Of a stretch of 36,715 nucleotides of DNA, positions 1 through 36,715 are shown in pieces. The position numbers and the translations under genes were made by a program. Every line of letters starts with the position of its first letter. Position 1 is the stretch's first letter. The stretch lies in the IMG/VR virus record IMGVR_UViG_3300035666_000086, positions 1 to 36,715 of that record; one strand, written 5' to 3'. Below the pieces are notes generated by a model, which saw only the letters and a program-made list of their open reading frames with translations, was not told where the DNA came from and did no database searches. This stretch comes from a virus.

Positions 1-478
1 GTCCAAGCTCCGAAGCCTGAATCGTCTCGGCCATCACGTTCGTAATTGGCAGCGCCTTGTTGTACACAACTTGCTCAAAGTCGTCGTACTTCTCAAAGGC
101 CGCTTCCTCACGTTCCTTATAGGCCGTCAATAGCTCGCGCTGTTGCCGCTCTGCCTCACGCTGGGCCAACAACTCCTCAGCTTTGCGGGCCGCAAGGGCT
201 TCCGCATACGCGTCGGGGTCAGTGTCCCGGTCAGGCAGCGTGGCGGGCGTCTGGGCTTGTGGCTCAGGCGCTTTCAACGCTTGCTCTCGCTCCCACTTGC
301 GACGTTCCCGTGCAAGTCGTTTACCTACCAGTGCGTCGAGCTCCTCTTGGGAGAACGTTTTGGCAGGCTTTTCCTCCGGCTGTACTGCCTCTTGGGCAAC
401 AACTTCGGGTTCCGGTGCAGCCGTAGCAACCGGTTCCGGCGCGGGTACTTGTTCCGCTACTACTTCAGTTTCAGACAT
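1..478 (-). CDS. Scaffolding protein, N-terminal part (runs off the left edge)
   Basis: The leftward gene starts with ATG at 478 after an AGGA ribosome binding site, and 159 codons are present before the edge cuts it. The protein opens with a Pro/Glu/Ala/Val-rich disordered stretch (about residues 1-42), followed by FSQEELDALVGKRLARERRK and a long charged Gln/Glu/Arg/Lys helix likely to form a coiled coil. This layout, with the FSQEELDxLVGxRLARERxK motif, is seen in scaffolds of many podo- and siphophages. Its place after the portal and tail-fibre genes, and just before the coat gene if the genome is circular, fits a P22 gp8 role: directing procapsid assembly and then leaving the shell. It has its own upstream promoter. 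Function is inferred from motif and context. Confidence 0.75.
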   Translation of the reverse strand, partial: MSETEVVAEQVPAPEPVATAAPEPEVVAQEAVQPEEKPAKTFSQEELDALVGKRLARERRKWEREQALKAPEPQAQTPATLPDRDTDPDAYAEALAARKAEELLAQREAERQQRELLTAYKEREEAAFEKYDDFEQVVYNKALPITNVMAETIQASELG

Positions 479-523
479 TTTGATTCCTGATGAATCCCTG
501 GTCAACCGGGCCAGTACGGGTTA

Positions 524-551
524 AATATAGTCTGTTGCGTAAAAACGTCAA
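524..551 (-). promoter_or_regulatory. Sigma70-like promoter for scaffold and coat genes
   Basis: On the minus strand TTGACG (546-551) is followed after 16 bases by TATATT (524-529), a near-consensus sigma70 promoter in the 75-bp gap between the tail-spike gene and the scaffold start at 478. The leader would be about 40 bases with an AGGA site. It would give the scaffold and coat genes their own transcription independent of the fibre genes upstream. Assigned by eye from consensus matches only. Confidence 0.6.
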
Positions 552-553
552 GT

Positions 554-1855
554 TTAATGCAGATCAACCCAACTAGAGCCATCGTAAACTTGAAGTTTTG
601 AAGTGCTGCTATTAAAAATTACCATTCCAGCGAGGGCAGTCAGCGCATCGCGTTGCGCAGTGCTGATGCCAACGTATTGCACTGCTCTAGTTGTGCTTTC
701 AAATCGCACTAAGGTGCTTGCAGATGGCGTAGTAGTGGCTCCTATTGTTACTCCACCGCCGTTTCCTTGTATCCAAACCGGGCCTTTTTGGCCTCCCCCA
801 GAACCATCGCCACCGGAAATACGGACGATTCCACCGTTTGCGGAGCCGCTTGTTCCTGCTGCATCGCCGCCATACAAAAATAACGTACCACCCGTAGCAG
901 CAGCTCCGGTTGAAATTGATGGGGCGCTAGAAATAACTAAATCGCGTCCGGCTACGTTGCCCGGCTTATTGGGGGCATAAATTTGTGAAACGCGCATCCC
1001 AGAAAATGCGCCGCCGGAAAGCATATTGTCCGTACCAGAATCTTTGAAAAGTATATTTTCGTTGCTTACAAAAATGTTGTTACGAATGGAATTGCTTGAC
1101 AACTCCAAATCTGAAGTTGTGTTTGATTCAAGATAAACGCCAATATAATTGGAAATACCGTCAATATGCAGACCAACAACATCATTTTCAGCGCACGTTA
1201 CGTTTGTCCAAAAATGATATCCAGCAGACGGATTTCCGTACTGGCGAATTCCGTAGTTACCGTTAGCGTTGCAAACAACAGTTTCAAAATAGCAGACGTT
1301 GCAGACATTAACGCCGGTTACATATCCGGTTCCGTCAAGGCCGATTCCATCTCTACCATTTGATGAACAATTAACATTTTGTAGAGTTACTCGAAACGTG
1401 CCGGCAGTCGGATCGCCCGTTGCGGTAGTATTGTCAAAATAAATTCCGTCTTGCCCGTGCAATAAAGACGTTACGTTTCGCAAAGTAACGTAAGACGCGC
1501 TGCGGATCACAATACCGCTTCCGCCATTACCGGGTTTTCCCCATACGTTAAATTGGGCAAGAGTACATCCAGCAGCCGCTCCGGTAATTAAAATACCGTC
1601 AAAGTTTCCTTGCTTGTAAAGCCTAGTGAACTCAGATTGACCAATCACATCGACGTTTTGATTCCAAACAAGTTGCGAAGTAAAAAGGTAATCTCCAGCC
1701 GGTATGTACAACGCCTTTTTAACGGCGGCCGCAGCAGCATAGGCCGCGTTGAGCGCAGCCGTATCGTTTGCGACACCGTTTCCAACAACCCCATAGTCAG
1801 CAGCATTGATGAACTGTCCATCAATCATCGAATATGTGGCTTTAGTTAACGACAT
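554..1855 (-). CDS. Tail spike-like protein with pectate-lyase-type beta-helix
   Basis: The 433-residue product starts with FINAADYGVVGNGVANDTAAL (about residues 15-34), the signature at the start of the phage pectate-lyase-3 type right-handed beta-helix. Regularly spaced Asn/Gly/Ser-rich strands follow to about residue 280, then a Gly/Ser/Ala-rich region. The C-terminus has the RAVQYVGISTAQRDALTALA...GMVIFNSSTSKLQVYDGSSW pattern that caps many phage fibre proteins. It lacks the N-terminal KISxL virion-binding motif found in the next two genes upstream, so it may attach through another fibre or a different site. The likely role is host surface glycan binding or cleavage. No catalytic residues could be assigned. 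It is the last gene before the scaffold promoter. Confidence 0.7.
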   Translation of the reverse strand: MSLTKATYSMIDGQFINAADYGVVGNGVANDTAALNAAYAAAAAVKKALYIPAGDYLFTSQLVWNQNVDVIGQSEFTRLYKQGNFDGILITGAAAGCTLAQFNVWGKPGNGGSGIVIRSASYVTLRNVTSLLHGQDGIYFDNTTATGDPTAGTFRVTLQNVNCSSNGRDGIGLDGTGYVTGVNVCNVCYFETVVCNANGNYGIRQYGNPSAGYHFWTNVTCAENDVVGLHIDGISNYIGVYLESNTTSDLELSSNSIRNNIFVSNENILFKDSGTDNMLSGGAFSGMRVSQIYAPNKPGNVAGRDLVISSAPSISTGAAATGGTLFLYGGDAAGTSGSANGGIVRISGGDGSGGGQKGPVWIQGNGGGVTIGATTTPSASTLVRFESTTRAVQYVGISTAQRDALTALAGMVIFNSSTSKLQVYDGSSWVDLH

Positions 1856-1869
1856 TGTGTTTCTCTAAC

Positions 1870-2862
1870 TTAGTTAGTTGTGTATTGACCAGAAATAAAC
1901 AACGTGCCGCCGTCGGAAATTTCAGTTCCGCTCATTGACGTTGTGCCAGTCGCGGCGTCCCACACCATCAGCTCAATTTTTGTGGAATTTATTTCGACGT
2001 ACCCAGTCACGACTTGACCGGCGCTGATATTGAGCGAAGACGCAAATCCAACAGCAATGCCAGACCGAGTGGCTGTTGAATTTACAGAGGTGAAAGGCAA
2101 GCCATAAATACCGGCATCAGCGCCTACTGATCCAATCGTCTGGACGGCTACTTGCGCGGTAAAAAATACTTGGCGTCCAATACGAGTGTAATAGCCTCTA
2201 TTATCGGAACCCATCGTCGCGTTGTTAGTTCCGTCGCTAATAAGGGGCGTCCAATCGCCTTCCTCATACCAATCCAACAACTCGCTGGTCATTCCAGCCG
2301 CGCCCGTGTTGGCAGAGAAGTCGATGCCTTTGCCGGCGGTAGCAATTTTTACGTTGTGTGTCGCAATCTCAACGTCGCCGCTAGTGCCATTAACCTTCAT
2401 GCGTTCCACGCCGTTATAAGTACGGAACGAAATGGGCGCGTTAAAAGTTTTGTTTTCAATAACGTAAGTGTTGCCGGCTGGGTCCCATTTCAATTGGGCA
2501 AGCTGAGTACTGCCCTCGTGGAACACAATCTGCGCGGTTTCAGCGCCAGTAAAACTACTGGTCTTACCAACCTTGATATTAGAGCCAACGCCATAACGAA
2601 GGTCTAAGCTACCTGCCGCTTTAGCCTTAACAAACACATCAATGTTAGCGTCGGTGCCATCCGCTTCAAGCGTGGTGCCAGAGAGCGTCACGCCAGCAGC
2701 AGCAACGTCGGTGTCAAACGACAACCCGTTAACTACGCGGCCTTTGGTGACGTTATCAATCGAAACCTTAACGGTGCTTCCACTTTGGACAACAGGTAAA
2801 ACCTCTGTTCCGGCAAGCGGCGTTGTTGCACCAGTAAGCTGTGAAATTTTCTTGTCAGCCAT
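1870..2862 (-). CDS. Tail fibre protein
   Basis: The 330-residue protein has a strong AAGGAG ribosome binding site upstream of the ATG at 2862. Its N-terminus, MADKKISQL...GTEVLPVVQ, matches in pattern the N-terminus of the spike encoded just upstream (KISDLPL...GTDLFVVVQ), suggesting a shared short virion-attachment domain. The middle is Thr/Gly/Asn-rich beta-structure. The segment EEGDWTPLISDGTNNATMG...GYYTRIGRQVFFTAQV (about residues 205-240) is the GxWTPxxxxG...GxYxRIGxxV motif found near the C-terminus of many phage tail fibres. It is probably a trimeric receptor-binding fibre. The receptor cannot be predicted. Confidence 0.7.
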   Translation of the reverse strand: MADKKISQLTGATTPLAGTEVLPVVQSGSTVKVSIDNVTKGRVVNGLSFDTDVAAAGVTLSGTTLEADGTDANIDVFVKAKAAGSLDLRYGVGSNIKVGKTSSFTGAETAQIVFHEGSTQLAQLKWDPAGNTYVIENKTFNAPISFRTYNGVERMKVNGTSGDVEIATHNVKIATAGKGIDFSANTGAAGMTSELLDWYEEGDWTPLISDGTNNATMGSDNRGYYTRIGRQVFFTAQVAVQTIGSVGADAGIYGLPFTSVNSTATRSGIAVGFASSLNISAGQVVTGYVEINSTKIELMVWDAATGTTSMSGTEISDGGTLFISGQYTTN

Positions 2863-2889
2863 GATTTACTCCTTAATTTGCCGCCAAGG

Positions 2890-4659
2890 CTACGCTGCTG
2901 GGGCAACACCAAACACTAAAAATCTAACTTGAAATCCGTTCACGTCGCTTTCAAAAATAAACGTGATACTGCTTGTGCTAATCGACTTAATTTGGGCGCC
3001 GATAATAGTAGACGAATTTCGCACCACTACCGCACTACCGTAAAAAATTTGATCGAACGCATACGGGAAAGTGATTGTGTGTTCAGTAGTTGAGGTGTTA
3101 AACGTCACCGCGTCTGAATACACTAAAAAGTTATTGCCGACGTTAAACAAACGATTGCTGTTTGCCGTTTGATAGTTCGACAAAAACCGAGTGTTTTCAA
3201 CCGCAAAACCCTTGGCCGCGTTTGCGCCAGTCGCGGCATCCACTACGCCAGTGCTTAACAAAACATAACCGTTCTGAAACTTAACGTAGCCAGAGGCGTT
3301 CAAGCGCAAGAATGTTGACGGATTGGCCGGGTATGTCCAAGCCACATTGCCAATAGAAATTTGACATCCAATCAACGCCCAACTACCGGACGTATAGTTA
3401 AAGTACGTCTGCTGTGCAATCGCAAATCCATTAGCGGTACGCGCAGCGTTTGGCAAAAATTGTTCGTTTGCCGCCGCCGCAGCTAAGTAAAACGTCGCCT
3501 CTCCGTTGCTTCCCGTTGATGCGTGAAAAATGCCGATAATGTCTTCACCGCCATAGTGCAACTTCAAACCTGAACACAATTCAGTCTGAATTGCGACCGG
3601 CGTTTCATTTGCAACAAACAAATCTGAATTGCTGGTCTTAATGCCAAACAGATAGCCAGAAAATGAAGAATAAATAACTTTTTTCAAAAACAATCCGTGA
3701 CCAGCATTTGATACGTTCAAATTCGACGCAAAAATGCTAGTCATGTTCGTAGCAGCACTACCTGTTGGGTCAATATAGACGCCCGTGTAGCACGCATTAG
3801 CTGTGAAGTTATCAATGCTAATTTGATAGCCACCAGCTAAACGAAGGCCATAGAAAACGCTGTAAGCCTTGATGTTTGCGATTTCAACGTCGCTAACTAT
3901 GGTTCCGTTATGGATAGCTGTTGACGTAAACGGTACCGCCTGATCGGTTGTCAGGTTGAATCCGATAATTCTAACCCGCGACACAACGGAGCCGGACAGA
4001 TACAGAATGGCATCAGTACCGTTGTATTGTGTGGCGCCATACTTTTTGATGGTCGCCATCTCACCAAACAGATAGCTGTTTGATGGAACCAACAACGGCG
4101 CCGTTATTTTGTATTCGCCTTTGGGAAAAATAACTTTCTGTGCGCCAGAATCGATAGCAGCTTGAATCGCAGCCGTATCATCCGTCACGCCATCGCCGAC
4201 AGCGCCAAAGTCCTTGACGCTAACAATGTCGCGCTCTTTAGACTGCACAGATCGAGGAACAGCGCCCGTACCGGCTTGAAGGAACGTCACCGCTCCAGCA
4301 CTCGCCACCGACGACGTTTGCGTCTGGACGGTTGAGAACTTAACGACGGCGCCCTGATGCAAGCCCTGCGTGAACGTAACGGTGTTGTTATCCGTCTCGG
4401 TATACGCCAATCCTTCGTACTGGTTCACGCCATCAACGAACACCTGAAGGTTATTCGCGCCGGCGGCGTAGGTCATCGTCGTGAGGTTAAAGACGGTCTG
4501 ACCCGCAGTCGCGTACTGGACTTCTTCAAAGCCCACGTAGGTCTGAATGTCGCTGGCAAACGCCTTTTTGGTTACGTTGTCCTGAACGACAACGAACAAG
4601 TCCGTTCCTTCGACCGGACTGTCTACAAGCGGAAGGTCTGAAATCTTAACGATTGCCAT
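2890..4659 (-). CDS. Tail spike protein with N-terminal attachment domain and beta-helix
   Basis: This 589-residue protein has three visible parts. Residues 1-45 carry the KISDLPLVDSPVEGTDLFVV motif shared with the downstream fibre. Residues about 48-130 form a beta-rich module (FNLTT...NNLQVFVDGVNQYEG...VTFTQGLHQGAVVKF) that recurs at the head of many podovirus tail fibres. From about residue 145, VKDFGAVGDGVTDDTAAIQA marks the start of a pectate-lyase-type beta-helix, which runs to about residue 400. The C-terminal part is a beta-rich trimerisation-like region. It probably digests or binds surface polysaccharide. Its start lies 4 bases after the stop of the 54-residue gene, with GGAG six bases before the ATG. 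It is the best candidate for the main receptor-binding spike. Confidence 0.75.
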   Translation of the reverse strand: MAIVKISDLPLVDSPVEGTDLFVVVQDNVTKKAFASDIQTYVGFEEVQYATAGQTVFNLTTMTYAAGANNLQVFVDGVNQYEGLAYTETDNNTVTFTQGLHQGAVVKFSTVQTQTSSVASAGAVTFLQAGTGAVPRSVQSKERDIVSVKDFGAVGDGVTDDTAAIQAAIDSGAQKVIFPKGEYKITAPLLVPSNSYLFGEMATIKKYGATQYNGTDAILYLSGSVVSRVRIIGFNLTTDQAVPFTSTAIHNGTIVSDVEIANIKAYSVFYGLRLAGGYQISIDNFTANACYTGVYIDPTGSAATNMTSIFASNLNVSNAGHGLFLKKVIYSSFSGYLFGIKTSNSDLFVANETPVAIQTELCSGLKLHYGGEDIIGIFHASTGSNGEATFYLAAAAANEQFLPNAARTANGFAIAQQTYFNYTSGSWALIGCQISIGNVAWTYPANPSTFLRLNASGYVKFQNGYVLLSTGVVDAATGANAAKGFAVENTRFLSNYQTANSNRLFNVGNNFLVYSDAVTFNTSTTEHTITFPYAFDQIFYGSAVVVRNSSTIIGAQIKSISTSSITFIFESDVNGFQVRFLVFGVAPAA

Positions 4660-4662
4660 TCA

Positions 4663-4827
4663 TCACTCCAGCAGCAATTGGCCGCCGTCTTCCTGAACCA
4701 AGTTGTCGCCAATTTCAGTCAGCAAGTTGCCGACCGAGGCACCGCTATCTCGCGTGCCTGAAAACAACGTGGCGACGGCCCCAAGGCCAATCGCTACGCC
4801 GTTTCGCAGTGCGACACCCCAACTCAT
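4663..4827 (-). CDS. 54-residue hypothetical protein between fibre genes
   Basis: A 54-residue ORF starts at 4827 (ATGA overlap with the stop of the 100-residue gene) and ends just before the spike start. The N-terminus MSWGVALRNGVAIGLGAVAT is hydrophobic and glycine-rich. The C-terminus is acidic and polar (LLTEIGDNLVQEDGGQLLLE). The last segment resembles the repeated 'ExGxxLxxEDGxxLxxE' strands of phage and surface proteins. Translational coupling on both sides supports it as real. The family is unrecognised. Its position suggests a small virion or fibre-attachment component. Confidence 0.6.
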   Translation of the reverse strand: MSWGVALRNGVAIGLGAVATLFSGTRDSGASVGNLLTEIGDNLVQEDGGQLLLE

Positions 4828-5126
4828 CGGATGTTAATGGGTTTGGCGTAAATGTCGCCGCTGTCCGTCACGCGGATTGCACTCACTCGCCAGGGTGCGC
4901 CAGTGCCTTGCGGCACGATAAACGGGATCGGCGTAAACGCCGGGATCGGCGTGCTGGAGGTCGTCGCGGTGACGCCCTCGCCCACAAGCACGTAACAGGG
5001 GGTCGTTGACCACACCACCACGCCCTGCGGGCCGGCCTGCCAAGTGGCGGTCGAACCTGCCGTACCCGTATATCCAACCGTGCGTCCAGGGTAGACGCTA
5101 TCAGCCATCGGATTAAGAAGCTCCAT
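4824..5126 (-). CDS. 100-residue probable virion protein
   Basis: The ATG at 5126 is preceded by GAGG at a suitable distance. The 100 residues are beta-rich, with Gly/Thr/Pro-rich segments (GYTGTAGSTATWQAGPQGVV, VTATTSSTPIPAFTPIPF) and a tryptophan-containing strand. They resemble small head or fibre accessory proteins that lie near the portal in P22-like environmental phages. No catalytic or membrane features are present. It overlaps the 54-residue gene by 4 bases and follows the DUF5856-like gene by 9 bases, so it is co-transcribed with the portal. Function unknown. Confidence 0.6.
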   Translation of the reverse strand: MELLNPMADSVYPGRTVGYTGTAGSTATWQAGPQGVVVWSTTPCYVLVGEGVTATTSSTPIPAFTPIPFIVPQGTGAPWRVSAIRVTDSGDIYAKPINIR

Positions 5127-5135
5127 GATCTACCC

Positions 5136-5498
5136 TCACGCTAAAAACTTAAGTTTGTAAACAGTCGTAAGATACAACGTCAGTATCTCATCAATCAAAT
5201 TCTGTAAAGGGGAATCGTCTTTATCACAAACTTTATAACGCATGTCTTCCAGCGTTTTAAGTTCGTCCTGCAAAAAGTCGAGCACATTGTTCGTCTTTTT
5301 AGCCGTCTGTAGCGCAATTGGACCAATCAGGCCGTAACGGCCTTGATACGCCTCTGCGAAGCTGTCTGCGAGCGGAATAACCCCCTCGTAAAACTTCTGT
5401 AACGCCTTATGTTTCGCGTAGTTACGCGTGTTGAGGTGCGTAGAGTGCGTCACGTCGCGCGCAAGAAACAAATGCCCGATAAAGACTTCGCAGGTCAT
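5136..5498 (-). CDS. DUF5856-like (ferritin/Dps-like) alpha-helical protein
   Basis: The 120-residue protein starts in an ATGA overlap with the portal stop. It is almost wholly helical. The N-terminal pattern FIGHLFLARDVTHSTHLNTR, followed by KHKALQKFYEGVIPLADSFAEAYQGR, resembles the DUF5856 family of phage proteins. Those share the 'H...H..HL.T..YA.HKAL..FY..' layout of four-helix ferritin/Dps-like proteins. Histidines and acidic residues at those positions could bind metal, but that is inference. A gene of this type directly behind the portal is not part of the P22 gene set. The family call is from memory of the motif and is moderately certain. Its role in the virion or cell is unknown. Confidence 0.55.
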   Translation of the reverse strand: MTCEVFIGHLFLARDVTHSTHLNTRNYAKHKALQKFYEGVIPLADSFAEAYQGRYGLIGPIALQTAKKTNNVLDFLQDELKTLEDMRYKVCDKDDSPLQNLIDEILTLYLTTVYKLKFLA

Positions 5499-7660
5499 AG
5501 CGGCATCCCTTCAGGCGGCATACCCATCTCGCGGGGGGCGCTAGGCGCCACAAGCTCACCGGTTGATAGCATGCCGGCCAGCGTACCCATAATGATGTCC
5601 TGCACCTGCTCCTGAGTTAGACCGCTCTCGACCGCTTTAATTCGATCCGTCTCGGCGTTGTACGCCTTGACCTGCGCCTCAAACTCCTTGACCTGCACCT
5701 CACGGGCTTCCATCGACTGTTGGATGTTCTGGAGCATCTGCTGCATCATCTGCATCTCTTGCCCCATCGCCTCCATCTGCTGATTGGCCGCCTGTAGCGC
5801 CGGGTCTTCCTCGTCCGCCAGCAGCTTCGGATCAATCATCTTTTGGAGCCGCTTGCTGATCTCCTGAGCGCCCGGCCAGTCCATGTTCTTAACGAACAGG
5901 TCGCCAGCCACCGCCCAAAGCTGCGGGTTGGCCTGCAAAATTTGCCCCATGGCGTCCATGGCTTCCTGCCGTTTGGTCGCGTAGGACGGGCCAGTCGTGA
6001 CCGCCACGTCGTACTTACCCACCGACGGATTGTAGATTTTTTCGATCACTACGCCCGTCTCGTCCATGATGCGACGGACTGGCTCGGCTTGCATCGGGTC
6101 GATGCGGGCCGTGCTTGTCTCACCGTCAATGCCAATGATGCGCGCAATGCGCTGGGTGTCGTAAATCTTCGGGATCAAATCAACGAGTTGGCGCGTCCCA
6201 TAGCGAATGGCCCGAGCTAGGTTATCTACGAAGTGGTATGTGCCTGTGTCGCCTTGCCGTTCACGCGCCAAAATGGCCCGACCGGTGCGCTCGTTGGAGC
6301 GGATGCCAAGACTTGCATCGTATTGGCCCGTAGAGGCCTTGATGTCGTCGGCAGCGCCCATCTTCGCCTGGATCAAGCCCGTCTGGGCGAGCGGCGGCGG
6401 AGCACGTTGTGGCAGCGGCAGGACAGCGCCCTGTCCGTCTGTCACGTCGGGGTTAACTTCTAAGTACGGCCAGTTATTCGTGTTGGCCGTTTTCCATTGT
6501 TGTTCATAGCCTTCAAACTGACCGCCGTAACCAATAAACGGCGCCTTGGGCGCAAGGGCCAGCATCTCTGCTTCCTGCGATACCCAATAGTTGTACATGC
6601 GCTGGGCGTCCTTGGCGTTACGCACAAGGCCCGACACGTACATACGACCTTCAACCTCAAACTCGTTGCCGATCACGCGGATCACAGGTATCCACTTGCC
6701 CGGCCATTCTGATTCTTCAAGGATTTCGTAGCCGTTGGTTTTCAGCCACTTGACGCGTTGAACGTCTACTTCGCGCTTGCGAATGGGCTGAAGGCCGAGC
6801 ATCTCAAGCTCTTGCGCTTCCGGTGAACCTTCAAACGCCGTTTGGTTGCCGGCGTACAGATTCAGCGTCTCTTTGCTGTGCTCTTTGTAGAAATACTCCG
6901 CAATTCGCACAGTATCTTGGTTGATCCACTGCGAAAGCGCCTGATCGCCGACACCGCGCTGCAAAACCGACGAAATCGGCTCTGCGTTGGGGTACATGCG
7001 CTCATAATCGCCCTTGGGGATGTCTTCGGTGATGAAGCACCACTCGGCATCCGACCCGCAAGGGTCTTGGATGGTCGGGTCCATGTACACACTGAAGCTA
7101 TTTCGGATGCGACCGATGCGAAGGTCTTGGTCAAACGTGTTTTCGTCGCAGTATTCCGTCAAAATGCGGAAATACCCCTCGCCGTACGTGACCTGGTTGT
7201 CGCATGCGGTGTCATACGCCACATCCGCATCTGAAATATACTCAATGTGACGGACAATTCCGTCAAAAATCTCCGCGACCTCGATGTCCGCCTTGTCATC
7301 AACGGGGATGACCTTACCGGCGGGCCGGTTTTGTCGCTGATCGTTCGTCACCTGCCGCACATGCTGCGGGAGCTTGTTGATCGTCAGGCACGGACGCGCG
7401 TTGAGCGTCTGTCCTTGCACCGATCCGCGTTGCGCCAGCACGTCTTGTGGCCATTGCCACTGGTTGTCGGGCGAACCTGCCATGAAGCGCAGGTCATCTA
7501 GCTCGTCCTCGCGGCTGTCTGAGTACGCCGACAGCGCCATGGTCAGACGTGAGCGCGCGGTGGCTAGCACGTCTGCTGGATCGCGCGACATCTTGCCTTT
7601 ATTAGTGGGCGTATTGGCGACGCGTGCCGCGCCACGCAGCCCTGTAGGGTCTTTAGCCAT
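5495..7660 (-). CDS. P22-like portal protein
   Basis: The 721 residues compare closely in length with P22 gp1 (725). The N-terminal part contains the portal-type sequence DELDDLRFMAGSPDNQWQWP, then LTINKLPQHVRQVTNDQRQN (about residues 90-110), both typical of the P22 portal family. The central part holds the wing and stem regions. Residues about 620-690 are Gln/Met/Glu-rich (repeated QQMEAMGQEMQMMQQMLQN) and predict a long coiled coil, matching the C-terminal barrel helix of P22-like portals. The dodecamer would form the packaging vertex, bind the large terminase and seat the gp4-like adaptor. The start overlaps the stop of the upstream 46-residue gene as TAATG, so translation is coupled. Confidence 0.9.
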   Translation of the reverse strand: MAKDPTGLRGAARVANTPTNKGKMSRDPADVLATARSRLTMALSAYSDSREDELDDLRFMAGSPDNQWQWPQDVLAQRGSVQGQTLNARPCLTINKLPQHVRQVTNDQRQNRPAGKVIPVDDKADIEVAEIFDGIVRHIEYISDADVAYDTACDNQVTYGEGYFRILTEYCDENTFDQDLRIGRIRNSFSVYMDPTIQDPCGSDAEWCFITEDIPKGDYERMYPNAEPISSVLQRGVGDQALSQWINQDTVRIAEYFYKEHSKETLNLYAGNQTAFEGSPEAQELEMLGLQPIRKREVDVQRVKWLKTNGYEILEESEWPGKWIPVIRVIGNEFEVEGRMYVSGLVRNAKDAQRMYNYWVSQEAEMLALAPKAPFIGYGGQFEGYEQQWKTANTNNWPYLEVNPDVTDGQGAVLPLPQRAPPPLAQTGLIQAKMGAADDIKASTGQYDASLGIRSNERTGRAILARERQGDTGTYHFVDNLARAIRYGTRQLVDLIPKIYDTQRIARIIGIDGETSTARIDPMQAEPVRRIMDETGVVIEKIYNPSVGKYDVAVTTGPSYATKRQEAMDAMGQILQANPQLWAVAGDLFVKNMDWPGAQEISKRLQKMIDPKLLADEEDPALQAANQQMEAMGQEMQMMQQMLQNIQQSMEAREVQVKEFEAQVKAYNAETDRIKAVESGLTQEQVQDIIMGTLAGMLSTGELVAPSAPREMGMPPEGMPL

Positions 7661-7800
7661 TATTTGCGCTTCTTACCTTTGGCTTTACGAGCAACCGAAT
7701 ACGCAATGGCCACGGCTTGCTTCTGCGGCTTGCCTCGGGCCATCTCGGTCTTGATGTTCTTACGGAACGCGCCTTTGCTGGCGGACTTGACAAGGGGCAT
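7660..7800 (-). CDS. 46-residue basic protein, DUF6496-like
   Basis: This short ORF sits between the portal and the 65-residue gene, sharing its stop with the portal start (TAATG) and its start with the upstream stop. The sequence MPLVKSASKGAFRKNIKTEM, followed by GKPQKQAVAIAYSVARKAKG, matches the pattern of the DUF6496 family: small Lys/Arg-rich phage and bacterial proteins with a (R/K)QAxAIAxS core. It has a net charge of about +13 with no acidic cluster, so nucleic acid binding is plausible but untested. It belongs to a run of four small genes, three of them strongly basic, between the HNH endonuclease and the portal. Confidence 0.7.
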   Translation of the reverse strand: MPLVKSASKGAFRKNIKTEMARGKPQKQAVAIAYSVARKAKGKKRK

Positions 7801-7997
7801 TAGCGTTTCCTCATCGGGGTAGGCCGAAAGTCTACCGTTGTACGTACAATGTCCACATTAGGGCGTCGCATCGGCATCCGCATCGGTCGCGCCGGGCGCT
7901 GCGCCTGCGGCGGCGGCGAGGGTTGTGCCTGGATCATCGCATCGCCTAGCACGGCGCGCGGACCAATACCCATGCGATCATACGGGTTGTTTGGCAT
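7800..7997 (-). CDS. 65-residue Pro/Arg/Met-rich protein
   Basis: The ORF begins MPNNPYDRMGIGPRAVLGDA. It then becomes a proline-, arginine- and methionine-rich disordered tail (PSPPPQAQRPARPMRMPMRR), ending FRPTPMRKR. It lies in a tight run of basic genes, separated by one base from the upstream 51-residue gene and overlapping the downstream start. No family is recognised. The strong positive charge of the second half suggests an interaction with nucleic acid or an acidic partner. It could be a DNA-condensing or terminase/portal accessory protein, but nothing seen here proves that. Confidence 0.6.
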   Translation of the reverse strand: MPNNPYDRMGIGPRAVLGDAMIQAQPSPPPQAQRPARPMRMPMRRPNVDIVRTTVDFRPTPMRKR

Positions 7998-7998
7998 C

Positions 7999-8154
7999 TT
8001 ACTTCCTCTTTTTAGCCGTCTTAGCCGACTCTCGGAACGCCTTGGCGGTCGGTGCGCCCTTAGCGCCTACTTTGCGCATCTTCTCACCACTGCCGGCCGC
8101 TATGCGAGCCCGTTTAGCGGCGATGTTAGCGTAGAGTCCGCGTTTAGCTGCCAT
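7999..8154 (-). CDS. 51-residue basic protein (RGLYANIxAKRxRIAAGSGEKMRK family)
   Basis: The short protein reads MAAKRGLYANIAAKRARIAA, then GSGEKMRKVGAKGAPTAKAF, and ends KKRK. This motif recurs in aquatic phage genomes near packaging genes, usually annotated as hypothetical. It is very basic (Lys plus Arg about 30 percent). Position and spacing (one base after the DUF6321-like gene, one base before the next) put it in the packaging operon. The conserved central motif suggests a real small virion or packaging factor. Biochemical function is unknown. Confidence 0.7.
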   Translation of the reverse strand: MAAKRGLYANIAAKRARIAAGSGEKMRKVGAKGAPTAKAFRESAKTAKKRK

Positions 8155-8155
8155 G

Positions 8156-8419
8156 TTAGCCACACTTCCAGCGTCTCAGCGACGCTTTAGCTCGTTCAGC
8201 CGGCCCTTTGGCCTTAGCCACCACACCCTTCATTCGCGCGCAAAAAGACTTTTTACGCCCCGCGTCCGCCTTAGTCTTCGGACTCGGCGCCGGAGCCTTC
8301 AAGTTACTGCCCGTAGCGCGGTTATACTTAGCCCGACCTTTGGCCGTCAAGCCCGCGCCTTTAGAGACGGGCTGCTTCTCACCGCGACCCACTGACAGAT
8401 TGACCGACTTACGCGGCAT
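8156..8419 (-). CDS. 87-residue basic protein, DUF6321-like
   Basis: The protein contains the core EKQPVSKGAGLTAKGRAKYN, then RATGSNLKAPAPSPKTKADA, and near the C-terminus KKSFCARMKGVV...RAKASLRRWKC. These are the hallmarks of the DUF6321 family of phage proteins (a LTAKGRxKYNxATGSNLKAP core plus a SFCARM...SLxRWxC tail). The paired cysteines at the end may be structural. It overlaps the 3' end of the HNH gene by 11 bases. Several podovirus-like environmental phages carry it near the terminase. No function is established. The high charge and position suggest packaging or head assembly. Confidence 0.7.
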   Translation of the reverse strand: MPRKSVNLSVGRGEKQPVSKGAGLTAKGRAKYNRATGSNLKAPAPSPKTKADAGRKKSFCARMKGVVAKAKGPAERAKASLRRWKCG

Positions 8420-9017
8420 ATCGGTTTCCTTTTTGCACGTTTTCGCTGGCTAAAATAACTTGCAAATTATGCGGTACATGTAAGCCGGACACAACACCGC
8501 CGCGTAAAGGTACGATGTGATCTACATGCCAGTCAACTTTAGTCGCTTTAGCCCGTTGGTTAGCTAAGTCGTAAATTTCGTCAATTAGCCACCAATCTTC
8601 AGCGTCTAACCATAACGGAGTGCGACGTAAAACGTCAGCTCGACGCTTGGCTTTTAAATACTGCATGTGAGCGCGGTTGTTGGCGCGCCACTTTTGCCCG
8701 TATTGAGCCATTTTGCTAGGGTTAGCCAACCGCCAGCCGCGAGCGTGCTCGCGTATCTTGTCCACATTGTTAGCCCGCCACGCCTTGTTAGTTTCTGCGT
8801 GTGCGGAAGCGTATTTTGCTGTGTATTCGGCGACTTTTTTCGGGTTTTTTGCCCGCCAATTGCGCTGTACGTCCAACATATTTGCCGAATGGCATTCAAC
8901 GCATGTCCAATTTTGAACGTGGCGCTCGGCAACATGGCCATGCTTACAGGGTTTTCCTGTAAAATATTTCTTTTTTCCCTGCGCTATAGCGGCTGTACGG
9001 GATAGAACGGGGATCAT
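8409..9017 (-). CDS. HNH endonuclease with N-terminal zinc-binding motif
   Basis: I chose the ATG at 9017 because it overlaps the terminase stop as TAATG; an in-frame start at 9032 is possible. The 202 residues comprise a Cys/His motif, CKHGH then CVEC (about residues 24-42), of the type found in phage HNH proteins. Tandem 'WRxxNxxKxxEYxxK(Y/W)' repeats (about 50-120), probably DNA-contacting helices, follow. The C-terminal HNH variant is VDHIVPLRGGVVSGLHVPHN, followed by ASENVQKGNRY. It is likely a homing-type or packaging-associated nuclease: HNH proteins beside terminase genes can be free-standing homing endonucleases or assist DNA cleavage. The terminase gene itself is not interrupted. 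Confidence 0.85.
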   Translation of the reverse strand: MIPVLSRTAAIAQGKKKYFTGKPCKHGHVAERHVQNWTCVECHSANMLDVQRNWRAKNPKKVAEYTAKYASAHAETNKAWRANNVDKIREHARGWRLANPSKMAQYGQKWRANNRAHMQYLKAKRRADVLRRTPLWLDAEDWWLIDEIYDLANQRAKATKVDWHVDHIVPLRGGVVSGLHVPHNLQVILASENVQKGNRYAA

Positions 9018-10543
9018 TACGCGCCCATCCAACTACTAGTTGCGCCGCTACCACGCTCAACAACAATTCGACGAGGTTTTTCCCGCATCTCTCGACTGGC
9101 TACCGGATAAGCAAACGTAACGGCTAACGCATCGGCGGCGTCTGGAGAGGCAAGCCCTCTGGATTTCATGTCCTTTTTGCTTTCCAACAAAATGGCCCCA
9201 GACGAATTAAACTTTTGGTGCGGCCCAGTCAAATCGCTCTTAAGACTTCTATCATGAGGCAGGCTTGCTGATTGCAACCAAGCCTTCATTTCACCCCATA
9301 TCTCAGAACGCTTATTCTGGTACATTGCAGGGTTCTTAGCCTTCCAGCCAAAGTTTACCCCACGCACCTTATACCGCTGCTCTTTTAGCCGGTCAAGTAT
9401 CCCGTAACCCAGACCGCCCTCGTCGATGACAGTGAGCGCCGGGTTGAACTCCTCGATCGCGTCGATGACGCGCCCCACCGTTGTCATCGTGTCATCGCCC
9501 CGGTAGCGCCGGATAGCGATGACATCACGCCCCTGCCTTACGACGATGACTGTTGAGTCTGCTCCGCCTCGCGCTGGATCGACTCCGACAACGCGTGGCG
9601 CTGTCTCGTCCTTGTACCGAGGCCTTGCCATAGCCTCCTCCACAACTCGCGGAGCAATGAACTGGTCGTCGCCGTCTGAAGGAAACTCTCCGTAGACCTC
9701 AACCTTTGCCTGGCTACTATCTGCTCCATACTCAGCGATGATTTGCTCGTAGACGGCTTTATCCGTATCTTCAACTTGCCGGGCGTCGATGCTTTGCGTC
9801 GTCCAGAACTCTCTTTTCGCGTTGAAACACTCATAGAAATACCCCTCGTTGCGTCGCGGGTTGCTAAAGGCCAGCCAGAAACGATGCGGCGTGTTCTCCG
9901 TAAAGAAGCCCGCCGTCACCGACCAGATAGGGTCAGGAATACCACTCGCCTCGTCGAAGATGACCATCACGCCGTCATGGTTGTGCACACCGGCGTACGC
10001 GTCGGGGTTCTCCTCCGACCAGAGCCGCCCTTCGACCGACCAGTAGCGTGTGCCTTTCTTAAGGTCTCTCTCGACGATCTCCGCGAGCCATTTGGCCGGC
10101 ATGACGCGTGTGGCCGACACCTCGAACCAATGACTGTTGAGCAGGAGCGCCAGCCACTTAGTCACCTCGGCCCAGGTGACCGAGCGTAGCTGCGCCTCGC
10201 TGTTAGCCGACACGATGGTCGTCGAGCCGATGCGCGTCGAGAGCATCCACAAGATGAGCCAACTGACGAGGGCGGACTTACCGATGCCGCGCCCCGAGGC
10301 GGTGGCCATGCGCAACACCTCGTAGGAGGTGGCCGTTTTGTTCTTAGCGATGTGCGCGGCGATGTCCCGCAGCACCTTGCGCTGCCACCGCCTCGGGCCT
10401 TCAAAGTGCTCCAGCGGCGTACCCTTCTGCCCCCACGGGAAGGCGAACAGCACGAACGCCTCGGGGTCGTCCTTGACTTGAGGCGCCCACAAGCGCGCCA
10501 TGATCGCCTGCTCGTCGTCGGCGCTATAGATTGGCAGTTGCAT
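9017..10543 (-). CDS. terL: Terminase large subunit
   Basis: The 508-residue packaging motor has a Walker A motif, TASGRGIGKS (residues 81-90, Lys89), and a Walker B motif, VMVIFDEAS (about 192-200, Asp197 Glu198). The RNase H-like nuclease domain follows, with VGVDPARGGADS (Asp322), TVIDEGGLGYG (Asp374) and SPDAADALAVTF near the C-terminus, which together supply the metal-binding acidic residues. It drives ATP-powered translocation of DNA into the prohead through the portal and cuts the concatemer. It overlaps the small terminase gene upstream by 20 bases and the HNH gene downstream by 1 base. Confidence 0.93.
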   Translation of the reverse strand: MQLPIYSADDEQAIMARLWAPQVKDDPEAFVLFAFPWGQKGTPLEHFEGPRRWQRKVLRDIAAHIAKNKTATSYEVLRMATASGRGIGKSALVSWLILWMLSTRIGSTTIVSANSEAQLRSVTWAEVTKWLALLLNSHWFEVSATRVMPAKWLAEIVERDLKKGTRYWSVEGRLWSEENPDAYAGVHNHDGVMVIFDEASGIPDPIWSVTAGFFTENTPHRFWLAFSNPRRNEGYFYECFNAKREFWTTQSIDARQVEDTDKAVYEQIIAEYGADSSQAKVEVYGEFPSDGDDQFIAPRVVEEAMARPRYKDETAPRVVGVDPARGGADSTVIVVRQGRDVIAIRRYRGDDTMTTVGRVIDAIEEFNPALTVIDEGGLGYGILDRLKEQRYKVRGVNFGWKAKNPAMYQNKRSEIWGEMKAWLQSASLPHDRSLKSDLTGPHQKFNSSGAILLESKKDMKSRGLASPDAADALAVTFAYPVASREMREKPRRIVVERGSGATSSWMGA

Positions 10544-11003
10544 TAATAGGTTCCGTAGTGGCGTACGCGAGGGCGGTGGGCTCGGCGTGCGTCAGTGCAG
10601 CCGGAGTAGACGACAATACTCGGCCGTTAATGACGCGAGACTCCGCTTCTTGCAGTGCCGCGATGACGCTGATCTGCTGGGTGACATCGACCTGAACTTG
10701 CTGCTTCGCCACCCAGCCGTGCACATGTTGTAGGAGCGAGAGCGCAGCCTTGCTATCGCCATTGCGAGCCGCCTCACGCAACTGACCTGCCGCCTCAGCC
10801 TCAGCGTCGGCACGGCCTTTGGCCTCGGCCATCTCGGCGAGCGGGTCCATTTGACATAAGCGGCGGTATTCGGTGGGCAGCATGCCCGCTGCGAGCGCAA
10901 GGCTATCACCTTTAAGCCCGAGCGCCGCCGCGTCATAAATTGCTTGAAGCCGCGATTCAGTCGCCTTGATCTCGCGGGGCTCAAACGGGAGCGATTTGAA
11001 CAT
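10524..11003 (-). CDS. Putative terminase small subunit
   Basis: The start was taken as ATG at 11003 (MFKSLPFEPREIKATESRLQ). A GTG at 11078 would add 25 residues that look non-native. The roughly 159-residue protein is helical. Residues about 20-50 (AIYDAAALGLKGDSLALAAGMLPTEYRRLC) read as a helix-turn-helix of the kind that recognises pac/cos DNA. An Ala/Glu-rich oligomerisation helix follows (AEAKGRADAEAEAAGQLREA), then NGDSKAALSLLQHVHGW, a pattern frequent in small terminases. It is the first gene of the leftward late operon, directly upstream of the large subunit. Identification rests on position plus the helix-turn-helix and helical pattern. Confidence 0.7.
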   Translation of the reverse strand: MFKSLPFEPREIKATESRLQAIYDAAALGLKGDSLALAAGMLPTEYRRLCQMDPLAEMAEAKGRADAEAEAAGQLREAARNGDSKAALSLLQHVHGWVAKQQVQVDVTQQISVIAALQEAESRVINGRVLSSTPAALTHAEPTALAYATTEPINATANL

Positions 11004-11411
11004 GGCGCAACCGTAGCGTGAACGGAAATAAAAGACAAGCGATGTGCAGGGTCGTCCTGCCGGGAGGCCGCGATCCACAACAACCGTGTGACCTGTGTGC
11101 CGGGGCGGAGTGCCTTAGATGGTGGGCCATGGCCCTTCAGCTACCTCCCGGTCGCTACGTGCGCATCACGTCAGACATCGCCACACAAGAATAGCATAAG
11201 GCTTTGGCTTACGGGCTGATGGGGAAAAAATAAAAAATTTTTTGTAACCCCTCCGATACAGGTACATGCCACCGCGCGGGTCGGCCCACCCCATCAATTG
11301 CAAATGATTCCCGTTTGCATCCGGTCGCGGCGTTGTGGGCAATCGGCCACGACCCACGACGCCCGCAAGCTCTCAGCCAGGACGCATGCGCGCCGCGTGG
11401 CCGCGTGGTTC

Positions 11412-11458
11412 TGTGGGCAATGTGGGCAATCGAAAACAAATTGCCCACATTGCCCACA
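11412..11458. repeat. Perfect 19-bp inverted repeat built from paired iterons
   Basis: TGTGGGCAATGTGGGCAAT at 11412-11430 is mirrored exactly by ATTGCCCACATTGCCCACA at 11440-11458, around a 9-base spacer (CGAAAACAA). Each arm is two head-to-tail 9-bp units. It could be a high-affinity protein site for a dimer of dimers, or a cruciform at the origin. It is not followed by a T-run, so a terminator is unlikely. Confidence 0.9.
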
Positions 11459-11547
11459 AACTTGGGGGCGTGGGCATTTGTGGGCAATGTGGGCAATTAA
11501 AACGTTGCCCACCAAGGTCGCTAAGCGTCTACAGTTATTCCTTACAG

Positions 11548-11581
11548 ATTATATACTGTACGCCTATACAGTACATATAAT
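11548..11581. promoter_or_regulatory. Perfect LexA (SOS) box flanked by divergent TATAAT -10 elements
   Basis: TACTGTACGCCTATACAGTA at 11554-11573 has the CTGT-N8-ACAG core and perfect TACTG/CAGTA half-sites of the enterobacterial and beta-proteobacterial LexA operator. A TATAAT reads outward on the minus strand at 11548-11553 and another outward on the plus strand at 11576-11581, so a bound LexA dimer would cover the spacer of both promoters. The -35 regions are weak. Predicted effect: host LexA holds down transcription in one or both directions until DNA damage. The box match is direct; regulation is inferred. Confidence 0.75.
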
Positions 11582-11763
11582 TTTTATACTGTTAAATAAA
11601 AACCATTACCCACATTACCCACAACGTACGAATCCATCTATTTTTCTAGTCACTTGCGCGTGGGCAATTTGTCTCGATTCGATTGCCCACCGAATGACCC
11701 ACATTGCCCACACCTTGCCGCTGTCCGCAGAATGGTCGTGTTCTGCTATTTGTAAGAAAATGC

Positions 11764-11792
11764 TTTACACACTTGCGGCGCTGTGGTCTACT
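11764..11792 (+). promoter_or_regulatory. Probable sigma70 promoter of the rightward early operon
   Basis: TTTACA (11764-11769) lies 17 bases before TCTACT (11787-11792), giving 5/6 and 4/6 matches to consensus. It would give a leader of about 28 bases before the ATG at 11827, with an AGAGG ribosome binding site. It lies just after the last iteron copy, so a protein bound to the iterons could influence it. Confidence 0.5.
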
Positions 11793-11826
11793 GTACTTGT
11801 CGATTCACTAAACAGAGGTACACGCC

Positions 11827-12012
11827 ATGCAACCACGAATCAAAATGTATCGGAATGACTGGTCGGCCATGCTCGAAAAAGCTGGCATGTGGTACTGCGT
11901 ACAGGTGCGCAATGCCGCCGGCGATATTCACGACAAGGTGCGCTGTGATGACTACCGCATGGCGCTCGACTACTGGCGCGCCTTTAACGCCATTGCGAGG
12001 GCTGCAAAATGA
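11827..12012 (+). CDS. 61-residue hypothetical early protein
   Basis: This is the first gene of the rightward early operon, starting at ATG 11827 with AGAGG upstream. The 61 residues (MQPRIKMYRNDWSAMLEKAG, then MWYCVQVRNAAGDIHDKVRC) are compact and mixed alpha/beta, with aromatic residues and two cysteines. No family is recognised. It overlaps the next gene by 4 bases (ATGA). First genes in early phage operons often alter host functions, but nothing in the sequence indicates a target. Confidence 0.65.
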   Translation: MQPRIKMYRNDWSAMLEKAGMWYCVQVRNAAGDIHDKVRCDDYRMALDYWRAFNAIARAAK

Positions 12013-12158
12013 CTCGCTACTCCCACGCCCTCGCCGCGATCGCTTTACCTTGTCTCATTCTGGCCCCGTTCGTTGCCGCCGATGTTCACATGCAAGTGTG
12101 GGCAGTCGGCACCGGCACGGCGCTCGCCGCTGTCATCTTTCGCCTTGCAAACGATTGA
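12009..12158 (+). CDS. 49-residue small membrane protein
   Basis: It starts in an ATGA overlap with the previous gene and ends before the clamp gene. The sequence has two hydrophobic segments, about residues 7-24 (ALAAIALPCLILAPFVAA) and 28-46 (MQVWAVGTGTALAAVIFRLA), separated by a short polar loop, so it is probably a two-pass inner-membrane peptide. The coupling to its neighbour supports it as real. Possible roles include superinfection exclusion or membrane tethering; no family is recognised. Confidence 0.6.
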   Translation: MTRYSHALAAIALPCLILAPFVAADVHMQVWAVGTGTALAAVIFRLAND

Positions 12159-12212
12159 CCGACTACCGTAAACTAAACTCTGACAATCAACTACACTAAA
12201 GGACACTCAACC

Positions 12213-12902
12213 ATGTACACACTTACTGTCTCTCTCGCCACCCTGCGCGCCGCCCGTACCCACGCCGCCGAAAAAGACGTTCGTTATTACTTGCAAGGCG
12301 TCTATCTGGACACTGTGGCCGGCAAGGTAGTTGCTACCGACGGGCATCGCCTGTTCGTTGCCAACGCGCGCGGCGTCAAGTCCAACTATCCGGCTGTCAT
12401 CGTGCCTAACGAAACGATCGACGCGGCGCTAAAGCAATTCACGGGCGAGTATGCACGCGGCAAGTCACTCGGCGCCGTAGACGTGACCGTGACGATCGAC
12501 GACAACCATATAGCCATCGGTACACCCACGGGCTCAGTCACGGGCAAGGCGCTCGACGGCCGGTTCCCGGAGTGGCGCCGTGTGGTGCCCAAAGCTGAAG
12601 ACGTAGGCGATCAGGTGCCGGCTGTGCTTAACACTCAGTACCTTGCCGACGCATGCGAGGCGCTCTCGATCGCGCGCAACCTGTCCAAAAAGGCCGCGAG
12701 TCAACACGCCATCCGTATCCACATGCGCGGCGAGTTCCCGACCGTTGTTACGGACAATACGATCGGCGTATTGGCGCTCGTTATGCCCATGCGCAACGAC
12801 CTCGGCGCTGACGTGGCGCGCATGGCGTGCCGCATGGCGCACGACGACGCCCTCGCCTACAGCGCCGAGACGGCCGCCGACGTGGCCGCCGAGGCCGCCT
12901 AA
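12213..12902 (+). CDS. Shortened DnaN-type DNA sliding clamp
   Basis: The start is ATG 12213 after AAAGGA. The 229-residue protein aligns by eye with the beta clamp of bacterial DNA polymerase III, but only from its second domain. KDVRYYLQGVYLDT (residues 21-34) matches DVRYYLNGMLFET of E. coli DnaN, and ATDGHRLFVAN (41-51) matches ATDGHRLAV. GKALDGRFPEWRRVVPK matches SKLVDGRFPDYRRVLPK, and VMPMR (about 190-195) matches the C-terminal MPMRL. So domain 1 and the first half of domain 3 appear to be absent, and a 34-residue Asp/Ala-rich tail follows MPMR. It should encircle DNA and tether the phage polymerase, but its ring stoichiometry must differ from the host clamp. Confidence 0.85.
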   Translation: MYTLTVSLATLRAARTHAAEKDVRYYLQGVYLDTVAGKVVATDGHRLFVANARGVKSNYPAVIVPNETIDAALKQFTGEYARGKSLGAVDVTVTIDDNHIAIGTPTGSVTGKALDGRFPEWRRVVPKAEDVGDQVPAVLNTQYLADACEALSIARNLSKKAASQHAIRIHMRGEFPTVVTDNTIGVLALVMPMRNDLGADVARMACRMAHDDALAYSAETAADVAAEAA

Positions 12903-12916
12903 CCATCACACCACAC

Positions 12917-12937
12917 GGGCGGCGCCCATGGCCGCCC
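12917..12937 (+). other. GC-rich hairpin after the clamp gene
   Basis: GGGCGGC (12917-12923) and GCCGCCC (12931-12937) can pair around a 7-base loop, 15 bases after the clamp stop. There is no T-run, so it is more likely an mRNA-stabilising or attenuating structure than a full terminator. Confidence 0.35.
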
Positions 12938-12965
12938 ACACTTAACTACACTGGAGTACACGACC

Positions 12966-13244
12966 ATGCAAGCCATTCGCACCCGATACCACGGCCCCAC
13001 CAACTCGCGCGGCTCGCGCATCATCGCCAAGTGTGAAGGCGGCTCGATCACGATGCCGTATGACCACGCGCAGAATTTAGAGGGCAACCATGCCGCCGCT
13101 GCGCGGCTCCTGCTGGAGCGCATGGGTTGGCCTAACGTCTATTTCGGCGGCGTGTTCGACCGTGACTATTACTGGGTATCCGAAACGACGTGGGCTAAAT
13201 CGCGCGCCCGTGACTATGCAATGGCAAAGTCGGAGGCCGCCTAA
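12966..13244 (+). CDS. 92-residue hypothetical early protein
   Basis: The ATG at 12966 follows a GGAG site. The protein reads MQAIRTRYHGPTNSRGSRII, AKCEGGSITMPYDHAQNLEG, then a helical ALARLLLERMGW-like segment and YFGGVFDRDYYWVSETTWAK. I recognise the pattern of a small conserved protein found in early regions of beta-proteobacterial and environmental phages (TxYxGPTNxRGSRIxA...), but no function is known for it. The aromatic-rich C-terminal half suggests a folded alpha/beta domain. It ends one base before the next start. Confidence 0.7.
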   Translation: MQAIRTRYHGPTNSRGSRIIAKCEGGSITMPYDHAQNLEGNHAAAARLLLERMGWPNVYFGGVFDRDYYWVSETTWAKSRARDYAMAKSEAA

Positions 13245-13245
13245 C

Positions 13246-13473
13246 ATGGACAGCCAACGCTACGTAGTCCTGACACTTGTCGGCCACCATTACGAAAACG
13301 TCTGGGAGCTCGACGGCGAGCCGGAAGTATTCGAGAGCGCCGGCGAGGCTGAGGCCGCACTGGCTGAACACTTGCGCGAGTGCCAATGGGCCGTAGACGC
13401 CGGGCACCTCGACACCATGCCAACGCGCGACCAATTCCACGTCGCGCCGTACGTAGGCGAGGTGGCCGCATGA
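13246..13473 (+). CDS. 75-residue acidic hypothetical protein
   Basis: It starts at ATG 13246, one base after the previous stop, and overlaps the next gene by ATGA. The 75 residues begin with a beta-strand pattern (MDSQRYVVLTLVGHHYENVW). A strongly acidic helix rich in Glu/Ala follows (EVFESAGEAEAALAEHLREC). The net charge is clearly negative, and such small acidic early proteins are sometimes DNA mimics or inhibitors of host enzymes. This is only a possibility; no family is recognised. Confidence 0.65.
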   Translation: MDSQRYVVLTLVGHHYENVWELDGEPEVFESAGEAEAALAEHLRECQWAVDAGHLDTMPTRDQFHVAPYVGEVAA

Positions 13474-13670
13474 GTAGCTACCGCGACGCTATCGAGCGTT
13501 ACATGGATGAAGGTCTACGCCGCCACGCCGCCGAAATCGAGGCGGCGTTGGATGACATCGGCCAACAACCAAAGCGCCGGCGGGGGTGGATAGACCCCCG
13601 CGATCCTGCCTATCCTTTTGACGATGAAGATGAGACAACTAACCAACCAACTGGAGACAATAGACTATGA
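13470..13670 (+). CDS. 66-residue hypothetical protein
   Basis: It starts at ATG 13470, overlapping the previous stop, and overlaps the next start by 4 bases. The N-terminal half is an amphipathic helix (MSSYRDAIERYMDEGLRRHA, AEIEAALDDIG). The second half is a basic turn (KRRRGW) followed by an acidic disordered tail. No family is recognised. Four-base overlaps on both sides support translation. Confidence 0.6.
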   Translation: MSSYRDAIERYMDEGLRRHAAEIEAALDDIGQQPKRRRGWIDPRDPAYPFDDEDETTNQPTGDNRL

Positions 13671-14023
13671 AAACTGCAATCATCACGGCCGTACTGGCCG
13701 CTACCCTCACCACGACCGCCCACGCTGATACGTTCGCTACTGCGGCCGTTAAAGGTGAGCCCAAGGGTAAGACGATCCTCACGACCGACGCATGCGCACT
13801 GGCGCTCGACGCTGTGGCGCTAGGCACCACAGCCGGCAACCTTGCCGGCATGCGCCGCGCGTTTTACTACACAGACGCCGGCGCCACCGAGGAGGGCTGC
13901 TGGAGGCACGACGCGGGTACGGTACTGCTAGCGTGGCCGGCGTCTAAGCTGCTGCGCCGTTGGCCCATCGCCAACTTCAAGCTCGCAGAGCGCAAGGACA
14001 ACGCGTGGAAGGTGCTGCGATGA
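13667..14023 (+). CDS. 118-residue exported protein with signal peptide
   Basis: A classical signal peptide opens the protein: a Lys-containing n-region, a hydrophobic core (IITAVLAATLTTT) and an Ala-His-Ala cleavage site after residue 20. The mature part of about 98 residues has two cysteines (in DACALAL and EEGCW) that could form a disulfide in the periplasm. The end is basic (LLRRWPIANFKLAERKDNAW). An exported protein inside an early replication-type operon is unusual. A role at the cell envelope such as exclusion or receptor masking is possible but inferred. It has ATGA overlaps with both neighbours. Confidence 0.65.
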   Translation: MKTAIITAVLAATLTTTAHADTFATAAVKGEPKGKTILTTDACALALDAVALGTTAGNLAGMRRAFYYTDAGATEEGCWRHDAGTVLLAWPASKLLRRWPIANFKLAERKDNAWKVLR

Positions 14024-14241
14024 GCGGCAAGCGTTGGGTGATCCAGTACACCATCGGCGGCCCTGAGTACGAGGGCCGCTATCTAACACTCGACCGCGAC
14101 GCTGAGGGCGCCTACACGGGCACGTCACGCCCGGTCGAGCGTGTCGAGGACGCGCTACGCATGACGCAGAGTCAAGCCGACGCGATCGTAGCGTTGGCCT
14201 TGGGTTGCAAGGCGATCGAGCTACCCGAGGGCGTCGCGTGA
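14020..14241 (+). CDS. 73-residue hypothetical protein
   Basis: It starts at ATG 14020 in overlap with the exported protein. It reads as a beta-strand-rich start (MSGKRWVIQYTIGGPEYEGR, YLTLDRD) followed by a helix (VEDALRMTQSQADAIVALAL). Its layout, a short sheet with a DAxRMTxxxADAI helix, suggests a small folded protein. The family is unrecognised. It ends in a GTGA overlap with the next small gene. Confidence 0.6.
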   Translation: MSGKRWVIQYTIGGPEYEGRYLTLDRDAEGAYTGTSRPVERVEDALRMTQSQADAIVALALGCKAIELPEGVA

Positions 14242-14369
14242 TCCGTTGGCTCGACTGGCTGAGGGGCGTGCTGCACCGGCTCGACGCCGCACGGCGTGAC
14301 GAGTGGCGCCGCGTGCCGCCCCCGAACTGGGCGTGCAGTCGGCGGCGTTGGGGTGGTGACTACTGGTGA
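14238..14369 (+). CDS. 43-residue Trp/Arg-rich peptide
   Basis: A GTG start at 14238 overlaps the previous stop (GTGA), and the ORF ends just before the DUF3310 gene. The product (MIRWLDWLRGVLHRLDAARR, then DEWRRVPPPNWACSRRRWGG) has six tryptophans and many arginines. The first half would be an amphipathic helix that could lie on a membrane or bind nucleic acid. The coding call rests on overlap geometry and lack of alternatives, so certainty is moderate. Confidence 0.5.
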   Translation: MIRWLDWLRGVLHRLDAARRDEWRRVPPPNWACSRRRWGGDYW

Positions 14370-14380
14370 GGACCATAACT

Positions 14381-14842
14381 ATGGACATACGCATGACGTT
14401 CGATGAGTGGGACGCGTTCCAACGTGACATGGGCCGGCCGGCTGATCCATTTGAGAGTAAGCCGCCTATAGACCCCGAGACCATGTACCGAGAGCCCGAG
14501 AGCCGCTTGGAGCGCACCTGTAGGCTGACTAAAGAGGAGCTCGACGCGGTAATGGCTGAGTTCAACGCGTGGCCCTATGGGAGCGACAGTACGCACGCCG
14601 AGGCTGACAGTACGCCGGATGCGATCAACCCCGACCATTACAAGGTCGGCGGTATTGAGACGATCGACTACATGCGCGCAAAGAGTACGCCCGAGGAGTT
14701 CGAGGGCTACTTGCGCCTATCGGCGCTCAAGTACTTGAGCCGCGTCGGCCATAAGCACGGCGACCACGACGCCGCGCGCGCTGAGGAGTACCGCAAGGCG
14801 CTTTGGTTTATTGATCGCCTGGTGCGAGAGGTGGAGCGATGA
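14381..14842 (+). CDS. DUF3310 protein
   Basis: I prefer the ATG at 14381, nine bases after GAGG; a GTG at 14366 would also fit and would add five residues. The C-terminal half is the DUF3310 domain: NPDHYKVGGIETIDYMRAKS, then TPEEFEGYLRLSALKYLSR and KHGDHDAARAEEYRKALWFI. The family is found across phages and is related to a small T7 early protein; it is sometimes labelled nucleotide kinase, but no P-loop is visible here. The N-terminal part (about 85 residues) is unrelated and acidic. The gene's place in the early operon fits a host-takeover or nucleotide-metabolism role. Confidence 0.8.
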   Translation: MDIRMTFDEWDAFQRDMGRPADPFESKPPIDPETMYREPESRLERTCRLTKEELDAVMAEFNAWPYGSDSTHAEADSTPDAINPDHYKVGGIETIDYMRAKSTPEEFEGYLRLSALKYLSRVGHKHGDHDAARAEEYRKALWFIDRLVREVER

Positions 14843-14943
14843 CCCGCGACGACATCATCCTACTGGCGCGAGAGGCTCTAGGCAAGCCGGAACCTAGTGC
14901 TTTTGTTAAACCCGGCATAAAAGTTGGAGTTAGAACCCAATGA
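14839..14943 (+). CDS. 34-residue peptide, N-terminal half of an MTRDDII...REA phage protein
   Basis: It starts at ATG 14839 inside the end of the DUF3310 gene (ATGA). MTRDDIILLAREALGKPEPS matches the opening of a common small phage protein that normally continues into an ERFAALVAAxEREACAKVCE segment. Here that continuation is missing, but it is found in the gene at 15150. The gene therefore looks like a truncated or split copy. It overlaps the next start by four bases. Confidence 0.5.
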   Translation: MTRDDIILLAREALGKPEPSAFVKPGIKVGVRTQ

Positions 14944-15086
14944 AGGAACAAGAAGTGCTTATTTTGATTACGAAGGCAGCGGAAGCTGAAAAAGCCGACG
15001 ATGCTTTGAAGTTTTCACAGGCAGCGTGTAACGCCGCAAACGCGCTATGTGCGTTAGCCTCAGCGAAAACTATTAAAAGCTCGTAA
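14940..15086 (+). CDS. 48-residue helical hypothetical protein
   Basis: An ATG at 14940 overlaps the previous stop. The 48 residues (MKEQEVLILITKAAEAEKAD, then DALKFSQAACNAANALCALA) form one or two long Ala-rich amphipathic helices with two cysteines. It resembles the common small phage peptide that counts 'EAExADDALKFSQAAxNAANAL'. Function unknown. It ends just before a short hairpin. Confidence 0.6.
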   Translation: MKEQEVLILITKAAEAEKADDALKFSQAACNAANALCALASAKTIKSS

Positions 15087-15094
15087 CAACGGGG

Positions 15095-15119
15095 GGCCGC
15101 CGGGGATTGCTCGGTGGCC
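15095..15119 (+). terminator. Weak terminator-like hairpin
   Basis: GGCCGCC (15095-15101) can pair with GGTGGCC (15113-15119, one G-U pair) around an 11-base loop, followed by TCTTTGTT. The T-run is poor, so partial termination or attenuation inside the early operon is the most that can be claimed. Confidence 0.35.
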
Positions 15120-15149
15120 TCTTTGTTACAGATTAAAAAGGAACATACC

Positions 15150-15377
15150 ATGACCCGCGACCACATAAACATGCTTCTGAACGTAGCCATTACCGCAAGC
15201 AACACGCAGGTATGGACTATTACTCAGGAACAGTTAGAACGCTTCGCCGCCCTTGTTGCCGCAGCCGAGCGGGAGGCGTGTGCGAAGGTGTGTGAGAAAG
15301 CCGTGCAATACAACCTAGACGATGCCGATGTAGCGTATGCGTTTGCAGACGCCATTCGTGCGAGAGATATGCCATGA
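15150..15377 (+). CDS. 75-residue phage protein of the ERFAALVAAAEREACAKVCE type
   Basis: The ATG at 15150 has AAGGA upstream. The core LERFAALVAAAEREACAKVC and the end ADAIRARDM are characteristic of a small helical protein very common in phages of Burkholderiales and related hosts. It is usually about 80-110 residues and begins MTRxDIIRxARE. Here the N-terminus differs (MTRDHINMLLNVAITASNTQ). Function unknown. Two cysteines four residues apart in the helix may matter. It overlaps the next gene by ATGA. Confidence 0.7.
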   Translation: MTRDHINMLLNVAITASNTQVWTITQEQLERFAALVAAAEREACAKVCEKAVQYNLDDADVAYAFADAIRARDMP

Positions 15378-15568
15378 CCGACAACCTAACGCGCGATGAC
15401 TATGGCCGCGTGGTGAAGCTTTACACGGAAGCAGTATACAAGCTGCTGCATTACGAGGCGGCGCTGCATACGATCGCCAATATGAGCCGCGATCAGTGCG
15501 AGGACGCGCACGCGATCGCCAGGCGCGCGCTGCAACGGGTAGACCGTGGCGCGGACAACACTCACTGA
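15374..15568 (+). CDS. 64-residue hypothetical helical protein
   Basis: It starts at ATG 15374 in overlap with the previous stop. The sequence (MTDNLTRDDYGRVVKLYTEA, VYKLLHYEAALHTIANMSRD, then DAHAIARRALQRV) is helical throughout, with a pattern suited to a small bundle or dimer. It is a common style of early phage gene, with no recognised domain. It ends 23 bases after the possible GTG start of the next gene. Confidence 0.6.
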   Translation: MTDNLTRDDYGRVVKLYTEAVYKLLHYEAALHTIANMSRDQCEDAHAIARRALQRVDRGADNTH

Positions 15569-15749
15569 CTGGTGGGTCCGGCGCATGTGGCGCTGGATCG
15601 ACGTGGCGCGCAAGGACGTGCGCCAAGGCCGAGGGCGGCGCTACAAGGCGCCGACCGCCTTGCAGGCCACCACAGCCCGTTACAATCAACTAAAGGCCAA
15701 TAAGCGTGACGTACTTACTCTTGACTATCGGCGCCGCCATCCTCGTTGA
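15546..15749 (+). CDS. Possible 67-residue basic protein
   Basis: A GTG start at 15546 within the end of the previous gene gives 67 residues rich in Trp and Arg (TDWWVRRMWRWIDVARKDVR, QGRGRRYKAPTALQ). Codon use resembles the other early genes through most of its length, and no other ORF explains the stretch. There is no clear ribosome binding site. It may be a small basic nucleic acid-binding protein, or the true start may be the ATG at 15584. Confidence 0.45.
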   Translation: MARTTLTDWWVRRMWRWIDVARKDVRQGRGRRYKAPTALQATTARYNQLKANKRDVLTLDYRRRHPR

Positions 15750-15768
15750 CTGGCTACTTGACGACTGA
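15706..15768 (+). CDS. Possible 20-residue membrane peptide
   Basis: GTG at 15706, nine bases after AAAGG, opens a 20-codon ORF (MTYLLLTIGAAILVDWLLDD) that is a single transmembrane stretch ending in two aspartates. It overlaps the preceding ORF in another frame and converges with the primase-helicase stop at 15754. The ribosome binding site and hydrophobic pattern make it worth recording, but it could be chance. Confidence 0.3.
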   Translation: MTYLLLTIGAAILVDWLLDD

Positions 15769-18048
15769 CAATGCAGGCGCCTTGTCTTCGGCCATGTGCC
15801 GGAGCTCCGACTTCGTGAGGCTCGCAAACTGCGGATGGCAGAACACATGCTTACGGGTCGGCCACTCGCGCGAGTGCAAGCGCCCACAATCGACCCACTC
15901 GGCCTCGCGTAGCGCGTGCATGAGCGCGGGTGATACGACCTTGACGCCTGAAGGCGCAAGGCCTTGCAGCCGGTCACAGATGGCATAGAACGGCGAGGCG
16001 ATCACGCCCTTGGCAAAGTCACCCTGCCGCGTGCGGATCATCTCGACTAGGAACGACTCGGCCGTGCTCATGGCCGACTCGATCATAATCATCTTCGCCT
16101 CAGTCATCGGCGGTGCGGCGCCGGGGTTGAAGGCCGACACGTCACGGGCATCAAGCCACGCGGCGACGGATTCAAAGCCGCCGGACTTGTACCACGCCCA
16201 GATGTGCTCGGCGTCTTCGGGGCGCATGCGCTCGGCCTCAGACCACACGACGAACCAGCGGCGATCGTCTCGCGGTAGGCTGATCGCTGCGCGCTCGTTT
16301 GAGAACGACAGTACGAACACACGATTAAGCGCGTCGTACGGATGCATGCCCTTACGGTTGACCGACAGTAGTTCAGGCGGCGCGGCGATTACGGGCTTTA
16401 GACTATTCTCAAGCGCGCGACGGTCTTTGGCCTCGGCCTGTCTGAGCTCGTTGATCACGATCACTTCAGACTCCAGCGCGTAGCCCCACTGCGAATTTAA
16501 TTCCTCGTTCTTGACGATGGCCACGTTAACGTGCGTGTTGCCACCGATCGACCACAGGAACGGCGCCCAGAGCGTGTCCTTGCCACTGCCAGGGCGGCCG
16601 GCGTGCAGCACGGCGTGGTTGATCTTTTTCTCGGGGTGCTGGCGCTTGTAGGCCATAACGTTAAGCACATGCTCGCGCTCAATAGGGTCGGGGATCATGC
16701 GCTCGGCGTGCTGTAGCCAGATGGATACGTCGCCCTCGGCGGCGGTCGGCCGCGCGTCGCGCCAGCGGTTGCCGTAGACGAGGCCGTTGCGTGAGACAAG
16801 GATCGACTCGCCAGCGGCGAACGTAACGCCGACCAACGAGTGAGCGCCCATCGCCTGACGGTTCTCGTCAAAGCAGATGGAGGCTTCAATGTTGCGGTTC
16901 GAGCGGATGCTGCGGCACGGGATGTGACGGAACAGCGCGTTAAACGTCTGCCGGCTGATCTCGCGGCGGTCGATCATGTCAAAGTAACTGTCATCGTCTT
17001 GGATGTAGGCAAAGCGTTCGTACCATTGCGATCGCTCGACGCGCCCAAGCTCGCGGCGCTCAACCTCCTTGATCACCTTGGCGGCTTCGTCGGGATACTC
17101 AGTAGTGGGAGTAATTTTACTCAACGCGGCCTCCATCTTCTTTGCGAGCAGGTCATCGCGCAGACCATAGCCCGTCTTGGGGCCGCCCTCGGCCTCGACC
17201 CATCGCAAAAACTTCTCGCTGTTCCAGTCACCACAGTGACCGTGGAAGCAGGTGTAGCTACGGGATACGGGATTGTACCGCCCGCCGGGGTCGCCCGTCG
17301 TGTGCGCCGCATGGTTAGGACACACTACGCCGTACCAGCCCTCGCCGTTGGCCTTATCGAGCAGCACCCCGCGCTCGCGGACCCACTCTAGCACCGTGTC
17401 GAGGCCATCGTCCTCAAGGTATACGCCGCGTATATACGCCGTATCAACAGGGCCGGGCGTGACGCCCAACGCTTGACAAATATGGGCCAGTGTGTACTCG
17501 CGCTCAGGGTGGAACTCGGTCAGGATGGAGGCGAAGTTGTGGCGCCCTTCCTTTAGGTTGATGCTGCCTTCAATGCGAAAATTGCGCACCGGATTGATCG
17601 CGCCGGGGTCGGTGTAGCCGGCTTCAGCGATCGCCTTGATCGCCGCGCTGAACTCGCCCTTGGTCGGCTGATCATCGAGGCCGAACGTGTAGCCCCACTG
17701 ATAGTTGCCGGGGCTCGTCTCCATCTTCCACGTCGGCTCCAGCGGCGGCACTTTGGACTTGGTGCCGACATCATCGAGCACCATGAACGCGACGCGCTCG
17801 CAGTTGGCCGCAGAGGCCGAGAGGCCATCGGCCATGCGATCGACGATGAAGCAACCGGTGTTGGCGTACCACGCGCCTTGCGGACGGCGCTGGTAACGGT
17901 CGAACAAAGCCGGCGGCCAGGTGTACTTGAGCGTACCGTCGTTGTGTGCAAGCTGCTCGCCGTTACGCATGAGCGGCTTCTGACGGACGAACAGGATAAC
18001 TTCCCCCTCGGGGGCGATGCTGTTAAGATAATCGGCGAATCTCATCAT
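15754..18048 (-). CDS. Primase-helicase (zinc finger, DUF5906-type helicase)
   Basis: The start at 18048 has GGAG seven bases upstream. The 764 residues combine an N-terminal primase-like domain (MVLDDVGTK at about 89-97 is an acidic motif of the RepB/archaeo-eukaryotic primase type) with a zinc finger (C243, H246, then CFHGHC at 267-272) typical of DNA-binding primases. The C-terminal superfamily 3-like helicase has Walker A GRPGSGKD (484-491) and a Walker B-like EVIVINELRQ further on, as in DUF5906 phage helicases. It would unwind and prime the phage DNA. It is last in the leftward operon, after the polymerase, and converges with the early genes. Confidence 0.85.
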   Translation of the reverse strand: MMRFADYLNSIAPEGEVILFVRQKPLMRNGEQLAHNDGTLKYTWPPALFDRYQRRPQGAWYANTGCFIVDRMADGLSASAANCERVAFMVLDDVGTKSKVPPLEPTWKMETSPGNYQWGYTFGLDDQPTKGEFSAAIKAIAEAGYTDPGAINPVRNFRIEGSINLKEGRHNFASILTEFHPEREYTLAHICQALGVTPGPVDTAYIRGVYLEDDGLDTVLEWVRERGVLLDKANGEGWYGVVCPNHAAHTTGDPGGRYNPVSRSYTCFHGHCGDWNSEKFLRWVEAEGGPKTGYGLRDDLLAKKMEAALSKITPTTEYPDEAAKVIKEVERRELGRVERSQWYERFAYIQDDDSYFDMIDRREISRQTFNALFRHIPCRSIRSNRNIEASICFDENRQAMGAHSLVGVTFAAGESILVSRNGLVYGNRWRDARPTAAEGDVSIWLQHAERMIPDPIEREHVLNVMAYKRQHPEKKINHAVLHAGRPGSGKDTLWAPFLWSIGGNTHVNVAIVKNEELNSQWGYALESEVIVINELRQAEAKDRRALENSLKPVIAAPPELLSVNRKGMHPYDALNRVFVLSFSNERAAISLPRDDRRWFVVWSEAERMRPEDAEHIWAWYKSGGFESVAAWLDARDVSAFNPGAAPPMTEAKMIMIESAMSTAESFLVEMIRTRQGDFAKGVIASPFYAICDRLQGLAPSGVKVVSPALMHALREAEWVDCGRLHSREWPTRKHVFCHPQFASLTKSELRHMAEDKAPALSVVK

Positions 18049-18071
18049 GTGACTTCTCCAGTCCCCTATTA

Positions 18072-18099
18072 GCCCGGCCTAACCCGCCGGGCTTTTTTT
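18072..18099 (+). terminator. Rho-independent terminator oriented rightward, inside a leftward operon
   Basis: GCCCGGC (18072-18078) pairs perfectly with GCCGGGC (18086-18092) around a 7-base loop and is followed by seven Ts (18093-18099), a canonical terminator on the plus strand. Both neighbours, polymerase and primase-helicase, are on the minus strand, where the same hairpin has its A-run in front and no U-run behind. It therefore most likely stops rightward (antisense) transcription that reads through from the early operon. Confidence 0.75.
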
Positions 18100-20059
18100 A
18101 GCCCTTGCCATACCGCTCCATGACCTTAACCTCGGCCTTGAGCGGAAACCCCACGGCCCAATCAGGAGCCGTACACATTACCGTATTCAAAAGTTCTGCA
18201 ACGACCTCGGCGGCCTCGTTAACACATTCGATAACGATTTCGTCGTGAACGTGCAGCACAGTACGTAATCCTTGACGGTCTAACTCACGCAGACTGTGCC
18301 GCAGCAAATCATTGGCGGTAGCCTGTGTGATGTTCTCGCAAGCCAAGCCTTTCCACAGACGCGCACGCGGCCATTCAGTCGCATCTTGCGCGGGTTTCCA
18401 AGCGGCTTTGAGATAACTCACGCCGTCCGACTCCAGACGGGCGAACGGATAACATAGCACGCGGCCCGAGGGCAGGGCGTACCATAGGTGTTGGCCGTCG
18501 TACATGTACGCCACGCGGCCAGCTTTGAACTCAGTGTTGACATTGCGCATGGCGCGGGTGTAGGCATCTTCTAATCTTTGCCAGTAGCGCACCGCCCACG
18601 GGTTCGCGCGACGCCAGCGGTCAACGATACGCTGCGCATCGGCCTCGCTCATGTTGACGCCATACGCGCGGCCCATGGCGCTGAACGCACCGACGCCGCC
18701 GGCAAAGCCTAGTGAGAGGATGGCGACCTTGCCAATCTGGCGCTGCTCGTCGTTGACCTCGGTGGGCCCGACGCCGTAGATGCCAGCGGCCTCACGCTTG
18801 TAAATGTCACCCCCTGTGCGGAAGATTTCAAGGACGGGCTCGGCGAGTGGGTCGGCTGAGAGCCACGCGGTCGCACGCGCTTCGATCGCCGCCCAGTCGG
18901 CCACGACGAACGCGTTGCCTTTAGTCGGGATCAGCGCAGGGCGTAGCATGGACTTGAGCACGTCCGTGACGCGGATTCCGTATCGCGGAACGATCGCATG
19001 CCCGCGCACAAGCGCCTGGCGTACGGCCTCGGGCTCCTTGTGGCACTTGCGGGTGAAGTTGTGGACCTGCGCGCCGTAGCTCGACGCGCGGCCTGTGGCG
19101 CTGCCGCCAGCAAATATGAACGCACCGCGCACGCGAGCGTCTTCGACATCGGCGAGTTGTTTCAAGCGGTTGAACTTAGCGACTGACGAGGCCCATAGGT
19201 CATCCGCGCACTGCACGACATCGGCCACGTCGGGCGGCACCTCGTCGGCGTTGTCCATGGCGAGCAGGTTGGCGCGCACGGTCTTGTCGATGCTGTACTT
19301 CTTTTCGCCGTCCTTGTAGACGGTCATCAGCTTCTTAGCCTCGGGGCCGACGCGCTCCAGCACCCACTCGCGCATCTTGGGCGAACGGACGCTCGTAATG
19401 ACGCCGTGCGTGACCTCTGCGACGATCTTCTCGATCTCTTGCAGTTCGTCCTCGGCGTAGCGCACGGCGGCCTCGCAAAGCGGCACGTCTACCTTAACGC
19501 CCGCGTCGTTGATCCGCTCGTTGACGTGGTAATCGGCAAGCTCGATGTCTGACAGGTCGCGCATCGCCTTGCTGATCTCGCGCATGGCGCGCACGTCCTG
19601 CTCGCAGTAGGCGATCATCTCGGCCATCAGCGCAGGGTCGTTGTTGAACGTCCCGTCCGCACGCGGGATCGAGAGTTGTCGAATCAACTGCGAGCCGCGA
19701 TGGTCCTTTTTCATCTTAGAGGAAAGCGCACGGCCAATATCCTCAAGGCTACCGGGCAGACAGTTGGCCCGTGCCTGTGCGGCCGTGCAGTAAAACTGTG
19801 TCAAGTCGAAGTTGATCTGACACACGTACCAAAAGATAAGCCGCTCAAACGCGGCGTTGTGCGCGCGTATCTGGCCCTTGAAGTTAGCCACGCGCTCGGG
19901 GAACGGGTACTTGGGCAACCATGTTGCCACCTCGCCGTCATCGAACGCGTAGGACATGCAAAGCACCTCGGTGCTCAAGTCCTGCGCATAGTTGTACGCA
20001 CCGGCTGACGGCAGGTCGCACCGGCTACGGGTTTCAAAGTCAATCCAAAGTATTGCCAT
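18098..20059 (-). CDS. Family A DNA polymerase with 3'-5' exonuclease
   Basis: I chose ATG 20059; a TTG three bases earlier is possible. The 653 residues begin with a DnaQ-like exonuclease: IDFETRS (Asp7, Glu9), HNAAFERLIF (67-76) and YCEQDV (151-156, Asp155). The polymerase core has TGRASS (322-327), motif A VADWAAIEAR (Asp388), motif B RQIGKVAILSLGFAG (440-454, Lys444) and motif C HVHDEIVIE (Asp606, Glu607). All key catalytic residues are present, so it should be an active proofreading replicase. It has no 5'-3' exonuclease domain. With the phage clamp and primase-helicase it forms a dedicated replisome. Confidence 0.95.
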   Translation of the reverse strand: MAILWIDFETRSRCDLPSAGAYNYAQDLSTEVLCMSYAFDDGEVATWLPKYPFPERVANFKGQIRAHNAAFERLIFWYVCQINFDLTQFYCTAAQARANCLPGSLEDIGRALSSKMKKDHRGSQLIRQLSIPRADGTFNNDPALMAEMIAYCEQDVRAMREISKAMRDLSDIELADYHVNERINDAGVKVDVPLCEAAVRYAEDELQEIEKIVAEVTHGVITSVRSPKMREWVLERVGPEAKKLMTVYKDGEKKYSIDKTVRANLLAMDNADEVPPDVADVVQCADDLWASSVAKFNRLKQLADVEDARVRGAFIFAGGSATGRASSYGAQVHNFTRKCHKEPEAVRQALVRGHAIVPRYGIRVTDVLKSMLRPALIPTKGNAFVVADWAAIEARATAWLSADPLAEPVLEIFRTGGDIYKREAAGIYGVGPTEVNDEQRQIGKVAILSLGFAGGVGAFSAMGRAYGVNMSEADAQRIVDRWRRANPWAVRYWQRLEDAYTRAMRNVNTEFKAGRVAYMYDGQHLWYALPSGRVLCYPFARLESDGVSYLKAAWKPAQDATEWPRARLWKGLACENITQATANDLLRHSLRELDRQGLRTVLHVHDEIVIECVNEAAEVVAELLNTVMCTAPDWAVGFPLKAEVKVMERYGKG

Positions 20060-20068
20060 CAAAGAATC

Positions 20069-20088
20069 GGGGGCCGTTGCCGACCCCC
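20069..20088. other. GC-rich hairpin just before the polymerase start
   Basis: GGGGGCCG (20069-20076) and CGACCCCC (20081-20088) form a near-perfect 8-bp stem. On the minus-strand mRNA the loop is GCAA, a stable GNRA-type tetraloop. It lies 9 bases before the polymerase ATG, where no Shine-Dalgarno sequence is visible. It may lower polymerase translation or partly terminate the message after the SSB gene; the following ATTCTTT is a weak T-run. Confidence 0.5.
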
Positions 20089-20094
20089 GCTCCC

Positions 20095-20736
20095 TTACGC
20101 AGCGCGTCGCCGACGAGCCGAAGCGGCCGGTGGGGGCTCATCGCCCTCCGGTGCTGACGGACCCTCACCTTCCATGGACACCCATTCGACGATCTCAAAG
20201 ACCGGCGTGTAGATGCGGCCATAGGACTTGTGCTGGTAGTGCTCCTTCTTCAGAACCACGACCGGCACCGGCTTGCTCTGGTCACGCTCGACCTGGGCTG
20301 CGATGGCCGCCGCCAAGGCCTGCACGGCACGCTTGCCGCCCACCGACGTAGTGCTGTAGCGAGCCTCAAGGCCCGCGTCCTCACCCGTGATGCACTTCAA
20401 GCTCATGCCGACTTGCGTTTCCCAACCCTTCTTGCTCTGCGGGGGAGCCGGTTCGAGTTCCGGCAACGGCTGTGACACCGACACCATCTTCTCGCCAAGC
20501 ACCTCGCCGTCGCCCCAAGCAATGAAGCCGTGGACGAACGAGAAAGGATTAACTGCCCACTTGCTGTTTTCCTCAGCCTCGGTTTGATCCGCGCCAAAGA
20601 CCCAGTGGCCCGTCTTATCCATCTTAAGGATCGCCGACCCGACCGGGCCGACTTCCACTTCGATGTTACGCAGGGCGGTGGACAGGGAAGACACAGCGGG
20701 GAGACCCGCCTTACTGAACGCAGTGATATTAGACAT
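20095..20736 (-). CDS. Putative single-strand DNA-binding protein
   Basis: The start at 20736 follows AAGGAG. The 213-residue protein has an N-terminal beta-rich part (GLPAVSSLSTALRNIEVEVG, KMDKTGHWVFGAD), the segment KKGWETQVGMSLKCITGEDA in the middle, and a strand-helix end (PVPVVVLKKEHYQHKSYGRI). The C-terminus is disordered with a basic cap (ARRRRAA). Phage operons that run DUF2800 nuclease, this gene, then DNA polymerase usually carry a T7 gp2.5-like single-strand binding protein here. I assign it mainly by that gene order; the family is not recognised from motifs. It lacks the acidic tail common in SSBs. Confidence 0.5.
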   Translation of the reverse strand: MSNITAFSKAGLPAVSSLSTALRNIEVEVGPVGSAILKMDKTGHWVFGADQTEAEENSKWAVNPFSFVHGFIAWGDGEVLGEKMVSVSQPLPELEPAPPQSKKGWETQVGMSLKCITGEDAGLEARYSTTSVGGKRAVQALAAAIAAQVERDQSKPVPVVVLKKEHYQHKSYGRIYTPVFEIVEWVSMEGEGPSAPEGDEPPPAASARRRRAA

Positions 20737-20747
20737 TACTCTACTCC

Positions 20748-21872
20748 TTACACTAGTTTAGAAAGGGCCGCAGTTAACTGCTGCCCGATTTGCAACACGG
20801 CGGGCCGGGGATCGCTCTCCGGCGCCAACGTGGTGCCCGATGAGACGGAGATAATCTGATCGTCCGGCATGGGGAGCTTCAGCTTCTTCAGCTTTTTCTC
20901 CGCCTGTGCTGGCGAGATCAAATACGTCTCCATCACGTCAGTCATGGACAGGTGCTTCAAGAGCGCCTGTTTCGCTGATTCTTCGTCCTTCCATTGACGC
21001 GTCGCGCGTTTCTGGACGAGCTTGTAGCCCGGTACAGGATTGCCTGACTCTAACACTTGCAGGGCAAGCGCACGCAAGTCGCTGATCCAATCTTCAAGCA
21101 CATCCGCACGCTGGAGCATGTCGCCGAGTTGCGTGACATCTAGCTCCTTAATCTGCGTCTGCGTCGCGCGATCGACCGCGCCCGTCATCAGCGGGCAAAT
21201 GGGCTTGGCTGCACACCAGCGGCAGTGATCGCCGATCTTAAGCGGTGCGTCAGGCTTGGCCGACTGTTTAACGGCATACGTTAACTCGCGCTCAAACTGC
21301 CGCACGCGATCGAACGATGTCACCCATCGCTTGACCTTCGGCGGCTGGACGATGATGCACTCGATTTCTTTGGCGTCCTTGAAGACCCATTCCAGTGCCG
21401 GCGTACGGATCGCCGCAGCCGTGTAGAATAGTAACTGAGGGTTCTCCTCAGCCTCGACGGCCACCCCGTCACCAAACTTCCAATCAAGGATAATAGCGCG
21501 ATCCCCAATGCGGCCAATAAGATCGCAAGAACCAAAGACACCCGGAATAAGATCACCGAAGCCGACGGTTTGTTCGACTGCGAATTCAAGCTGTGCGTCT
21601 GGGTCGATTTCATTGATGGCGTCCAGTGCAGGGCGAACCTTCTCGTCGATCAGGTCGCCGGTGAGTTTGATGCCGTTGTACTCCATGTCGAGCACATGGC
21701 GCAGTTCTTTGTCACTGCCGAGCATCTCGGCCATGACGTTATGCAACAGCGTGCCTTCGTCGGCGTACTTGCTGCTTGGCTTAGGCGGGACTTTTTGGCA
21801 GAGCGCGACACTGCCAGGGCAGTTGATCACGCGTTTGGCGGTGGACCCGCCGACGATATTGCTATGACTCAT
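20748..21872 (-). CDS. DUF2800 Cas4-like PD-(D/E)XK nuclease
   Basis: The start at 21872 has AAAGGAG upstream. The 374 residues show the Cas4/RecB-type nuclease pattern: INCPGSV with a first cysteine, GTLLHNVMAEML with the motif I histidine, GSCDLIG with the motif II aspartate, and AIILDWKFGDG (Asp-x-Lys). A C-terminal iron-sulfur cysteine group follows (CRWCAAKPICP). DUF2800 proteins sit at the head of many phage replication operons and probably act as exonucleases in recombination or end processing. It is the first gene of the leftward operon, driven by the promoter at 21902-21930. Confidence 0.85.
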   Translation of the reverse strand: MSHSNIVGGSTAKRVINCPGSVALCQKVPPKPSSKYADEGTLLHNVMAEMLGSDKELRHVLDMEYNGIKLTGDLIDEKVRPALDAINEIDPDAQLEFAVEQTVGFGDLIPGVFGSCDLIGRIGDRAIILDWKFGDGVAVEAEENPQLLFYTAAAIRTPALEWVFKDAKEIECIIVQPPKVKRWVTSFDRVRQFERELTYAVKQSAKPDAPLKIGDHCRWCAAKPICPLMTGAVDRATQTQIKELDVTQLGDMLQRADVLEDWISDLRALALQVLESGNPVPGYKLVQKRATRQWKDEESAKQALLKHLSMTDVMETYLISPAQAEKKLKKLKLPMPDDQIISVSSGTTLAPESDPRPAVLQIGQQLTAALSKLV

Positions 21873-21901
21873 CGAGGACTCTCCTTTAGTGTGTTTGCGC
21901 T

Positions 21902-21930
21902 AGCCTAGAGCCGGCTGATTTACTTGTCAA
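21902..21930 (-). promoter_or_regulatory. Strong sigma70-like promoter of the leftward replication operon
   Basis: On the minus strand a perfect TTGACA (21925-21930) is followed after exactly 17 bases by TAGGCT (21902-21907). It lies in the 87-bp gap between divergent genes and would give a short leader before the DUF2800 start at 21872. Confidence 0.65.
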
Positions 21931-21952
21931 GCATTGTTTTATCGCATAGGAT
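21924..21952 (+). promoter_or_regulatory. Possible promoter of the VRR-NUC/SNF2 operon, overlapping the leftward promoter
   Basis: TTGTCA (21924-21929) and TAGGAT (21947-21952) are 17 bases apart on the plus strand. The -35 box occupies the same bases as the leftward promoter's TTGACA, so the two would compete for RNA polymerase. The start of transcription would fall almost at the ATG (21960), which weakens the call. Confidence 0.35.
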
Positions 21953-21959
21953 TCTCAAC

Positions 21960-22247
21960 ATGAGAGAGAAGACGATCGAGGAGTATTTGACCTGGGCGGT
22001 CGAGCGCGCCGGTGGCGTGACGTTTAAGTTCCGCTCGCCCTCGCAGCGCGGTGTTGCCGATCGAATCGTGTGCTTGCCGAATGGCGAGACGTGGTTCGTG
22101 GAACTCAAGGCCGAGCGCGGGCGACTGTCGCCGCTCCAAAAGGTGTTTGCGTCCGTGATGGCGCAGACGAATCAGAAGTACAAAGTGCTGTATCGCATAG
22201 AGGAAGTCGATGCTTTCGTTGCGTCCGTATCAAGAGAGCGCGGCTGA
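21960..22247 (+). CDS. VRR-NUC domain nuclease
   Basis: I chose ATG 21960 with AGGA upstream; longer in-frame starts would run into the promoter. The 95 residues are a single VRR-NUC domain: MREKTIEEYLTWAVERAGGV, KFRSPSQRGVADRIVCLPNG with the catalytic aspartate, then ETWFVELKAERGRLSPLQKV with the E-x-K pair, and a final strand. Stand-alone VRR-NUC proteins are common beside phage SNF2 helicases and are predicted to be structure-specific or Holliday-junction nucleases. It overlaps the helicase gene by 38 bases. Confidence 0.9.
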   Translation: MREKTIEEYLTWAVERAGGVTFKFRSPSQRGVADRIVCLPNGETWFVELKAERGRLSPLQKVFASVMAQTNQKYKVLYRIEEVDAFVASVSRERG

Positions 22248-23547
22248 CTTCCTGTACGAGCACGACCGCGCGATGGTGCTGGCGCCTGTAGGCGCTGGCA
22301 AGACGGCGCTCACCCTCACGGCCATGCAGGACGCGCTGGAGGACGGCGTGGTGTCGCGCTGGCTGGTCGTGGCACCGCTACGGGTAGCCCACCACGTATG
22401 GCCGGTCGAGGCGGCCAAGTGGGCACCCGGCCTCAAGCTCGCGGTAGCGATCGGTGCGGCCACCTGGCGGACTAAGGCGCTGGAGTCGGATGCCCGCGTG
22501 GTGGTCACGAACTACGATAACTTGCAGTGGTTGGCCAAACAGAAACTTAATTTCGATGGCGTAGTGTTCGACGAGCTTACGCGCCTCAAGAACCCCTCGG
22601 GCGTGCGGTTTAAAGCGATTCTGAAGGCGCTGGAGCCGGTCAAGATTCGGTGGGGGCTGACGGGCAGCTTTACCTCAAACGGCCTAGAGGACGTGTTTGG
22701 GCAATGCAAGATCATCGACCAAAGCCTACTCGGCCGCAGCAAGGGCGCCTTTTTGCAGCAGTATTTTATCTGCCTCAACCGGGAGTATGGCGAGTGGATA
22801 CCCGCTACCGGCGCGTTAGCACAGGTCATGGCGCGGATCAAGCCCGCGACGTTTGTGTTAGAGCCTGGCGAATACAGCGACAAATTGCCGCCCTTGCATA
22901 CGGTGCAGATGCGCTGCGACCTGATTGACCGCGAGCCTTACGAGAAGATGCGCAAGGACTTCATGGTCGAGTTTCCTGACGCCAAGGCCATCGCCGCCAA
23001 CGCTGCGGCGGTTACGTCCAAGCTACAGCAGATGGCCTCGGGGTTCGTCTACGAGACGACCCGCACGGCGTCCGATCGACCGGGCAAGTTCGACGTGTCG
23101 CAGAAGACGGTGTGGTTTTCTGACCACAAGTTAGAACTGCTAGATGAACTGTTGGAAGAAAACCAACGGGCCAATACGATAATCGTTTACAATTACCAAG
23201 CCGAGCTCGCTGAGTTGCAGCGGCGATACCCCAAGGCGGCGACGATCGACCAGCCGGGTGTGATCGACGCGTGGAACCGAGGCGAAATCGAGTTGCTGTT
23301 AATTCACCCCAAGTCCGCAGGGCATGGGCTGAACTTGCAGCACGGCGGGTGCCGGATGGTGTTTCTGTCGTTGCCTTGGTCGTTGGAAGAATACGAGCAA
23401 GTCATCGGTCGATTACACCGCAGCGGCCAGCGGCACGACGTATGGGTGTACGTGCTGCTGACGGACAAGACGATTGACGAGAAGATTTGGATGGCACTGC
23501 GCGACAAGCGCGCGATGTCGGACGTAGCAATGTGGGAGCTAAAATGA
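22210..23547 (+). CDS. SNF2-type superfamily 2 helicase
   Basis: The 445-residue protein shows the ordered helicase motifs: motif I APVGAGKT (25-32), Ia VVAPLRVAHHVW, motif II VVFDELTRLKN (118-128, with DELT in place of DExH), and motif III GLTGS (149-153). Motif V (HPKSAGHGLNLQHG) and motif VI (EYEQVIGRLHRSGQ, about 400) lie in the C-terminal half. This is the compact SNF2 form found in phages, probably remodelling DNA-protein complexes or branched DNA during replication or recombination with the VRR-NUC nuclease. It shares an ATGA overlap with the next gene. Confidence 0.9.
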   Translation: MLSLRPYQESAADFLYEHDRAMVLAPVGAGKTALTLTAMQDALEDGVVSRWLVVAPLRVAHHVWPVEAAKWAPGLKLAVAIGAATWRTKALESDARVVVTNYDNLQWLAKQKLNFDGVVFDELTRLKNPSGVRFKAILKALEPVKIRWGLTGSFTSNGLEDVFGQCKIIDQSLLGRSKGAFLQQYFICLNREYGEWIPATGALAQVMARIKPATFVLEPGEYSDKLPPLHTVQMRCDLIDREPYEKMRKDFMVEFPDAKAIAANAAAVTSKLQQMASGFVYETTRTASDRPGKFDVSQKTVWFSDHKLELLDELLEENQRANTIIVYNYQAELAELQRRYPKAATIDQPGVIDAWNRGEIELLLIHPKSAGHGLNLQHGGCRMVFLSLPWSLEEYEQVIGRLHRSGQRHDVWVYVLLTDKTIDEKIWMALRDKRAMSDVAMWELK

Positions 23548-23741
23548 ACTGGCGAGAATTGAACGCGAAGCTAAACGCAATGAACGAAACAGAGGTCAAG
23601 GCGCTGCTAGACGCCGAGTTGGTCGGCGCCCAGCGCGTCACCTTCGTCGAGCGACTGCATCAGCGGTACTGTGCCCTGCGTGCCGTCCGTGAGCGCGCAG
23701 AGATGATGGCGTCACTTGCTCCGCGAGCGCAGGTAGCGTAA
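23544..23741 (+). CDS. 65-residue helical protein after the helicase
   Basis: It starts at ATG 23544 in overlap with the helicase stop. MNWRELNAKLNAMNETEVKA, LLDAELVGAQRVTFVERLHQ and RYCALRAVRERAEMM form helices with the pattern of a small phage protein that often follows VRR-NUC/SNF2 pairs. The function is unknown; it might be a partner of the helicase. Its 3' end overlaps, tail to tail, the last 30 bases of the metallophosphoesterase gene. Confidence 0.65.
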   Translation: MNWRELNAKLNAMNETEVKALLDAELVGAQRVTFVERLHQRYCALRAVRERAEMMASLAPRAQVA

Positions 23742-24782
23742 GTAGTCCGCCCCTTCCTCGGGCTCCCACCAGACCTTGATCAAGTCTGGGTGCGACTCCG
23801 GCAACGCCGGATTGATCGTCGTCAACGCACACGGCGATAGCGAGTTGTCTCTGAAGCCTCGGTCCTTAGCGTAGCGATCGTAAATCTTATAGGACGCTAC
23901 CTTACAGGCGTGCATAGTTATGCCAGATATTGCATCTTTAAGCACGCTGTACGCCGACTCATGCTTGTGGCCGGCGACGTACAAGTGATCACGCGTGCCC
24001 ATCAGCGCCGCCTTCATAGGCCCATGCGCCGGGTTCCAGATCGACGAGCCGCTATGGTCATGCCGCGCGTTGACGCGCACCTCTGCACCGTTCGGGAAGC
24101 GTAACGCGATGCGCGCCTCGCTCGCCTTGTAGAGCGCGTTCTGCTGACGCGCTATCCACTTGAGCGGATCGCCTGAGCCTGACCATAGGTCGTGGTTGCC
24201 GCCGATCATGTAGAGCCAGTTGCAACGGTTGACGAACCACTCAGCCAAGCGCCAGGCCTGTGCAGCAGATGTGGTTTGGTCGGCGTAGAGGCGGGCCAAG
24301 CGGCCACACCAGTTGTTCGTCGTGTCGCCTACGTTGGCCGCGAACAGGCCTTTGGTCTTGTTGACGAGGGCCGTGTGCCGCTCAATGGCCTCAATGTCGC
24401 AGCCGTCATCGTCAACGTGCGGATCGCCAAAGTGCAGGATGCCAATAGGACCGTCGAGCTTAACGCGAACCGGTATAAGTTTGCTCGCCTCCTCATGCTC
24501 GCGCTTGTGGGCGAACTTGCGCTTGCGTTGCGCGATGAGCTCCTCGATAGGTACGTCATCGTCGGGGATCGGCGTGAACTCAAAGTCTTTGTAGATTTCC
24601 TCGGTCGGAAGCCCGGCGTATGTCGATTCAGGTATATCAACGCCGCGAGCCTTGAGGGCATCTAATCGAAACTGCAACGAGCGGACGTTGACGTTAAGCG
24701 CCCTAGCTGCTACTGCTCGGATACCGTTTGCTTTCTTTAGTGCATCGAGAATCTGTGAATCAGTCGCTTTTCTAGCTGGCAC
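23712..24782 (-). CDS. Metallophosphoesterase with N-terminal helix-turn-helix
   Basis: The 356 residues begin with a helix-turn-helix (ILDALKKANGIRAVAARALN, then VNVRSLQFRLDALK; about 10-45), which looks like a DNA-binding or Fis-like helix pair. The calcineurin-type phosphoesterase domain follows: FGDPHVDDDG (Asp120, His122), VGDTTNNW (Asp153), GGNHDLW (194-200), ARHDHSG and VAGHKHE. All metal ligands are present. Related phage proteins are annotated as DNA repair exonucleases or phosphatases. It ends the leftward late block after the lysis genes. Its substrate (nucleic acid, nucleotide or protein phosphate) cannot be told from sequence. Confidence 0.88.
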   Translation of the reverse strand: MPARKATDSQILDALKKANGIRAVAARALNVNVRSLQFRLDALKARGVDIPESTYAGLPTEEIYKDFEFTPIPDDDVPIEELIAQRKRKFAHKREHEEASKLIPVRVKLDGPIGILHFGDPHVDDDGCDIEAIERHTALVNKTKGLFAANVGDTTNNWCGRLARLYADQTTSAAQAWRLAEWFVNRCNWLYMIGGNHDLWSGSGDPLKWIARQQNALYKASEARIALRFPNGAEVRVNARHDHSGSSIWNPAHGPMKAALMGTRDHLYVAGHKHESAYSVLKDAISGITMHACKVASYKIYDRYAKDRGFRDNSLSPCALTTINPALPESHPDLIKVWWEPEEGADYLRYLRSRSK

Positions 24783-24787
24783 AACCC

Positions 24788-25144
24788 CTACTCCATTGTC
24801 GTTAACATTTGTTGCAGCAGATGCCCGAGGCGATCGACCAGTGCCTCATCGCTGGATAGGTCATCGTGACCCGCCACCGAGAGCAGCGCATGGACGGCTT
24901 CGTGAGCCCACACCTGTTGCCTATTCGTTCCTTTACAAGTGCTTATGATGTGAATCTCATACTTGTCAGGAAGAAACATTCCAACACAATTTTTGCCATG
25001 ACGCCACTTTGAGGGCGAAATGACTTTTACTTTGATTGTGTGACCGGCGAGTTGAAAGTGCGCCGGGATACCATCGCTACGTGTTACGGGATGGTAGTCG
25101 CCCACCGTTGCAACGCTCGCAGCTTGGCGTTTTGCGCGTCGCAT
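24788..25144 (-). CDS. Putative HEAVH zinc metallopeptidase
   Basis: The 118-residue protein has AHEAVHALLSVAGHDDLSSD (about 80-99), the HExxH zinc site with a downstream acidic residue, then ALVDRLGHLLQQML. This is the small-gluzincin layout found in phage proteins related to the ImmA/SprT type. The start at 25144 lies inside the Rz gene (61-base overlap in another frame); a GTG at 25105 is an alternative. Possible roles are cleavage of a host regulator or help in lysis. The active site is clear, the substrate unknown. Confidence 0.7.
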   Translation of the reverse strand: MRRAKRQAASVATVGDYHPVTRSDGIPAHFQLAGHTIKVKVISPSKWRHGKNCVGMFLPDKYEIHIISTCKGTNRQQVWAHEAVHALLSVAGHDDLSSDEALVDRLGHLLQQMLTTME

Positions 25145-25545
25145 TGCGCGGCTAACTCGCGGAGTTCGGGGCCGATGTCTGGCCCTTGTTCAAAATTTGT
25201 TCCAGCCGATCCTGCATCGCTCCCGGCGGCGGGGGCGGCTCCAGCAGTTCCTTCGGCGGCATTGCCGGCTGGCACTGCGGCGGGCTCGCGGCACAGCCGG
25301 ACAGGAGCAGTGCGAACAGGACGGCGAGCAAGAGCAGCCAGTTCGGATGCGTACGCATTTGAAGCCACTTCAGCACGTATGCGATTAGCACGCTCGGCCC
25401 GTAGTTCAGCTTCCAAACGCTCCACTTGAGGGCGTATTTCTTCACGACCTTGCTCCCGAAAAGTGTGTACCGCATAGACTGCCAGAAGGCCCAAGCCTGC
25501 CGTCAAGATCAAATGTGGTGCGTATTTCAGTAACCAGTAAGGCAC
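25084..25545 (-). CDS. Rz: Rz-like i-spanin
   Basis: A GTG start at 25545 overlaps the endolysin stop (TAGTG). The 153-residue protein has one N-terminal transmembrane segment (about residues 9-25, LILTAGLGLLAVYAVHTFR). A long charged periplasmic coiled coil follows (GREEIRPQVERLEAELRAER), then an Ala/Gly/Pro-rich linker and a C-terminal helix. This is the inner-membrane spanin that with Rz1 fuses inner and outer membranes at the last step of Gram-negative lysis. The Rz1 gene lies inside it in another frame, as in lambda. Confidence 0.85.
   Translation of the reverse strand: MPYWLLKYAPHLILTAGLGLLAVYAVHTFREQGREEIRPQVERLEAELRAERANRIRAEVASNAYASELAALARRPVRTAPVRLCREPAAVPAGNAAEGTAGAAPAAGSDAGSAGTNFEQGPDIGPELRELAAQCDAQNAKLRALQRWATTIP
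25152..25358 (-). CDS. Rz1: Rz1-like o-spanin lipoprotein nested inside Rz
   Basis: The ATG at 25358 opens a 68-residue ORF wholly inside the Rz gene in a different frame. MRTHPNWLLLLAVLFALLLS is followed by GC, so the lipobox LLSGC gives a lipidated cysteine at residue 22. The mature protein is short and proline-rich (PPQCQPAMPPKELLEPPPPP), as in lambda Rz1. It should sit in the outer membrane and bind Rz across the periplasm. A longer in-frame ORF begins at 25475, but the signal sequence fixes the start at 25358. Confidence 0.88.
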   Translation of the reverse strand: MRTHPNWLLLLAVLFALLLSGCAASPPQCQPAMPPKELLEPPPPPGAMQDRLEQILNKGQTSAPNSAS

Positions 25546-25886
25546 TACTTTACACCATTGTGCTCAAAAGAGTAGTGGTTCCCATCATTAAAGCGGCCGC
25601 CCCATCGGGCGAGGGGGTGCTGCTGCTCCCACCATTCGCCTAGCGGGCGATGATCCTCGGACTGCTCCAAGAATTCGCCGTCTTTGAACAGGTTAAGGTC
25701 AATGGCCAGCCGAATCTTGTGGGCGCTGTTTGGGTGGCTGTAGGACTTACGGACGCCCATAGCGCCGTGTACGCGAGGGTCACGGAAGGCGTCGCCTAAC
25801 GACACCTCAAACCCTAACTCATACGCTTTGTCGATCAGTCTGGCCACTAGGCGGGCAAACTGCCGCTGCTTCTGGCCTAACGTCAC
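25545..25886 (-). CDS. Endolysin, M15-family L-alanyl-D-glutamate-type peptidase
   Basis: The 113 residues form a single peptidase M15C domain: LGDAFRDPRVHGAMG (about 30-44), then SAHKIRLAIDLNLF with the zinc ligands His56 and Asp63, and RWGGRFNDGNHYSFEH with His104. It cuts the peptide cross-links of peptidoglycan. There is no signal peptide, so it depends on the neighbouring holin-like proteins to reach the wall. It overlaps the upstream 75-residue membrane protein (ATGA) and the Rz start (TAGTG). Confidence 0.9.
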   Translation of the reverse strand: MTLGQKQRQFARLVARLIDKAYELGFEVSLGDAFRDPRVHGAMGVRKSYSHPNSAHKIRLAIDLNLFKDGEFLEQSEDHRPLGEWWEQQHPLARWGGRFNDGNHYSFEHNGVK

Positions 25887-26110
25887 GGCTTGTCGGCCTT
25901 GTCGTCCAGCTTGTCGTTTATTCGCATCAACATTGTTTTGATTTCATCAATATCGGCGCGATAGTCGGCACGGGTCACGTACGTCAACGGCATGTTGCGC
26001 ACGTCCTTGTCGAGGCGCTCGATGCTGCGGCTGATATTGTTGAGAATCCATCCGCCAAACACGCCGGCGATGCCGACGATAATGTTGAATAGAATTTGCC
26101 CTTCGTCCAT
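25883..26110 (-). CDS. 75-residue membrane protein, lysis cassette
   Basis: The start is taken at ATG 26110 (MDEGQILFNIIVGIAGVFGG) because it overlaps the upstream stop as TGATG; a longer frame would run into that gene. Residues about 5-25 are a transmembrane helix. The rest is a charged helix (SIERLDKDVRNM, then DEIKTMLMRINDKLDDK) facing the cytoplasm. This one-TM plus coiled-coil layout is common beside phage endolysins. It is a candidate holin partner or antiholin. Confidence 0.65.
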   Translation of the reverse strand: MDEGQILFNIIVGIAGVFGGWILNNISRSIERLDKDVRNMPLTYVTRADYRADIDEIKTMLMRINDKLDDKADKP

Positions 26111-26289
26111 CACATGCTCCGTAGCACTAGGGTTACAAGCCAACTGATCAGTGCTCCGGCGGACAGCCATAGCAACTTCTCAACCCAATCAACACGGCGC
26201 TCAAGCGAGCGCAACTTCGTCTCCACTGCTCGGACACGATGGGTGTAATCGGTCTTGAGCAGCCGTAGGTCTTTGGTTTCGACCGTCAT
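26110..26289 (-). CDS. 59-residue XhlA-like membrane protein
   Basis: The start at 26289 overlaps the holin-like gene stop (ATGA), and the stop overlaps the next start (TGATG). MTVETKDLRLLKTDYTHRVR, AVETKLRSLERRVDWVEKLL form an N-terminal amphipathic coiled coil. One C-terminal transmembrane helix follows (WLSAGALISWLVTLVLR). This is the layout of haemolysin XhlA-type proteins found in phage lysis cassettes. It probably cooperates with the neighbouring membrane proteins in permeabilising the inner membrane. Confidence 0.7.
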   Translation of the reverse strand: MTVETKDLRLLKTDYTHRVRAVETKLRSLERRVDWVEKLLWLSAGALISWLVTLVLRSM

Positions 26290-26480
26290 TTCGCCGCAAG
26301 CGGCTGCGTCGTCACGGCGCGTAGCGCCAGGTTAGCGATCGCGCCCGACAGCATGATCGCGGCGGCAACCTGCGAGCCGAACAGCGTCGTCAGATGCGCG
26401 CCCATCAGTTCCAGACCGCCGAGGATGGCGATCAAAACATTGAACCATACCGTTTTGGATTTAAGTGCGCCTTTGAGCAT
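26286..26480 (-). CDS. Holin-like two-TM protein
   Basis: The 64 residues have a short basic start (MLKGALKSKTVWFN), a first hydrophobic helix (VLIAILGGLELMGAHL, about 15-30) and a second (QVAAAIMLSGAIANLALRAV, about 37-56). The 'LKSKTVWFN...GLE...LP/TTLFG...' pattern is common among small phage holin-type proteins. It leads the lysis cassette, just after the ejection proteins, and is the best candidate for the holin that releases the M15 endolysin. Confidence 0.65.
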   Translation of the reverse strand: MLKGALKSKTVWFNVLIAILGGLELMGAHLTTLFGSQVAAAIMLSGAIANLALRAVTTQPLAAK

Positions 26481-26490
26481 GATCGTCTCC

Positions 26491-28344
26491 TTACGGGGCC
26501 ATTTGATTGCGTCGCGCCTCAGCCCCAGCTAGCGCGTTTGTTACCACCACGGCCGGTGCGGCCGCACGTTGCGCGGCAGCGCCACCAGCACGGGCAATGC
26601 CCGTAACGCCTTGTACCGCGCCAGCGCGACGCTGCGCGGCCTCAAGGGCTAGCGCCGCCGACTCCGGCTGCAACATGTCGGTAGCGATCTCAATGGCGAG
26701 CTTGCGGTCGATTTTGCCCGCAAGCCGCTTGAGGATGGCGTTGGCCACAGTCGTCACGCGGTTGAGCAACGTCGGCAACTGCGCGCCACCGGCCGCTTCA
26801 ACCAAGAGCTCTGTACCGGCGCGCTCGGCGCTCGGACCAGCAGGACGGGCTGCGCGAGCTTGCTCGCGGTACTTAGCCTGACGAGCCAAGTCGCTGCGGA
26901 TGTCCTCAACAATCTTGACTTGATCCGGCGTCAACACGTCAGAGAGCTTCTCGTAGCGCGGTGCGCCGACGGTAGCCCGTTGAATCGTCTGCGGTGCGGC
27001 CTCGACAGCACCGGCAAACGCGGCGGGGCGTAGCTTCTGCTCGCCTTGCAGCGCGGAGGTCAACTTGCTTTCAAGAAACTGACCGACTTCCATCTGATTG
27101 ATGGGCTTGCTGCGTGCTTGGAACGTGCTGCGGGCCGTGCCGTACTCCGGCACTTGACCTTCCAGCCAGTTGATGAAGTCTTTGCGAGTGCTTGCGATTT
27201 TGCTGGCTTCAACTTTGCCGATACCGTACGTGGCGGGGTTCTGGATAAGGTCGTCCAGCGCCAACTTGACGTAGTGCATGTCGGCAGCGGTGTAGTTGCC
27301 GCCCGAACCAAACGATGCGCCTTCTTCAGCGGCCAAAGTTTTAGCGCGTTCAAACGCTTGTTTCACTGACGGCCGCGCCTGCAAACTTTGCAGGGTGGCG
27401 TCTTCTACCACAGGCTTTGCGCCAGCTTGTCCGTACAGCAGCCGCGCTTCAGCCGCGCGAGCGTTGCGAGCCGCAGTAAGCTGCGCCTCAGTGCCGCCCA
27501 CCTGACGCAGCGACGCCGCGCGAGCAGCATCTTGCGCCTGACGGCGAGCCATGTATTCAGACGGCAGAATCTTCTCAGCCGACTCTTGCAGCGCAGAGAA
27601 GCGCGTTGCACCCACCGGCGCCGCAGCCTCACCGGCGGTTGGCACCGCACCCGGCACGATCTCAGGCTGATTGCGCAGTGCGTTGATGATCTCCGGTGCG
27701 CGGCCTTCAGCGGCTTCTAACAGCACGTTGGCTTTACCGCCGATGGCAGCACGTTCTAAAGCATTGACGCCGGCGCGCCCTGCAATAGCAACGGGAGCCG
27801 TGACTACACGCGTCGGGTCCGTAACCCGCGAGACGGTGCCGAGTACTTGACCGGTGCGGCCTGGCGCCGTAGCGGCCGCCGCGCCCGTCAATGTCGATAC
27901 GTCAGCGGCAAAGCCGACTGGATCGGTAGCAATCGTGTTTTTTAGCGCCTCAACGCTGCCATAGCGGTCGCGGTATACGCCGCCTACCGCGTTAGCTTTG
28001 TCAATAAACTCTTGTGCAATATCGGGTCGAGCCATCCACTCGCGCGGGATGAACCGGGCATAGGCGCCGGTCAACACTTCGCCAAGTTGCTCTAGCGTCT
28101 CACGCGGTCGGGTCACAGCCGTATACAGGCTGCCCAACATCTGCATGCCGCTTTCGGGGATATTGCTGATAGCCTCGCGGCCAACCTGCGCCCAAGTGCG
28201 GCCAGCGGGCTCTGCGCCTACCGCGCCGCGCCCTGTAGCGGGGGCTTCCCATACAACCTTGTTAGGGTCAATGGGCGCGTCTTTTTTAGTCTTAGCAGGT
28301 TTAGCAGGCGTCTCCCACTGAACCTTGTTTGGATCAATCGGCAT
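26491..28344 (-). CDS. Putative DNA ejection protein, P22 gp16-like by position
   Basis: I chose ATG 28344 (MPIDPNKVQWETPAKPAKTK) with GGGAG eight bases upstream; a TTG start at 28371 would add nine residues. The protein is 617 residues against 609 for P22 gp16 and holds the same last position of the ejection set. It has two 'PIDPNKVxWE' repeats at the start and Ala-rich helices throughout (FAADVSTLTGAAAATAPGRT). The C-terminal third is a long Ala-rich helical region. It would be carried in the virion and pass into the cell envelope with the DNA. Identification is by size, order and composition. Confidence 0.65.
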   Translation of the reverse strand: MPIDPNKVQWETPAKPAKTKKDAPIDPNKVVWEAPATGRGAVGAEPAGRTWAQVGREAISNIPESGMQMLGSLYTAVTRPRETLEQLGEVLTGAYARFIPREWMARPDIAQEFIDKANAVGGVYRDRYGSVEALKNTIATDPVGFAADVSTLTGAAAATAPGRTGQVLGTVSRVTDPTRVVTAPVAIAGRAGVNALERAAIGGKANVLLEAAEGRAPEIINALRNQPEIVPGAVPTAGEAAAPVGATRFSALQESAEKILPSEYMARRQAQDAARAASLRQVGGTEAQLTAARNARAAEARLLYGQAGAKPVVEDATLQSLQARPSVKQAFERAKTLAAEEGASFGSGGNYTAADMHYVKLALDDLIQNPATYGIGKVEASKIASTRKDFINWLEGQVPEYGTARSTFQARSKPINQMEVGQFLESKLTSALQGEQKLRPAAFAGAVEAAPQTIQRATVGAPRYEKLSDVLTPDQVKIVEDIRSDLARQAKYREQARAARPAGPSAERAGTELLVEAAGGAQLPTLLNRVTTVANAILKRLAGKIDRKLAIEIATDMLQPESAALALEAAQRRAGAVQGVTGIARAGGAAAQRAAAPAVVVTNALAGAEARRNQMAP

Positions 28345-29521
28345 ACTCGACGCTCCCGTCCGTATATTCAACTACGGGGCGGTTGTTTAATGTACCGCGA
28401 CGTTTGACTTGGCGATCGACGGTGATTTCGGGGTAGAAGTCCAACACTTCAGGTTCTTTTTCGGCCAATCGCGTACGCTCACTGTTGTAACGATTGATGA
28501 CGTTACGCGCAGACTCGGCGTTAATGCGGATAATGCGACGGATACCTTCGGTGGTAAGCGTTTCTTCACCGGCCGCGATCTTCTTAGCAAACTCACGGTC
28601 AGCGTCCGACAAGCCCGTACCGGCACCGAACGCGGTAATGCGCTCGGCAACCTGCTGGCCAACGCCAGCGAAGTACGCCTCGGTCGAAGCCACGTCAATG
28701 CCCGCAGCCTTAGCCACAGCCAAGCGTGCGTTAGCCAACGTGCCGGAGATAAAGTTTGGATCGTCAAGCAGCGGCAAAAGTTGCTGCGCAGACTGCAACG
28801 TGGTGGCTGCCGACTCCGCCTTGTCGCGGAACGTATCCAACCGCTTGCCAGCCGTTTCGCCCAGCGTCTCGCTGAACTTTTTACCGGACGGCATTTGAAA
28901 GGTCGTGCGCGATGCACCAGCACCGGCGATACGAGCTCTTTGCGCCTCAACGTCTGCCGACATCGGCACAAACAGCTTGGCGCGTTCAGCAGCCGGAATC
29001 TGCGCTAAGAATTGCCCGCGCAATGCCGCTTGCAGTTCTTCAGGGTTATCGGGCAGCGCGTTGGCCGCATAGTCACGGAACTGCGGCACAATCGTGCCCT
29101 GCGCAATCATAAAGTCTACTTGGTCAAGCACCTGCGCCTTAGTGGGCGGCGCCTCACCGTACGCAAAGTCGCCGAGCATTTTTTGAAACCGACCATAGTT
29201 TTCGTCGGCCAGTTTGGCCTGGGCGCCTTTAATTTCTAATCCCGTTTTCTCCGCCGTCGCACGTTTGCTAGCGAAGTCAGCCATTGACGTAGCTAATTCA
29301 GCACCAGGTTTGCCAAAACGCATAAGTTGGTTCTGCGCTTCAGGCGTGCTTAGGTCGGCGGTCGAAAGGAAGTTACGAAAATCCGCCTCACGCTGCGCGG
29401 CCGCTAGCTCTTGCGCTTCTTTAGCGCGCTGCGTACGGGCCTGACGCCCAGCCTCAAGTCCTTGCACGTATGAACCAAGGACGTTGACGGGCTCCATTTG
29501 GGTTGCACCAATGACAGCCAT
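28334..29521 (-). CDS. Putative DNA ejection protein, P22 gp20-like by position
   Basis: The 395-residue protein is helical, rich in Ala/Gln/Glu with a coiled-coil start (LEAGRQARTQRAKEAQELAA, AQREADFRNFL). The central region is RFQKMLGDFAYGEAPPTKAQ, and the C-terminal domain includes IIRINAESARNVINRYNSER. It lies between the gp7-like and gp16-like genes, the position of P22 gp20 (471 residues). It overlaps the downstream gene by 11 bases. It is probably an internal virion protein injected during DNA delivery. Sequence similarity to gp20 itself cannot be claimed here. Confidence 0.6.
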   Translation of the reverse strand: MAVIGATQMEPVNVLGSYVQGLEAGRQARTQRAKEAQELAAAQREADFRNFLSTADLSTPEAQNQLMRFGKPGAELATSMADFASKRATAEKTGLEIKGAQAKLADENYGRFQKMLGDFAYGEAPPTKAQVLDQVDFMIAQGTIVPQFRDYAANALPDNPEELQAALRGQFLAQIPAAERAKLFVPMSADVEAQRARIAGAGASRTTFQMPSGKKFSETLGETAGKRLDTFRDKAESAATTLQSAQQLLPLLDDPNFISGTLANARLAVAKAAGIDVASTEAYFAGVGQQVAERITAFGAGTGLSDADREFAKKIAAGEETLTTEGIRRIIRINAESARNVINRYNSERTRLAEKEPEVLDFYPEITVDRQVKRRGTLNNRPVVEYTDGSVEYAD

Positions 29522-29523
29522 GA

Positions 29524-30291
29524 TTAACCTCCGGTTCCGTACTGACCGGTGTAGGGAATAGCCGACCCACCGTAAGGTCCAACGCTACCTACGCCAACAC
29601 CGCCCGGTGCGCCAAAATACCCGCCCTTGTAGAGCCCGTAACCCATCGCGCCTTGGCCAAGAGCTTGCGCAAGGGCGTTAGACTGACCAAGATAGCCCGA
29701 GGCACGCGCCTGCCCACCCTGCATGAGCAGGTTGCCGACGTTGGCGCCCATCTGACCAGCCTGACCAGCGACCTGTTGCGTCGCCGTCTGCCCGGCACCG
29801 TAGAGGCTGCCGAGTGCGCCAAGGCGGTTGCCGAGCAATGCCTGAGCGCGGTTAAAGGCGTTCATATATTCCTGTGAGCCCATCTCTTGACCGTAGCGCG
29901 TACCGGCGCGGATGGCTCCGCCACCAAGGTACTGACCGCGTGCGGATTGCATGCGCTCTAGCGCCTTTTCGCCTTCGGCAAGACGGAACGCGTAGCCGGG
30001 GTCCATCTGCATCTGCTCCGCAGTAAAAGGCTGGCCCAGCGTGCCGTAGCCTGCCGTGCCCGGCTCACCGCCAATACCCAGCATCCGCATAAGTTCATTC
30101 TGCGATGCGATGCCGGCTTGGCGAAACGGCTCTTGTAGCTCTACCTGCCGCTCAAAGGTTTCACGCTGTAACTGCGCGGCCTGATCGGCGGCTTGCGTTT
30201 GTGCGCGGGCGGCTTTGCTAGCCCCTTTTGATGCGACGGCACCACCGATGACGGCGCTGCCTAGGATTGCTGCTGCGGTTCCAATGGCCAT
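29524..30291 (-). CDS. Putative DNA transfer (ejection) protein, P22 gp7-like
   Basis: The 255 residues start with a hydrophobic Ala/Gly segment (IGTAAAILGSAVIGGAVASK), then a Gln/Ala helix (RAQTQAADQAAQLQRETFER). The segment AEQMQMDPGYAFRLAEGEKA is a signature I associate with small ejection or DNA-transfer proteins of podoviruses. A Gly/Tyr-rich C-terminus follows. Size (P22 gp7: 229) and first position in the ejection set agree. Its start overlaps the acetyltransferase stop (TAATG). Confidence 0.7.
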   Translation of the reverse strand: MAIGTAAAILGSAVIGGAVASKGASKAARAQTQAADQAAQLQRETFERQVELQEPFRQAGIASQNELMRMLGIGGEPGTAGYGTLGQPFTAEQMQMDPGYAFRLAEGEKALERMQSARGQYLGGGAIRAGTRYGQEMGSQEYMNAFNRAQALLGNRLGALGSLYGAGQTATQQVAGQAGQMGANVGNLLMQGGQARASGYLGQSNALAQALGQGAMGYGLYKGGYFGAPGGVGVGSVGPYGGSAIPYTGQYGTGG

Positions 30292-30749
30292 TACGCCACC
30301 TCTCTCATAAACGTGCGTTCCATAGGACGAAACCCTTTACGCGCATACAGACTCGCCATCTTGCCTGCGCGGTCATCTTCAAGGGCAATCATAAAAAGAG
30401 CTGTTGCATTTTTTGCGATTGCCCACGATTCGATCATATCGTACATGGCTTGACCTGCCCCTTTGCCTCGCGCTACGGGCGTCAGCCACCACCACAACTC
30501 CTGCACTACCATACTGGAAGGGCTAAAGTACATAGGGTAAAACAATGCGCCGGCGATTCCAATAATTTCGCCGTTGTCTTCGGCCAGCCACACACCGATG
30601 TTAGGGTTCTGCACGGCCTGTAAGAAAAAGTCGGCATAGCCCTCATCGTCAAACGGGATAACGCCATGTACCGGGGACGCCGCGTGAAACGCCTGCGCCA
30701 GTGGCAGGTATCGCGGAAAGTCCTCGGCAATGGCGTTGCGTACGATCAC
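30291..30749 (-). CDS. GNAT-family N-acetyltransferase
   Basis: The 152 residues show the GNAT fold: IVRNAIAEDFPRYLPLAQAF (beta1-alpha1), VWLAEDNGEIIGIAGALFYP (beta2-4), and VVQELWWWLTPVARGKGAGQ with the acetyl-CoA pyrophosphate loop (R-G-x-G-x-G/A). The end is LYARKGFRPMERTF (beta6-7). All motifs look intact. It sits inside the virion operon, overlapping genes on both sides (ATGA, TAATG), where P22 has gp14. It may acetylate a host or virion protein; the substrate is unknown. Confidence 0.85.
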   Translation of the reverse strand: MIVRNAIAEDFPRYLPLAQAFHAASPVHGVIPFDDEGYADFFLQAVQNPNIGVWLAEDNGEIIGIAGALFYPMYFSPSSMVVQELWWWLTPVARGKGAGQAMYDMIESWAIAKNATALFMIALEDDRAGKMASLYARKGFRPMERTFMREVA

Positions 30750-31081
30750 GACACTTCCCGACCGCTGGATCGGATGTTGATCGCCGATGCCGTGCCTGCA
30801 ATAGTTGAGATGTACCCGCCCGGCGCCAGCACTTGGCCGACGATCTCAGGAAAGGTGTACGTTTCTGACGGCAGCAGTGTCTTGCTCTTAATGATCAAGT
30901 TTTGGTTGCCGGCGTTATCAAAAGCCGTCACCAGATTGACCGACAGCGTAGCCGCCGAGGCGCTGTAATTGGTGGCCGTGAACTTGTCAATGATAGTTGA
31001 TACGTTAGTCGCCACGTACTGCGTCGTCTGACTGTTTTCGGCGATTTTGGCCGGGATCAGAACTTTAATGATAACTGCCAT
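30746..31081 (-). CDS. 111-residue probable structural protein
   Basis: The ATG at 31081 opens a beta-rich protein (TTQYVATNVSTIIDKFTATN, YSASAATLSVNLVTAFDNAG, LLPSETYTFPEIVGQVLAPG, then GYISTIAGTASAINIRSSGR). The strand pattern and the ending resemble small beta-sandwich virion proteins seen in environmental podoviruses. It overlaps the acetyltransferase start by ATGA. No function is known; a minor head or tail component is likely. Confidence 0.65.
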   Translation of the reverse strand: MAVIIKVLIPAKIAENSQTTQYVATNVSTIIDKFTATNYSASAATLSVNLVTAFDNAGNQNLIIKSKTLLPSETYTFPEIVGQVLAPGGYISTIAGTASAINIRSSGREVS

Positions 31082-31089
31082 GTGTCACC

Positions 31090-31722
31090 TTAGAATGTAA
31101 AGACCATGCGAACACGGCCATTTGACCCCGCATCGCCGTCAAAAAACTCCCCGCCGTTACCGCCCGCACCGGCTGTCAACGACCCAACACCCGCCACACC
31201 TGCCGCTCCAGCCTGCGTATACGGCGCGCCGCCGTTACCGGTCGTATTGGTCGTGTTACCGCCCGAAGCCGTGCCGCCATCGCCTTGATCGGCGAACTGA
31301 CCGGAGTTACCGCCATTACCGCCGTTGGAGGTCATGGTCGTAATGGTGTACGTGCCGCTATAGACGTTGCTAAACGTGCCGGGATTGCCAAAGGTACTAA
31401 ACGCCGTGCCGCCCGCGCCGCCAGAGCCAACAGTGTAGTTGATGGTTTTATTAGAATCCGCGCCAGTCAACACTAAAATAGTCTTGCTATAGCCGCCACC
31501 GCCACCACCACCGCCAGGGAACACTTCCGGCTCGCCCGGTGCAATGAAGCCAAAATAGCCGTAGCCACCCCCACCGCCCGCGCCCCAGCACTCAATCGTT
31601 ACACCCGTTGCGGACGCTGGAATCGTTACGAACCCCGTTCCAGGTGATGTAGCGTCATAGACACCCGCACCAGCGCCGCCGGTCGTGCCCGTAATCAGTG
31701 CTGCTAAGGTCGCGCCGCCCAT
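31090..31722 (-). CDS. Glycine-rich adhesin-like protein
   Basis: The 210-residue protein is strikingly glycine-rich. ITIECWGAGGGGGYG-like sequence (about 45-60) is followed by a GGGGGGGGYSK block, then NGGNGGNSGQFADQGDGGTA and further Gly/Asn repeats to the end (GRVRMVFTF). Such 'xxxWGAGGGGG' domains form polyglycine-type folds in phage receptor-binding adhesins and fibre tips. It overlaps the fibre-like gene upstream (31722) and is a candidate host-range determinant. The repeats make it prone to recombination. Confidence 0.7.
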   Translation of the reverse strand: MGGATLAALITGTTGGAGAGVYDATSPGTGFVTIPASATGVTIECWGAGGGGGYGYFGFIAPGEPEVFPGGGGGGGGYSKTILVLTGADSNKTINYTVGSGGAGGTAFSTFGNPGTFSNVYSGTYTITTMTSNGGNGGNSGQFADQGDGGTASGGNTTNTTGNGGAPYTQAGAAGVAGVGSLTAGAGGNGGEFFDGDAGSNGRVRMVFTF

Positions 31723-32522
31723 TAGGTCAAGCCTGCTCCGCTAATGAACCAAGAGGTCGCACCGACCTTAATGCAGGTGGCAATGCCGTTCTGCGCGAGG
31801 GTGCGCGTGCCGGTCGTGGTGCTATTAACTAGCGTTAATGTGTCGGACGTAATGGCAATCGACAGCGCCGAAGCGTTGACGTTAATAATGACAAAAACCG
31901 TACCTACCGGAAACGGAACCGATGCGTTGGCCGGGATCGTAAGCGTGACGCTGCTGCCGTTCATTACGATCGACTTGCCCGCATCCGAGGCGATCAACGT
32001 GTAGTTGGTCGTCTTGCTGTTCTGCGGCGCGTCGCGGTAGCCAACCGGATAGTTGGTGTTCGACGGCGCGTTGTCAGGGATCAGCGCGGTGCCGGTGAAC
32101 GTCGGGCTCGCAATCGGCGCATAAGTCGCCGCAGCGGCAGACGTGGACAGCGCGTCCGTGATGCCGTAGCCCGAAAGGGTCGTCGGCGTACCGATAATGT
32201 CGGTCCAGTTGATGCCTTCGATGCTGAAGTCGTTGACGCCCGCCACATCGTCGTACGTACCGATTACGACGTTCGCCGAGGTCATCAGCACAAACTTGTA
32301 CGACACGCCCTCGGTCAGCCAGATGGCTTGCGCTGTCCGCCCTGCGGCGTTTAACACAATCGGGTTCGTGTTCGGCGTGCCGCCGGATGAATCCGTGTAG
32401 GTCGCCTGCGGCGTCGTGGTGCCAGCGGTATAAGTCCAAATCTTACCGCCTGACAAGATGTTGCCGTTGTTGTCGAAGAACTGCGCCCCGATGCCGGCAA
32501 AGGAAGAAAGAAACACGCTCAT
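31722..32522 (-). CDS. Tail fibre/spike-like protein with P22-type head-binding-like N-terminus
   Basis: The N-terminus of the 266 residues (NGNILSGGKIWTYTAGTTTP, QATYTDSSGG, then NPIVLNAAGRTAQAIWLTEG) has the pattern of the P22 tailspike head-binding domain: a 'GKIxxY', a list of arguments, 'NPIxLNAAGR', then 'YKFVL'. After about residue 100 comes the short repeat LSGYGITDALSTSAAAATYA, PIASPTFTG, typical of phage fibre shafts. The C-terminal beta-domain ends in TSWFISGAGLT. It probably attaches to the tail machine and carries the glycine-rich adhesin. Confidence 0.7.
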   Translation of the reverse strand: MSVFLSSFAGIGAQFFDNNGNILSGGKIWTYTAGTTTPQATYTDSSGGTPNTNPIVLNAAGRTAQAIWLTEGVSYKFVLMTSANVVIGTYDDVAGVNDFSIEGINWTDIIGTPTTLSGYGITDALSTSAAAATYAPIASPTFTGTALIPDNAPSNTNYPVGYRDAPQNSKTTNYTLIASDAGKSIVMNGSSVTLTIPANASVPFPVGTVFVIINVNASALSIAITSDTLTLVNSTTTGTRTLAQNGIATCIKVGATSWFISGAGLT

Positions 32523-33220
32523 ATATACACCTGCATAACGGTCAATATGATGGACGGAATAGCCGGTACGGGCGCTGCCGCCGCAAAGCTCTGCAACTGG
32601 ACACTTAAATCACTAACGGAAAAGTATAGTTGAAAGTAGTCGCCATTTGACAGCGGCAAGAAAAAGTTTGCAGCAGAGAAGATTTCGGCGTTGTTGCCTT
32701 GGATTTGAACCAAGCTAGCGGAGTTAGCGACCGCCGTACCGTTAATAGCCGGCCAAATATAGAACTGGCCCGTACCACCAGAAGTCTTGTCAACTTGGAT
32801 GGAAAATTGAATGTTGTAAACCGCCGGTCGAGTTACTTTAATCTTGGACGCGTCCGCCGGATCTTTGTAAATGCCGTACGCTTGATCCGCGTTGTTGTAC
32901 GTGATCGCTTTAGCCGTATTGATGACCGTTGCCGCTTGAGTCTGGGTTGAGTAAAACGACCCGTAATTAATTGGGTTTGGTTCGGGCGCTTTGGGTGCCA
33001 ACTGCAACGCCTTAATTTCAGACTGAAATCGAGCCAACTCGGCGTCAACTACGCCGTCCGTCGTTGTCAGTTCCAGATCGGCAAGCGAAACGGCGGTCGT
33101 GCCTGAGCCTGTCAGCGTGAATTGGTTATTGAGAAACCGGAACCATTCACGCGAAATGAGGCCCGTCCGCTCGTCGATGAACGGAACGCGGGGTGCCGGG
33201 ATATTGGTCGTATTGCTCAT
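32519..33220 (-). CDS. Putative tail needle or head-closure protein with jelly-roll domain
   Basis: The 233-residue protein lies straight after the gp10-like gene, where P22 has the tail needle gp26 (also 233 residues). The N-terminus PRVPFIDERTGLISREWFRF is common in environmental podoviruses. A short helix follows (VVDAELARFQSEIKALQLAP). The C-terminal 140 residues read as a C1q/TNF-like jelly-roll (YNIQFSIQVDKTSGGTGQFY, then IWPAINGTAVANSASL, ending PSIILTVMQVYI). No long coiled coil is visible, so a true needle is not certain. Start and stop overlap neighbours. Confidence 0.55.
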   Translation of the reverse strand: MSNTTNIPAPRVPFIDERTGLISREWFRFLNNQFTLTGSGTTAVSLADLELTTTDGVVDAELARFQSEIKALQLAPKAPEPNPINYGSFYSTQTQAATVINTAKAITYNNADQAYGIYKDPADASKIKVTRPAVYNIQFSIQVDKTSGGTGQFYIWPAINGTAVANSASLVQIQGNNAEIFSAANFFLPLSNGDYFQLYFSVSDLSVQLQSFAAAAPVPAIPSIILTVMQVYI

Positions 33221-34737
33221 TAGGCTGCCGTTGGCGAGAGCCGCAGTTCAGCGCCCATAATAGCCGTTACCATAGGGTCAGCGGCTGTGAGCTCGTACAC
33301 CCGGTCACGGGACTTCAGCGTTGCGCCCAAGCGACGCCAGATGACGCGCGTTTGAGTGGCGCCGATAGGCCCAAGCGACTCCCATCGCTCATGGCTCCAC
33401 GTATGCCCGCCGTCGTCCGACCAGCGCAGCATGACCTGCGGTAGCGGCACGCTGTTGTTGGGTTCGCCCTCAACAATGATGCTGCTGTTGTTTTGCTGCA
33501 ACACCAAACCTGGCGCCTGCTGCGCAAGGAACGACGGGTCGTCGTACAGTCCGCCCACACCGGTCTGGCAGTCCAACTGCAACTGGTGATGGATGGTTCG
33601 CGTCAAGTTATTGGCGCCTGTTGGCAGCGCACGCCAGCGGCGCATCCAACGCTGCTCCTGCTCGTCGTCGCGGAAGTACCGCAGGTCGAACTGATAGAGC
33701 TTGCCGTTTTGGTAATCGCCGACCGTCGGCTGGCCTTTGAAGCGAGCATGGCAGTTAGAGCGATGGCGCTTAAATCTGCCCTTGGCAAACCCCGCCCGCT
33801 CATGCCACGCGCCGGTCGCGGCATCGTATACCCATGTGGTTTCCGCACTCGGGAAGATAAGTACGTAAAACGCATGGCCGTCTTGCTGGTACGTGTATGC
33901 CAGCGCGTCGGACATGTTGGCGTACTGCTGGATGGCGAACTCAACCGCATGGGTCGAGACACGCACGCCTTGGTAGCCTTGTGCGCGGTAGACAACACCC
34001 TGACCGCGAGCATCTGAGCCGAGCCAGAACACGCTGTTGTCGAGCTTGGCGACCGAGTAAGGGGCCAAGCAGCCGATCTCGTTGTAGGCGCCTTGGATGC
34101 GCTCCAGCGGGAAGTCGGGGTTGCCGGAGTTGTACCAGACCTCGACCGAGTTCGTGCCGAATAGCCACGCCTCGCGGTGGTCGATAATGATTGACACCAA
34201 ACCGTCCGGTGAGCCTTCGGCGCTCGCAAAGTCAAGCGGGTCGATGGAGAGGCCATCGAGCAACGCCGTCACCCAGATGCGCTGGCTGTTTGGCTCGTTG
34301 AAAACGAAATAGCCGTCTAGGTAGCCAACCGTCACCGCGCCGGGGAAGTCAGGGTCAGTGATCTTTTGGAAGACGTTGGTATTGCTGTTGTAGATGTATC
34401 CATCAGGGTTACACGCTACAAAGATTTGAATACCGTTGTCAGCCATCGACACCGGACCCGTGCCCGTAATATCGCCGAGCTTGGTAACATTTAAGTTACC
34501 GTCAACTTTGTAGAACTCGCTGCCCGAGGCGACGTACAGGCTGTCTCCCAAAGGATACAGCGCACGGATGGGGCCAGAGCCCACTTCCATGTACTGCCGC
34601 AAGCCGGGGCACCGCTGAAGGTACGCCGGCTCCTTGCCAGCCTCGGGGATGACCTCTGGGTAGAGATTCACCATCCGAGCGTCGGCGGCGTTTACGCTGC
34701 GTGCAACGTAAGACGAGCCCAGGATCGGCGTTTTCAT
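33220..34737 (-). CDS. P22 gp10-like packaged-DNA stabilisation protein
   Basis: The 505 residues (P22 gp10: 472) start MKTPILGSSYVARSVNAADA, then RMVNLYPEVIPEAGKEPAYL and RCPGLRQY, the typical opening of the family. Beta-propeller-like strands follow (LYPLGDSLYVASGSEFYKVD). The middle contains REAWLFGTNSVEVWYNSGNP, DFPLERIQGAYNEIGCLAPY, which is the most conserved part in gp10-type proteins. It plugs the portal-adaptor channel after packaging. It overlaps the gp4-like gene by one base (TAATG). Confidence 0.85.
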   Translation of the reverse strand: MKTPILGSSYVARSVNAADARMVNLYPEVIPEAGKEPAYLQRCPGLRQYMEVGSGPIRALYPLGDSLYVASGSEFYKVDGNLNVTKLGDITGTGPVSMADNGIQIFVACNPDGYIYNSNTNVFQKITDPDFPGAVTVGYLDGYFVFNEPNSQRIWVTALLDGLSIDPLDFASAEGSPDGLVSIIIDHREAWLFGTNSVEVWYNSGNPDFPLERIQGAYNEIGCLAPYSVAKLDNSVFWLGSDARGQGVVYRAQGYQGVRVSTHAVEFAIQQYANMSDALAYTYQQDGHAFYVLIFPSAETTWVYDAATGAWHERAGFAKGRFKRHRSNCHARFKGQPTVGDYQNGKLYQFDLRYFRDDEQEQRWMRRWRALPTGANNLTRTIHHQLQLDCQTGVGGLYDDPSFLAQQAPGLVLQQNNSSIIVEGEPNNSVPLPQVMLRWSDDGGHTWSHERWESLGPIGATQTRVIWRRLGATLKSRDRVYELTAADPMVTAIMGAELRLSPTAA

Positions 34738-35534
34738 TAAAAGTTACCGGCGTAAATGTTGTACCGATTACGACGGGCGATGATGCTGTAAGGCATCGCC
34801 ATGACGTTGTAGGGGTTGTTGATGCGCTTGAGATTGCGCTTGCTGTACATCGCTACGCGACGCACTTCAGGCGCAGGCTCAACGCCAAACTCCGGCGCCA
34901 ACTCAAGCGCCAAGTTGTAGCGGAACGCCCGCAGGTAGCCCGGCGGCATAAGGATTTCAGTGCTGAGGGACGCGGGGTCCAACAATCGTTGCACCGAAAT
35001 GAAGTGGAACTCAAGCACCCGGTTCGGCACCGGATAGACCGACATGGAGATGTCTGGAAACGTGTTGTTTACAAACATGACCTGCGGATAAGTGCTCTGC
35101 ACGGTCTTGACTGCAATGTTGTTGTATTGCAGTTGGTTGATAAACTTAATGCCGTACGACACGTTGGTTGACGGGTCGCGGAAAAAGGTTGAGTCATCAA
35201 GCAGGATCGGACGCTGCTGTGCCGGGACGGGGTTGCCGTCTTCTAAGGACAGGTAGTCGTCATCTTGCGTGATAATCGGCACTTCAGACTGCGTGCCAAT
35301 AACATAAACGAAGTCGCCCGTCGGGCCGAGCGTTTGGATACGCTCACCGGCAGGCCACATGTAAGTCTGGTCTTGCGTACAGAACACGGCGAGACGCTCA
35401 GTGTTCCAGCTATCCACCATCTGATCGAACGCCGAAAGTGCGTCCTGTGCCATCGAAGCCGACGGCGTTTCGCCCTCAGCCAAGATGCCCAGCAGACGCA
35501 GCGCCCCGTTGATTTGATCGCCTGCGGTTGCCAT
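34737..35534 (-). CDS. P22 gp4-like tail accessory factor
   Basis: The 265-residue protein begins MATAGDQINGALRLLGILAE, GETPSASMAQDALSAFDQMV, DSWNTERLAV, the all-helical pattern of the head-to-tail adaptor gp4 that binds under the portal. The rest is beta/helix with YLRAFRYNLALELAPEFGVE near the C-terminus, as in other members. P22 gp4 is 166 residues, so this one carries an extended C-terminal part. It should be the first protein added after DNA packaging, before gp10 and the needle. Confidence 0.85.
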   Translation of the reverse strand: MATAGDQINGALRLLGILAEGETPSASMAQDALSAFDQMVDSWNTERLAVFCTQDQTYMWPAGERIQTLGPTGDFVYVIGTQSEVPIITQDDDYLSLEDGNPVPAQQRPILLDDSTFFRDPSTNVSYGIKFINQLQYNNIAVKTVQSTYPQVMFVNNTFPDISMSVYPVPNRVLEFHFISVQRLLDPASLSTEILMPPGYLRAFRYNLALELAPEFGVEPAPEVRRVAMYSKRNLKRINNPYNVMAMPYSIIARRNRYNIYAGNF

Positions 35535-35537
35535 GGC

Positions 35538-35735
35538 TTATTCCTTCCGCTTTCGACGCGCCTTTAGTTCGTTAACAGCGGGCGCAGGTTCCGGCGACGC
35601 AGCAGGTTCGTCCTGCCGCGCCGCCGGTTCCAATGGGTCATACTCCTCCCATCCATATTCGGCGTCCATAGCCGCCTCGACATCGGAAATGGCTATCTTT
35701 AACCCGTGAACGGGATGGCGAAGATATATGTTCAT
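35538..35735 (-). CDS. 65-residue hypothetical protein
   Basis: It begins MNIYLRHPVHGLKIAISDVE, AAMDAEYGWEEYDP, a pattern common to short phage proteins next to head-completion genes. A Pro/Ala/Glu-rich disordered segment and a basic end (LKARRKRKE) follow. It is three bases from each neighbour. It is probably a small virion or assembly protein; function unknown. Confidence 0.65.
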   Translation of the reverse strand: MNIYLRHPVHGLKIAISDVEAAMDAEYGWEEYDPLEPAARQDEPAASPEPAPAVNELKARRKRKE

Positions 35736-35737
35736 AG

Positions 35738-36058
35738 TTACGGCAGGAGCCCGTAAGCCTGAAACCGCGACTCAAGCTGAGCAACGCGAGTCTGGAGGTT
35801 TGCAATCACAGCCAACACCGTGTTGCCTTCGTTCTTAGTCACGAAGCCAAACGGGGTCGTCTGGGTCAAATCCTGAATCGCAAAGTCTGCCGGAGACGGG
35901 GCCGTGGACGTAATCGTCGTAAGCTGCGCCGTGAGAGCCGCACCTTCGGAAACCGGCGTCGTGCCGAAGAATCCGACCGTACCGCCCGCAGCGCCAATTA
36001 CTGCACCGTCAAGCTCTGGGTCCGAGAACGCAACACCAACCGCCTTTGTATTAGGCAT
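35738..36058 (-). CDS. 106-residue putative capsid fibre/decoration protein
   Basis: The ATG at 36058 has AGGAG upstream. Gly/Ala-rich sequence with GGTVGFFGTTPVSEGAALTA is followed by a C-terminal coiled-coil helix (ANLQTRVAQLESRFQAYGLL). The GFFGTTPV motif and trimeric-looking coiled coil recur in small proteins encoded near coat genes. I think it is a head decoration or fibre component, inferred from position and motif. The message upstream contains a strong hairpin. Confidence 0.6.
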   Translation of the reverse strand: MPNTKAVGVAFSDPELDGAVIGAAGGTVGFFGTTPVSEGAALTAQLTTITSTAPSPADFAIQDLTQTTPFGFVTKNEGNTVLAVIANLQTRVAQLESRFQAYGLLP

Positions 36059-36079
36059 AGAAATACTCCTATGAGCAGT

Positions 36080-36107
36080 GCCCCCTACGGTATCACCCGT
36101 AGGGGGC
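36080..36107. other. Strong 11-bp perfect hairpin between capsid accessory genes
   Basis: GCCCCCTACGG (36080-36090) pairs exactly with CCGTAGGGGGC (36097-36107) around a 6-base loop. It sits 8 bases after the stop of the 135-residue gene and 21 bases before the next start (36058), whose AGGAG site lies at its foot. There is no U-run in either direction. It likely shields the coat/decoration message from 3' exonucleases or tunes expression between abundant and minor structural proteins. Confidence 0.6.
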
Positions 36108-36115
36108 GTTTGCTA

Positions 36116-36523
36116 TTACGAAATGCGGTAGCAAGTCCAGGTCGCGTCGCCGGTCTTGCGAGCGCGGAAGTGTGCCGACGTACCGTCAGCAACCACCGCC
36201 GAACCCACAAGCGTCCAGCCCGTGCCCGAGAACGTCACGTCGTTTCCTGCGTCGTCACCGAGGTTGACGCAGAAGAAGTCGAACGTGCTGCCCACGCGGG
36301 CGCTCGCCACAGCGGCGTCCACAAGGGACGCAGCCGCGAACGAGTAGGTGCCCGCAGACGTGCTGCCTGAGTCCACCGAGAAGACGCCGTTCACAAGATC
36401 GGCGACCGCGATGGTGCCCGAAGCGCCGGCGTACGCCGTCACCGGGCCGAGAACGCCCATGATTGGCTCGGCAGAATTGCCGGCGCCAACCTGATAGCCA
36501 CTAGTACCGTTAGGAAGTGCCAT
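36116..36523 (-). CDS. 135-residue putative capsid decoration protein
   Basis: This gene lies immediately downstream of the coat gene. The sequence MALPNGTSGYQVGAGNSAEP, then SAGTYSFAAASLVDAAVASA, RVGSTFDFFCVNLGDD, DVTFSGTGWTLVGSAVVADG, ending FRARKTGDATWTCYRIS, is beta-rich. It matches a family of small proteins placed right after P22-like coat genes in environmental phages, which probably decorate the shell. Two cysteines are present. No enzyme motif is visible. Confidence 0.65.
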   Translation of the reverse strand: MALPNGTSGYQVGAGNSAEPIMGVLGPVTAYAGASGTIAVADLVNGVFSVDSGSTSAGTYSFAAASLVDAAVASARVGSTFDFFCVNLGDDAGNDVTFSGTGWTLVGSAVVADGTSAHFRARKTGDATWTCYRIS

Positions 36524-36553
36524 TTTTAGTTACTCCGTGAATAAGGTTAAGAA

Positions 36554-36715
36554 TTAGCCCCAGATGCGGCAGGCCATCTGCGGACGGATCACCGAGTAGC
36601 CATACAGCACGTCGATACGGCAGGGCATACGGTCGTTGTTGATGTCGTACTGACGGACAACGCGCATGGAGATGCCGTTGTGGACCTGACGCGACGCCAT
36701 GTCAACGCCCTGCGG
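36554..36715 (-). CDS. Major capsid protein, C-terminal fragment (P22 coat-like; cut by the right edge)
   Basis: Only the last 53 residues are in the window. They include ASRQVHNGISMRVVRQYDIN, NDRMPCRIDVLYGYSVIRPQ and MACRIWG. The ending, with a strand (MRVVRQYD), the Cys-Arg-x-Asp-x-Leu-x-Gly-Tyr motif and 'RPxxxxR', is the pattern at the C-terminus of P22 coat-type proteins. It is in frame to the edge. With the scaffold N-terminus at the other end of the window, it marks where the genome was opened. Confidence 0.7.
   Translation of the reverse strand, partial: PQGVDMASRQVHNGISMRVVRQYDINNDRMPCRIDVLYGYSVIRPQMACRIWG

Follow-up and report, generated by a model that had tools for sequence, protein, structure and literature searches.

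The window, which is the whole of the 36.7-kb virus contig analysed here, carries P22-type portal and terminase genes, and a dense array of short repeats occupies the non-coding gap between its gene for the small terminase subunit (terS, minus strand, starting at 11003) and its first early gene (plus strand, starting at 11827), which are divergently oriented (Table 1). Eight exact copies of TTGCCCACA/TGTGGGCAA all lie within 11334-11712, with none elsewhere in the window, and are accompanied by two copies of TTACCCACA (11606 and 11615), three units with one mismatch (11505, 11659, and 11683) and one TGACCCACA unit (11695), making 14 units in total. A preliminary description of this DNA had counted about 15 units within 380 bases, a figure reached only if a unit with two mismatches at 11469 is admitted. 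The exact 9-bp period that it reported for tandem pairs is borne out by five such pairs (11412/11421, 11441/11450, 11479/11488, 11606/11615, and 11695/11704), and its perfect inverted repeat is present, although the best one measures 22 bp (11439-11460 with 11477-11498) and not 19 bp. As it also remarked, one variant stands a single base from the DnaA box (TTACCCACA against TTATCCACA). The commonest 9-mer, the rotation ATTGCCCAC, reaches 10 copies within 400 bp, compared with three at most for any 9-mer in 40 dinucleotide-preserving shuffles of the whole window. The promoter-like match in the AT-rich centre of the array is no more than expected by chance, GC skew along the window has no clear switch at the array, and Rfam and tRNA scans gave nothing.

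Table 1. Features of the window at and around the repeat array
Feature	Position	Strand	Basis or remark
Small terminase subunit gene (terS), left of array, adjacent to TerL	10524..11003	-	Tested as binder of the array, unsupported
Iteron array, ~14 units T(T/G)(G/A)CCCACA, both orientations	11334..11712		Proposed replication origin; geometry common to >200 relatives
Outer inverted block: tandem pair 11412-11429 (TGTGGGCAA strand) and facing pair 11441-11458 (other strand)	11412..11458		29-bp pair offset also found in relatives
Tandem pair TGTGGGCAATGTGGGCAA, left border of AT-rich centre	11479..11496	+	117/118-bp offset to right-hand pair recurs in relatives
AT-rich centre, proposed unwinding region, with promoter-like match	11514..11605		Largest internal gap
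LexA-type box CTGTACGCCTATACAG (CTGT-N8-ACAG), within AT-rich centre	11556..11571		Sequence match
Tandem pair (TTACCCACA)2, right border of AT-rich centre	11606..11623	-	Window sequence
Right block: + unit 11659; - units 11683, 11695, 11704 (offsets 24, 12, 9)	11659..11712		Recurring offsets
First early genes, right of array: 61-aa ORF and sliding-clamp-like gene (12213-12902)	11827..12902	+	PF02767 6e-10; PHROG processivity factor 1e-19
Primase-helicase (DUF5906, D5/SF3-type), proposed initiator binding the array	15754..18048	-	PF19263 3.7e-9; PHROG DNA primase; fold matches; co-variation
Wing-loop codons, residues 725-731 (HSREWPT), co-varying with the unit	15856..15876	-	Tree test, window scan, structure model
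DNA polymerase A	18098-20062	-	Replication module
213-aa protein, probably DUF2815 SSB type	20095-20736	-	Name from position; no Pfam match
DUF2800/PD-(D/E)XK nuclease	20748-21872	-	Replication module
Small ORF, probably VRR-NUC type	21924-22247	+	Name from position or size, no family match behind it
SNF2 helicase	22210-23547	+	Replication module

Layout and unit of the array across related phages

An 18-mer scan of IMG/VR returned at least 119 loci, most of which show clusters at the same offsets as in the window (9, 12, 21, 24, 29, 44/45, 68, 77, 89, 117/118, and 126/127) and share its gene neighbours, with TerL ~70 to 97% identical. The same 18-mer, searched against 257 Gb of bacterial and archaeal genomes, matched at 105 loci, of which many were isolated sites or minisatellites and only a few formed mixed-orientation clusters, so that the array is a phage feature and not a general genomic one. 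Examples of such clusters are L173 and L214, found in bacterial contigs (Paraliobacillus; uncultured Bacteroidales). Scans with primase proteins as queries yielded several hundred further loci, two of these scans being reserved for testing. A de novo search for 9-bp tandem arrays detected one in 249 of 345 non-redundant loci (205 under strict criteria) and in 145 of the 168 loci that span both the primase gene and terS (126 under strict criteria), leaving ~14% of the latter without an array by this search.

Units found in relatives include TTGCCCACA, TTGTCCACA, TGACCCACA, TAGCCAACA, TGACCCAAA, TTGCCTACA, TGGTCCACA, TTGCCCGCA, TGACTAACA, and TGACGTGCA, and the consensus units across phages number 34, with 19 different cores (positions 4-8). 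Arrays composed of other units retain the 9-bp tandem and the offsets of 43/44, 117/118, and 126/127 bp; the right-block offsets 44-24-12-9 recur as well, including in L013, a locus without match to the terminase of the window. Inside one phage the unit is mostly uniform (91-99% match to its own consensus per position, for units called within one mismatch). The unit sequence is hypervariable between phages while the geometry and place of the array stay constant. The repeat block, compared by BLAST with named phages, gave chance-like matches only, Vibrio phage 1.236.O was examined and has no array, and searches of the open-licence literature found nothing relevant on the unit or on this origin.

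The largest internal gap of the arrays has a median length of 109 bp and an AT content of 0.60, versus 0.44 for the locus, being AT-richer in 188 of 205 arrays. An oriented element, GCGA(C/T)T(TAAA), occurs in 67 of 157 AT-rich gaps of relatives and on the other strand in only three, mostly 15-23 bp from the terS-side unit; it is possibly part of an unwinding element. Of 205 loci, 59 have a box of the type CTGT-N8-ACAG within their array, compared with 20 copies in 2.6 Mb of flanks, an enrichment of ~100-fold that suggests SOS control or control by a phage LexA-like protein. From the position of this box in the centre of the array in the window, a tie to the SOS state of the host is suggested for the divergent promoter and perhaps for initiation.

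The array travels with the rest of the replication module (18098..23547). Five loci (L033, L030, L106, L013, and L108) without match to the TerS, TerL, and portal of the window keep its primase (57%), its polymerase A (69-72%), its unit, and its geometry, and ~20 further loci with more than 1.8 kb of sequence beyond the array also have no window-type TerS. Conversely, L230 (MW202483) has a similar terminase and portal (64-71%, TerS 64%), together with a primase 50% identical and a different unit. Since the L033-type loci keep the unit without the terminase and L230 presents the converse, the unit follows the replication module and not the terminase. The clamp gene is replaced or divergent in many array phages; in the window, it encodes a DNA polymerase III beta-clamp-like protein (PF02767) near the array of a phage with a family A polymerase, and its PHROG 3007 label, RusA-like, is probably a misnomer.

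Some loci carry other repeat blocks. In L230, palindromes (TGTTTATGTAAACA/GTTTACGTAAAC) make up a second block, at 28160-28600 towards terS, the TTGGTAGTG array lying at 28780-28990. L231 (DSL-LC05) combines a similar TerL and structural genes as in the window with other, PolB-type, replication genes, and a different repeat block, ACCCAGTGGGT, sits at the same place (33430-33975, ACCCAGTGGGTCA); it was left out of the count for this system and is possibly another origin type swapped in. L087 combines TGTGGGCAA units, regularly arranged with 24 and 43 bp in alternation (9865-10289), with a TerS 40% identical, without match on the contig to a primase of the window's type and with no initiator found there.

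Co-variation of the unit with a loop of the primase-helicase

Changes of the unit were compared on the tree with changes in the protein columns of the primase, polymerase A, DUF2815, DUF2800, TerS, and TerL, using Fitch parsimony and an approximate null. Among these six proteins, z=3 was exceeded in the primase alone, at columns H725 and P730, with its residues 721-731 (721, 726-728, and 731) also supplying most of the next-ranked columns. In a leave-one-out scan restricted to relatives less than 90% identical, the 11-residue primase window 725-735 predicted the unit with a mean distance of 1.03, compared with a median of 2.15 (sd 0.20) for all windows and with 1.69-2.18 for the best window of any other protein. 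Since the proteins change more slowly than the unit, whole-protein identity was a weak predictor for every protein tested, and the signal appears only at the level of residues.

Several base rules could be read from residue-base tables of 129 dereplicated loci. At residue 727, Arg goes with C at base 8 in 108 of 108 loci and His in one of one, and Ala, Gly, Ser, or Lys with A or T in 20 of 20; of 13 changes of base 8 on the tree, eight coincide with a change of residue 727, against 1.3 expected. Residue 726 is related to base 7, Thr occurring with G or T in six of eight loci and Ser with A in 119 of 121 (S726-T, z=5.2), residue 725 to base 4 (z=4.8) and residue 730 to base 5 (z=4.6), and a T at base 4 (35 loci) was found only with Lys725 and Asp or Glu730. 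Bases 1-3 are poorly explained by the wing residues, and base 9 likewise falls outside the rules. In an out-of-sample test on 55 unused loci, representing 17 distinct wing/unit combinations and with a flat prior on base 8, the base-8 rule held in all 17 combinations, K725 and D730 went with T4/C6 in five of five and base 4 was otherwise not T in 12 of 12, and Ser726 occurred with A7 in 16 of 17. Three off-template loci also fit the rules.

Close pairs (85-97% identity) localize the change to the same loop: wing differences per site amount to 0.444 when the core differs and 0.074 when it is the same, a six-fold difference, as against 0.110 and 0.090 in the rest of the primase. Thus, L106 and L448, 97% identical, have HSREFA with TTGCCCACA and NTRELT with TGACGTGCA. 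Identical wings with different majority units were found in the pairs L323/L285, L330/L474, L092/L481, and L320/L326, and all four arrays inspected among them (L285, L320, L474, and L092) are mixed. These contain two or three unit types and are possibly in mid-transition between specificities.

The protein concerned matches the C-terminal region of NrS-1 by HMM (3e-11; 6k9c), and its full-length model (pTM 0.50) matches, by Foldseek, the NrS-1 helicase region (7e-18), SaPI5 PriRep1 (7pds, 4e-7), and also poxvirus D5/E5 helicases. In the AlphaFold2 model of the C-terminal part, helices 687-697 and 706-715 are followed by strand 719-724, loop 725-732, and strand 733-737, from which a winged helix with the variable residues at the tip of the wing is predicted. 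The model has this helix-helix-wing order, and its fold matches to winged helices are weak (best E 0.15, not significant); the C-terminal domain alone gave no Pfam match, and a profile search with it against the PDB returned nothing.

A candidate iteron origin and competing readings

What the computations show is an array of conserved geometry and position that is linked to the replication module and whose bases co-vary with residues of the primase-helicase. We consider it highly probable that the array is the replication origin of a P22-like podovirus-type phage, with units that serve as iterons for the D5/SF3-type primase-helicase which the phage itself encodes. Three properties that characterize iteron origins are found at this locus: short repeats at fixed spacing in a non-coding region, an AT-rich, putative unwinding region between them (0.60 versus 0.44), and a predicted cognate initiator whose specificity matches the repeats, as judged from sequence co-variation. 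Physical binding, ring loading, and origin firing, which we infer from sequence, could proceed as follows. The C-terminal winged helix (~residues 680-740) of each subunit would read one 9-bp unit, mainly via the wing loop 725-731, with Arg727 contacting the G opposite C8, residue 726 setting base 7, and residues 725 and 730 setting bases 4-6. A tandem pair would position two subunits side by side, and the facing clusters that flank the AT-rich centre would load helicase rings able to melt it, after which polymerase A of the phage would extend.

The preliminary description had taken the repeats for an array bound by an initiator or a regulator, and was probably right; it could match them to no known binder, and the co-variation now points to the phage primase-helicase. 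Conservation in relatives, whose absence it had named as a refutation, was found for spacing and place in more than 200 loci, the unit sequence itself varying between phages. Its DnaA-box-like reading found no support. That these are host DnaA sites of a host-initiated phage origin appears extremely improbable, as no TTWTNCACA occurs on either strand anywhere in the window, units stand several bases off the DnaA box in most relatives that share the geometry (TAGCCAACA, TGACGTGCA, TGACCCAAA, and TTGCCTACA are far from it), and the unit tracks the wing residues of the primase. We rejected this candidate on the lack of a DnaA box in the window and the drift of the unit in relatives, even though a single base separates TTATCCACA from TTACCCACA and from the TTGTCCACA of relatives, and L419 carries one TTATCCACA. 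To our knowledge, exact 9-bp abutment and a 9-12-24-44 spacing are not oriC-like.

Among the other readings, the primase-helicase might bind the array mainly as an autoregulatory operator of divergent early and late promoters, the true origin being elsewhere. We regard this as unlikely: the array does span a divergent intergenic region and contains a LexA-type box, and binding to an operator or to an origin would co-vary alike, but D5/SF3-type helicases, to which the protein belongs, act as initiators in SaPI and P4, the clusters flank an AT-rich centre, and an asymmetric element of the GCGATTTAAA type is found repeatedly close to one border. That the array is a cos/pac packaging site recognized by TerS, the start of whose gene is ~330 bp distant, is very unlikely. 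Its syntenic place upstream of terS (median 264 bp between the array edge and the TerS match in 167 loci) speaks for it, but where TerS, TerL, and portal are unrelated the array stays with the replication module, L230 has a different unit despite its TerS, and L033 has the unit of the window without such a TerS. In addition, TerS has no cluster of co-changing columns, and the best of its windows is a poor predictor of the unit. We rejected the packaging site as contradicted by these module swaps and by a repeat specificity that does not follow TerS. We give equally little credence as to DnaA sites to an operator array whose repressor, a fast-evolving phage protein of the heteroimmunity type, would come from the variable early region, since no single early gene was found common to all array phages and primase residues alone predict the unit, also out of sample; diversification of units between close relatives, as in the operators of heteroimmune phages, and the LexA-type box would fit it.

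Related replicons and a probable re-coding of the iteron

Phage P4 has 8-bp type I iterons, and no sequence match was found between its alpha protein and the primase-helicase of the window. A winged helix of P4 alpha binds the origin repeats, although this protein differs in its bacterial TOPRIM-type primase (PMC4234260). The pri-rep-ori modules of SaPI and PICI (SaPI5 PriRep1 and SaPIbov1 Rep) resemble the proposed origin in several respects. They share the D5/SF3-type primase-helicase fold; in PICI origins, as here, two iteron sets flank an AT-rich region (PMC6092414), and the C-terminal domain of the initiator reads the iterons in SaPI Rep (PMC7581432), as predicted for the phage of the window. 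They differ in that their origin lies immediately 3' of rep, whereas here more than 4 kb and early genes separate the array (11334-11712) from the end of the primase gene at 15754. SaPI and PICI are also helper-dependent satellites, unlike the phage of the window, which encodes its own terminase, P22-type portal, tail genes, and polymerase A, and their iterons contrast with the abutting 9-bp units in both orientations found here, whose specificity has diversified within one protein family.

The SCCmec protein Cch2 is likewise a Primase_Cterm/D5-type helicase with an A-family polymerase encoded nearby, and its C-terminal domain binds direct repeats (PMC7581432, PMC10061031), a role predicted for the same domain here. 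As a difference, the iterons of its putative ori are 5 nt long (AAGTG) and follow its gene directly on the downstream side, and no variable recognition loop is described for it in the literature covered. NrS-1 primase-polymerase, the closest structural match of the helicase part (6k9c), recognizes an 8-nt sequence of which its genome has just two copies, and no iteron array is described there (PMC7102993). The nearest parallel for a change of specificity is PLE of Vibrio cholerae, where iterons and the specificity of the initiator are swapped jointly among close relatives and an origin-directed nuclease of phage ICP1 selects for change (PMC8263062). By contrast with the primase-helicase, PLE RepA is a RepA_N family initiator for which helicase activity is not predicted (PMC7145576), and its system has few specificity classes and longer iterons.

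We find it likely that this large phage clade keeps one origin architecture and repeatedly re-codes the iteron via the seven-residue wing loop of its initiator, array and loop switching together. Interference between co-infecting relatives, satellites, related replicons, or origin-directed nucleases is a plausible driver, by analogy with PLE and ICP1 (PMC8263062). For iteron replicons, how an initiator and a dozen scattered binding sites change specificity together is an old open question, and here hundreds of natural solutions occur in one family, with the determining residues in one loop and several base rules legible, so that this question can be tested with few mutants. If true, such re-coding would constitute a natural, readable protein-DNA recognition code with many mutually incompatible, and probably orthogonal, origin-initiator pairs. 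The LexA-type box suggests a link between the control of phage replication and host DNA damage, and the origin of many uncultivated phages would become predictable from one protein loop.
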